64,000 bases of DNA from Chondrosia reniformis (lineage: Eukaryota > Porifera > Demospongiae > Chondrillida > Chondrillidae), in assembly GCA_947172415.1 (NCBI GenBank), contig OX359195.1, forward strand, positions 5,245,501 through 5,309,500, given 5' to 3'. The position numbers and the translations under genes were made by a program. Below are positions 1 to 64,000 of this stretch, piece after piece. The notes below the pieces were generated by a model. It made no database searches and was not told where the DNA came from. It worked only from the letters and a program-made list of their open reading frames with translations. The number at the start of each line of letters is the position of its first letter. Positions within the stretch are counted from its first letter, which is position 1.

Positions 1-333
1 TCTACATTCATAGACATGTATGAAACATTTCCAAACAATTCTAGAAATTTTGATTTCTACATAAATTTGCCCTATCTCTCCCCATACATTAACTTAACAA
101 ATGTACATTTAGTGCCGTAACTCTGTCAATTCGGTAAATATATATATATGATAGTGCGAGGTCCGATATTTATCGCCTGTACTATATTAATGTCTATGAT
201 CGATATTTTAACTTGGCCGGCTGTACTCTAAGTCTAATTCCTAACTCAAGAGAGATGTTTTTAAAGCAACTGTAACTCCAAAAATGATTTTTATTATATT
301 GTAGGATATACTCTGTATATACGTACCTATATG

Positions 334-1492
334 ACTAAGCCTGTTATTGTAAATGAGTTTAGAAAATTATATGAGATTGCGCTATTTTGCTACTTTATGT
401 ACGTACACTACTTGATCTGACTTTTTTGTATTTTAACATTTGAAATGGCATAAATAAAGTTGCAAGAATAGTGTAGCATAGATTGATAAAATCAAAAAGG
501 AATGATGTCATACAAGGCATTTCATGCAGATTAGAAGTAACAAGATAGTCTAAAACTAAAGATGTTCAGCTTTTCTTTGATTTTATGTTCCACTTTGGTA
601 ACTTCTGAGGTCTGTATAGCAAAATTGATGAAGTTATAGTATGTCAATGAAATATGAGATGAAGGAACTGTTACATTGACTATGGCCATGTTATATAATT
701 TTACACATACGTATATACATTTAATACACTAAACTAGTAAGTATACTCAGCCATACATTCATATAAACAGAACCCATTTCTTTCCAACTTATACTGCCAT
801 GTTTGAGATATTGGGGACTTGTGGTTTTATTATCATTTAAATTGTTATTAGAACTACAGTATACAGTGTATCTTACTCTTTCAAAATGACAGTAGCTTCA
901 CTGGGCATTTTCTTTCCTCTTTTCAAAGGTGGCGAAGATGCTTCTCTAAATTCTTTTGAATCTCTGTCACTCAACTTGACCATGATAGGAGATGGTGGAG
1001 CTAAGGAACTCAAGTGGAATGTAATGTTCTGTGCCAAATCTGTCAGCAAAATGAAAAATGTTAGATTTGCTTATATATATACAACATGCAGAAAATACAT
1101 CTATTCATCAAGTCTATAAAAGAGGCTAATTAAATTTAGTGATAGCTTTGGATGAGGATGCAAGTGGATTCTCTTTATTCTACTGTTACAATGGCCCATA
1201 TGCATACGTACATATCATAAGCACTGAGTTTTATCATAGATCTGCAAGCATTGGACTGGAAACAGCACAATGATATTTAGCCATTACAGTAGTGCATCCT
1301 AAGGACTACTAAGTTGCTTATTAAATCATGATTAAGTCACATGGGGAGTTGAGTGATATGATATATTATATGATATAATACATGCTTATATACCATATAT
1401 GTATTCTAGTATGAGGCTGGATGCTGTAACTGTCATCTTCTGGTGTTCATTTTCAAACTTTTCTTCAAATCAAAAGTAATCTCTTACATGAG
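334..1492. repeat. Segmental duplication of the NCAPD3 3' region
   Basis: The sequence from about 334 to 1110 matches 10078 to about 10830, and 1111 to about 1492 matches 12060 to about 12600, in the same order and orientation. The stretch 10830-12050 of the source copy is missing, with the join near base 1100 at a shared ACATCTATTC-like sequence. The source is the NCAPD3 3' end because only that copy is continuous with the rest of the gene. The two copies flank the 129-base satellite and the kinase gene. Confidence 0.85.
873..1492 (-). pseudogene. Orphan NCAPD3 3'-terminal exons (partial duplicate)
   Basis: The last coding exon of NCAPD3 is reproduced at 873-1049 on the minus strand, with its 3' splice site and its stop codon. 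Its translation is the same as that of the parental exon at 10610-10786 (tail ending EATVILKE). A diverged copy of exon 31 lies at about 1415-1492. The exons that should lie between them are deleted and no upstream NCAPD3 exons exist here, so it cannot make a condensin subunit. The perfectly kept last exon suggests a recent duplication or occasional conversion. Confidence 0.8.
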
Positions 1493-1499
1493 ACTATAA

Positions 1500-4165
1500 A
1501 GTAATTGGTTAATCCTTCAAATATTTCTAACAGTAAACATTATATTCAGTATAGGTACTTCTTGTCGATTGTGTTTAATTTCTTCTGAATCAGGAGTAGC
1601 CTTCTTCTTCACTCCAAGAATCTCATAAAGATTTTCACTATTAGAAGGCACATGTGTATACGTATATTAAACATACAATCAGTACATCATTAACAGATAT
1701 GTATAGGTAAACATACTTCTTATGCATATGCACATAACTGATAATCAAACCACAATTATTAACATCACGAGGAGAGAAAAAGGTGAATGAAGCATTTGCT
1801 AGGAAACCCTGTATAGCTGGTTATGACCACCAGTGCTCTACTACTTAGCTATAATTACCACAGAATTGCTCCATTCATGCTCCCCTTTTTATAACAACAA
1901 AAATAATAACTTCCACTCTTTAAATATTATACTAATTAGTGGAGATTATAATTATTATGCACAAACGTTATTCATCAACGAAAAATATAATATTACATCA
2001 ACAATCAATACTGAAACCCATCCAGTTGCAGTAATTTGGTTTGTACAGTTAATGATATATACAAGCACCTTCCTATGTTAAAGGGTCTTCTTAAATCAGT
2101 TAGGCCTGTGAGTCTATACTTACCTGTCCCTTCTTCTGCGAGGTTGTGGGTCGCCCATAATCTACTGAGGACTTCCCCTCCTTGATCACATGACTCGCAT
2201 ACAAATTATTATACACTGTACCAAAATGGTTTCTGGTGACTCCTTTTTGCCACTATACCAATACATTATCTGGATCCTCCTATATATGAATATTGGGTTT
2301 AGAGATTTTGTGCAACTAGCTAATATATAATAATAATAATAATAATAATTGTTTATTAAAGTGACACATGCTATAACCAAAAAAGCAGCACTAGGCCAAG
2401 CCGGGCCCATGAGTCACTATAACAAAATTAATGTAATGTAATTAAAGGTAAAGTAAAGTATGTCTAGTCTATATAGAGTCACTGATTCATAAGTCTGGAC
2501 TGGAGTCTCTGATAGCTATATATCTATTTAATTAAGAAAATTTGAGCATATTTCAACAAAAAGTAGCTAGCTAAACTCTTCAGATGACATATTTTGAAGG
2601 ACTCATGATCAAAGTTGGCAAGTAACTGAAATATCCAATTGCACCATTATCTAATATCTAGAGACCATTTATATTAAATTTTGTTTTTGATTTTTTTTAC
2701 TAGGTATATTATACCACAAGTCTACAAGACACTGATCTCAAGTCCAATATAACATACATTTAAAATTCACTGCTACCTAAAAAGTATAATATTATGTACA
2801 GTGTATCATAATTCATAATTATAAGAGTTTAAACTGTACAAATATATAGACAAGTGTGACTGTCTACCACAAAATGTACTCCCACCATAGATATGACTGG
2901 TATGTCAAAAATGTTATGGGAGGGGCTATAAATCCTAAAGTCTGTTCTTGTATAAGCAAGCCATCATATAGGGGTTTTACCCTGCATGTTTAATCTATAT
3001 ATGTACACAGTCTTGAAGGTGTTATACTAACGATTATTCATAAGGACTGGTGGGACTGAATCACCCGCGCATTTGGTACATCTTTAGATCTGTTGAACTA
3101 GTCCTCGGCAAGACTTAAGAAGTTCAGAAACTATATAATGGTAAATTAGCTTTCATAATAAGTAAATTATAACTATATACTATATTGAATCGTATACTAC
3201 ATCATACTCATCTAGCAGTGATTACATACATTGTCTATTATATGTCTACAATTCAGTACCCAACTCCTTGCAGACAAGCTTTAACAGGGGCGTCATCATA
3301 CGGGATCTATTTGGTTCGCAAATTCCGGCCCTCCTTCAGTTTTCGCACGCGATCGACCGGAACTACCCCGGCGTCCTTAGGGATATATATTCGTGGAATT
3401 TCATAAGGGGGTTGGTGTTTTATTTTTTAGCCTTCCTTCGCTGATTCCACCTTACTTTCGTTATTCGCCGTTACGGTAATAGGATAAGCGCGATAAAGGA
3501 TAAGTGCTATACTATAGAATTCGAAATTGAGTCAACATCTCAATTATAGCTACAAAGGCAACGTATATCTATACATCAATTATTTTCCAGATGTGTAGGT
3601 ACTGTATAATAGTGTTATTGCTAGCTCTCTATTTACCTCTGGAAAGACTATACTTATGATTAAAAGTAAAAGACTTCGCCGTCGTTCCTAGTATTATGTC
3701 AACGTTTACGTAGATACTTATATCAATCAATCAATCAATATTATTATTAGAGTGCACCGTGCCCATTGGCACTAGGGCACGGATTGGCCCCATGCAGCAC
3801 TTACAAGACGAAATCAATAATATGAACATGCAAAATAGAGCTAACTGAACCTTGCATGCCACATACACAAAATATTCGACAAGAGTTCATAGTTGTTACA
3901 CGCAGCCGACAGCAGAGATGCAGTAGAATCCTGGGTACTGCACTTGTCACTATGTCGTTGCATCCAGGCCTTCAATTGTATACGCGTTGGGATTTCCATG
4001 CTTCACACCTCATCTTATATATGGGGAAGGGTGAAGGATCGATGGTACAGAAATAAGTCGGTGACCATGGCCCTATATTCACGTATCAATTACCCCAAAT
4101 CAACAAGGAACAATAATTTTATGGTCAGTCGATGGCACTTTAACAACGCAGAACGGGAGTACTCT
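1500..4165. other. Gene-poor stretch with LINE tails
   Basis: I see no supportable coding exon here. A run of ATA repeats at about 2326-2350 followed by a short conserved tail, and TCAA/ATT repeats at 3724-3750 followed by a segment (3751-3850) resembling the LINE 3' region at 45175-45240, look like 3' ends of minus-strand LINE copies. A short, more GC-rich patch at 3280-3420 is unexplained. A 5' exon of the kinase gene could lie here, but I could not pick it out. Confidence 0.5.
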
Positions 4166-4169
4166 AAGT

Positions 4170-4870
4170 AGGAATGGCCGGAAAAAAACATGGCCACCAT
4201 ATCTAATGTAGTAGCAAGCGACACCTCATAAAATCACCAAGGAAGCGATTTTTGGTTTTTTGCAGCCATTAACGCACGCTTCTCTAAATGCCAAAACATG
4301 TTTCGACACTCTACACGCTCTACAACATTCAAAAAGTGGCTAACCAGGAATATGCCCATTTCCAAAATTCATTTTTTCTTCTTTTATTGAATGGACTAGC
4401 GCTAATATGCGAACTTATGTGGGCACGTACAAGTTATAAATCGTCATAGATATTTCCGAACTAGGGAATAGACAGCCCTAAGTACGAATGCGCTCTACAT
4501 GAAGCATGTTAATTGTGAAAAGCCAAAATTGTGGTCTTCTCAGCCGCCATTTTTAGACAAGTGATCTTAGTTTCGGCATATTTTTCTTGTCTGAGACGTT
4601 ATTTCGAGATTTTCGCCAAGAAAACTTTCAAAACTAATTAAAGTAAGTAATTTTAACAAGAAAAGGGGGAATATAAGTAAATAAAAAATTAACATAAATG
4701 ATGTTAGCTATAGGAATGGCAGTGCACCAACACATCTGTAAAAAGTATCGAAACAAGACAGTGATTATATATGATAAGGCTATAGCTAATCATACAGAAT
4801 TGCATATAAACTGAAATTTACCATACACTTCTGTGTTTGGGCACACCAAACTGGCTGTCATTCCTACTTT
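4170..4870. mobile_element. Non-autonomous DNA element (about 0.7 kb)
   Basis: The left end reads TAGGAATGGCC and the right end ends in GTCATTCCTA, a short terminal inverted repeat. The interior holds no ORF. Its right part (about 4738-4862) matches, inverted and diverged, the hairpin element at 42750-42960, including a segment about a 'cttctatgtttggrcgcacc' motif. A start like TAGGGATGGCC also occurs at 42389 and about 21774. I infer a MITE-like family; the mobilising transposase family is unknown. Confidence 0.55.
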
Positions 4871-5011
4871 TTAACATCATTTTTGTAAATGTTTTTTATT
4901 TACTTGTGTAAGAGTTCAAGTTTGTGTTTCCCTATATACATGATGTGTCATATATATACAACTAGAGGCCACTTTAAAATTTACTATAAAAATTTATTTG
5001 GATGTATGTAG

Positions 5012-8000
5012 GATTCGGAAAGTTATCAGCAAGATGTAACACAAGAAGACAGGATAGGTAAAGGCTCATTTTCAAAGGTTTACAAGGGGAAGTGGAATGG
5101 AACAACTTGTGCCATTAAAAAATTTAAACGTAAAGATATTCCAGCTGAAAAGGCTTACCAATTTATCAGCCACGAACTAAATATTTGGCAAAATTTGCGT
5201 CATCCTAATATAGTTTTACTCTACGAGGTGTATGAAGGAGAGCTTCCTGTCATAATATTGGAACTTATGGAAACAAATCTTGCCACCTATTTACAAAAAT
5301 TTAGTTCAAATAGAAAAGAATTACCCTTAGTTAACGTAGTATCAATTCTGAATCAGATCATTTTAGCTTTGATATATTTGCACAAGAGGAAACTGATTCA
5401 TGGAGATCTTACTGCTAATAATATTCTTTTGAGTATAATCGATTGTGATTTAGTTGCAAAAATTAGTGATTTTGGCATGGCAAGAGGCCTGAATGAATGC
5501 TGCCACGACATAACTGGAAGTTCACCTTGCCGGACTTTCTACATGCCTCCAGAAGCCACTGATAAAATAAGCACTGTGAAGTTGGACATATTTTCATTAG
5601 GTATTCTAGTCATTCACTGTGTGATTTGCAAGCTCCCCAAAGCTCTGAATGCTACTAAAGAAGTAGATTCAAAGCTAGTAGCACTCACAGAGTTTGAAAG
5701 ATACGAACCTCACCTTAAAGAATTTAACAAGTATGAAAAGATGCTTTTTGAGAATATTGTGAAGCAGTGTTTGCAGAACAACCCAGAAAAGAGACCATCT
5801 GTTTCAGATCTGAAAACTATCCTTGACAAGAATACTAGTGATCTAAAAGATCAAGGTTTTGATTTTAGCCGGCCAATCAAATCTCACCAGGCTCCAATAA
5901 CAGTCTATAATTATAATACTATCAGGGACACTACCATCAATCAAAGCCAACTAGCTGTTGGTTGTGGGAAGGAAGCAAACCCTCAGGAGACAGCTTCTGA
6001 TATAGTGAGCAAGCATGTATATTATGTCAACTCTTTACAACTGTTTCAGTGCTGAAATACTGTGTGATATACTGATTATTTTTCCTTTTTTAAGGAACCC
6101 TGTTTATTGGCTGTTGCAGACCAAGATGTCAGTGCAGCTGTGACAACAGATTCGACTGCTGGAAAACTTAAGTCAATCCCTTCCTCCAGTTCCATCAAAC
6201 TTGAGGTAAACTATGTATACATGTGGAAATGTTTCACATGCATACGTATTAACATATATATGGGAAAATATATACATGTGCAGAATACATAATACAGAAA
6301 GTATAATTTCAACCTGTAAATACTTGTATACTTATAAGGGTCAGAATCATTATAATAAGATACTCATATATCATGAAGAGAACAAACATTTCAATGTATT
6401 ATTAATTAAGTGTGAAGTATTATAGGGTGATAATTTTGAGTATATATGTACAATTTAAAGTTTAGTAGACGACTATATTTACATACTTTTTCCTCTTGTT
6501 CCTGTAGGATAATTCTGATGTTTTCACACATGATGCACATTTTGATCAAATCGAATATAGTAGTAGTTATAGTGATTATAGCCGTCCAGAGGAGAAGAGT
6601 GGCTTTTACTGGAAAAACTCTTCATCTTTGAAATATCCTGAATTAGCTCTCTCTGCATATTCTTCTGATGATATTCCAGTCAGAGGAAGCCGTCGACATA
6701 GTCACGTTACTCCGTTCAGTGGTTCCACTAATGATTCTAACTCTGAGGTGTTTGTTCCATTAGGACATCCTGACAGGCTTCTGCAAAGCAACCTTAGCAG
6801 ATCTGATCCATATTACTCCAGATCCATGCACAGTTCAGGAGAAAGATATTTAGGTACCTATGCAGGAATTAATGATAACCTGGAAAGGTCAGAAAAATTG
6901 GATCTATGCCTACTTTTCTCTTTAACAACATCAAAATATCAACCAGATGAGCAAAAGATGAACATCATGGAACAAATGGCCACTTCTCAATTTGCCTGCC
7001 AGGAAATGAAACGAAGTGGTTGCATAAACCTACTTTTAGAGATAATATACAACTGGGACAGAGAGGAAGACTTTTCACATCTTGCCATTAGAGAGAGGGC
7101 TTACATAATGCTAGTCCATTTAGTCAATGCTGAGAATGATCCAAGGCAAAGGGAATGTGAGGAAAATATTCTTTCAGACCTAGAAATCATAATGGATTAT
7201 GTGTGCGACATGTTGAAGGTATTGCATCATCTCAAAGTAGGAAGAGAAATTGGCATTTATTTCGATGAAAGAATGTTCTTTCATCATCTAAATAATCTAA
7301 GTGTCAAATCCTGCACAAAAGCTTATCAACCTATCCTTTTCTCATTAGGAGTACTTCAGGCACTTATGGAAGTACTAGTTATTAGCTGCAAACTAGCAAA
7401 GCATTTTAATGTACATCCATGTTCTTATATATCAAGTTTACTGCCTGCGCCTGCAGTCATCGCACTTATTTTGCAAGTTTTGGTAAGCCTGATTGGCCAT
7501 GCCAAGGATGCTAAAATCAAAACAAACCTCTGCCAAGCGCCAAATTTTCTTCACAGTATAGCCTATTTTATACAGAATGGCAGTGAAGAGGTGATACACT
7601 TTGCTGCTCAAGTAATACAACATATATCTTTGCAACCTGCACTTGAAGTGAAAGCTGCCCTATTTGAACATGAGATTGCAATGGTTTTATGTTGTGTATT
7701 GGGTACAGTCTGTAAGGCTACAACTCTGGATTCCATCATTAGAGCTTTACGGAACCTTTCTGATCATTCATCTAAAATGAAACAATCCATCTGTGTTTCG
7801 CCAACAGCGTTATCATTACTAGTAGGCTTACTTAACTATCACAGCCAGAGTCCATTAAGGTGGCAAATTGTAGTAAATGCTGGTAAGGTTCTCAGTAACC
7901 TCGCCGTTGTAATCTCACAAGATTCCTTTTTAAGAGCTAAAATAAGGAATGCAGGCTGCTACCAGAACTTGGGCGAGCACTTAGAGCTTGAGATGGAACA

Positions 8001-8205
8001 GTATAAAGAGATAATCAAGAATGCTTGTCGTATCCTCTTCCATCTATCTACCAGCAACAACATTCATGATCACATTGCTATGCTCAGATCAAAAATTCCG
8101 TTAAAACTCAAAAGCCTAGCAACTGCAAGGCATCAGATGATAGCTGATTTGGCTGGAGATACACTTAAAAATCTCTCTCAGGCTCCTAACTTTGCTGTTA
8201 ATTAA
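5012..8205 (+). CDS. Protein kinase fused to APC-type ARM-repeat domain
   Basis: Three exons, 5012-6004, 6095-6205 and 6508-8205, are separated by GT-AG introns and join in phase 0 to about 930 residues; the true N terminus is on an unseen upstream exon because an in-frame stop overlaps the 3' splice site at 5009-5011. Exon 1 is a complete kinase domain: glycine loop GKGSFSKVY, lysine in CAIKKF, alpha-C glutamate in ISHELNIW, catalytic loop IHGDLTANNILL, DFG, then MPPEA. It resembles TKL kinases; HGD replaces the usual HRD. The last exon has a Ser-rich linker and then ARM repeats matching APC in order: a block like SQFACQEMKRSGCINLLLEI (APC SQDSC..MRQSGCLPLLIQL), IRALRNLSDHSSKMKQSICV, LVGLLNYHSQS, and a final ARHQMIADLAGDTLKNL. 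APC C-terminal regions (beta-catenin and axin sites) are absent; translation stops just after the ARM domain. Domains are clear; the fusion rests on splice logic and needs transcript proof. Confidence 0.85.
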
Positions 8206-8838
8206 CATTATACATGGCAAATCATTATGTATGACATTATATCTAGTTTTATGTACTATGTATATTTATATGCTTATGAATGAGCTGTAATGAGGAATTA
8301 ATTGGTTATAGATTTATAAGCATGAAATTCAATTGTATAAAATGTCTTGCATATAACATACATACATGTACATTCATTTGTAGTCTGGCTTGCTAGCTAC
8401 TGTCCTTAAACAAGTGCCCAGGGGCAAGGAAATGTAGGGATGGTCCAGTGCCGTTAAAAATAAATAACACCCTTTTGATCAATCAGATCTGACTCCTCAG
8501 AATCTATATATATAGCTGTTCACACTCTTAGGTACAATCAATTAATGTTTGCTATTGCATGTACATCTATTAGTAATGACTTTGGAGAAACTGTCTGATT
8601 TCCATCTGTATGAGCTGACTAGGTGAAGATACTGTTTGACTTACGTGTGTTCTACTACGTAGTTAGAGCCACAGGAACTATTGATTACATTATTTCCAAT
8701 TGAATGGTTGCCAGGGAACTGCACCTGGTTGTCATGGAGACTTTTCTGTACAAAATGAAGTAATGTTAACGTTATAATATACAGAAGCAAACAAGATGTA
8801 CAATGTAAGTACATTAAAACTGCTTTATACCTCAGATG
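8206..8838. other. 3' flank of the kinase-ARM gene
   Basis: AT-rich sequence after the stop codon, with AATAAA-type polyadenylation motifs near 8460. No exon or clear repeat is visible until the satellite starts. Confidence 0.5.
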
Positions 8839-9900
8839 GGCCAGCACTATACCATTACCCTAAATGGGTGTAACCATAGCTACGTATATATATACTAGGA
8901 TCAGCTACGTCTACCCACAAGTTTAATCTGAGTCAGTTGAAGTAAGTATTCCTCTGTCTAGTTACTGGCCAGCACTATAACCATTACCCTAAATGAGTGT
9001 AACCATAGCTACGTATATATATACTAGGACCAGCTACGTCTACCCACAAGTTTAATCTGAGTCAGTTGAAGTAAGTATTCCTCTGTCTAGTTACTGGCCA
9101 GCACTATAACCATTACCCTAAATGAGTGTAACCATAGCTACGTATACATATACTAGGATCAGCTACGTCTACCCACAAGTTTAATCTGAGTCAGTTGAAG
9201 TAAGTATTCCTCTGTCTAGTTACTGGCCAGCACTATAACCATTACCCTAAATGAGTGTAACCATAGCTACGTATACATATACTAGGATCAGCTACGTCTA
9301 CCCACAAGTTTAATCTGAGTCAGTTGAAGTAAGTATTCCTCTGTCTAGTTACTGGCCAGCACTATAACCATTACCCTAAATGAGTGTAACCATAGCTACG
9401 TATATATATACTAGGATCAGCTACGTCTACCCACAAGTTTAATCTGAGTCAGTTGAAGTAAGTATTCCTCTGTCTAGTTACTGGCCAGCACTATAACCAT
9501 TACCCTAAATGAGTGTAACCATAGCTACGTATATATATACTAGGATCAGCTACGTCTACCCACAAGTTTAATCTGAGTCAGTTGAAGTAAGTATTCCTCT
9601 GTCTAGTTACTGGCCAGCACTATAACCATTACCCTAAATGGGTGTAACCATAGCTACGTATGTATATACTAGGATCAGCTACGTCTACCCACAAGTTTAA
9701 TCTGAGTCAGTTGAAGTAAGTATTCCTCTGTCTAGTTACTGGCCAGCACTATAACCATTACCCTAAATGAGTGTAACCATACGTAGCTACGTATATATAC
9801 TAGGATCAGCTACGTCTACCCACAGGTTTAATCTGAGTCAGTTGAAGTAAGTATTCCTCTGTCTAGTTACTGGCCAGCACTATAACCATTACCCTAAATG
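8839..9900. repeat. 129-base tandem satellite, eight units
   Basis: Units begin at 8839, 8967, 9096, 9225, 9354, 9483, 9612 and 9741, with a partial ninth from 9872. Each begins GGCCAGCACTATAACC and ends TCTAGTTACT. Period is 128 to 131 bases and the units are nearly identical, differing at a few sites such as the TACGTATATATATAC run. Unit seven carries GGGTG and unit eight an extra TACG. Near-identity implies recent expansion or conversion. No unit has a long ORF. Confidence 0.97.
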
Positions 9901-10609
9901 TCTCTATAGTTACCATAAATACTAAAGAAGAGTAAAACAAACAATTAAATCTCTTCGAAATATATTATGCACTGCAACCATGAATGTTTTTGATCCTCGA
10001 TCTCCTTGAGCTTCAACTGCTGATCAGATACCCCATACAATTATCTATACTTTGATGTTTGTACATAAACAGTATATGATTAAGCCTGTTATTGTCAATG
10101 AGTTAAGAAATGAGAATGTGCTATTTTGTTGCATTATGTATGAACACTACTTGATCTGACTTTTGTATTTTAACAATTGAAATGGCATAAATAAAGTTGC
10201 AAGAATAGTGTAGCATAGATTGATAAAATCAAAAAGGAATGATGTCATACAAGGCATTTCATGCAGATCAGAAGTAACAAGATAGTCTAAAACTAAAGAT
10301 GTTCAGCTTTTCTTTGATTTTATGTTCCACTTTGGTAACTTCTGAGGTCTGTATAGCAAAATTAATGAAGTTACAGTATGTCAATGGAATATGAGATGAA
10401 GGAACTGTTACAGTGACTATGGTCATGTTATATAATTTTACACATACGTATATATATTTAATACACTAAACTAGTAAGTATACTCAGCCATACATTCATA
10501 TAAACAGAACCCATTTCTTTCCAACTTATACTGCCATATTTGAGATATTGGGGATTTGTGGTTTTCTCATCATTTAAATTGTTATTAGAACTACAGTATA
10601 CAGTGTATC

Positions 10610-13600
10610 TTACTCTTTCAAAATGACAGTAGCTTCACTGGGCATTTTCTTTCCTCTTTTCAAAGGTGGCGAAGATGCTTCTCTAAATTCTTTTGAATCT
10701 CTGTCACTCAACTTGACCATGATAGGAGATGGTGGAGCTAAGGAACTCAAGTGGAATGTAATGTTCTGTGCCAAATCTGTCAGCAAAATGAAAAATGTTA
10801 GATTTGCTTACAACATGCAGGAAATACATTAAACGCATATAAGCTTCATGTAGCCACACGCTCATGAATAACTAAATTCAGTTAGACATACGTATGTAGT
10901 GACAGTTAATAATAAAGCAAGTAGATCTCAAAGTATATATGTGCACTATCCCTGTCCTATCGGTCTATATAAACCAGAGGAAGAATATTTAAATGAATAT
11001 TTAAATGTATCTAAAATTTATACAGCTGGGAAACACGTACATTTTGTGTTACTTCGGGTTGTAAGTGCTTAATCGTATAGTAACCGATCAGTATTGTGTC
11101 AAAAAGTGTATGTTTGATGCTCAAAAGATTTGGAAGATGAACCTTACAAAGATAGCTTGTATATAGTAAATACACAGAAACCTACCCTGAGGAGTGCTGG
11201 CTAGACGTCCACCATCAATAACAGAAGTGTTATCCTATAGTGTAGGATGGTGTAACAATAGTGATCCTCTTCATAGATGAAGGGGTCTGAGATTAAGGAC
11301 TTACTTCAAAGTAAGGTGTGCCTTGTGTAAGAGCATTATTGTCTTGCATCATCTTCTTGGAGGAATATTCAATACTGCAAATAAGCAAAAGAGTAGGATT
11401 AAATTATAAATGAATACATTTACTAAGAATGGCTTGTGTTACAGAGTGAAGCATCTCAGACACTCACGGCAAAGGGGCTTTGTTAGGAGTTGCTTTGGGT
11501 AGCCCTGTCCTTCGAGCAGAGGCCAGTATAGCAGCCTTGGCTAGAGTGTTAACAGTCTTGGGAGTAGCAAAGCCTCCACCAACATGAGGAGTGGAAATGG
11601 GCCTGCATTGGGAGGATATAGAGAGAGGGGAGACATTGGGTGAGGTGGGAGGCAGTGGAGATACGTACGTACATACACTCTACATACATCTGTATACATG
11701 TGTACATTTAAACAGTATACAGTACATAGAATACAGAACAAAGCATATCAGCTTGCATACTTTGAGACTGGAGTGTTTACTTGAGTCACCACTTTCCCCT
11801 GATTTGGTAATGGTGTAAGGACTACTGAAATGTTTTGGAATGACCTTTTAACTCTTGGACTCAACTTTGGGGGAGTTAAAGAAGACAGTTTTTGTTCTTT
11901 ATTGGATACAGCACTGCCAAGGGCACCAGGGGTCAACAAAGGTGATACCTACAGTACACAAGATTATCTTTTCTATGAATTGCACTATAGTTTAGTCATG
12001 AGCAATTTAACATTGTTTCCCTACAAACTGCATACTGTACGTACATCTATTCAACAGTAAAGGTCTATAAAAGAAGCTAAATTTAGTGATAGCTTTGGAT
12101 GAGGATGCAAGTTGGTTCTCTTTATTATACTGTTACAATAGCCCATATGCATACGTACATATCATAAGCACTAGCATATTTATCAGTTTTATCATAGATC
12201 TGCAAGCAGTGGACTGGAAACAGCACGATGATATTTAGCTACATTACAGTACTGTATAGTGCATCCTAAGGATGCTACTAACTCATGAAGTCACATCGGG
12301 AGTCGAGTGAGAACTTGAAATTTATGATTTTTAAAGGGCCATACTACACTGATATGACTTAAGCTTCCATTTGGTATTTAACTGTTTGTGTTTGTAAATC
12401 TATATGTTTATATATACTGTACGTATGTACGTATGCAACTATGAAATATGACTCTAAGCAACCTGATATAATACATGCTTACCATTCTAGCATGAGGGGT
12501 AGTGGTCAAAGGAGTTTTGGATGCTGCAACTGTCATCTTCTGCTGTTCATCTTCAAACTTCTTCAAATCAAAGTTAATCTCTTCTGCCAACTGAAGGTCT
12601 GCTGCAAGTAAATCTAAATGACAGGTACATACATAATACTGCTATGAAATCTTATATGTTGTACATGTACATACTTCAAATACATACATACTGTACATAT
12701 TATGTATGTACCATTTATTTCTGTTTTATAGTCTTTCATCAGTTCCTGTAGAAACAACATCAGATCCTTCAGCAAAGGTGACCTTGCCTTCTCCAACTAG
12801 ATAAAAGGATGCATAATTATACTGAACGTTCGCCTACCTATTGCTGCACAGTTGAATATATACAAGGTATAGATAGGTATTTGATATACATATGCATTAC
12901 AGTGAGGTTCTTACAAGTTGCTTTGCGGCTATAACTGTTGGGATGACATTTTCTATTACATTCTTTTTGGCAATCTGCAAGTAGAGATGAATACATCAGA
13001 TGTGTGCATAAGCGTGCATACCACAGCTGATATACAACAGATAATGCATGGGATCTTGTGGAGAGGATGTGGAAAGGATTTCCCTGTCTGGGATGTATCC
13101 ATTTCAGGAAGTGGAGAAACATCCTCTTCTCCACTTCCTGCCGAATGTCACATGGCAGAAGCAGGATTGGTGGAAAGAGTTGTCTGTAAAGGAGGCAACA
13201 AGTCTCCATCCATGTGTAACTGAAGAAGGCTCAGGTTCAAAATGTCTGAAAAGAAGCTTAAACCAAAATCTGCATATTTAGATGCTCAAAGGGATCGAAA
13301 GATGAATCCTTTGAAGATAAGCGTCTAGTAAACTTACCCTAGTACTGAAATATGTAAATTTAATTATTCCATAATTTGTTACATTTTAATGATTTATTTA
13401 CCCTATTATACTTATACATAAAGGCGTATACGTAGGTACCACTACAGTTATATGTATAATTTACACTGGTTTCTTACTGTAGATAATGCCTTAGTTCTTG
13501 CTGTCTCAACAGCTGCTCCTATTAAATCACCTTCGTCTGCTAAATCATCAACCAGATTCTTTCTCAGTGATTTTAACTTAATCTCCTGGTTATAAGAAAT

Positions 13601-16600
13601 AATAAAGGAAATATAAACACTTCGACCTCTCCAAATTACATTTCAAACAGTGACATATACGTACATGTATGTATATGCATGCATAACAATAAGTTTAATA
13701 TTTACACGTATATGGTTATCCATGCACTGGGAAGGTAAGGAGAAAGAAATAACTATACTCATCCAAAGCTCTGTACTTTGTGTCTACTCTAGTCTTTATA
13801 TTAGTTCTATAATATTGGTAGTTTAGATAATTCAGACATACTTTGCTTGAAAGAACAAAGAGAGTGTCCTTGACAACTGGAATACCTTCATCATCCAACG
13901 GGATAGCTCCATCAACAAGACCACCCAACACCTACATGTGTATACAGTGTTAAAAATCTATAATAATAATAATACTTTTAATAATAATACAGTTCAGTTA
14001 CATTTATATAAATCAAATAAATTTCCCACTGTATCATCCATCAGTTGATGAAGTGACAAATACATACGTATGGTATTGATAAAGTGACTGCCTTATCCTG
14101 CTCTAAGTCTACATAAGAAATACTACATGACCTACATGTGCACCTACGTACATACGTACCTCATTACACAGTTTATTTGTTAGCTTTAATCTCTGCTCAT
14201 CTTGTAGGTTCTCAAGGAAGATTGTGTACAGCTTTAATCTTTTACTACATAAATAAATAAAAATGTAAATACATTATACGTAGAATACTTATGTATCAAG
14301 AGTGATCTAAAACATACCCAGCAAAGGCAAATCCTTTCATTTGAAAGAGTCTCTTTTCCTTTTCACTTTGATGGAAATGATTATAAGCTACAGTACATGA
14401 AATCAAAGTGATAATCAAACCACAAGTAATCACAGACAAATGTCATGAAGTGATAAGCAAACCACAAGTAATCACAGACAAATGTCATCAAGAGGGAAAG
14501 CATAAATACAAGAATTGCTGGTAATTTAACCCAGGACAGCTGTTAACCAACAAATCTCTACTACGTACTGAGCTACAATTGGCACAGCGATGATACATTC
14601 AAGCCTTCCTCTGATATACTAACTACAAAGTAATTAAGCGGTTTCTATTCAAACTGCATGTATACAAGAAAAGGTTAAATATAGTATACAGTGCTTACAT
14701 ACGTATGCATGTAGCTATCACATTCTTAGTACATTAAGATAATATTGAACACATAGTATATATGTAGGTGCGTATATCTCTATTGAATCGGGTACACTCT
14801 CATGAGTTCACACTCACATGTTCATTATTGATGATGCAGGGACTACACATCTACGTACATATGTGTATGTACGTAAATATGTTCATCCCATCTACGTACG
14901 TATGTAAATATACATAGACACTGTGCATATGTACATATACATCAAAATATTAATATATCAAACATACGTACATCTATGCTTCTCATATCCATTAAAATGG
15001 AAGATACTCTCAGTAAAATGGCTGAAGATCATGCCTGGATATCTTGCCAGGAGAAGGTGAGTGAAGCAGAACTCAGCTAAAGGTAGATAGAAGTCACTGG
15101 ATCATACACACTATAACATATTTGTTAGGACTCAATCATGTAAATATATACACTTAGTTCATGCCTGTGTAATATGTTTGTTTTTTATTGTTTATAAGAT
15201 GAAAAAAGTAAATAGTCACTTGAATATTACACCAATCATGAAGTGATTGAAGTCTTATTTTGAAACAATTTTTGATAATTTTTCCACCAACAATTTTTGG
15301 GTGACGGGAAGAAAATGGTTGCCATTTAAATAGGAATTCAGTCCCCCAACCAAGATAAGATTTCATTCATTTGGCTGGTTGGTGTACTATCTTCCAGTAA
15401 TTATTCACTTCTTCATTATATTTATTCATTTATACCTTCACTGCATTGAAGGCAAGATTGCAGGCAAATAATGGAAATCTACAATGCTTTAGACTGACCA
15501 TATTTCCGTAGCTCTGGATCATCATCCACTAAGGTGCTGACAAATCTAAAATAGAGTGTGCCTTTCCACTTAATGTAATCTTCCTGTAACAGATGTGTCA
15601 ACAAAGTTAAAGTTTGCCTTCTAACAAGAGCTGAGTCATCTTTGAGACAAGCAGCAACAGTTGGCATGTAGATATCAACCTTTGTTGAATACCTGTAAAA
15701 TAAATATTGTAGCAAGGGAACTACAGTAAACTATATGTACGTACGTGATAAGGACATCTTATGTCTTATGGTATATGTAACACATTTATGGTATACATAG
15801 ATGTATATTACACATTTAGAGAAAAGCAACATTAATATAAGATTATCTGGGTGCAACACGTACGTATGTACGTACGTATGTAAATATTGACATTGAATAT
15901 TGAATAACTGAACATGAGTATTACAGCAAAAACAACAGTATTAAAGTAAACTGTGATATGATAAGCATATGTGACAGTTTATTGTAGACATATATTACAC
16001 AATAACTACAAAGTGTCATTATGTAATAGCTGCTGGGCATGGCATATTTAAATATTGACCTTTTGGCTGAATGCCTGGAACATATGTAAATATTGTAACA
16101 AGAACAACATATACGTATGTCATAGCCCTTGCACATGCATTGTGCAATCACGTCACTCCTTAACATGTATATGTTACTACAAGACTGCTTGTACATAATT
16201 GTCACAAACGTGGGGTAGTGTGTAGGGAATGCATGTAGTTTAAAGTAGATCGACCAAAGATTGCATACCTCACAATGAGATCACAAAATACTAATACAAT
16301 GTTATTTCTGATTGCTTCATTCTCTGTCACTTCCAATTCTTGGTTCATTTGTAGAAGACAATTCTTCACAACATCTTCATTTTGCAGGCATAGCTTGCCA
16401 AGTGTTATGAATCCATGTGCTCTAACAATACTGGCCAACTCAAGATCTGGGAGCTGCTGTTCCTGGCTCAATTTTAACATAGAATGTTCTTTTAAACCTA
16501 AATATAGTAATATCTGGGTTACCCAATGCAATTGGTTGCACAAATACAGTTGACCTGGTCCCTGGAATAGCTAAAATGGCTTCCCTCAATACTGGTACAT

Positions 16601-17317
16601 TAATATACGTAAGCAAATAATACGTAAGCAAATAATACGTGAGCAGGGCGGGACACCTGAAAGCCATAAGAGCATGTACACATGTACAGGGGTGACGAGA
16701 TTTAGCACGATGGGATGCAAAAAGGATTAAATATATAGCAAAACTTTAACAGAATAAAGAAAATCAGACTTAAAGACAACATACATTTGACTGTTAGCTT
16801 GGTCCTAAGGGGCATGGTAAGTGATAAGGTTGGGTATGGATAAATTTTGTTGTGGTTAATCAAGGGGCAAATGTATAGCGAATATAGAAGTACATATCTG
16901 TTTCATAGGCTATAGTGTGTCAGAATTTTGAAAAATGCAGTCTTCATAACCCAGTTCTCCCTTTGTAGATGGGAGTATGATAATCTAAAGAGTTGTGGTT
17001 GGTACTGTCTACACTTCATGCACAATAGTGTATAATGCATAACTTAGATAAAACTGTATTCAAATAATGGATAAAGAAGTGACACAACACCGCAGCATAT
17101 TTGCACCTTCTTGTTTAGTACCACTTGCTAGTAAAAGACTTTGAATGACATAGCACAAATGATCCAATACCTGTGAAGGACATAACTGACAGGAAGAAAA
17201 AGAACAGCGTAATACTGGAATGAACCTTCACTGGGTAACACTTACGTACACATCATTATATGTGTATATACGTATATACATACGTACATACATACGTATT
17301 GTGTGTATTCAAAGTAA

Positions 17318-17349
<32 letters not shown>

Positions 17350-20300
17350 CGTATATAGAGATGTGATTGTAATAAATTGTGTAATATGCAAAATATGTAT
17401 GATAAGAACCTGTGCCACTTCTCCTGTAGTAAAGAGATAGGCAATGATTGCATCATCTTCAAAATGTCCTGTAAACACAAAGCATATACACTTTAATCAC
17501 AATATCTTTTATAGAGTACGTACATGTACTTACTAATGTACTATTAGCTAATCATATTGGGTCACAGAGATATACGTATATACCAACCTCTTGCAGTAAA
17601 CTTACTTTCTTGCTTCAACAAGGATGCTAGACAAGTTTCACATTCTTTCAGAATTTCTCCAAAAAATGGATCCAACTATACAATGAAGTAAAAATACAGC
17701 AATCAGACACTATTCAACCAAACCTACCCTATAGGTAGTACACATAGGAGAAGACAGCTTGAGAAAGAATGAACATGTGTGGGAATTGAACCCGCGATAG
17801 TCTGTTCAAGCTAAACTGTCAGTATTGTGTATATCAGTGTGTAGTTATATGTAATGTACCCACCAATTTCTTTTGCTTGGGAATGACCTCAGAAACCTGA
17901 ATGTACATATGAAACAGACGGAAACATTAATCCCTTAATTGTGCAATATAAAATGTCGCATTAAACACCATTGCACATACAAGTACGTATGTACATACCG
18001 TATTATCTCCAATATACGTAAGCCCGGGGCTTGTATTAAAGATAATACGAAATGTATAACATCATCAATTGTGTAAGTGTACAAACCTTTTTCAAATACA
18101 AATGTAAGACAAAGCAAGTGTTCTCAGTGAATATGGACACCTTCTTTCAAGTATTAAATAGGTACTGTATTGCTAACACAGATATGTCAATGTAGTTCTG
18201 ACCCAGATAGGACTAGTAATGTGACAGCCATTAATTAAATTGGCATCCTTTAAAAAATTATTTTTTATGACAAATAGGTAAAATGAGAATGGGTATACAA
18301 AGTAAGACAAATTTCTGTAACTGGATAGGAACTTATGAGATACATATATGTTCAAGGCAAAATGTCAAAAGTCAAAGTCAGAGCTGGGACTTGACCTTCA
18401 GCACAGGTCAAATTGATTGCATCACAAAATGCTGTTCATCTTTGTGATAAACTAGCCCCATGTAGGCATGCTATTGCTTTTAGTCGGCACCTCAGCCAAA
18501 ATATTGTTTGGCTGACCAGTTCGCCGGCATCCTTGCAATTTTATTAGTGTATCTATAAACTACAAATTCATTAAGTAGTCTTGTGTACAATAAGCTATAA
18601 CAGGTACATTCTATACAAGTGACATCAATCCAGAAAAGGCAGTCTCAGTTGTTAACTGATATCACGACTACCTTACAGTCTGTAGTATAGACAATTGGTC
18701 GTTGACATAGTAACCTGGTTCTAATGGGAGCACTTGGTGTGAACAAGTGAAGGAGGAAGGTAAACCCACGTAAAACACTAAACAAAACAGCTACACAAAA
18801 TATATTTTAATAAAAGTTAAACAAACATGTATAGCTTATGTACGTACGTATGTACATACTGCGTGACTGTGTAATATTTTCATTGATTTGTTGGAAATTT
18901 AGGTTTTGTAACTTTAAAGTTCACTTCAGAATGATAGGCATTTTGCGATTCAACCACGTTTTCTCCCAACAATTATCATCACTAAGTATAAACCACCCTT
19001 CACGTAAGTTTAATACACTATTTAGACAGTGTACGTTATAAAATTCATTATTGTTTTACACAATGTGTGTGTGTTACCATATGGAACTCATCAGTAATAA
19101 AATTTGGCTTTGTCCAGTTATTGAGCAATACAGTTGCCTAGCAGCAGGGCTAGCTTTATCACTTCACAAAAAATGGCTATCTATGTAAATGGAGACAGCA
19201 CTAAAGTAAACAGTGCTGTACAGAAGTACAAATGTAGCAAACAAAGTGGTTTGTACTTCAGCTGTATAGACATTACACATGCATACCTGACTTTCTCATA
19301 CCAATATTATTTAGCTTTGTGTTTCTGGGTGACTATGAATTCATTGTTGATGTGGATATATGGTTACCATATGATTGTCATTATTATTATTATTATTACA
19401 AACAAGTCTGTAGTATAGACAATTGGTTGTTGACATAGTAACCTGGTTCTAATGGGAGCACTTGGTGTGAACAAATGAATTCGAAGGAGGAGGCCATTTG
19501 GATCATCAGTTTCAATAAAGGATACATAAACCACATAAACAGCTGACAACAACATGACTTTGTTTTAACAATATCACACCATAGTACATGGTGTGATGGT
19601 GTATGACCTTACAATTGCAGGTATAAGAACCTCACACTCTATAGAGGTCATTACAGTCTATATAGACAGATCAGTATAGAAAGTACGTAAAGGTGAAATA
19701 ATTGTATCAGTAACAAATAAAATTAACTCCAGGACTTCAGAGATATTGTAAGTTTTTGAAAAACGTACTGTACTGTACATCATGTCTATTTAAGAAGTGG
19801 ATGTATACAGAGCTATGTACTACACTGTTCTTGTTTATGGACACATTAAATATTGTTTAGGGATTGATAAAATCATTATAAATCCTTGGAATTTGCTTTG
19901 TTTTTGTTTTTATCATAAGGTAACCGTTGGTTTGTCAATTATTATTACCTGACAGAGTAATACCAAACTATAATAAAATAATGATTCTGCATCAAACTGT
20001 AGAATCCCCTCAGGGTTGAAACATCTGATGCTCAGGAGAGACAACAAAACTGCATCTTTAGATGCTCTAAAAGTCGAAAGATGATCCTCAAAAGATAAAT
20101 ATCAAACTTCACAGTTTTTTAAATTTGCATGTAATATACATACAGTACGTACATAGGTAAGTATAGATCACAGAAATGAGTATTAAAAACATACTGTTTA
20201 TATTAGGTACAGAACATATTGGATAAAATTATCACTGCAATGATCCTAAAAAGAGTGACAGCAATTCCCGCTCTTATATTCCCTGCATTATTGATGATAC

Positions 20301-23300
20301 AAGCCACACAAGGTAACAAGACATGCCATTACAATCCTACTGGTAGGATACAACTGGCAGTAGATGTTCTAGGTGTTCCAGGACCAGAGGGTCCACCTGG
20401 TCCACAAGGTCCAACTGGGGAGAGAGGCGATCAAGGTGTGCAAGGTCCCAAAGGAGAACGAGGTTCGCCAGGTCCCAGAAGATGTAGACGAAAAGGTATG
20501 AAAGGTATGAAAGGGTCAGCAGGTGATCCAGGTCCTCCTGGACCACCTGGAGCACCTGGAAACATAACTTTAGAAGCGGTTAGTAGGATGATTAAAGAAG
20601 AAATAACTAAATGTGAAATCAAGATAATACAAGCGGAAGACAGGTTGGCTAAATTGGAACATCATATTTTCCCCTATGAAACCAACTTTTGCAATGTCAG
20701 TGGTAAAGGCACTAGAGTAGGATATATTAATATGGAAGAGATGACTACATGTCCTGGTGGAATGAAATTTGCTAGTAATAATATAACTGGACAAAGAGCT
20801 TGTGGAATAAATGATGATGTTGGTGGATGCCCTGTGTCTATACCATTTAAAGCAAATACATCTTATACTCAAGTTTGTGGTCGTGTAAGAGGCTATCAAT
20901 TTGGAAAAACAGAAGGATTTTATCATAAAAGTATACAAGGTGTTGACTCTACTGGCATCATCTTCAGATTTGAGGATTCTAATGAGCCAATCTGGAGTTA
21001 TGTAGCAGCACTCAGTGAAGTTGGTGTGCCTGATAGTCAGAAGTGTCCACGAGATAGATTAAATATAACAAATAGATTAGATGTTCCATCAAATGTTAAT
21101 GACCATTTCTATTGTGAAACTGGCTTTGAGAAATATCCAGAAGAAAATTCACAAAAAGATGATGTATTTTTGGGGGATCCTCTTTGGGATGGGACCGGAT
21201 GTATTTCCAATTCAAGTCATTCCTGTGAAGCTTACGGATGGTTTCATCGCCGGGTTGAACCAAATGATATGAGCATACGAGTCGAAATTTTTAGAAAAAA
21301 TTCTAATCAAAATATTTTCATTGATCTGCTGGATCTTTGGGTTTTGTAGCTTTCACACCTTTTGAAAACATTCAAAGCTCATGCTTGAATGATTAGTACT
21401 CTGGCAATTCAGCAACATTTCCTTCATTCAATTATTTCATTAATTTGTATTACTAACTTCACATAAGTTTAATACACTATTTAGACAGTTTGGGCTGGCA
21501 TTTACAAAAATGTAATGTACAAATTTACTATGGTTTGTATTATATACTGAGTGTTGGGTAGTGTAGTCTTGTAGCATGCTTTGGACTCCTGGCCCTTTGC
21601 TCTACCTGCCAAAAGGAACAGAAATCCTCAGGTGTCATACTGACTATTACAGTTAACATGGTCTGTTACCTGTAGCTGATAGACGGAAAGTTTAGCAGAC
21701 AGACCCTTACAATGGCATTATTACTTATTTATTACTATAGTTATCTGCACTGTCTATCTCCACGTGTATGAACAGGGATGGCATGAAAAAACATGGCCAC
21801 CCTATTCAATGTGTTTTATTACAATTATACATACAGTATGTGTACGCAGCTAAAGTCAAGCCTCTATTATCTGAGACAGTAGTCAGTATATACAGTTACA
21901 TACCTGCCAGCAGACTACAGAAGCTACATACTGTACTAGGCTGAAAAAACTGAACTGTCAGACATTTTCTTCCAGGTCTTAAACTCTATTCTAATTGATG
22001 CAAGTATTTTCACCATATACAATTATACAGTGTACTTACAGTATAAATTTTATATTCTTCAGTAAAACATATTGCACATTTATCTTAAATATTCCATGAT
22101 TAAAGACTGATGGTACCTTTCAACAAAATGGTGGACGCTTAAGCACCTAATTTCTTTTAAGATTTAAAATAGTTTTTGCTTTAGTTGAACCAAAGATTGA
22201 ACAGTTGACGAGTCTTTTAAAATCATCTTTAATAATACTAAACCAACGAAAACCTTCACAAAAGGTATTCATATTTACTGGTATTTCCTGTATTGCTGGT
22301 TGTACATGTGACAGAACAGCTCCACAACTCCACAACTGCTGCATATACGTATGTATGTATGTATGTATGTATGTATGTATGTATGTATGTATGTATGTAT
22401 GTATGTATGTATGTATGTATGTATGTATGTATGTATGTATGTATGTATGTATGTATGTATGTATGTATGTATGTATGTATGTATGTATGTATGTATGTAT
22501 GTATGTATGTATGTATGTATGTATGTATGTATGTATGTATGTATGTATGTATGTATGTATATTAACTAGTTGAATTTAAAGCTTTGCAATAAGGAGCTTC
22601 ACAATGTACTACAGACATCATACATAATGTGTAATACTGTAAGAATGACTCGTCTGTGAATACACAGATGAGTTATTGGATTGGGAAAATGAGTTTTATT
22701 AAATTGATGTACTGATTTGAACTCATTACAATCATAAGACCAGAGTGGTCTGTAACAATGAACGTTGAAATAGAAAGAATTCCATTTTAATTACATTACG
22801 GCATATTGCTCTGTTGGACTATGCACTTGTCTGTACATAGGTATTACAGATTTGTGAATTGATAACTGCATGGGGCTCTTTGAAGTAGAATTGATAAATC
22901 AGATGCTCCATTTGCTTTATTTGTACTGAAAGTGAACTGTTCCACATATTTTGTCAAGAAGAAGTCCCCCAACTGTGAAGTTATGGTCAAAATCCTTTCC
23001 TTTATCAATTTTTCTACTAATTTTAGAAACTAGTTACAAAATTTTAAAAATGCTCTAACTCCTGAGACAACTACAATCAATACAAAATTTTAAAAATGCT
23101 CTAACTCCTGAGACAACTACAATCAATACAAATATTAAATAATACAAATTTTAGTACATAACTGCACCGTATTTGGTGGACACCATAAAAGGAACGTCAG
23201 CTCCAAGCAAATTTGACATTTAGACATAGGCAGTCATCATATGCATGTACTGTATATAGAGCAATAGTTACAGACTGTCAGCAGCTAGATCACATGACCT

Positions 23301-26300
23301 ATTAATTACATTTTGCATCTACATACATAGTACACTCTACAGGGATTAGGGATTCATATAAATACATTTAAATAATGTACATTGGAATGGCTTCCAATTA
23401 GGTTAATATTTACTTGGAGGTATTTAAAGTAAGATTCCAGTATATTTACAGTTAGCTAGAATATTCTGGTGGATAATATTATAGAAGTAAGATCAGCTCT
23501 ACTCATCATGTAAGTACACATTTTAAGTATTACGTAGATAAAAATTGAGCAAGTCAACCTATATAATGGTGTAGCAAAGGGATAAATTCAGTATATATAC
23601 GAATAAGGTGATATTTTGGCTTTGTCAAACATACTTTAATAACAAAGTACTCTAGTATACAAATACAGTAGTATATATTAAAAATCTTCATTTTTAGTAA
23701 AGCATTGAGAACAAGAACAGTTGCAATGATCCTGAAAAGAGTGACAGTAATTCCCGCTCTCATATTCCCTGTATTACTGATGATACAAGCCACACTAGAC
23801 AACAAGACATGCCTTTCCAATCCTACTGGTAAGATACAACTGGCAGTAGATGTTCTAGGTGTCCCAGGACCAGAGGGTCCACCTGGTCCACAAGGTCCAC
23901 CTGGGGAGAGAGGCAGGCAAGGCATGCTAGGTCCCAAAGGAGAACAAGGGAGATCAGGGGAGCGTGGCCCTATTGGTAGACCTGGATTGCCAGGTACTCA
24001 AGGACCTACTGGTCCACTTGGTCCCGAAGGACCAGAAGGCATAGAAGGACCACCTGGAACAAGGGGACCTCGGGGAACACAAGGAGTACAAGGTCCCCTT
24101 GGGCCAAAAGGGTCAGTGGGTGATCCAGGTTTGTCTGGTCCTCCAGGTCCCCCTGGACCCCCTGGGGACACCACTTTAGACGAAGAAGAATTTAGTAAGA
24201 TGACTAACTATGTGACAAGACAAGTAGTTGCAAATTTTACAGGGATGGTTGAAGAAGAAAGAAGACAATGTCAAATGAAGATAAACCAAGTAGAAGATAG
24301 ATTGCTCACTCTGATTGAACGCTTTCATTCACCCTATGAAACCAACTTTTGCAATGTCGGTGGTAAAGGCACTAGAGTAGGATATATTAATATGGAAGAG
24401 AGGACTACATGTCCTAGTGGAATGAAATTTGCTAGTAATAATATAACTGGACAGAGAGCTTGTGGAATAAATGATTATATTGGAGAATGCCCAATTTCTA
24501 TGACATTTCAAGTAAACAAAAACTATACTCATGTTTGTGGTCGCATGAGAGGTTATCAATATGGAAGAACACAAGGATTCGCTTATTCTTCTAGTAGATC
24601 ATCTGCAGGGGCTTACATTGATGGTGTCTCCATCACACGCGGCAGTTCATATGACCATCTTTGGACTTATGCAGTAGGGCTGGATGAACTTCATCCAATT
24701 GACCGTGCAAAGTGTCCTCGAGATAGATCAGATTCAACTGATAGATCATTTGTCCCTTCATTTGTCGGTGAACATTTCTACTGTGAAACTGGTTTTATAA
24801 ACTTTGAAAGTGGCTTCTCTTGGGAACCACTTTGGGATGGAGCCGGATGTATTTCCGATTCAAGTCATTCCTGTGAAGCTTATGGATGGTTTCATCGTCA
24901 TGTTAACCAAACTCAAGACTATATACAAGTTAGATTGTGTTCCAACCGCCCTCAACGTAGATATAAAAGTGTTTACATTGATCTGCTGGAAATCTGGGTC
25001 AGATAAATTATAATTGTTTCTACTCTTTGATCTAACTACAATGATTGCAACAATACTCGTAATTTCAAGTACTTCAATCTATACACAATACAGTCAACAA
25101 CTACATGTGTACGTACATGCCATATTTTGGTGCTGTCTAACTTGTAGTCATTTATAAGCTTTTTTGGTCACTGGGTTACCTGTTTTACAGTACATTGGTG
25201 TATGTATGTAGATATTCTGAGAAATATATAATATTTAACAAACATGTCACCTCAGTGGATAATTAAGATTCCACATAGATACGTAGGATTTGTATGTTCT
25301 GATACGTAATAGCCAAGCTGAGCCAAGGATTCACAGAAGATCAAGACAAAGAAAAAGACAAAGACTCCCAGGATCACTGATGAAGGGTGGAATTCCCAGA
25401 AACGGCTGTCTGACCCAGTGGAGAAGAAGATGAATAAAGGGATAAGAGGGAAAAGAGAAAAGAAGAAAGAAAAGACTCCTGTATCTTCATCCAAAGCTCT
25501 CTTCAGGTTTAGTTCCCCTATAGGCTCTTTTACAGAATAGGCATAGCATGTAGGAAAATGGTATCTTAGATTTTTCATGTATATAATGTAATTTTGGAAA
25601 TTATTGTGTGCGGAAACATTCATGTGATACATTTTCATTTTGAAAAATAATTTTGTAGCTAAGCACAGAACACCATAAAGTCAAGTTAAGGCATTTGTGA
25701 AAAATTTTCATGGTTTGAGCCAACCATCAAAACATTTTAATAATGAAAATTTCCCAAATTATGGTAGATACATACTGTAAGATGCTATAATCATGCAGCA
25801 ACATAGCAACATATGTAGAAAACAAATTTAAATGAACTGGCCTTTTCACTAAAAAAGCAAATTTTAAACTTTAGAAATTACTGGTGACATATAGTAAGAA
25901 AAAAGAATAAACCAGATACAAAATTACAAGTAATGCCTTTATATACGTATGTAGTTACTGTTCTTCCAGGTTGAAGCTTTGCATTGCATTTCATCAAACT
26001 AAACTTACGTCTGATTATTTAACTAGTTTGCCTATTTATACTCTTAGAGGAATTCTCAAAGAACCCAAACTTCAACTAAATCAGTGAGTACATCCTCATT
26101 CTTCCTCTCTTGAAATGAACACCACCTCACCTCTATATAGTCATCGGTTGGGTCAACAACCCTGTGAAACCATCCGTGTCTCTTACAAGACCTACTAGAT
26201 GGGAGAATGCACTCCTCTCCGTCCCACAAGGGATCCTTCCACATGATAGTGCCACCGAAATCTAGAAAACCAGTCTCGCAGTAGTAGTTCAAGCCAACAA

Positions 26301-29300
26301 AATCTGGAACTCGAAAGGTTAATTTCTGACCAGTCTGATCCATTGGACATAAAGAGTGTCTGTTTTCATATCTCTCATCCAGACCTACTGCAAATGTCCA
26401 AAGGTGCTTTCGTGGTTTGCCATGGGTGATGGAAAGGCCATCAACATATGCCTCATCAATGGTTTTGTTGGGCGAGTACTGGAAGGCCTCCATTGCTCCA
26501 AATTGGTACCCTCTTGCCCTTCCACACACCTGAGTATAGTTCTTCTTCACTTTAAATTTAACAGATGAACAGCCAATGTCCACAGTCCTGCCATAGGCTA
26601 ACATACCACTATCTTTATCATAAACCTCTTGTAGGCCAATAGGGCAAATAGCTCCATCCTGGTAAACATCAATAAACACAATTCTGGTCCAGTTGGTACT
26701 TGTAATGTTGCACAAGTTTGGGTATCCTGAAGCTACTCTGCTGTCATTATGATGCAGTGGAGAGATATCAGTTTCTGGAGCATTGCTTATGTCATCTTCG
26801 TCATTCTCAAAATGGTCATATTCCACTTCATCTCCTTCAAAACTATCATCAACCTGTTCTCCATCAGCTTCATCTTCAATTTCTATTACAACTTCTTCAT
26901 CAATATCTTCATCTGCTTCCTTAGAGTGTTTAACAGAAATAGGATCCTCAAACGAGTCCATTTTGGGACCAGAATCAAAATCTGATGCATTAGCAGTAAG
27001 AATATTAAAAGCTTGGTTAGCTAAAACATCAATATTTTCTAAAGGAATTGAAGTCTTGTAACTTTGAAAGAGCTTTAAAACTTTCTTCATGACTATATCA
27101 CTGACTCTCTGTACTATTAGGTCCAGCTGCTCTGGTGCCAAGTGTACGCTAGCATTATCGTTAAAGCTTTTACTATCTTCAGTACTTTTCTCTGGTTTCT
27201 CATCAAAGGTAAAGTCACCTTCAACAGTTGCTTCATCTTCAAAGATGGACACTTCAATATTTATAGTTGGGGAAGAGGAGCAATCCTCTGACTTCCCTTT
27301 AGACAGGAACATTAAGAAGCCAGTCACAAGGTATATAAGCAGGAACTGTTTCTCAGGTAGAAACATGGGACTTTCTGAGCAATTTGAAGATATTAAGGAC
27401 CAAATAAGATACTCAACTGGAGATTGATCTACTTCAAATACAAAATGTGTTATGGATGTAGGCTAGTGAATACTCTTTCCAACTTACTATTTACAGTGTG
27501 GTCACCACAGGAGGATGTACAACCCCCTTCCATTAGCACAGCAATTAACAGATTTCCTATTACTTAAATATGTCACAGAAGATGTACCCATTCACACAAT
27601 AAATAGCCAAGGTGAAGAACCAATCAAATTGCACACAGTATTTTCTAGATGACCAATCAAACTCCTTTTAGTAACCCTTCAAAATAGGTGGAGTTACTGG
27701 TTTGTATACTGAAATGAGGCAAACTCCTGTAACCATAAACTGTAAAGATAAGAAGGACCTAAGATTATTGGGATAGTACAAAAATCAGTCATGTCTACAG
27801 AAAGAAATATTCAAGCCTAATATTAAGTCACAGGTACAGTCAAACCAATTAATTACTTAATATTCTGGAGGCATATTAAGACAATAATTTCAAGTAACTC
27901 TTTATATTGTACAGAGAGATCAAGTCAGATATTTCTAAAGATTGCTCAACAGTTATATCAAACATGAAGAGTATGATGACAACTGCTCTACTACTGTTGG
28001 TAGCTTGTGTGTTTTTACAGCTCAGCTGGGCGGAAGAGAAGTGCTCAGAAACAACAAAGAAACCTATTACTATAAAGATATCAGTATACACAGGAAGAAA
28101 GTCCAACAGAACTACACTACACACTTCCACTGATACACCAGGCAACTCCTCTAGGCCAGGTGAGAAGGGAGACCAGGGGGAGAAAGGGGAAAGGGGACCA
28201 AAAGGTCAAACTGGTCCTCGTGGCCCCAAAGGTGAACCTGGCATGCAAGCACCCACAAAGAATCTCCCGGAAAGAATACTTAATGAAGTGAGCAATAAAA
28301 TTATGCAAGATGTGAGAGAACTACTAGTAGATGAGCTTAAAGAGATTAGAGCAGTAGTTCACAATGTAACACTCTCACAGTTGGAGTCCGGATATCCAAA
28401 CCTTTGTAACATCAGAGACAGCCGATGGAAACAAATTGTTCACCTTAACATGAGTAGCTACAGATCAAGGTGTCCAGCAGAACTTAGAGAAGTTAAAAAC
28501 AAGGCAACAGGACAGAGAGCTTGCGGCAGAACAGCAGAGTATGGTTGTTCCTCGCTGCTGTACAATCCGGGGCAGGAGTACACTGATGTATGTGCTCGTG
28601 TGAGAGGCTACCAGTACGGACAGACAGAAGGATTCAAACCCTCTGGCGGTAGAAATATTGATGAAGCTTACCTGGACGGCATATCAATAACATATGGACT
28701 TCCCAGACACCACATCTGGTCCTTAGTTGCAGGTTATAACGAAGTATATAACGATCTCTATCGCTGTCCGGAGGACCGTACTGACCCACAGGATATGCGA
28801 CGGATACCTACCTTTGTGATGAAGAACTATTACTGTGAAGCTGGAATCACTGACGGGTACCCTGAGAGGGAGGTTGTATGGGACAACCCCCTCTGGGATG
28901 GAAAGGGGTGTGTCCTGGAGACAGCCCATTCATGTGAGAGGTCTGGCTGGTTTTATCGCAAATTGCCACCCACCCAAAAGAATATTGAAGTTAGACTGTG
29001 TGGGAGCACGGTAACCATGTTACGAGATACTCTTTTAGACTGGCTAGAGATATGGGTATTAAATACATAGTCAAATCACATGTATTAACAAACTTTTATA
29101 CTTTTAAAAGTGTATTTATACGTATGTATATGTACACACACTCACCTTAATAATGGCTTGTAAGGATGATGTAATTACAGCCGGTGAACAAGTAAAACTC
29201 CTCAGTAATTTCCTCAAATCACCTACAGTATGTATACGTACGTACATACATATATGTACACACACATACGTACGTGTATGTATACTGTATATAAATACGT

Positions 29301-32300
29301 ATGTATATATGTACATATGTGTATGTACGTATGTACATATGTGTATGTACGTATGTACATATATCATAGACATGTATACATATACGCATGTGTGTGTAGA
29401 TGCATTGTACAATGGAAACTATTTTTCTTCGCTTGCTTAATATAGTGTACTGTACACATGCCTACCAGCACATATACATATACACATAAACTAACCATGG
29501 ACAGACAATTTCAAATCCTGAGGTAAATTTGAGGCCAAGCAAGAAATGACATTCAGTATGTATCCTTTCAGCAGATCATTGTCTGTAAAGAAGACAACAG
29601 TGAGATTATATGTACGTATATGTACATGTAGTATATAAGTATCCTAATTTATTGAGACTCAGCAACAATTGTATTTAAACAAAACTGAACGTTTCGACCC
29701 GGTCAGAGGTCTTCATCAGCATAAATTAGGATACTTATTATGAACGCAACAAAAAACCCTTATCACTTCATGTAGTACGTAGTATGTGTAGTACAAATAA
29801 AGTCAGTATACGTACATGTATTACAGTATGTAGCTATAGATACTGTTATATTCAAAACTTTCAGCAAGGGTTCTACAGTATTGCAAAATAGTGTATATAA
29901 GGCCCCTAGATTTAGCATAGAGAGCCAAGGATTCACAGAAGACCAAGATAAAGAAAAAGACAAAGACTCCCAGGATCACTGATGAAGGGTGGAATTCCCA
30001 GAAACGGCTGTCTGACCCAGTGGAGAAGAAGATGAAAGAAGGGAAAAGAAGGAAGAAAAGACTCTTGTATCTTTATCCAAAGCTTTCTTCAGGTTTAGTT
30101 CCCCTATATGTTCTTTTACAGAATAGGCATAGCATGTAGGAAAATGGGTATCTTAGATTTTTCATGCAAAGCCTACATCTATAGCTAGTGAAGTTTAACA
30201 ATATGTACTGTATACCGTCATAGAGAATTCGCTCTTCAACAACATATACAGAATTAAATACAAAGTTGAACACCTACTTGGGTCTGTTTGAGTGCTTTGT
30301 ACCACTGCACATTGCCAAGCTTCTTCCAAATACGTAAAATCCATAAATGTAACGTGAGGCACAAACTCGGATAGAAGCATCCAGGCTGCCTGCAGTCAAT
30401 AAGATTTATTATACGATCGTACATACGTATGTAGTCAAAGCATATACGTACTTGTAGTATTGTATTGTAATAGACCAACAATTATACTATATAAGAACAA
30501 TTAGTATATAATCTATCAATTACTGAAAGAGGTTTCAGGATAGTCAGATTGGAATAGTAACTGCTTCTGCTTCTACTCACAGTCTAACACATCACATGCA
30601 CTTAAATACAGTACACACTGTACGTACGTACATATACCAATTCATTATGGACACAGCTAGTACCCCTTATTACTTCATATGCCAATTCATTATGGACGCA
30701 ACTAGTACCCCTTATTACTTCATATGCCAATTCATTATGGACGCAACTAGTACCCCTTATTACTTCATATGCCAATTCATTATGGACGCAACTAGTACCC
30801 CTTATTACTTCATATGCCAATTTAAACAATTAAAAACATTTGATTTAAATATTGCTTACTCTGCAGTTTGCAGTGGATTTGGCATGTGTGATGACACTCT
30901 TGATGTGTCTGATTGTCAGCTTTCCTTGCTTGGCCCAGATCTCGCAAGTATGCTTGACGTACCTCCTCAGCTCCTGTCCTCTCTCACCGGCTACAATGTT
31001 CAAGAGGTCCCATACAAACACCTCATGATCAACCAGCTCCCTAAAACACAATCATGGAATTACAAAATTAATATCAAACAATCCAAAATGTTTCTCACTT
31101 ACTCATCATATGGTGTGATGTTGCTTAGAATAACTTCTTCTAACAAACTGGCACACTTTTCTTGAGCACTCGTCTCCATGTCCATCACCATTGGCAACAC
31201 ACCATCCAACCAATAGCTGCATATATATACATATGTAACATACGTATGTACGTAAAGAAACAGGTACATATATTAATTAGATTTTTTATATCCACAACTG
31301 GATTAAAAACCAATAAAGATTGCAAAGGAGTCTAACAAAATCAAGAAGAAGACAAAGATTCCCAGGGTCACTGATGAAGGGTAGAATTCTCAGAAATGGC
31401 TGTCTGGCCCAGTGGAGAAGAAGAAGGAGAAGGAGAAAACTCTTGTATCCTCGTCCAAAGCTCTCACTAGGTTTAGTTTCCTATAGGCCATTACTCTAAA
31501 GTATGTAGATCTATTATGTTAAAAATGGTGTGATAGATTATTCATACACTGCAAAGATACGTACATACATGTTTGTCTAAGAGCGTTAGAGTTCTCAGAA
31601 CATAATATTTACAGAGAGGTTGGCATGAAACAGTATCATCAGTTATGATGTATAGTTACATTACCTGTGCAAAAGCTTGCATAAAGGAAAGTCCATTGTA
31701 AGTGCAGTCAGGGAAGACAGGGCCTGCTTCCTCACAGACAGGGCAGGGTCCTGGCACCTCATTCTCAGCACTTGCACATCACTGTGACACACATTATCAA
31801 TGTGCAGCCTCACAATCACCTCTAAAGCCTAAAGATACATATTTAGAAGCAAAAATAGTCCACATGGACATTTAGAGTTTATATGAAGTAAAGATGGCCC
31901 CAGTAAATCTAACATTTCAGAGGGGTCAATGGGAATATGCAAATAAAGGAGTGGTTTACAAGAAGCAATAACCACATATTATACAATACATACTATTTAC
32001 AGTAGATTATATATCATATATACATACAGTACGTACGTCGTACATACGTATATACTTATATAGTACCTGAATAGCTGCCTTTCTAACATTGATCTTTTCA
32101 TCTTCAGCTCTTCTACGTAGCATGGGATAGAATAGGTTTTCTTTTGTCTCCTCAGAAACCTGCTCAGAGATGGTCTCTCTCAGAAGATGAAGGAGTTCTT
32201 TGTTGGCTGAGCTACCAATCTTGGCTAAAGTACTCAATGCATTAGTTCTAACACTGCAAATCAACAAGAAAAGAAACAATTGCAGAATAACTGAACTAAC

Positions 32301-35300
32301 AGGTTTTGCATCTAATTATGCTTGATTTTAATCTTGGACTGTGAGCAGATTATGTCAATAAAGTAGTATTTGGATAACTGCATTCTACGTATATCAGAAG
32401 TAAACACTTGTGGTTAAATAATGAGTAGGCGGAGGCTACAGTCTAATTAAGATTGATTACTCACAATGAAAAATGAAGTTATTATGTAATTGCACAAATC
32501 CTGTAAAAAGGCTATGATGAAATGATAATCAGGCAGCTAAGATAAGACTTCAGTCAGTCATGTGACTGGTTAGTAATAATATTAGCATGTCATCATAGCA
32601 TACATAGTAATTTGTACAGTCAACCAAGTCCCTTTTCCAACAATACTCATTGGTTGCTTGATATTCCATCTAAAGGTGGTTCACCCTGTTCATGCAAGTA
32701 CGTACCTTGCAGTCTTGTCAGAGCATCTTGAGAGGATTGCCTTGACTAGCAAACACTGCTCTAGAGCCTTCTTCTCATCATCAGAAGGACAAGTGAGGTC
32801 TCGTGGGGGGCATTCAATAAGCTTTGACATCACATCCAAAGCAAACACACGATAGGACACCTACGTACATATGTATACATACGTATGTGTATATATGTGT
32901 ACATACGTATACATATGTGTACATACGTATGTGTATATAATACGTATGTACACATATATACACAACAGGAACAGGACAGGATATGTACATGTGTGTATAT
33001 GTACATGTGTGTATACATGTGTATATAGTGGTAAGACATAGTTGAGCCACCAATATATTCCTAATTAAGATCTACAGGTTAAAACATCCAAACCATGTTG
33101 ATATGATACTAGAATTACGTAGCCATGTACATACGTATGTATGTATATACGTACAAAGATCTAATGTTGCTATTGCTCAATAACCTTAATCTCATCATAT
33201 GATTGTAACAAATAAGCCCTATATCACTTGGTATGCATATGCATACACACAATAGGTACAGTACTTATATACTTATATAATACGGGGTTCTTTTAACTAT
33301 GTCAAAGATAAGTTTGATGTACTGTACGTATGCAGGCTAGAAGAAACCTTTATGCCAGATGTTTCAACCCTGAGCCATTGAAGCAGACCACCAGGGTCAA
33401 AACATTCAACCCCCCTTAAAGAAAGTAGTTTTTTTTTAAATTGCAAACTACTAATCGAACTAGTTTTCCCTTTTGTATTCTATCCCCCTTGTGCTATTTT
33501 CTAAAGGAAACTCTTTCTCTTCTGTGCAGTACTGCTAGAATCTGCAATGATAATATTATACTTAAAGGCATTCAGTATTTTAAACCAAAACATGTGTCTT
33601 TAGATGCTCAAGGAGATTGAAAGATGAATTCTTTCAAAGATACATAATAAGTACACTAATACTAAATAAGTACACTAACCAGTAATAATCATAACTTTGT
33701 AACAGAATCTCAATACTGAACAACAGACTGCCACCAACTATGTACGTACGTACGTACGTATGTACACCCACCCATTAATTCAACACATTCATGCGTAGGT
33801 CATTCTGACTGGGTTGGCCCAAATCACTTACTTTTGTGTTTCGTGATAATTTATACAACCAGTCAATGAGAAACGAGAAAAGCTGGTCACTTGTAAACAT
33901 CAAGAGATCAGTCACAACCTAACGAAAAGGTTACAGAATGGACAAGAGACATGACACGTATGTACATACGTCATGCAATTGAGCACATTATTGATAAGAT
34001 GTGAAGTGCAACAACTACATATTTAAGGAGGTTGCCCCTCAAACTTTTTTCATATTCCTCCTCTTTGTGATTTTTCTAAGAGCAGCCCTGGTGGTATATT
34101 TCTAAAAATAAGAACCTCTACAACCTCTGCTAGGCGGTACGTACCTTGGATAGCCTCGCTCTATAGTCAGCCTTATCAGGGGTCTTGACACAAATGTGCT
34201 GGATAATGGTTTTAAATGGCTTCTCCATATCATCTCCAAATTTCTTGTAGCAATGACTGAGGAATGACAAGTGTATAATATGTACGTATTTGTAAATATT
34301 TAAATTCACAAGGATTTTAAAAACAGACAATTTGTATGTATGTAGTCTATTTAAAAATACAGTACATACTGATGGTAATAGACATAGCTATTATAGTGTG
34401 AAATATAAGGTTTGTAACACCCCAGATATCACCCGGTTGCCCTGGTAACGTGATATATAAGTACGTATCATATTCACTGCATCTAAGGCTAACAGGTCTT
34501 ACATACACAGGTAATTGCCTTATTCAGAAGTAGAGTAAGTCTAAGCTTAGCAAGTTTGCCCTAAGCCATAACTCTAGGAAATGTCTATCCTATTTCTACG
34601 TATGTTCCTCATTCTTATAGATATGTCAACCAGATAATGATGCTGTATACTATTACAAGTACCTGATGAAGGAGACGGCCGCATCACTGACAGAGGTGTA
34701 CGGTTCCTTGAGCGGATGTAGGGCGCCCCCTCCATCAATGTTGGTCATCAACACGGCTGGTAGAAGGTGATTAAAGACCTCACTGGTGAATTTAGTTTGG
34801 TCTCCATGGATACTGGCACATAGAGCACTCAAGCCACACCAGGCAAATCCCCCAATTGGAGTGGATACCAGCAGAGAGCTACAGCACATTCAAACAGGAC
34901 ACATGTGTACGCTGTATATTTATACACTGTTGCCATGGCAATGGGTAATAATATGGAGGCATAACCTACAATTTATAGTGTGAATTGCTAATTAACCAAT
35001 CTAAAGATCTTATTCATTTGGTTTCTTATAGTCTTTGCTTTTTAGCAATGTCTATCCTAGGCTGCCCGGATACCATGGCAACGGGATATACATAAATCAG
35101 TTGTAACCCATTGCTTCGACTTCTGCCTAAATTATTAAGCCCCTTGGTCTTGTATTACATACATTTCAGCTTTAATCCTTGCCTCTGGGCTATAACTATT
35201 ACATACATATACCTACGTGTATAAATAGATAGTGTAGGATGTCATTGAGCTGAACACATTAGGACCAGAGGGTGTTCAGATAAATGAAGTTCTGACAATA

Positions 35301-38300
35301 TAGAAGATGCCATGGTAATTGTTTATTGTGATTTATTGTTAAATAAGTACATAACAAATTTACATTATTTAAATATTTATACACAGACCTGTGTGGTGTA
35401 TCAATATACTTGGTACTCTGACAAGGTTCCACATAGAGTAGCTTTACAAGGATCGGGATGAGATAACCTCTTGACACATCTTTATCTTGGAATGACACTT
35501 TGGATAAACAGCTCACTAAAGACTACAAATGACACACATGGCGATGTAGATATATCAGCTAAGTTACATTACAACACCAAAAAGAGTACTAGATACATAT
35601 ACGTATTTCCCATGGGAAGGGCCATTTAACCACTAGGCACCACTATCAAGGGCAGGCTAGTCTCGCGTAGCCCTGACCGCTATTTCACCTTGATGACACA
35701 CCAAGTTCCGGTGACTCAGAACAAAAACAGTATAGGCTATTCACCAGACCCTATTTCGCCGACCGCGTGATGTCATCAAGAAAATATGGAGGCGAAATAG
35801 CGGTGTGGGCTACGCAAGACTAAGGGCAGGCCTGGCAAGGTAATCTAGTACATACAATAATTATAAAATAATTGAAGTAATAATTAAGTCCATCGTGATT
35901 TTAGAAGTGAAATGTGAAGAAGTGTATATTATGTACATCTCTTATCTACATGTCTGCAATCCCCAACCCATCCACTATTTGTAACTCAAAGCTGAAAGCA
36001 CTATAACAATAAACATGATAGTTCCTCAATATAAAGTGTATACATTACTGCATATGTACGTACCTTCAATAAGTATTTCATGGCGTCCTTTATTGCATGC
36101 TTATCAGTTTCTGATTGGCTGGAGAGGTTGGCTACAGAGTGGCTTTCTGATGCATCCATCACGCAACTGCTATCTTCAGAAGCGTGCCTCCTCTTTGGCC
36201 TCCTCCCACGTCGAGGCCTTTGCTGTGCCTCTGCCTGTTCTGTCTTGCCTTTAATTACAGAATAATGTACACAAGGTATGTACATATATTGCTTCATATG
36301 TAACATACGCATGCATTATCATTTGGTTAAGTATTAATGTAATAATATACATGTACGTACGTATATACATATGTTCAGTTCCATTACATCTATATACACT
36401 CTCTCAGTCTGTACGTACGTATATGTATATACAGTGGTATCACCTATGGGAAATTACTGGCTGCATTAGGAAAGAACGTACTAGATTGCATTACAAGTTA
36501 TTATATCTACACTGCTCAAAGAAGGATGACTGTGCAGCCATCACGTAAATCCTCCCCCACAGACCAAATGGTCACAGAAAGTCTAGGGCAACCAAACCTA
36601 GCCTAGCCTAGTTAGTCTATGAGGGAGAAAACAGCCTGAGGAAAAGTGGACTTCTGCGGGATTTGAACCTGCGCCCTATGCTGACGCTCTACCTTTTGAG
36701 CTAAGAAACCCATCCAACAGAACAGTCACAGTTCCTTCCTACTAGTAGAGTATTACTTTGCTTACTTGGAATTTCCTCAAGACATTTTAACATGTCTACA
36801 CATCTTTGAAAGATCATTGGATGAAAGATTTTGAAAGCATGACTACCTGTACATTTACAAAACAACACCAAATCAGATGAACTACAACTTGACTTGAAAC
36901 ACAAACACAAACAATTGATATACAACCTCACATATATAGTATACAGAATATAACAGAAATAATTTATGGAAAGATACGTATGATTGCAACTTCTTCATCA
37001 ATCTCTGTCATCGATCTACAGGATTCCCCCACTCATAAGTATATTCTGATAGACTACGTACCTCTCCCATGTACACATACGTATAATGGAACCTTACTTG
37101 AGAACTTCAATCTAAATTTACAGGGTACCATAAACACTCTAGGTTACTCCTCGTGTTCTGAATATTAAATTCAGTCAAGTAATTAATTATTGGTCAGAGG
37201 ATTACTGCAAACATGTGATTGCCTGTGTACCTTGGATTTGAAGGATTGTCAAATACAATTCAGACACTCTAACTGCTCTGATGTAATCTTCAGCACTCTA
37301 CACACACACATACGTATATACATATGATGACTGATAGCAATGTAAATGAACATTAACCAATTCTGTATGTGGCTATAAATAATTATGCTTGTAGCCCGGG
37401 CAACCTGAACATCAAAGCAAATGAGTAGACCTGGGTGGTATTCATACTTTCCAGGATATCCTGGACAACATGTATATTACCAGGATGTGGATAATTGAAA
37501 ACTCAAAGTAATCAATAACCTTGCAAAATAATCTTACAAATGCATATAACAAATCAGGCTACACTGTACACCCAAAGGTCTTCTTCAGCAATAAAGAATT
37601 ATTTATTGCTAAAGACCTACGGGTTGAAATGTCCTAATACTTTGATTAATAATCAGTGTTGCTGATGCTCAAATTGTAACCAATTCATGTACTAAAGTCT
37701 ACAATGCTTCATGCTAACTAAAGTTGCTATTGCAAAGATGCAAACCTCTGGCTGCAAGTCTTGCAAAGCAGCTACAACTGGTAGCAATTGTTTATGTGTC
37801 ACTCCACAGTCGACCAGAATAGTCCAAAAGTTACCAAGAGTTTCTAAAAAAGAATAACAAGCTCAAAATACAGTAACTTACACACATTTGAAATTCTACA
37901 GAAAAGCTTGCAGCAAAGGATTAGTGAAAAAAGTGTCTGGTTAGCTGAATATCAACTTGTGGTATTATGTACACTAGATCCTTAAGAATGCATACACGAA
38001 TAATCTAGCACACCATTTTCATATATGCTATATCTATTTTAGAGTAAAGGCCTATAGAGAACTAAACCTAATGAGATCTTTGGATCTCCACTTGCATGAC
38101 ACTTTCACTGAAAACTAAACATAATCTCGCACCTTCCTCCTCCGAATCGTTACTCTGTGTCCACCGATGGCAGATCTCCAATGCGCATTGCCAAGCTTCA
38201 TAGGATTGCAAACCTTCCAGTGCCTCGATCGGAAGTGCCACTTTGTCAGAAAAATTAACGGACCAAGTTTCTTCAATCCAATCATGAGAAATTGCCCTCA

Positions 38301-38349
38301 ACTGAAGAGAAGAGAAGAGCTCCTTTGTGTCTTCCAATAACTGCGACAT
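10610..38349 (-). CDS. NCAPD3: Condensin-2 complex subunit D3 (CAP-D3)
   Basis: HEAT-repeat subunit of condensin II, which compacts mitotic chromosomes in the nucleus. I placed 36 exons totalling about 1430 codons (vertebrate protein about 1500). 5' to 3': 38349-38092, 37843-37746, 37297-37231, 36846-36766, 36248-36064, 35522-35389, 34878-34663, 34256-34145, 33918-33832, 32860-32706, 32253-32067, 31828-31665, 31216-31103, 31040-30860, 30389-30278, 29582-29496, 29222-29146, 17896-17864, 17675-17606, 17468-17410, 17170-17107, 16497-16269, 15692-15499, 15076-14972, 14387-14318, 14244-14160, 13931-13842, 13585-13488, 12974-12915, 12796-12712, 12601-12483, 11948-11761, 11602-11468, 11374-11305, 11234-11186, 10786-10610. 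Diagnostic blocks are [38 protein letters not shown] and [10 protein letters not shown]. The C-terminal tail is rich in TP motifs such as LTPPKLSP. The donor of exon 1 is uncertain, and boundaries may shift by a few bases. The gene is divergent from the sugar transporter and hosts four nested genes in the intron 29145-17897. Confidence 0.95.
17715..17815 (-). mobile_element. tRNA-derived SINE fragment
   Basis: On the minus strand this carries a pol III B-box-like GGGTTCAATTCCC and shares flanking text with the copy at 36583-36712, including a common CAACCAAACCTA start and a GAGAAGACAGCTTGAG-like block. It lies in an NCAPD3 intron. The shared non-tRNA body makes this a SINE rather than a tRNA gene. 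Confidence 0.6.
18676..19490. repeat. Dispersed direct repeat pair of about 85 bases
   Basis: The block 18676-18760 recurs at 19404-19490 with few changes; both contain AACCTGGTTCTAATGGGAGC followed by ACTTGGTGTGAACAA. A second, shorter pair links 18999-19030 with 21451-21487 (a shared TTTAATACACTATTTAGACAG). These lie in the large NCAPD3 intron beside the nested genes and may mark duplication steps of that cluster. Confidence 0.75.
20240..21349 (+). CDS. Secreted short-collagen protein, paralogue A
   Basis: A single-exon protein of about 369 residues. I start it at 20240 because similarity to paralogue B begins exactly at MILKRVT; the seven in-frame codons upstream are not conserved, and a 3' splice site (TATTAG) suggests a 5' noncoding exon. 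A hydrophobic signal segment ([12 protein letters not shown]) is followed by Gly-X-Y repeats at about residues 44-107, interrupted by a basic [12 protein letters not shown] stretch, then a helical linker and a C-terminal domain of about 200 residues starting [12 protein letters not shown]. That domain has conserved cysteines, [28 protein letters not shown] and YGWFHRR. The last cysteine, present in B, C and D, is replaced by Phe (VEIFRK). Likely extracellular matrix or secreted lectin-like role; function is not known to me. It is nested in the 11-kb NCAPD3 intron on the opposite strand. Confidence 0.85.
22345..22560. repeat. (ATGT)n microsatellite, about 215 bases
   Basis: An uninterrupted tetranucleotide run of about 53 units of GTAT/ATGT. 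It keeps three frames open, so spurious ORFs of repeated MYVC appear across it. It lies between nested paralogues A and B. A run this long is expected to be highly variable in length. Confidence 0.98.
23050..23145. repeat. Two-unit tandem duplication, 47 to 48 bases
   Basis: A block containing AAAAATGCTCTAACTCCTGA and GACAACTACAATCAATAC is present twice in a row. No coding potential is seen. The remaining intergenic sequence between paralogues A and B shows no other clear feature. Confidence 0.85.
23726..25006 (+). CDS. Secreted short-collagen protein, paralogue B
   Basis: A single-exon protein of about 426 residues with the same plan as paralogue A: signal segment [20 protein letters not shown], a longer uninterrupted run of Gly-X-Y triplets (about residues 43-146, roughly 34 triplets), a short charged helix, and the C-terminal cysteine-rich domain starting [18 protein letters not shown]. 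Motifs are [43 protein letters not shown] and IQVRLCSN, the last carrying the tenth cysteine that A lacks. The signal and C-terminal domains of A and B are nearly identical at many positions, so they are a recent tandem pair. The collagen block of A looks like a shortened version of this one. Probably a trimer-forming secreted protein; its biological role is unknown to me. Confidence 0.88.
25310..25580. repeat. Dispersed repeat family R1, near-complete copy
   Basis: This is the reference copy of a family I call R1. It contains AGGATCACTGATGAAGGGTG, then GACCCAGTGGAGAAGAAG, a purine-rich GAAAAGA stretch, TCCAAAGCTCTCTTCAGG, and ends near GCATAGCATGTAGGAAAATG. Copies occur at 29921-30165, 31333-31500, 61297-61620, 62847-63085 and 63311-63472, with inverted relics at 38041-38085 and 39806-39890. 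Confidence 0.85.
26056..27366 (-). CDS. Secreted acidic paralogue C (no collagen repeats)
   Basis: A single-exon protein of 436 residues starting at 27366 with a signal peptide ([16 protein letters not shown]). Residues of about 30-210 have no Gly-X-Y repeats; instead there is an Asp/Glu-rich, low-complexity linker (for example [18 protein letters not shown]). The C-terminal domain of about 215 residues begins at SGYPNLCNI and is the same as in A, B and [64 protein letters not shown]. It is closest to D (shared [19 protein letters not shown]). It is divergent from D with about 600 bases between start codons. The acidic linker could bind calcium or mineral, which is inference only. Confidence 0.87.
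   Translation of the reverse strand: MFLPEKQFLLIYLVTGFLMFLSKGKSEDCSSSPTINIEVSIFEDEATVEGDFTFDEKPEKSTEDSKSFNDNASVHLAPEQLDLIVQRVSDIVMKKVLKLFQSYKTSIPLENIDVLANQAFNILTANASDFDSGPKMDSFEDPISVKHSKEADEDIDEEVVIEIEDEADGEQVDDSFEGDEVEYDHFENDEDDISNAPETDISPLHHNDSRVASGYPNLCNITSTNWTRIVFIDVYQDGAICPIGLQEVYDKDSGMLAYGRTVDIGCSSVKFKVKKNYTQVCGRARGYQFGAMEAFQYSPNKTIDEAYVDGLSITHGKPRKHLWTFAVGLDERYENRHSLCPMDQTGQKLTFRVPDFVGLNYYCETGFLDFGGTIMWKDPLWDGEECILPSSRSCKRHGWFHRVVDPTDDYIEVRWCSFQERKNEDVLTDLVEVWVL
27964..29070 (+). CDS. Secreted short-collagen protein, paralogue D
   Basis: A single-exon protein of 368 residues. I chose the ATG at 27964 because it opens directly onto a signal peptide ([20 protein letters not shown]); an ATG 57 bases upstream is in frame, but its codons do not look like a signal. 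After a Thr-rich stretch there is a short block of about ten Gly-X-Y triplets ([16 protein letters not shown] onward), a predicted helical linker of about 50 residues, and the cysteine-rich C-terminal domain from [14 protein letters not shown] to the end. Motifs are [58 protein letters not shown] and IEVRLCGS. It is the last of the four nested genes and ends about 75 bases before the next NCAPD3 exon on the other strand. Confidence 0.88.
   Translation: MKSMMTTALLLLVACVFLQLSWAEEKCSETTKKPITIKISVYTGRKSNRTTLHTSTDTPGNSSRPGEKGDQGEKGERGPKGQTGPRGPKGEPGMQAPTKNLPERILNEVSNKIMQDVRELLVDELKEIRAVVHNVTLSQLESGYPNLCNIRDSRWKQIVHLNMSSYRSRCPAELREVKNKATGQRACGRTAEYGCSSLLYNPGQEYTDVCARVRGYQYGQTEGFKPSGGRNIDEAYLDGISITYGLPRHHIWSLVAGYNEVYNDLYRCPEDRTDPQDMRRIPTFVMKNYYCEAGITDGYPEREVVWDNPLWDGKGCVLETAHSCERSGWFYRKLPPTQKNIEVRLCGSTVTMLRDTLLDWLEIWVLNT
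29921..30165. repeat. R1 dispersed repeat copy
   Basis: Closely matches 25310-25580, from the AAGGATTCACAGAAGA start to the TAGGAAAATGG end, with a shorter purine-rich middle. It is in an NCAPD3 intron. Confidence 0.85.
30637..30816. repeat. 45-base tandem repeat, four units
   Basis: Units start at 30637, 30682, 30727 and 30772 with CCAATTCATTATGGAC; units two to four are identical. The array begins in the intron just after the donor of the NCAPD3 exon ending at 30860. The 45-base period leaves frames open on both strands, which produces misleading repeat ORFs. Confidence 0.97.
31333..31500. repeat. R1 dispersed repeat copy, shorter
   Basis: Shares GGTCACTGATGAAGGGT, CCCAGTGGAGAAGAAG and the TCCAAAGCTCTC and CTATAGGC blocks with the reference copy, but lacks the GCATAGCATG end. 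It lies in an NCAPD3 intron. Confidence 0.75.
35658..35822. mobile_element. Palindromic MITE with 9-base target duplication
   Basis: The left end TAGTCTCGCGTAGCC and right end GGCTACGCAAGACTA are inverted repeats that continue inward (ACCGCTATTTCGCC against GGCGAAATAGCGGT). Immediately outside, AGGGCAGGC occurs on both sides, a 9-base target-site duplication. Length is 165 bases and there is no ORF. A 9-base duplication would suit a Mutator-like source, but I cannot identify the transposase. It sits in an NCAPD3 intron. Confidence 0.88.
36583..36712 (-). mobile_element. tRNA-derived SINE
   Basis: On the minus strand the segment reads like a tRNA head, TTAGCTCAAAAGGTAGAGC (A box) followed by GGTTCAAATCCC (B box), but the anticodon-to-variable-loop region is too short for a tRNA. 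The downstream body matches the copy at 17715-17815. I therefore call a SINE with a degraded tRNA head. Confidence 0.7.
38041..38085. repeat. Inverted R1 relic beside NCAPD3 exon 1
   Basis: The segment holding AAAGGCCTATAGAGAACTAA and an AGATCTTTGGAT-like block is a diverged reverse complement of the R1 3' half. It abuts the likely donor of NCAPD3 exon 1, which may explain the unclear exon end there. Confidence 0.5.
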
Positions 38350-38447
38350 CCTTGCTAAATATAATTTCAGCCGCCAATTTGCTGGCTACCTAAATCTATG
38401 GCACGTGAGCATCACACGACTCCTCATCCGTATACGTATAGATCTAG
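38350..38447. promoter_or_regulatory. Bidirectional promoter, NCAPD3 and sugar transporter
   Basis: Only 98 bases separate the two divergent start codons, so both 5' UTRs and core promoters must lie here or overlap the first exons. It contains a CCAAT-like GCCGCCAATTTGC near 38370 and an E-box CACGTG near 38402. No TATA box is obvious. Motif function is inference. Confidence 0.7.
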
Positions 38448-41126
38448 ATGGGCGATCAAGTTAGATACGCTAGTCTATTGAATGAATCAACTAATGAAGA
38501 TGACGTCGCCATCGACAGTGATGATTACCCCCTTGTGGTACCAGATGCTTCGGAAGACGCATCACCTCCGATCGACAAAGGATGCGGAGATAAAATCCGT
38601 CACATATTAAAGGGCCCGGAAAGGCTTTGGTCGGTCTTATACGCCTCCGTTGTAGCCTCTTTGGGTTCTGTGATCTTCGGATACGCTTTTGGCTTTCCAT
38701 CTCCAGCTATTCTGCAGCTTGCAAACTCTAATTTTATTAGAAATGTGTCACATGCTGATTTTCAAGAAAACAGCAAAGTAGATATATTTGCAGTAAGGTT
38801 TTCATGATTGTATTTAGCTCGATGTATTCATTAACTTACCCTTGGGCTTCCATACGAGTAAAATAAAAAATATTTACAAAAATGATGTTAGAGGTAGAAA
38901 TGGCAGTGTTCACCGGTGACTAGTACATTAGTCTCGCGTAGCCGATACCGCTATTTCGCTTCAATATTTTCTTGAAGACGTCACACGGCAGTTATCCGAA
39001 TGTGACAGTGAAGTGAATGTCCTCAGTCTCAGTAATTGTTTATAATCTCATAATCACCTTTCAAGCTCTATATCTCACACCATATATTTTCTTGCTAAAC
39101 TGATGTACCAAATCTGAACTTACTACTTGTGTATGTGACTGCATGGCTGGATAGTGTGGTATGGTAGCCATAAGTGAGAATGACTTATGTATGCCCAGGT
39201 ATAGTTCTTTGCCCACAAATGGTTGTCAATTTACAGGTATAAAACAATGCTAAAAAATAAGGATTATTATTAGGATTTCCACATCAAACTGATCTTTTGG
39301 ATGGTTCATTATTTCGACTCTTTGAGCATCAAAAGATAAACTAGTATCCAAAAGATAATATAATACTGCTGTGTAGATTAAAGTATACATATTAGCTGAT
39401 TTTTTATGACCTGTGCACCTTCAGGGTTTGTCTTCTGCTGGAGCTGTTGCTGGTGGGCTTGTGTTTGGCATTGTTTCTGATCTGACAGGAAGAAAGTTGA
39501 GTATGATAATCACCTGGATAGTATTCCTTGTCGGATGGACCTTGATTGCTTTATCAAGACTGGCACAAGGAGCAGCTTTCTTTTCAGTGATTTATATTGG
39601 TATGTTCCTTGTTGGATGTGGCTATGGGAGCGCTAACATCGTTGTACCGGTAAGTGTTAAACCACATTCAACCAGGAACCTGCATATTTATAGGCCTTAG
39701 TTGTCTTGTTTTTATTATATACTTTGTACAGGCTTTAGTGTAATTAACTAGTTCATTTAAATGCCTCTCTACATACTCCCAGATTTTGCTGTCTTTTCAA
39801 CAGTAAAAGGCCTGTATTTTACTTAATAACATAGCAAGAGCTTTGGATGAGGATACAAGATCGAGTCGTCTCTTTACTCTAGCTGGGCCAATGTAATATG
39901 TAATATAAGGAGGTTCAATTATATTCACATGTATGTATTTCCTCTTTGTGTATATTTAGATGTTCATATCAGAAATTTCACCACCAAATCTGCGAGGATT
40001 TCTTGGTAACCTTCCAGAATTAGGTCTTGACATCGGATTATGTCTAGTTTATGCATTGGCTGCTATTCCATATGAAAGTGACTCCTATGACACCCTTTCC
40101 TACTACTATTTAGCTGCTATAGCATTTAGTATGGTATTGGCAAGTCTGTTCCTCCTAATTCCAGTGAAAGAAAGCCCACACTGGCTTATACACAAAGGTC
40201 GTGAAGTTGCTGCTAAAAAATCCTTAAAATGGCTTCGTGGCTCTAAAGTTTGCATTGAGAGTGAATTCAAGAAGCTGCTGGATGAATTAGTTGAAAATAA
40301 GGAGCACAGTTTGAAAGAGACTTTAAAAATGATACCAAAGCCCACTGTGTGGAAACCCTTGATTTTGTTACTGGTTATTTTAAGTTTGCAGCAGTTAGTA
40401 GGGATTACAGCTGTTGACTACTTTGGAGCTCCAATATTCAAAACAGCTGGAGTTCAAAATCCAAATGAAGCTGCTGCCTTTACAATTGGCTTATTTCAAC
40501 TAGTAGGTATTATATTTTGTCTAATTCTTGCCGACTGTTGTGGTAGAAAAAGGCTACTACTTGCTAGTTCATTTGGCCTGACCCTGTCCACATTTGGAAT
40601 GGGAGTGTTTTTCATATTCTATTTAATGCACAACTGTGAAAGCAGTGCAGAAGGGGAGCATAAAAATGTTACTCACTTTACCGGAAGTGTTATGAATGTG
40701 ACTGCACCTTTGGATGTCATATGTGGAAGCGGGTTTAGCTGGTTGGCTATTGTAAGTATATCTCTGTATTCCTTTTCCTTTGAACTGGGATGGGGAGGTA
40801 TTCCCAGGCTGCTGGCAGCTGAGTACTTTCCTATTTCTGTACGTGGAAAGTGCATGGGCATTGCCTTCTTTGCTAATTGGTCATTTGGACTGATAATTTC
40901 TTTCTCCTTTAATTCATACCAAGCAGCTGTCATGCCTTACGGCGTGTTCTGGACTTTTGCTGGATTTTCTTTACTTTCTTTCTTCTTTGTTTTAATCTTT
41001 ATACCTGAAACTAAGGGAAAGACATTGCATGAAATTGAAGAAAACTTCACCCAAGGAACCTTGTGTCTCAAGTGCCACCAACATAAAACTCAGGATATAA
41101 CAGCATCTAACAATGTAGACATGTAA
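38448..41126 (+). CDS. MFS sugar transporter, SLC2/GLUT type
   Basis: Three exons, 38448-38792, 39425-39649 and 39960-41126, join in phase 0 to 578 residues, a usual length for a 12-helix facilitative sugar transporter with a long, acidic cytosolic N terminus (about residues 1-65). Family signatures are FGYAFGFPSPAI in helix 1, SDLTGRKLS (the G-R-K loop), PPNLRGFLGN, KESPHWLIHKGR, QQLVGITAVDYFG in helix 7, LADCCGRKRLL, FPISVRGKCMG and the C-terminal PETKGKTLHEIE. A long, N-glycosylatable loop (NVTHFTGSVMNVT) lies before the last helices, as in class III GLUTs and the insect trehalose transporter Tret1. The substrate cannot be read from sequence. It is divergent from NCAPD3; intron 1 carries a half MITE and intron 2 an inverted R1 relic. 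Confidence 0.93.
38933..38990. mobile_element. Half copy of the 35658 MITE
   Basis: Starts TTAGTCTCGCGTAGCC and continues into ACCGCTATTTCGC as in the MITE at 35658-35822, but the matching right end is missing. It is in intron 1 of the sugar transporter gene. Confidence 0.75.
39806..39890. repeat. Inverted R1 relic
   Basis: Contains AGAGCTTTGGATGAGGATAC, the reverse complement of the GTATC..TCCAAAGCTCT block of R1, followed by a diverged CTCTTTACTCTAGCTGGGCC. It lies in intron 2 of the transporter gene. Confidence 0.6.
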
Positions 41127-41183
41127 TTGCTAACTGGGTAACTGTCTATATATTTGTAATCTTTATATATTGTGTTCATATTT

Positions 41184-42090
41184 GGGGCGCCGCAGGCGCC
41201 CCTATATTGTTTTCAGAAATTATGTTAACGTATGGCTTCCTGTTCGTAGTCTTGTATATATGTTCCGCGCTTTCTGTGGATTGGCGCAATCTATAGAATG
41301 CGCAACGCAATTTAGGAATTCCTACAATGCGTGCCAATCTATAGATTGTTGCGCATTCTATAGAAAGTGCACGTTCGATTCTATAGGAAGAGTCTCTCTT
41401 TGTGCATACCTTTCGCTATTAGCACACCAATCTAGCGTTTTCTATATATAGAATCGAACGTGCTACTCTTTCTATAGAATCGAAAGTATACTCTTTCTAT
41501 AGAATCGAACATGCATGTCCTTTCTGTAGAATCGAACGTATACTCTTTCTATAGAATCGAAAGTATACTCTTTCTATAGAATCGAACGTATACTAATTTC
41601 TATAGAATCGAACGTATACTCTTTCTATAGAATCGAAAGTATACTAATTTCTATAGAATCGAACGTGCACTTTCTGTAGAATGCGCAACAATCTATAGAT
41701 TGGCACGCATTGTAGGAATTCCTAGATTGCGTTGCGCATTCTATAGATTGCGCAAATCCATAGAAAGCGCGGAACATATATATATATATATATATCTGTC
41801 AAAAAATGGCGGACGTTCGGATAACTTTCGTTTTCTAGCTTAAAATTAGCTTTCTCTTCCTTAGCGTAGAACAGTGAACGAACGAAATGGACTTAAAAAC
41901 CACCCTTACTAATACTATGTAACGTAAAGCTTGCGCAAAAACGTTTTCTACGAGATATGGCCTTGAAAAATTGACGGCCAACAAGAGTCGATCGGAAATC
42001 GGTTAACCGGATATCTATGAGAAGCAGCCAAGTAGTTCGAGTTTACTTAGGGGCGCCTGGCGCCCCACGAGTTTTTTAAACTCGAACTCC
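41184..42090. mobile_element. Large foldback element with internal minisatellite
   Basis: Two arms of about 130 bases, 41254-41386 and 41651-41782, are reverse complements with few mismatches (for example AGGAATTCCTACAATGCGTG against CACGCATTGTAGGAATTCCT). The loop holds about nine units of about 25 bases, each around a TTCTATAGAATCGAA core that is itself palindromic. The left edge is GGGGCGCCGCAGGCGCCCC (41184-41202) and the right edge GGGGCGCCTGGCGCCCC (42050-42066), the latter inside a hairpin (AGTTCGAGTTTA with TAAACTCGAACT). No ORF of note. Exact termini and any target duplication are not clear. Confidence 0.75.
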
Positions 42091-42388
42091 TTGTTTTATT
42101 TAGTTTTGCAATAATTGAAAAATTTCAGAATCTGGACACTTTAAGAAAGCATATTATAGAATTCACCTCTGTTATATATGCAATGCTTACGTATCTTGCA
42201 CAGCAAAAAATATAGTAGTTTACATTAGTTCACAATGTTATGAAAACTAAAGGTTTACGTATTGGTTTGTTTACGTACATTGCCAAGCCTTTACGTAAGT
42301 TAACACAGCGTTTACAGAGGTTTACAGCGTTGCTTAAACTGTGAAATTATTTGGAATGCTTTATCAGGGAGTACGATAGTACTCTATA

Positions 42389-42960
42389 GTAGGGATGGCC
42401 AGGAAAAAAAAATGGCCGCCCTATGTAATGTATGGTGTCACGTGCACGGTAAAATCGACTGTAGCACTCGTCGTGAAGGAGCGCTCGAATTGTAATTGAA
42501 TTATAAACAAAAATATAACTTACCCAAAGTTCAGAGATAACCATTAAATAAGCGGAAGACCAGCAGCGAACAAAAAAAATAAAAGCCGCCATCTTGAAAA
42601 ATTCCTCACTTTCTCGGTATTATTATTATTATTCTTTCTTTTCTCGAGCTACCGCTCGTGTCGAAGGAAATACCCTATTCGTTTGATAGAAATCGTACCA
42701 AATCGAACCTGAACTAGGGAATAGGCTACACTAGGTTTGAAAGCGTTCAGACAATGACCATGTGATAAGGCATACTGAAATTTAGGGGATTTAACCATAA
42801 ACATCACTTCTATGTTTGGACGCACCATCCCTTCTTCAGCTATCATAATCCTGGTGCGCCCAAACATAGAAGTGATGTTTATGGTTAAGTCACTTAAATT
42901 TCAGTATGCCTCATCACATGGTCACTGTCTTGTTTCGCTACTTTTTCCAGATGTGTTTGA
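42389..42960. mobile_element. MITE-like element with 78-base hairpin
   Basis: The left start TAGGGATGGCCAGG resembles the element at 4170. The right part is a long hairpin: arm 42750-42827 pairs with 42852-42929, around CATAAACATCACTTCTATG and its complement, with a loop of about 24 bases. A diverged copy of this hairpin side is in the 4170-4870 element. No transposase ORF. Confidence 0.65.
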
Positions 42961-43374
42961 TAACTATGAATAATATTAGTTGTCGAATCCCGTTTCTAAT
43001 GATATTCATACTCCAGTAAAATGGATTCCGAGCTATTTGTACAAGATGTGCCACGCAATGAGAACAGCGTTGAGTTGAGCTATGGCGAGTTCGACATTTT
43101 ATAAAACCTTTCTATCACAGTGTTATTATTAATTTAACGGTAAACAGGTACAGCCTGAAGCAGACTCCCCATGTCCTAAGCTAAATTTATTTTTCGGTTA
43201 TTAGATCGGTACAGCCCGAAGCAGGCTGCACACTTCTACACAGTCATTTTAATTTTAAATGTTTCATTGGACATGCCTGCATATAACAAAACATGCAGTA
43301 TTAGCTGATAGGCACCACCTGAAAGAGGTTCCACCCAACTAGAGTATACATATTTTTTGTATTGTTACTTACAG

Positions 43375-44619
43375 AATGACATGTCCATGCAATCTGAAGC
43401 AGGATCCCAACATCAATTACATATATGGGGGCCAAGAGTTGAATCAAACATTAGCCATATCAAGACCAAATTAAAGGTATAATACTTTTTGTAGAGGTTG
43501 GTGTATGGTACTCTAAATGAATTTTACTAATATATAACAATGCTCTTCAAAATATATGTATAAGTAATGAATGTACCATAAATCCAGCCCAATCTATTGT
43601 TGAGGAGTGCGAAGCTAAAGTTGATAAATAATTAAGAGGCATTTCTTAGACTTTTCTCAAATTGTTGGCCATTGTTAACATTTGATTTCTACTCTCAATC
43701 CCCCATGTGCTAGTAATGGCTTAAGTTTAGTAATTTTACAGACACCGCTTTAGGAAGAGACCTTAAAGTTTGTAATTTTGTTAATATCATCAATTTTAAC
43801 TTCTAAAAATATTTCTAGCAATCGGAAGTTGACAGCAAACACAGAAAGCTAGATTATTACTAACCAAAATGAACTAGCCTACCACAAAAGTTGCCAAAAA
43901 AGATTAAGTTAAATACCACTTACCTATCCAATGAATATCATGACTAGCACAACTTTTCAAGTTCCAATAGTCAGTGAGGTTTTGACATTATGCGCGAAAG
44001 ACCGCCAGTTTCTCTCCCAGTTTATTCTGGTGCTGCTGTGTCATTGTGGTCAGCCAATGAATAACGATAACAGTTAAAATTTGGAGGGAACTCTCTTTAT
44101 TAGGTTATACACCCATAAATTAGCTTGCAAGAAGAATGACTACAAGCAGCGGACACCACTAAAGGCTTCCAAGTCCTAACTTCCAGGTACATTAGTAGTA
44201 TAATGAATCAATTTACTGTTGTTTTATTGTTGTTGATTCAGGCAATGGATTCAGCAATTTTACAGCAATTAGAAAGAGCTGCACTCATGATTAAAGTAAG
44301 CTGATTGCTGAATCTACACTAAACCCTTTATTAAGATAGATTTCATTCTGCAGAACTATAGATGAACGAATCTGGATGTCATAAAATTGAGTCTAAAGTA
44401 CGTAGGTTACTTATCAATTGTAAGCCTTATACACAGACATATGTCAAGTTGCTTCTCTCAATTCAAGTAGCCAGCCAATAAGAGCAAAACTCTCACAAAA
44501 GTCTGTTATTTATGAATTTGTATGTTTTGAATAATACCATAGGTAATAAGTTTTGTATTTGCATACTCTGTTACGTTTCTCTATTTATCATGCAGTTTGA
44601 TGATGAAGATGTACAGTAA
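43375..44619 (+). CDS. Possible small gene, 3' exons (copy 1)
   Basis: Three short exons with GT-AG borders, 43375-43476, 44242-44295 and 44596-44619, join in phase 0 and end in a stop, giving a 59-residue C terminus (…MQSEAGSQHQ…, AMDSAILQQLERAALMIK, FDDEDVQ). An AATAAA follows at 44681. The first of these exons resembles the hairpin-repeat unit peptide (VQPETGSPHSHSQ), so upstream exons may lie in the repeat; an ATG at 43020 opens a 27-codon ORF that may or may not belong. No family recognised. The same three exons are kept in copy 2. This is exon logic without homology, so it stays tentative. Confidence 0.35.
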
Positions 44620-45141
44620 AGAACCAAGTGATGAAGAATTCAGAACTATGAACTGTAACTTTTATTATTTTTGTAATCTTAATAAAGAATTATTATTATA
44701 GAATTACTTCCAGTGAATTTTATATGAAAGGCGTATTCACAGTTAGTTCAAAAAATGTAATTCATAGCTTACTTAACAACTACAAATTGGGTTGAAGGCA
44801 TTAGTGTATTCATTGCCAATTTTTAAATTTACTCATAGGTCACAGTGATGTTGTAAACAGATGAATTCACAACCTTTAGCATAGTTGCAAATTAGCCATT
44901 TACAGATTGTGTAAACTATTTGTACTCAAACCCAAACAACCAGTTTACAATGTTGCAAACTACTCTATTTATTGCCTTGTTGTAGTATATATTATATATG
45001 CCTTAATTGTCAAACTATATAACACTTCTGTACTGTTCTAGATCTTCTATTGATGTTGTAACATAGATATACACCCGTTTATATAATATCATATATAGCT
45101 ACTAAATACATTATTATACAAATTCCTCCTATACATCTCTA

Positions 45142-46060
45142 TATTCAATATTCAATATTCAATATAATTTTTAAGTGTACCATGTGCATTGCACACTAGG
45201 GCAAAAGTATGCCCCATGCAACACTATAAAGAAAGCAAAAGTTAAAAAAAGTTATAAAAGAACACTGCATGTTGCACAACAAACACATTAATAAATCCAT
45301 TCAATACCAGATGACAGGTACTTATGTCTGGCATTGGAACCTCTTGATCCACATCTTCTCTATCATTCTTGCTACTCCTTCCTCTTTTGCTGCCACTTGC
45401 AGTATGGATGTAGTCTTCTGAATGTCTTCCTGCTGCTCCACCTCCACCCCTAATCTCTGTAATAACAAGAAGAGATCCCTTCGTTCCTCTTTACACAGCT
45501 CACACTTTCGAATGAAGTGTTCTACATCTTCAATCCCTGGTACCGAACATACAGGGTGTGTTCTTTCTTCTCTGGGTAGACCACTCCATCTTCTCTTCCT
45601 TCAGCTCAGCTGTACCTCCCCTAAGCTTGGTCAGCATCCTTCTCAGCCTCTCGTTCCCTACATCCACACATCTATGGCTCATATCTCCCTTTGAAATCTC
45701 CCTCAACACTTTCAGTTTTGGTTTCTTCTCCAGGTCAGCCTCCCATCTGGCCTTCACCGCCCTCCAGACACTACAATCCATCATCTGCCCCTCTCCGCTT
45801 CAGACATATTCTCCAACTCCATCCCTACTACATTTCCCCATCCCAGTTCCTTTAGAGTCTTCCTCAGGGCAGCTAACCATTTGATTTTACTTCCCTTCTC
45901 CAGAACTTCCTTAGCAATAGACTTGATGAGTCTCTCTGGCTTCATCTGTAGCACCTGTAACCAGAAGCCCATGCATCTTTTCTTAGCTGCCCAAACCACG
46001 GTAGCAAATCCATCTCCATCTCCAAAGATGTTCTAGGATGCAGTCTGTTGCATGTGCTAC
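45142..46060 (-). mobile_element. LINE 3' relic (copy 1)
   Basis: Read on the minus strand, frames broken by indels encode the C-terminal part of a LINE ORF2: WAAKKRCMGFWLQVLQMK, SVWRAVKARWEADLEKKPK, a damaged zinc-knuckle segment and RLGVEVEQQEDIQKT, then a stop. The 3' UTR at 45175-45240 resembles 3751-3850, and the 3' end is a run of ATATTGA repeats at 45142-45172. Reverse transcriptase proper is absent, so it is a 5'-truncated dead copy. Confidence 0.75.
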
Positions 46061-46643
46061 AAATTACTATTACACACAGCTGAGTGAGTACAAAGTACAA
46101 TAATATAATTTCAGAGGAATGGTTGGGCTTTATGTTGCTCAATAATACCTCTGGATTACACACATATATATACGTGTACTTTGGCCCTCCCTGGCCCCTA
46201 TCTGCTGAGTAAACAGATTCTATGCGGATGGAATGGGCTCGGGGTGTTGTTACCTTATAAGGCACGTGATGCTTGAGACTGATAACTGCATGATAACACT
46301 GTAAAAAACTGTCAATGGTTTGATGATCGACAATAATATCATCATCTTCAGTCTATACTAAGGTGTGAAAAGGTAATTGGAAGGCCATGTGTTTAGCCTT
46401 ATATGATCTGTAGAAACTACTACTCCATATGCATAAGTTGAGAATTTTAGTGTGGCTAAAGTCGTGTAGCTGATTGTGATTATTTTGGGAGTCATTTGCT
46501 TCTGTTCGTAACTTAAATTCCACAGTGTAGTACTTGATTGTAATTAAACTAATAAATAAAATAAATAAATTATAAAAGTCAAATTTATATATATAGTCAC
46601 TAATCTTGATTTTAGACTAAGTCTAATTTTAATGCAGTATTGT

Positions 46644-47732
46644 TCATTTAGTGGACATTTTTGGGGATATTCGATCATGAGGTTTGGATGATACACTTGT
46701 ACAAGTTAGTCTTGTTGTAAATCCAGTAACTGCTGACTTTCCACCATTCACTCGGGTGCGTCCTTTATATCGCAATCTGGAGCAATGCATGTGATATGTC
46801 TTCAAAATAGTACAAGGATTCAAAAGACAAAAGTTCAAATATTTCTGAAAGGCCCACATTAATCTGTTTTCAGATCCCCAATTTCCCATTTGATACTCAA
46901 GTTCTTTCAAAGCTGCTTCAGGAACTTTCTTGGACAGGTGCATCAAAAACATGTCATGTGAGCCAATATAACGTTTTCCACATACATAAGAATCGTTACA
47001 TTTACCTTCAGGAGCATTGTACCTTGTTAAGGTGTACAATATCTTCTGGTTACGCATATTCGCTACATTAACTTTATCGAAGCCATCTCCCAGGTAAATA
47101 TCTTCATTAGTAAACACAACGGTCTGGTTAAGAAGGTTGTTTGAAATGTACTGAATAACATCCCTATAGCTGGCAGATCTATTGTTATGATAAATGACCA
47201 ACTTTTCGAAATTGGAGAGGTTTTTACCTTTGAAATAATTCTTAGCCAAAGTCCTGTTCTCCGCTAATAGGTGTATTCGCTTTATGAGGGGGTGCTGTAG
47301 ATTTCTTTGAAGAACGAGTAATATTTCTTTTTCTCTTTCAAAGAAGCGTGTCACGTTCCTCTGATGAAAGTCTGTAGCCGCTGTCACAGAATGCATGTAA
47401 ATGACTAAGTTAATCTCCATGGGAATGCTAGGAAGGACAGCGACCGTAGTTGTCGGTGATGAGTTGGTTGTCGGGGATAAAGATTTAGTTGTCGACGATG
47501 CAGACGCAGTAGAGGAAGATACCGACTCCTTCTGCAAAGGATGTCTGGTTTCGCCAGACACTGGTTTACTTTGAAAATCTTCGTTGTGGAAACTTAAGTT
47601 TACAAACTCTTCTTTAACCTTAGATGGGCTATATACAGATATAGTTGTAAAGGGAGTTTCTCCAAACTTGATAATCACCACAACCACAATGAAAAGTACA
47701 GTGGCACATAAGTAGTATTGACGCCACTTCAT
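46644..47732 (-). CDS. Type II membrane glycosyltransferase-like protein, copy 1
   Basis: An intronless ORF of 362 residues. A short cytosolic N terminus is followed by one membrane segment (residues about 7-22, LCATVLFIVVVVII), a Ser/Thr/Pro-rich stem (about 30-100) and a lumenal domain, the usual plan of a Golgi glycosyltransferase. The domain has INLVIYMHS, VFTNEDIYLGDGF (an acidic motif where such enzymes place their metal- or nucleotide-binding Asp), YTLTRYNAPEGKC, IGSHDMFLMHL, MGNWGSENRLMWAF, NPC and YHMHCSRLR. This resembles a conserved block of predicted glycosyltransferases with a D-x-F…G…N…NPC…H.H.S pattern; substrate unknown. The paralogue at 53029-54117 differs at four residues. 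Family assignment is inference. Confidence 0.75.
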   Translation of the reverse strand: MKWRQYYLCATVLFIVVVVIIKFGETPFTTISVYSPSKVKEEFVNLSFHNEDFQSKPVSGETRHPLQKESVSSSTASASSTTKSLSPTTNSSPTTTVAVLPSIPMEINLVIYMHSVTAATDFHQRNVTRFFEREKEILLVLQRNLQHPLIKRIHLLAENRTLAKNYFKGKNLSNFEKLVIYHNNRSASYRDVIQYISNNLLNQTVVFTNEDIYLGDGFDKVNVANMRNQKILYTLTRYNAPEGKCNDSYVCGKRYIGSHDMFLMHLSKKVPEAALKELEYQMGNWGSENRLMWAFQKYLNFCLLNPCTILKTYHMHCSRLRYKGRTRVNGGKSAVTGFTTRLTCTSVSSKPHDRISPKMSTK

Positions 47733-47976
47733 CCTTGAATTCCTAAAAACCTATAGTGTGTGCCACCATAACAACCCAAAACATTTTCATCACATTCAAG
47801 TTCGGAATGAGCAAAAATACCAAAATTTGTATGAGTGAAATTGTGATTAAGACATTAGTCTGGACTTAGTGTCGCCATGGTAACGCAACTTGCAAATCCC
47901 TAGAAAATGGCCGCATTTTCAATTTCTCCTTTATTTAGAATTTTTGAATAGCAGCTTTGTACATTAACTATAATTT

Positions 47977-48079
47977 ATACCACGGCGTTGAGGTGTATAT
48001 GGGTTTTATACGTACGAGTCACGAGAGCGCGTAGTGCTCGAGGGCGAGTACGTATATATACACCGAAACGCCGTGGTAT
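47977..48079. repeat. 103-base palindrome (copy 1)
   Basis: Ends ATACCACGGCGTT and AACGCCGTGGTAT are perfect inverted repeats, and pairing continues inward (GTGTATAT with ATATACAC, then TACGTAC and GTACGTA). It may be a MITE or a cruciform-forming sequence. Copy 2 at 54362-54464 is nearly identical. Confidence 0.85.
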
Positions 48080-48086
48080 GAGTGAT

Positions 48087-48353
48087 ATATACTCCGTTGC
48101 TTCTTATATCGATATTCAGGATGGCTCATCTAGCGTCTGGTTGGTTTTGCTTTAACGCTGACGACTTTATAGAATGCTCTTGCCCTGACTACTCCAACTG
48201 TCCTAAATGTAAGGAGAATTGTCCACTCCCCAAGAAGAAACGTCTTAGCGGGCAGGGATTTAAGAAGCCAATGCAGTATATAGCTTCTTAAATCCTGTTA
48301 TATCACGGTTACGAAATTTAAACACAGGCGGTTGCCCCGGCAACGGAGTATAT
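48087..48353 (+). mobile_element. 267-base element with perfect 14-base inverted ends
   Basis: ATATACTCCGTTGC at 48087-48100 is the exact reverse complement of GCAACGGAGTATAT at 48340-48353. Between them is one small ORF (48121-48291). No transposase; a target duplication is not obvious. In copy 2 the left end is split by the LINE insertion. Confidence 0.6.
48121..48291 (+). CDS. 56-residue cysteine-rich small ORF (copy 1)
   Basis: An ORF of 56 codons starting MAHLASGWFCFNADDF with six cysteines, five of them in IECSCPDYSNCPKCKENC, followed by a basic stretch PKKKRLSGQGFKKP. No signal peptide. The spacing C-x-C-x5-C-x2-C-x3-C could bind zinc. The copy at 59491-59661 differs by one residue (A5V). 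It is bounded by 14-base inverted repeats. I do not recognise the family; it may be the first exon or a fragment of a longer transposon gene. Confidence 0.45.
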   Translation: MAHLASGWFCFNADDFIECSCPDYSNCPKCKENCPLPKKKRLSGQGFKKPMQYIAS

Positions 48354-48481
48354 GGTATCATATATGTAGAAATTTAAAATTAATTGTTTAAGGAAATGCT
48401 TTTATAATGGGATGATTAAAATAAGTATGCATAAAGTAAGAAAAGTTACAGAACAAAAATTTGAACAAGTAACCTGACTAG

Positions 48482-48826
48482 CTATATATGAATTAGGTGA
48501 AAAAATGCGACGATGGATTTATATGTCTTCACTTCTTCTGCTTCTACTACTCCCAAATTCTCCTTATAGGCTTCTATATAGTCTCTAAATGTTCTGAAGT
48601 ACTTCCTAACATCATCAGTTGTAACTGAGTCAAGTGCTGGTTGCACTGTTCTGCGTAGATGCTGAAATGTGTAGTCACATTGGTTTCTGGCATAAAGTTT
48701 AGCTCTGCACCACACTCTTTCAATCGGGATGAGTTCAAAATGGAACTTGGGCAGAAAAAGACACCTGTGACCTCTTGTTGCTATAAGATTTTCCACCTTA
48801 CTCTTTTCAAATTTGAAATCGTGCAT
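48482..48826 (-). pseudogene. DDE transposase C-terminal relic (copy 1)
   Basis: A minus-strand ORF of 114 codons contains HRCLFLPKFHFELIPIERVW, followed by AKLYARNQCDYTFQHLRRTV and VRKYFRTFRDYIEAYKEN. FLPKFH.E.NPIERVW is the familiar C-terminal signature of DDE-superfamily transposases, including the third acidic residue. The catalytic core upstream is absent, so this fragment is not functional. Its counterpart in copy 2 (59852-60180) has an additional small deletion. Confidence 0.8.
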
Positions 48827-48837
48827 GTTACTTATAA

Positions 48838-48945
48838 CCCTTTATGCACGAGTGATGCATATTTGCATCAGATAAATAGGTATCTTCAATAGCGAGTGCC
48901 GCATATTTGCGTCAAAGATACCATGGGCATTTTGTAGTGCGATTT
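48838..48945. repeat. Short repeat-rich segment, possible piggyBac-like end
   Basis: AACCCTTTATGCACGAGTG is followed by a palindrome TGATGCATATTTGCATCA and a second related GCATATTTGCGTCA, with GTATCTT and AAAGATAC as a small inverted pair. In copy 2 the left edge reads TTAACCC, like a piggyBac end. The other end was not found. Confidence 0.35.
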
Positions 48946-49320
48946 ACAGAGCTACATAACACTGCTGCAGCCGAAATGTTGACAATATAAAGACTAAAGA
49001 CGGTGGTTTATTTGTGTGCCTTATTCTGCTTGCCACGCTTCACTTGACAGTTTGGTAAACAATTTGTTTGAGGTTACGACGCTTCTCCAATGTTCTAGGG
49101 CTTTGAAAAGATTACATAAAGAAATGCAGTGTAGTACAGTAAAGTAAATGTTAAAATGTTATATATTCTATCCAATCAGTGTTGTCGCCCCTTAAGCATC
49201 CTTTTCACGTGGCGCCTACCATTCTGTTTCTGTCTTAATTCTTGCAGTGTTTTAGGTGATTGGATTGCATGCTACAGAAAGTAATGATGGAGTGACTGTA
49301 AACTAATTTCAACATTTAAT

Positions 49321-50045
49321 GGTGAACAAGTACAGCGCGAAACAGGCTCTCCACATTCCCATAGTCAATTGTTTTATCAATTGAGTGGTGAACAGGTACA
49401 GCCTGAAACAGGCTCTCCACATTCCCATAGTCAATTGTTTTATCAATTGAGTGGTGAACAGGTACAGCCTGAAACAGGCTCTCCACGTTCTCATAGTCAA
49501 TTGTTTTATTAATTTAACGGTGAACAGGTATAGCCTGAAACAGCCTCTCCGCGTCCTAAGCTTAGTTTTTTTTTTAGGGTATTTCATTGGTACAGCCCGA
49601 AACAGGCTCCCCATGTCCTAAGCATTAGCTGTTTGTTAATTACTTGATAGGTACCATGCACCTGAAACAGGTGCCCCAAATCCAAGTTATTATGATTAGC
49701 TGTTTATTAAGTACTAGATAGGTACCATCTGAAACAGATGCTCCACATGATTAGTTGCAATTGTTTATTAATTACTAAATAGGTACACAGGCTAGGTAGT
49801 AAACAGGCTCTCCACATTCCCATAGTCAATTATTAATTTAACGGTAAACAGGTACAGCCTGAAGCAGACTCCCCATGTCCTAAGCTAAATTTATTTTTCG
49901 GTTATTAGATCGGTACAGCCCGAAGCAGGCTGCACACTTCTACACAGTCATTTTAATTTTAAATGTCTCATTGGACATGCCTGCATGTAACAAAACATGC
50001 AGTATTAGCTGATAGGCACCAACTGAAAGAGGTTCCACCCAACTA
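49321..50045. repeat. Array of small hairpins, about 66-base spacing
   Basis: Four 66-base units begin at 49321, 49387, 49453 and 49519, followed by more diverged ones to about 50045; the last few belong to duplication copy 2. Most contain GGTACAGCCTGAAACAGGCT, an inverted repeat AGCCTG-AAA-CAGGCT. In diverged units both arms change together: GCACCTG-AAA-CAGGTGC at about 49656 and CATCTG-AAA-CAGATG at about 49722. Near 49985 another hairpin is CTGCATGT…ACATGCAG. The first three units are also open on the plus strand (VQPETGSPHSHSQLFYQLSG repeats). Confidence 0.8.
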
Positions 50046-50078
50046 GAGTATACATATTTTTTGTATTGTTACTTACAG

Positions 50079-51325
50079 AATGACATGTCCATGCAATCTG
50101 AAGCAGGATCCCAACATCAATTACATATATGGGGGCCAAGAGTTGAATCAAACATTAGCCATATCAAGACCAAATTAAAGGTATACTTTTTGTAGAGGTT
50201 GGTGTATGGTACTCTAAATGAATTTTACTAATATATAACAATGCTCTTCAAAATATATGTATAAGTAATGAATGTACCATAAATCCAGCTCAATCTATTG
50301 TTGAGGATTGTGAAGCTAAAGTTAATAAACAATTAAGAGGCATTTCTTAGACTTTTCTCAAATTGTTGGCCATTGTTAACGTTTGATTTCTACTCTCGAC
50401 CCCCAATGTGCTAGTAATGGCTTAAGTTTAGTAATTTTACAGACACTGCTTTAGGAAGAGACCTTAAAGTTTGTAATTTTGTTAATATCATCAATTTTAA
50501 CTTCTAAAAATATTTCTAGCAATCGGAAGTTGACAGCAAACACAGAAAGCTAGATTATTACTAACCAAAATGAAATGGCCTACCACAAAAGTTGCCAAAA
50601 AAGATTAAGTTAAATACCACTTACCTATCAATGAATATCATGACTAGCACAACGTTTCAAGTTCCAATAGTCAGCGAGGTTTTGACATTATGCGCAAAAG
50701 ACCGCCAGTTTCTCTCCCAGTTTATTCTGGTGCTGCTGTGTCATTGTGGTCAGCCAATGAATAACGATAACAGTTAAAATTTGGAGGGAACTCTCTTTAT
50801 TAGGTTATATACACCCATAAATTAGCTTGCAAGAAGAATGACTACAAGCAGCGGACACCATGCACTAAAGGCTTCCAAGTCCTAACTTCCAGGTACATTA
50901 GTAGTATAATGAATCAATTTACTGTTGTTTTATTGTTGTTGATTCAGGCAATGGATTCAGCAATTTTACAGCAATTAGAAAGAACTGCACTCATGATTAA
51001 AGTAAGCTGATTGCTGAATCTACACTAAACCCTTTATTAAGATAGATTTCATTCTGCAGAACTATAGATGAACGAATCTGGATGTCATAAAATTGAGTCT
51101 AAAGTACGTAGGTTACTTATCAATTGTAAGCCTTATACACAGACATATGTCAAGTTGCTTCTCTCAATTCAAGTAGCCAGCCAATAAGAGCAAAACTCTC
51201 ACAAAAGTCTGTTATTTATGAATTTGTATGTTTTGAATAATACCATAGGTAATAAGTTTTGTATTTGCATACTCTGTTACGTTTCTCTATTTATCATGCA
51301 GTTTGATGATGAAGATGTACAGTAA
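50079..51325 (+). CDS. Possible small gene, 3' exons (copy 2)
   Basis: The same three phase-0 exons as copy 1, at 50079-50180, 50948-51001 and 51302-51325. The splice sites and the stop are kept. One visible change is AGAGCTGCAC to AGAACTGCAC in the middle exon (Ala to Thr). Conservation is expected from the youth of the duplication and so is weak support for function. No family recognised. Confidence 0.33.
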
Positions 51326-51870
51326 AGAACCAAGTGATGAAGAATTCAGAACTATGAACTGTAACTTTTATTATTTTTGTAATCTTAATAAAGAATTATT
51401 ATTATAGAATTACTTCCAGTGAATTTTATATGAAAGGCGTATTCACAGTTAGTTCAAAAAATGTAATTCATAGCTTACTTAACAACTACAAATTGGGTTG
51501 AAGGCATTAGTGTATTCATTGCCAATTTTTAAATTTACTCATAGGTCACAGTGATGTTGTGAATTTTTATAAATGTGTGTAAACAGATGAATTCACAACC
51601 TTTAGCATAGTTGCAAATTAGCCATTTACAGATTATGTAAACTATTTGTACTCAAACCCAAACAACCAGTTTACAATGTTGCAAACTACTCTATTTATTG
51701 CCTTGTTGTAGTATATATTATATATGCCTTAATTGTCAAACTATATAACACTTCTGTACTGTTCTAGATCTTCTATTGATGTTGTAACATAGATATACAC
51801 CCGTTTATATAATATCATATATAGCTACTAAATACATTATTATACAAATTCCTCCTATACATCTCTATAT

Positions 51871-52425
51871 TCAATATTCAATATTCAATATTCAATATTC
51901 AATATGAAGTGTTCTACATCTTCAATCCCTGGTACCGAACATACAGGGCATGTTCTTTGGGTAGACCACTCCATCTTCTCTTCCTTCAGCTCAGCTGTAC
52001 CTCCCCTAAGCTTGGTCAGCATCCTTCTCAGCCTCTCGTTCCCTACATCCACACATCTATGGCTCATATCTCCCTTTGAAATCTCCCTCATCACTTTCAG
52101 TTTTGGTTTCTTCTCCAGGTCAGCCTCCCATCTGGCCTTCACTGCCCTCCAGACACTACAATCCATCATCTGCCCCTCTCCTCTTCAGACATATTCTCCA
52201 ACTCCATCCCTACTACATTTCCCCATCCCAGTTCCTTTAGAGTCTTCCTCAGGGCAGCTAACCATTTGATTTTACTTCCCTTCTCCAGAACTTCCTCAGC
52301 AATGGACCTGATGAGTCTCTCTGGCTTCATCTGTAGCACCTGTAACCAGAAGCCCATGCATCTTTTCTTAGCTGCCCAAACCACGGTAGCAAATCCATCT
52401 CCATCTCCAAAGATGTTCTAGGATG
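51871..52425 (-). mobile_element. LINE 3' relic (copy 2, internally deleted)
   Basis: Counterpart of 45142-46060. Here the zinc-knuckle segment is better kept (CPVCSVPGIEDVEHFIL), but the terminal coding part and 3' UTR are lost, and the ATTCAAT run directly abuts the knuckle. Confidence 0.75.
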
Positions 52426-53028
52426 CAGTCTGTTGCATGTGCTACAAATTACTATTACACACAGCTGAGTGAGTACAAAGTACAATAATATAATTTCAGA
52501 GGAATGGTTGGGCTTTATGTTGCTCAATAATACCTCTGGATTACACACATATATATACGTGTACTTTGGCCCTCCCTGGCCCCTATCTGCTGAGTAAACA
52601 GATTCTATGCGGATGGAATGGGCTCGGGGTGGTGTTACCTTATAAGGCACGTGATGCTTGAGACTGATAACTGCATGATAACACTGTAAAAAACTGTCAA
52701 TGGTTTGATGATCGACAATAATATCATCATCTTCAGTCTATACTAAGGTGTGAAAAGGTAATTGGAAGGCCATGTGTTTAGCCTTATACGATCTGTAGAA
52801 ACTACTACTCCATATGCATAAGTTGAGAATTTTAGCGTGGCTAAAGTCGTGTAGCTGATTGTGATTATTTTGGGAGTCATTTGCATCTGTTCGTAACTTA
52901 AATTCCACAGTGTAGTACTTGATTGTAATTAAACTAATAAATAAAATAAATAAATTATAAAAGTCAAATTTATATATATAGTCACTAATCTTGATTTTAG
53001 ACTAAGTCTAATTTTAATGCAGTATTGT

Positions 53029-54117
53029 TCATTTAGTGGACATTTTTGGGGATATTCGATCATGAGGTTTGGATGATACACTTGTACAAGTTAGTCTTGT
53101 TGTAAATCCAGTAACTGCTGACTTTCCACCATTCACTCGGTTGCGTCCTTTATATCGCAATCCGGAACAATGCATGTGATATGTCTTCAAAATAGTACAA
53201 GGATTCAAAAGACAAAAGTTCAAATATTTCTGAAAGGCCCACATTAATCTGTTTTCAGATCCCCAATTTCCCATTTGATACTCAAGTTCTTTCAAAGCTG
53301 CTTCAGGAACTTTCTTGGACAGGTGCATCAAAAACGTGTCATGTGAGCCAATATAACGTTTTCCACATACATAAGAATCGTTACATTTACCTTCAGGAGC
53401 ATTGTACCTTGTTAAGGTGTACAATATCTTCTGGTTACGCATATTCGCTACATTAACTTTATCGAAGCCATCTCCCAGGTAAATATCTTCATTAGTAAAC
53501 ACAACGGTCTGGTTAAGAAGGTTGTTTGAAATGTACTGAATAACATCCCTATAGCTGGCAGATCTATTGTTATGATAAATGACCAACTTTTCGAAATTGG
53601 AGAGGTTTTTACCTTTGAAATAATTCTTAGCCAAAGTACTGTTCTCCGCTAATAGGTGTATTCGCTTTATGAGGGGGTGCTGTAGATTTCTTTGAAGAAC
53701 GAGTAATATTTCTTTTTCTCTTTCAAAGAAGCGTGTCACGTTCCTCTGATGAAAGTCTGTAGCCGCTGTCACAGAATGCATGTAAATGACTAAGTTAATC
53801 TCCATGGGAATGCTAGGAAGGACAGCGACCGTAGTTGTCGGTGATGAGTTGGTTGTCGGGGATAAAGATTTAGTTGTCGACGATGCAGACGCAGTAGAGG
53901 AAGATACCGACTCCTTCTGCAAAGGATGTCTGGTTTCGCCAGACACTGGTTTACTTTGAAAATCTTCGTTGTGGAAACTTAAGTTTACAAACTCTTCTTT
54001 AACCTTAGATGGGCTATATACAGATATAGTTGTAAAGGGAGTTTCTCCAAACTTGATAATCACCACAACCACAATGAAAAGTACAGTGGCACATAAGTAG
54101 TATTGACGCCACTTCAT
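53029..54117 (-). CDS. Type II membrane glycosyltransferase-like protein, copy 2
   Basis: An intact ORF of 362 residues, the duplicate of 46644-47732, with the same membrane anchor, Ser/Thr-rich stem and lumenal domain. Four residues differ: AENSTL for AENRTL, SHDTFL for SHDMFL, HCSGLR for HCSRLR and GRNRV for GRTRV. AEN-S-T creates a potential extra N-glycosylation sequon (NST) where copy 1 has NRT, also a sequon, so the site is kept. Neither copy has a stop or frameshift, so both may be expressed. Upstream sequence (54118-54360) also matches copy 1, so the promoter was duplicated too. Confidence 0.75.
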   Translation of the reverse strand: MKWRQYYLCATVLFIVVVVIIKFGETPFTTISVYSPSKVKEEFVNLSFHNEDFQSKPVSGETRHPLQKESVSSSTASASSTTKSLSPTTNSSPTTTVAVLPSIPMEINLVIYMHSVTAATDFHQRNVTRFFEREKEILLVLQRNLQHPLIKRIHLLAENSTLAKNYFKGKNLSNFEKLVIYHNNRSASYRDVIQYISNNLLNQTVVFTNEDIYLGDGFDKVNVANMRNQKILYTLTRYNAPEGKCNDSYVCGKRYIGSHDTFLMHLSKKVPEAALKELEYQMGNWGSENRLMWAFQKYLNFCLLNPCTILKTYHMHCSGLRYKGRNRVNGGKSAVTGFTTRLTCTSVSSKPHDRISPKMSTK

Positions 54118-54361
54118 CCTTGAATTCCTAAAAACCTATAGTGTGTGCCACCATAACAACCCAAAACATTTTCATCACATTCAAGTTCGGAATGAGCAAA
54201 AATACCAAAATTTGTATGAGTGAAATTGTGATTAAGACATTAGTCTGGACTTAGTGTCGCCATGGTAACGCAACTTGCAAATCCCTAGAAAATGGCCGCA
54301 TTTTCAATTTCTCCTTTATTTAGAATTTTTGAATAGCAGCTTTGTACATTAACTATAATTT

Positions 54362-54464
54362 ATACCACGGCGTTGAGGTGTATATGGGTTTTATACGTAC
54401 GAGTCACGAGGGCGCGTAGTGCTCGAGGGCGAGTACGTATATATACACCGAAACGCCGTGGTAT
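54362..54464. repeat. 103-base palindrome (copy 2)
   Basis: Counterpart of 47977-48079 with the same perfect 13-base ends; one visible change is GAGGGCGCG for GAGAGCGCG. Confidence 0.85.
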
Positions 54465-54582
54465 GAGTGATATATACACGAGTACGCTTTTTGGCGCGAA
54501 AACTTGAAAAGGCGAAGCGTATGATTTGGGACCTCTCGTGCTTGCTGCTAAAGAACAAAGTAACTTACGAACGTAATAACTC

Positions 54583-55686
54583 ATGCCTCCAAAGAAAAAG
54601 AACTCTACACTCCTTGCCCCCTGTGGATCCTGTTTTGAGAATGTAACAGAGAAGGGAGTAGCCTGCGACGGCTTTTGCAAAGCGTGGTACCATTTTGATT
54701 GTCTGGACCTCTCTAGTGACGTTCGTAAAAGAATCTTGGAGTCTAAGGTAAAATGGTACTGTCCCGAATGTACGAGACTAGAAAACACCCTGTCCTCCCT
54801 CCTCAAGGAGATTGAAATCCTCAAACGACACAACAATAATCTGCTTGAAAGGGTGGCATCGCTGGAGCTAAAGTCTGCCGCTCGCGATTCGCCCGTTACA
54901 CCCCTAATTGCTTCCCAGCAAGACCCTTTATCCTCCCCTCAAGCTGCTAACGTTATCAACATCGATAACTCTTCTATCAGTGCTAGTGTTGGACCCAAAC
55001 CCCCTCCCACTAGTCAGCATCGCCCTGAGTCTCCCTCTGATTCGCCTAGCTCTAGTAAAGCGAGTAACGCCCCTGACTTAGAGAATCACGATCATGTTAC
55101 AAAGTACCTTCGTAAGGTGGAAAAAAGTCTGAAAATTGACGATATTTATAAGAAGATTAAGAAAATCTCCGGAATAAAAGATATCAAAGTCTCCCAAGTC
55201 TTAGAAGACTCTGATTTCAAAGGAAAATGGAAATTTCTTGCGTTAACTACGAACTCCAAATATCTGGACAAGATCAGCTCTTCTATTAACAATTGTAAGG
55301 ATATCCCCTGGTTCATCAAAGACCAACCCCCTGTTCTGCAAATCACTGGCTCAGCCAAAAGGTTGCCCCCAAATCCTTCTCAGAAATCTGGGCCAAACTT
55401 CCCCCCCCAACATCAATCATACATCCCCCCACAGCCTCACCCGGTTTTTGTACCTCCTCATTGCCCCCAGGATCCGCGGCAGCAGATTGTGTACCCTCCT
55501 CGACCACCTTTTCCACCACCACCTTGCTGTCCAATAAGGGGGGTTCCTCACCCTCAGAGGTTGCCAACCCCTCAGAATCAGCTACTGTCACCTCCCTGTC
55601 CGTATCTCCATCACTGGTCAGGCCAGTGTGCGGGAAAGATTCCATACCTGTATCCTCTACCTCCCCCCCAGTCACTACTCAGATAA
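54583..55686 (+). CDS. LINE ORF1 protein with PHD finger
   Basis: 367 residues. Residues about 13-63 form a C4HC3 PHD-type zinc finger (CGSCFENVTEKGVACDG, WYHFDCLDL, WYCPEC). Then come a short coiled coil (ENTLSSLLKEIEILKRHNNN), a Ser/Pro-rich region, a conserved block at about 170-260 (YLRKVEKSLKIDDIYKKI) and a very Pro-rich tail with PPHCPQDPRQQ. PHD fingers are known in ORF1 proteins of some CR1-like elements, where they probably help protein or chromatin contacts. The frame is intact. It overlaps the start of ORF2 by 226 bases in a different frame. Confidence 0.88.
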   Translation: MPPKKKNSTLLAPCGSCFENVTEKGVACDGFCKAWYHFDCLDLSSDVRKRILESKVKWYCPECTRLENTLSSLLKEIEILKRHNNNLLERVASLELKSAARDSPVTPLIASQQDPLSSPQAANVINIDNSSISASVGPKPPPTSQHRPESPSDSPSSSKASNAPDLENHDHVTKYLRKVEKSLKIDDIYKKIKKISGIKDIKVSQVLEDSDFKGKWKFLALTTNSKYLDKISSSINNCKDIPWFIKDQPPVLQITGSAKRLPPNPSQKSGPNFPPQHQSYIPPQPHPVFVPPHCPQDPRQQIVYPPRPPFPPPPCCPIRGVPHPQRLPTPQNQLLSPPCPYLHHWSGQCAGKIPYLYPLPPPQSLLR

Positions 55687-58600
55687 AATGTAGTGTTTGG
55701 AACGTAAGTGGTTTAGGCAATAAATTAGGTAACAATTTAATAGCTAATATTATGTTTCACCTAGATTTAGATATTCTTTGTGTTTGTGAAACTTTCTTAA
55801 GGAACAATGATTGTCCTCCTTCTAACCATAATTATATTTGGTTTGGCTCTAATAGGAAACTGTTATCAAAGAAAGCCACCAGAGGCTCTGGTGGTGTTGG
55901 GGTCTTTATTAATCAATCACTATTGAGGTCATTTAATGTTAATGTTCTAGATAATTCAGTAGATGATATTCTCTGGCTCAGCTTCACTAGTATCACACAA
56001 ATGTTTGTTGACTTTGTCCTGTGTGTTGGCTACCTCCCGCCAGTAGGCTCTAGTAGAGGTGACACATCAGTAGAATTTTTTGATACTCTTATATCCCAGA
56101 CCTACAAATTTCAAGATTTTGGTAACTTCTTTATCTGTGGTGACTTTAATGCCCGATGTGGCACTCTTAAGGACCCCCTAGAAGATGTATTCCCTAGACA
56201 AATTCTCGATAGAACAGTGAAATCACATGGTGTAAAGCTCATGGAATTCCTCAATAGTTGTGACATGTGCTTACTAAATGGAAGAACCCACTCCAATAAT
56301 CAAGGTAACTACAATGACTTTACTTCTATCTCCCCAAAAGGCTCTGCTGTAGTAGACTACTGTCTGTTGCCCTCCGAGTTTGTTGATAGATATAAAAACC
56401 TTTCTATTATCACTATGACAGAGTTATTGGCCCTCCTGTCTCACCTAGATACACTACAGAAACTGTCAGACCACTCTATTCTCACATGGGATCTTGTTGT
56501 TAACAATGAAAATTCTGCAATTCATGCAACTCTGTCCCAACTCACAATCTCACACCCCTTTAATATGTAAACCTTCAATCCCTTCACCCCCCTCTCCTAT
56601 CGCAGATACTCCCACTGATTCTCAATCTCTAAATCAAATCTTGACACTAATAGAAAGCCTCCAGGACCCTTCTATAGTTACATACCCCTCCCTAGAAGCC
56701 AATTACAGTACATTTCTCAGTACTATTATCCCCCCTGCCCCCCGCACTACTTCAGTTTTACATAAATCTTCCTCCAGTTACATTAGATCCTCTAAAAAAC
56801 CCTGGTGGAGTAGCTCCCTTACTGCAGCTAGGAAAACCCTTAAAAGTACACAGAGGAGATGGTTAAAAAATAAATCATATCAGAACCTGTTTATAAAGTA
56901 CAAGGTTGCCCAAAGACATTTTGATAAGTTAGTCAGAAATTCTAAACGATCTCTAATTAGGAAGAAACGAGAGAATCTATTAAGAATGCTGTCCAAAAAC
57001 CAAAGGAAGTTTTGGAAAACCTTTGACAGAATCTCAGTAGCTAGTGAAAGGGCACAAAAAAGAGGCATACCTAGACAAGTTAGACTGCATAATGGTAATC
57101 TAAGTAATGATCCTAGGGTTGTTAAAGATTCTTGGTTGTCTTTCTTCAAAAGTATTTATGCAGGAACAACTGACTGTAGTAACCCAGCAGGTAACCCTTT
57201 GGTCTCCCAAATAACACCTGACTATGATGTAAACCACATTAACACTGATCATGACCCCAGTAATGAGTTACCTAACCCTCTAATGCCCCCAGAGGAATTA
57301 GATGTGACTATTACCCCTGAGGAGATTGATTTAGCTATTAGCCTATTAGGAGAAAACAAATCCCCCGGATTAGATGGAATTACTACCTCAATTCTTAAAA
57401 ATGAAATGGTCAAGAGATACCTACTCGTGCTTTATAACTATTGCTTTGACTCTGGACTAATTCCTTCCTCTTGGGATAACACCTTAATATGCCCTATCCC
57501 TAAAAATAACAATGACCCCTACTCCCCTGAAAATTACAGAGGCATTGCCATACAATCAATCATCCTAAAGGTTTTCTGCCACATACTTAACAAAAGACTG
57601 AGTTCGTACTTAGAAATTAACGATTTACTTGTTGAGGAACAGTATGGATTTAGAAAACAAAGAAGCTGTGCCGACCATCTTTTCTCTTTAAGTAGTGTAA
57701 CTGAAGCTAGAATGAAAATGAAATTAGACACCTTTGTCTGCTTTATTGACTTTAGGAAAGCCTTCGACTCTATCCCTAGAAATCATCTCTGGGTTAAACT
57801 GCAGAGGATTGGTGTAAGAGGCAAATTACTTAAGGTTATTCAAAGTATGTACTCTAATGTCCACTACACAATAAAGCTTAACGATACCTTTACAGAATAC
57901 TTTAAGGTAGATCAGGGTGTAAAACAAGGATGCCCCCTCTCCCCTACACTTTTCAATATTTACATTAATGACTTAGCCATAGACCTCAAAAAGTGCCAGC
58001 TTGGCCTAAATATATATAATGATAAATTAAGTTGCCTTCTCTATGCAGATGATATTGCAACCTGTGCCGAATCAGTAAATGATTTACAATGTCTACTAGA
58101 TATACTTCATGTTTGGTGTGCTAAATGGCAACTCCAAATTAACACCAATAAGACTAAGGTGATTCATTTCCGCCCGACTCAACACAAACTATCACAGTTC
58201 AAATTTCATATAGGCTCCTCTCACATAGAATACACCAAAGATTATAATTACTTAGGTTTATCACTAAATGAACATTTAACCTGGAGCAATTCCATTGCAT
58301 TAATATCCAAGAAAGCCTCCAAAGCTGCCAACCTCTTAACAGCTAAATCTAGAGCGTATGGTAACTTCCATTATAATGTCTTTAGTCATCTATACCGAAC
58401 ACTAGTCCTAAGTATAATTAGTTATAGCTCACATGTCTGGGGTGCAAAAGAATATCAGGCCCTTGAATTGGTACAAAACAATGTCATGAGATCATTTTTA
58501 GGCCTTGGTAAGACTGCTGCTCTTGTCGGACTCATGGGTGAACTAAACTGGAAGCCATTACACTGGCATACTAAATTTACCACCATTAAATTCTGGCATC

Positions 58601-59288
58601 ACCTTCGTGATCTCCCTATTAAATGCATGCCCAAGAAGGTATTATTGTTTTTAGCCAAACTTAACCTCAAAGATACATGGTATAGCAATGTTATGGATGT
58701 AATCTCTAAATTAATTACCCCCAATGATGCTCCTTATCCTGCTATTTCTAACCCCAGTAATTTCATGAACACCATCATGTATGATAGATCAGTTATACAA
58801 TGCAACTTATAAATAAATTAGCCTTACAAGATTGGACCTTAAGACTAGACACTATAGACAAAAATAGTAGATCTGGGGGCAGGTTAGCTGACTACAGGCT
58901 CATTAAGAGAACGCCCTCAACTGATGACTATATAAGGACTGGTAATTTTGATAAAAGGAGAGTCCTGGCAGCCCTGAGGTGTGGGTGCCTCCCTCTCGAA
59001 ATTGAGAAGGGCAGATTGAGACACCCTAAGGTTGATCTGGAGAGCAGGATTTGCCAGCTGTGTAACTGTGGTGCAATAGAGGACTCCACTCATTTTATTA
59101 CAACCTGTCCAGCTTTCAATCATATAAGATGTAATCTTTTTGCTGAATGCTCACTTTTATCCCCTAACTTCTACTCTTACCCAAGTATCCAAAAAAAACA
59201 CTTCATCCTAACATACCCAAATCAAAAGATCTCAAATTATATTTACAGTATGTACATTCATCGTAAATCTCTCACTCATTCCCACTAA
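55461..59288 (+). pseudogene. LINE ORF2 (endonuclease-reverse transcriptase), two frameshifts
   Basis: Three consecutive pieces. 55461-56570 is an APE-like endonuclease with ILCVCETFL, GSGGVGVF, FICGDFNARCG, DYCLLP and LSDHSILTW. 56494-58812 is a reverse transcriptase with NKSPGLDGITTS, NYRGIAIQS, EEQYGFRKQRSCADH, CFIDFRKAFDSIPR, GVKQGCPLSPTLFNIYINDL and the catalytic LLYADDIA. 58800-59288 is the C-terminal part with the zinc knuckle CQLCNCGAIEDSTHFITTC. Each join needs a one-base shift, near 56490-56570 and near 58790-58812. All catalytic motifs are otherwise present, so inactivation is recent or these are sequencing errors. Confidence 0.88.
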
Positions 59289-59490
59289 TTTTTGTTCCAT
59301 AAAGGTTTTGTAATACATACACTCTCCCTGCATGGCCCTGGAAATGTATACCCCCTGCTAGTGACTTGTAAACCCACCATGGGTTGGGCTATTTCTGACT
59401 GATCTTTTTTTCAGAATAGCATGTCACATTAATAAAAATCATTATTATTATTATTATTATACTCGATTGCTTCTTATATCGATATTCAGG

Positions 59491-59661
59491 ATGGCTCATC
59501 TAGTGTCTGGTTGGTTTTGCTTTAACGCTGACGACTTTATAGAATGCTCTTGCCCTGACTACTCCAACTGTCCTAAATGTAAGGAGAATTGTCCACTCCC
59601 CAAGAAGAAACGTCTTAGCGGGCAGGGATTTAAGAAGCCAATGCAGTATATAGCTTCTTAA
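59491..59661 (+). CDS. 56-residue cysteine-rich small ORF (copy 2)
   Basis: Copy of 48121-48291 with one residue changed (MAHLVSGW). It starts about 30 bases after the LINE 3' end, so its original upstream sequence is now 5 kb away, yet the ORF and the right inverted repeat are unchanged. Confidence 0.4.
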   Translation: MAHLVSGWFCFNADDFIECSCPDYSNCPKCKENCPLPKKKRLSGQGFKKPMQYIAS

Positions 59662-59851
59662 ATCCTGTTATATCACGGTTACGAAATTTAAACACAGGCG
59701 GTTGCCCCGGCAACGGAGTATATGGTATCATATATGTAGAAATTTAAAATTAATTGTTTAAGGAAATGCTTTTATAATGGGATGATTAAAATAAGTATGC
59801 ATAAAGTAAGAAAAGTTACAGAACAAAAATTTGAACAAGTAACCTGACTAG

Positions 59852-60180
59852 CTATATATGAATTAGGTGAAAAAATGCGACGATGGATTTATATGTCTTC
59901 ACTTCTTCTGCTTCTACTACTCCCAAATTCTCCTTATAGGCTTCTATATAGTCTCTAAATGTTCTGAAGTACTTCCTAACATCATCAGTTGTAACTGAGT
60001 CAAGTGCTGGTTGCACTGTTCTGCGTAGCTGCTGAAATATGTAGTCACATTGGTTTCTGGCATAAAGTTTAGCTCTGCACCACACTCTTTCAATCGGGAT
60101 GAGTTCACAATGGAACTTGGGTAGAAAGACACCTGTGACCTCTTGTTGCTATAAGATTTTCCACCTTACTCTTTTCAAAT
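59852..60180 (-). pseudogene. DDE transposase C-terminal relic (copy 2)
   Basis: Counterpart of 48482-48826. RRTVQPALDSVTTDDVRKYF and the downstream part are kept, but a two-base deletion near 60125 breaks the frame at the FLPKFH motif. Confidence 0.75.
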
Positions 60181-60491
60181 TTGAAATCGTGCATGTTACT
60201 TAACCCTTTATGCACGAGTGATGCATATTTGCGTCAGATAAATAGGTATCTTCAATAGCGAGTGCCGCATATTTGCGTCAAAGATACCATGGGCATTTTG
60301 TAGTGCGATTTACAGAGCTACATAACACTGCTGCAGCCGAAATGTTGACGATATAAAGACTAAAGACGGTGGTTTATTTGTGTGCCTTATTCTGCTTGCC
60401 ACGCTTCACTTGACAGTTTGGTAAACAATTTGTTTGAGGTTACGACGCTTCTCCAATGTTCTAGGGCTTTGAAAAGATTACATAAAGAAAT

Positions 60492-60981
60492 ACCGTTACA
60501 AAAGGATAACCAGGGCTCTTCCTGACCGACTTTGATTCCGTATACATATATAGATAGTCAGAGAAAGCTTCTTAACCGAAGGAACTTAGAAAACATAGCC
60601 ATGATTACCTATATAAGACTCCCCAGAAAGGCTCAAGCACATGCTTGTTTGACATCTACGTGGTGTGAGGCAGCTCTTACATACCTATAGCTATATAGTT
60701 ATATAATTTTGATATGTGAGCACAGGGTTCTTGTGCAACAGGGCTAAAATGGCTGGCAAAGTACTTAACTTTAAAACAAAGTCCATGTGAGTAATTTTGC
60801 ATGTAGCTAGGCACTTGGCTTAATTGAAAGGAAAGGTAATTATGCCCTCGTATATGTTATATTTATCACATGTTTAAAAGCATACAAAGTTGCACATTCA
60901 AGCCAGATACTCAAACTTTTTCTTACTACATCTAAAATTAAATAAACACACTCTTAAACTACAGAAAGTCTGCAAAAATAC
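60492..60981. other. Unique stretch, possible 5' end of an unseen gene
   Basis: After the duplication edge the sequence is unique. A CTATATAAGACTCCCC motif at about 60611 looks like a TATA box, and about 140 bases on an ATG at 60750 opens MAGKVLNFKTKS, followed by a donor-like GTGAGT. No downstream exon was recognised. It could be the first exon of a plus-strand gene or chance. Confidence 0.25.
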
Positions 60982-63900
60982 TTAATGATTGGATTGTGCA
61001 CATGCTCGTTTGGCCATCTGCAAAGCTCCCTCTTTAGTTTTGTTGCCTCCAATGAATCCTGTAGCATGTACGAATATGCAGTTGGGTATACCTGACTTCA
61101 CACTCAACTCTTCATCTCTCAATCCCCTCCATTCTTCAGGCAAAGATAACCTGCATGTACACATACATACATGTACATGCATAGCCCATATAACCTAAAT
61201 ATATTTTGACTTAATAACACTTTACATTCTGGTGTCTTTGTATTTGTGTATAAAAATCCTACATTTACAGTAAGAGAGCACTAAGGAGTTAAGGAACATC
61301 CAGAGAGACTTTCAGGGTCACTGATGAAGGGTGGTATTCCCAGAATCTGTATGATCCAGTGGAGCAGAAGAATAAAGAGAAAAATCTTGTATCCTCTCCC
61401 ATTTCCCTATAGGCCTTAATTGTAAAATGGATGCTATGTAGGACATTTGGGTTTAGATTATTAATGCATAGGCCCAGTGGAGAAGAAGAAGAAAGAAAAG
61501 AAAAAGTCTCCAGGACCTGTATCTTCGTCCAAAGCCCTCTCTGGGTTTAGTTCCCTATAGGCTTTTTTACAGAGTAGGCATATAGCATGTAGGAAAATGG
61601 TGCATTAGATTTTTCATAAGCTACATGTAAATTATAAGGTTCTAAAACCCACAAAGATCACCTGACCAGAAAAGCAGGTAGTTCACGTTTTAAAGCCAAA
61701 TCTTAAAGCTTTGAATATTATCATTGCTATGACTATGACTATGGAAGGGTCAGATGATAGACCTACCTGTTCTCAAACGAGCCTGGTCTCACAGGCACTG
61801 CCTGCACCCTCCATGTTTCGTTGCTTTTATCTTCATAAAGGACATACTTGGTTGACCCAAAGGAATCACTGTCCACTTCAAGCTTAAAGAGGTGGTCCTG
61901 CCATGGACACACAGTCTCCAATATGATAATATTCCCTGATTTGTCTACCTACATATGTACATAATGTATAATATAATGTGATACTAAGGGTATAGGGTAT
62001 TTCAACTTAATGAAGCAGTGGGTTTGTATATACAAATATAAGCTCAGTATATAAGCAAGATACATATCTTTATCGTAAAAGCATAGAAGCCCGCCACTGC
62101 TACGATAAAATGATAATAAAATGGGATCTCTTCTGTACAAACTGGACGCTCTTCTCCGCAGCATTGAATTTTCGTAAATGAAATACTTCAGGTCACTTCC
62201 CAAGTGATACTACATAATCCGTGAGAGTTAGACTGCATTTCGTCCAGAAACGACGGAGTAATGCGGTAACAAACAAACACACAAACTCTACTGAATTATA
62301 TATATAGATTATCACACCATGCCATCAAGATCCTACAAATGATTGCCCCACAGCATACTGTTAGCTTATTATCCAGTGCCTGTTCTATTAGACTTCTAGC
62401 AGGCAGCCAAGTGGAGTAATAACCTCTAACAGTCTCACAGAATTCACTGCCAACCAGTTCCATTGCAGCTGCAAATCTATCCTATCAACAGAGTTCAAAC
62501 AAAAACAGTTAATGTAAAGATCGTTGAATGTTGATTGTTGATTGACCCTTCCCAACTTGTCATAGTACCAGGGTTTCTTTAGAAATATCACAGGGGTGGG
62601 AGGCAAATACTAAATATATATAATTTTGAGGGGTCAACCAATTCAAATATTGTTTGCTATAAAAATTTCTGGCGGCAAGGTATTTCAAGTTTATCACACC
62701 AATGCAATATGCATATGGGAAATATAAAATATGTAATCAACAATAGTACTGGTATCCAACAATAGTACTGGTATCCAACAATAGTACTGGTATCCAACAA
62801 TAGTACTGGTATCCAACAAGACCGTGTGTATAACTTATGTACGTACTTATGACCCAGTGGAGAAGAAGATGAAAGAATGACCCAGTGGAGAAGAAGATGA
62901 AAGAATGACCCAGTGGAGAAGAAGATGAAAGAATGACCCAGTGGAGAAGAAGATGAAAGAAGGGAAAAGAAGGAAGAAAAGACTCCTGTATCTTCATCCA
63001 AAGCTTCAGGTTTAGTTCCCTATAGGCTCTTTTACAGAATAGGCATAGCATGTAGGAAAATGGTATCTTAGATTTTTCTTATGTGTTACTTACATCTTCA
63101 TTAACCTCTTCCTCGTTCCACTTTGGGTTTAACCTACCAACCCTATGAGACACAGTAGTGGTAATGGAGTACCTCTGGTCTCCATCAAAAGCATTGATAC
63201 CATTGTCAATACCATCAATCTCTTCAATAAGTGAACCATACACCTATATACACACAAAGGGAAAGTGGCAGATTATAAATTAACATGCAAAATAATATGT
63301 ACGTATATAAGATAAAGGGTGGAATTCCCAGAAACAGCTGTCTGGCCCAGTGGAGCACAATAAGAAAGAAAAGACTCCTGTATCTTCGTCCAAAGCTCTC
63401 TCCAGGTTTACTTCCCTATATAGGCTTTTTAATTTACTACAGAGTAGCATGTAGGAAAATGGTGTATGAGATTAATATTATATTTTTACAAGAAATACTA
63501 AACATATACGTACATTCCTACAAATACCATTTACCTATATATACATAAGGTTTAAGTTTCAAAAGCATCAACCATTTTCTTTTTTCACTGGGTCATTTAT
63601 ACAAAATTCACTAGACCTGTCTTTACATACTAGGTAAGAAATTCAAGGTTGATTTGCATAGACAGACCCTTAGTATTTATGTAGACACTAGTGTTTGACT
63701 TTTCTGTTTTGAAAATTACCAGGCTCATTAATAGTAGTAGCAGCAGCGATGCTTGAGTACTATCTATTGTCATTATTTAGAATTTACTTAGCCAGTATAC
63801 AGCTACCACTTTAAACAGTTGCCATGACAACTACTTAAACCTCTCAGCTGCAAAAGGAATGTTGCCATGACAACCATACATACCTGATCATAAATGAGGT

Positions 63901-64000
63901 TGACTGTATTCTCATTGACTTCTGGTCCGAGTACATCAGCTACCACTCTTTGTCCAAAGTGATAGTATACTAAGCCAGCACTACTCAGTTTAGTCCTCCA
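60982..64000 (-). CDS. MYG1: MYG1 exonuclease, C-terminal part
   Basis: Five exons, 5' to 3': from beyond 64000 to 63884, 63243-63094, 62481-62359, 61948-61767 and 61150-60982, with GT-AG borders. Order and content match animal MYG1 (UPF0160 family, a DHH-like 3'-5' RNA exonuclease of nucleolus and mitochondria): WRTKLSSAGLVYYHFGQRVV, EEIDGIDNGINAFDGDQRYS, ITTTVSHRVGRLNPKW, FCETVRGYYSTWLPARSLIE, CPWQDHLFKLE, LSLPEEWRGLRDEELSVKSG, IPNCIFVHATGFIGG and KTKEGALQMAKRA, with a stop soon after as in the family. The N-terminal catalytic motifs are outside the window. Copies of the R1 repeat lie in three of the introns. Confidence 0.94.
61297..61620. repeat. R1 dispersed repeats, two partial copies in a row
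   Basis: 61297-61430 has GGTCACTGATGAAGGGTGG to CCTATAGGC; 61468-61620 restarts at GCCCAGTGGAGAAGAAG and runs to the AGCATGTAGGAAAATGG end. In a MYG1 intron. Confidence 0.8.
62738..62820. repeat. 19-base tandem repeat, four units
   Basis: Four units of CAACAATAGTACTGGTATC in direct succession just upstream of an R1 copy, in a MYG1 intron. Confidence 0.95.
62847..63085. repeat. R1 copy with 28-base internal tandem repeat
   Basis: TGACCCAGTGGAGAAGAAGA followed by TGAAAGAA is repeated four times (62847 to about 62960); then the R1 body continues to AGCATGTAGGAAAATGG. The repeat unit is itself an R1 segment, so the array grew inside the element. Confidence 0.9.
63311..63472. repeat. R1 dispersed repeat copy
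   Basis: Starts AGATAAAGGGTGGAATTCCC, lacks most of the purine-rich part and ends TAGCATGTAGGAAAATGG. In the MYG1 intron between the first two visible exons. Confidence 0.8.

Follow-up and report, generated by a model that had tools for sequence, protein, structure and literature searches.

A sponge gene model that would join a non-RD protein kinase to an APC-derived armadillo solenoid

APC, a scaffold protein, is familiar from Wnt signalling and from bowel cancer. In the window analyzed here, a 64,000-nucleotide stretch of contig OX359195.1 from the sponge Chondrosia reniformis (positions 5,245,501 to 5,309,500), an exon with an APC-like armadillo (ARM) domain follows a protein kinase exon on the same strand. 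The locus thus raises the question of whether the two exons encode one protein, from where its ARM domain would have come, and what such a domain would do for a kinase. Together the results suggest that a single gene probably encodes a non-RD kinase with a C-terminal APC-derived solenoid, spliced as one protein. The gene model consists of the following features.

5009-5011, plus strand: in-frame TAG, also the splice acceptor of the kinase exon, abutting position 5012
5012-6004, plus strand: kinase exon, 331 codons, ending at the donor GTGAGC
6005-6094, plus strand: intron 1, GT-AG, phase 0, GTGAGC...TTTTTTAAG
6095-6205, plus strand: linker exon (exon 2), 37 codons, Met-free, with coding-like codon use in frame
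6206-6507, plus strand: intron 2, GT-AG, phase 0, GTAAAC...CCTGTAG
6508-8205, plus strand: ARM exon, 565 codons (6508-8202) and the stop TAA at 8203-8205
8459-8464, plus strand: AATAAA polyadenylation signal 3' of the ARM stop, from a hexamer scan

Joined in phase 0, the three exons leave 933 codons open up to the TAA at 8203-8205, and the description of both introns as GT-AG and phase 0 in an earlier note on this DNA was borne out. The frame is kept as well when exon 2 is skipped, and a second in-phase GT is available to the kinase exon donor at 6017. A kinase-ARM fusion requires splicing, since the unspliced kinase frame reads through for 16 codons past 6004 and stops at a TGA at 6053-6055. 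The earlier note had also reported neither a stop nor a polyadenylation signal between the two parts. This holds for the spliced frame and for AATAAA and ATTAAA, both absent between the kinase and ARM exons in a scan for eight polyadenylation hexamers, but not for the unspliced TGA or for weak variants of the signal, AATATA at 6267 and AATACA at 6284 and 6291. Donor patterns scanned across the same interval, intron 2 included, gave no alternative first coding exon. The open frame of the ARM exon begins at its acceptor, and its first in-frame ATG is codon 106, just ahead of the solenoid.

At the 5' end, an upstream first coding exon is needed, because the in-frame TAG abuts position 5012 and no Met precedes the kinase lobe within its exon. 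An upstream scan for ATG-to-donor candidates in phase 0 gave a few short ones, none of which had other support; the candidate with the best donor has 11 codons, with its donor at the end of 2075-2107. Frames of at least 75 codons in the 20 kb upstream of the window, inspected by eye, held no evident partner exon.

For codon use we applied a measure whose training set was the genome's APC exon and 29 further kinase places. Three stretches score positive in frame (the kinase exon, exon 2 and ARM exon codons 1-105), and intron 1, intron 2 and the 16-codon kinase read-through after 6004 all score negative. None of the 275 open 111-base frames from 2401-4900 reached the score of exon 2, which was reached by 57 of 1707 overlapping open 111-base frames in a wider, presumed non-coding background. 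The first background included intron 2 and the wider one excluded it, and both agree. The measure is a weak one, because the per-codon scores are small and most of the ARM exon is near zero (+0.018 with the first background and -0.010 with the wider one for the rest of that exon). The joined protein is nonetheless the best reading, because the frame is open for 933 codons, exon 2 is Met-free and coding-like, the introns score negative, and neither AATAAA or ATTAAA nor an alternative first exon was found in between.

The earlier description of a kinase exon with all of its catalytic residues agrees with a Pfam match to PF00069 (E 1.5e-42, 146 bits) and with the positions of the residues themselves, with the qualification that the Arg of HRD is replaced by Gly, which makes this a non-RD kinase.

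5042-5812, plus strand: protein kinase domain PF00069, residues 11-267, by Pfam
5399-5422, plus strand: catalytic loop HGDLTANN, non-RD
within 5468-5482, plus strand: DFG motif
5894-5986, plus strand: kinase C-tail segment, weakly resembling the tails of the kinases L007 and L022 elsewhere in the genome, by eye and in a three-row alignment

The glycine loop, the Lys, the alpha-C Glu, the catalytic Asp and Asn, DFG, PPE (APE-type) and the later Asp and Arg are all present; we take their roles to be those usual for kinases. Ser/Thr kinases carry DLK in the catalytic loop where this loop reads DLT, so that the substrate type may be Ser/Thr or Tyr. The best 60 of 2422 sequence matches in the PDB were mixed, with CDPK2, HCK, NEK7, IRAK4 and B-Raf among others, and we therefore claim no kinase group.

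The genome searched (117,379,552 bases in 15 contigs; the available text of PMC12181767 gives the assembly as 117.37 Mb in 14 chromosomes plus the mitochondrial genome) matches the kinase in at least 120 places at E<=1e-5, with 120 of 329 candidates scored. The same text mentions Ensembl and BRAKER3 gene models for this assembly. Among the scored candidates, the ten best other matches are 38-45% identical. The window kinase shares a catalytic loop of the HGDLTANN kind with several of this genome's other kinases. In a tree of 30 domains, taken from the best 30 places, no close relative of the window kinase is supported, and its end branch measures 1.06. Several of the others bear coiled-coil or other stretches C-terminal of the kinase, as judged by eye, so the C-terminal partner of these kinases varies. 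The tail alignment of the window kinase, L007 and L022 has three invariant columns. Genome searches with the L007 and L022 tails matched only themselves, and a query of the window tail together with exon 2 gave its own locus and a single further place, at E 6.1. A RHIM-like motif was considered for the tail and rejected, as Pfam gave no RHIM match on it at E<=5.

The ARM exon is collinear with human APC (3nmz, E 3.8e-27, query 107-557), a match that bears out the earlier observation that its blocks follow the order of the APC ARM domain.

6508-6873, plus strand: stretch ahead of the solenoid, residues 1-122, pLDDT <50
6874-8193, plus strand: APC-type PreARM and ARM solenoid, residues 123-562, alpha-helical in the predicted structure
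7486-7488, plus strand: Ser327 in place of human APC groove Asn507, by alignment
7618-7623, plus strand: Gln371-His372 in place of human APC Arg549-Asn550, by alignment

The structure model of the solenoid is confident, and residues 1-122 are probably disordered in that model. The likeness of residues 1-128 to the APC pre-ARM was marginal by shuffles (5 of 500 with the ordinary Chondrosia copy, 49 of 500 with Halisarca and 290 of 500 with P0005), so it carries little weight for coding 5' of codon 106. The Pfam Arm model gave no report for this exon at E<=1, and it is homology to APC, the tree and the fold that carry the ARM assignment. From codon 42 on, the exon agrees with a database protein, P0001, whose frame is intact and which differs at 6 of 524 residues; this protein may come from the other haplotype.

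Elsewhere in the genome, the ARM exon has a single match, the ordinary APC gene. The latter lies at L003 3844-6942, tail to tail with a kinase-like frame (L003 342-2084) that by eye has what looks like a membrane-spanning stretch and a catalytic loop degenerated from HRD to HRK. We built a tree of 36 proteins, comprising the window ARM, the genome's own APC and 34 chosen from 103 other proteins (P0002-P0104). A tree of the ARM part with APC, beta-catenin and ARMC families had been proposed in the earlier note, and in ours the ARM part groups with APC, not away from it. The window ARM is sister to the genome's own APC with support of 99/98, and the pair sits in a nine-row clade that includes the named Halisarca dujardinii APC. 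Removing two catenins and P0095 left the same sister placement, at 99/97. A tree forced to group the clade's eight other rows apart from the window ARM is worse by 9.97 log units (p-AU 0.044), and an older duplication is thereby only just rejected. The end branch of the window ARM is 1.42 versus 0.28 for the ordinary copy; the tree program issued a long-branch warning, and the long branch makes the placement less sure and calls for caution. Overall, sequence, tree and predicted fold support descent of the ARM part from APC, and the best explanation appears to be that it is a duplicate of the PreARM-ARM solenoid of the sponge's own APC, specific to this lineage and rapidly diverged. The long branch could reflect loose constraint instead of a new role.

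The divergence is evident in columns that are otherwise fixed. Across 30 APC rows, 64 columns reach at least 95% identity, with two catenins, P0095, P0002 and the two Chondrosia rows left out of the count. The ordinary copy keeps 62 of the 64 and the window ARM 41, with 23 changed, and unevenly so: invariant Leu are kept at 17 of 18 positions, Asn at 5 of 8, Gly at 2 of 6 and Trp at neither of 2. According to the available text of PMC8100458, Asn507 and Asn550 of the human APC groove are critical for Asef binding. Human numbering was mapped by a constant offset of 36 from a fish APC row, and by this mapping both equivalents are still Asn in the genome's ordinary APC and both are changed in the window ARM. 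Lys516 is kept (Lys338 in the window ARM), as are two later conserved Asn, 416 and 464. With both classic groove residues changed, Asef-type partners are unlikely, and a role in cis or the binding of new partners would be likelier.

If the exons are indeed spliced into a single cytoplasmic protein, its kinase would be expected to be active, and the solenoid would act in docking or regulation, directing the kinase to partners distinct from the known ligands of the APC groove. Alternatively, the solenoid may fold back on the kinase or the linker in cis. We tentatively propose that the duplicated APC arm is a built-in targeting or control domain of an active kinase, its groove rewired for new ligands or for its own linker; this goes beyond the joined gene model and is held with less confidence. 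The earlier note had a kinase tethered to an APC-like ARM scaffold. Its APC descent stands, as does the join as the best reading of the DNA, but the arm is a diverged duplicate that keeps 41 of the 64 columns.

Two other readings of the same exons have to be weighed against a joined protein with a working arm. The DNA could hold two same-strand genes, a kinase ending at 6053-6055 and an ARM-only APC paralogue starting at the codon 106 Met. Several other kinase frames of this genome do have short tails, and the position of that first ATG just before the solenoid would suit such a start. However, exon 2 scores as coding, is Met-free and is best fitted as an internal exon, codons 1-105 of the ARM exon also score positive, and the 16-codon end that this kinase would require scores negative. 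Furthermore, neither AATAAA nor ATTAAA occurs in the 503 bases between kinase and ARM exons, and the scan of this gap gave no alternative first exon. We consider two genes unlikely. The second reading accepts an expressed fusion and takes the ARM part for an APC copy in decay or acting as a decoy, with little to contribute, the fusion being an accident under weak constraint. The branch lengths (1.42 versus 0.28), the 23 changed columns and the absence of the APC tail point in that direction. Against this, the 565 codons are open, the frame is also intact in the second sequence, P0001, the Leu positions are nearly all kept (17 of 18) and the solenoid model is confident; we regard decay as quite improbable.

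A third possibility concerns Wnt signalling, in which the fused kinase would replace Axin by phosphorylating beta-catenin from the APC arm without an Axin bridge. The available text of PMC8235796 reports that no Axin was found in the transcriptome of Halisarca dujardinii, a sponge whose APC falls in the same clade as the window ARM. In the genome studied here, however, an RGS stretch at C4:7062064-7062411 precedes, on one strand and within 2.6 kb, two DIX stretches at C4:7064130 and 7064552, an order that fits Axin, with the second DIX stretch below the family cut-off. The closeness of these stretches on one C4 strand disfavours the bypass. CK1 and GSK3 are absent among the best 60 of 2422 PDB matches of the kinase, and the ARM exon is without beta-catenin-binding repeats. 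A bypass of Axin is therefore very improbable to us, and the fusion protein would not be expected to act in the Wnt destruction complex.

The lack of those repeats was part of the earlier note, which stated that the APC regions for beta-catenin and axin are missing. This is correct in that Pfam reports none of the 15-aa, 20-aa and SAMP repeats for the ARM exon at E<=1, but it does not set the window protein apart. The genome's own APC exon likewise gave no Pfam match to the three repeats, nor are they in the listed Pfam domains of 22 sponge-type APC matches (P0003-P0024), only two of them named to species and many of them gene calls of one exon. Truncated APC has been reported for sponges (PMC5684314, in its available text). 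Within the kinase and ARM exons, the APC coiled coil also had no Pfam match; the upstream first exon may encode one. The window protein thus resembles sponge-type APC in its PreARM-ARM solenoid and in the missing repeats, and is unlike it in the N-terminal kinase and the changed equivalents of Asn507 and Asn550. Human APC ends in a PDZ-binding [ST]-x-[VLI]. Such an end is found in 21 of the 22 matches and in the genome's APC, whereas the fused protein ends in NFAVN, with no APC tail and no [ST]-x-[VLI] end.

As for its origin, the arm would most likely go back to a segment of the single large APC exon that was copied as DNA, landed 3' of an older kinase gene and then acquired splice sites. The stretch from kinase to ARM, including intron 2, has no second copy found in the genome. 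A 746-base direct repeat (328-1073 and 10073-10810, 96% identical) flanks the kinase-ARM gene; other copies, all partial, were detected only on this contig, some 10 kb before the window begins, counts that are lower bounds. Local repeats were considered as the origin of the fusion and rejected: the repeat was detected in this neighbourhood only, the intervening stretch gave no second copy, and no mechanism follows.

Other features of the neighbourhood are recorded here in their own right. Directly 3' of the gene, at 8839-9900, lie about eight copies of a 129-base unit, 98% alike. Farther along, a 6-kb tandem duplication pairs 43125-49125 with 49829-54477 and 59458-60491 (97.6-99% identical); the second copy is split by about 5 kb with long frames that by eye resemble a LINE-type retroelement (54580-59288), and the first copy represents the unsplit site. 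By eye, a cluster of six frames (20207-21349, 23672-25006, 26056-27462 and 27898-29070 in the window, L041 2483-3397 and L042 6617-7633) shares a Cys-rich C-terminal domain, CGRxRGYQFG ... HSCExxGWFHR, and three of the six have collagen-like Gly-X-Y stretches.

Kinases with a superhelical arm are not themselves new. ULK4 carries a C-terminal ARM/HEAT arm. The available text of PMC10565251 likewise describes CdaH and Stk36 with an N-terminal kinase and a C-terminal ARM/HEAT superhelix. The window protein is like Fused/STK36 and ULK4 in this order, with the kinase N-terminal and an ARM or HEAT superhelix C-terminal, and is unlike them in that its arm is APC by sequence, tree and fold, the Fused arms being known here by description. 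Neither ULK nor STK36 is named among the best 60 of 2422 PDB sequence matches of the kinase.

The earlier note knew of no described protein with this architecture, and our protein and literature searches likewise found none. Among proteins found by ARM-part queries there was no other kinase-ARM join; a first such query found P0001 alone, the ARM part of the fused query found two proteins, P0001 and a barnacle APC, and a kinase Pfam domain was listed in none of the 102 proteins found with the ARM of the ordinary copy. The same order in other sponges, which the earlier note proposed to look for, did not appear as an ortholog. This is weak evidence, because each of these ARM-part searches was bound by exact shared words, a length of 0.55-1.75 times that of the query and about 8000 candidates scored. 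A literature search covering titles and the starts of abstracts, with few subscription papers, gave no sponge kinase-APC or kinase-armadillo protein. As far as these searches show, ARM/HEAT-armed kinases are known as a kind and an APC-derived arm on a kinase is new.

The kinase-scaffold join has been seen so far in one sponge only. If the transcript is confirmed, it would be a natural example of one chain uniting a kinase with an APC scaffold arm, two parts that normally belong to different proteins. If this reading is true, the APC armadillo domain can leave its Wnt work, duplicate and serve as a kinase-targeting module. Furthermore, because the same genome retains an ordinary APC, the fused arm and the ordinary arm would form a matched pair for asking which groove residues set the choice of partner.
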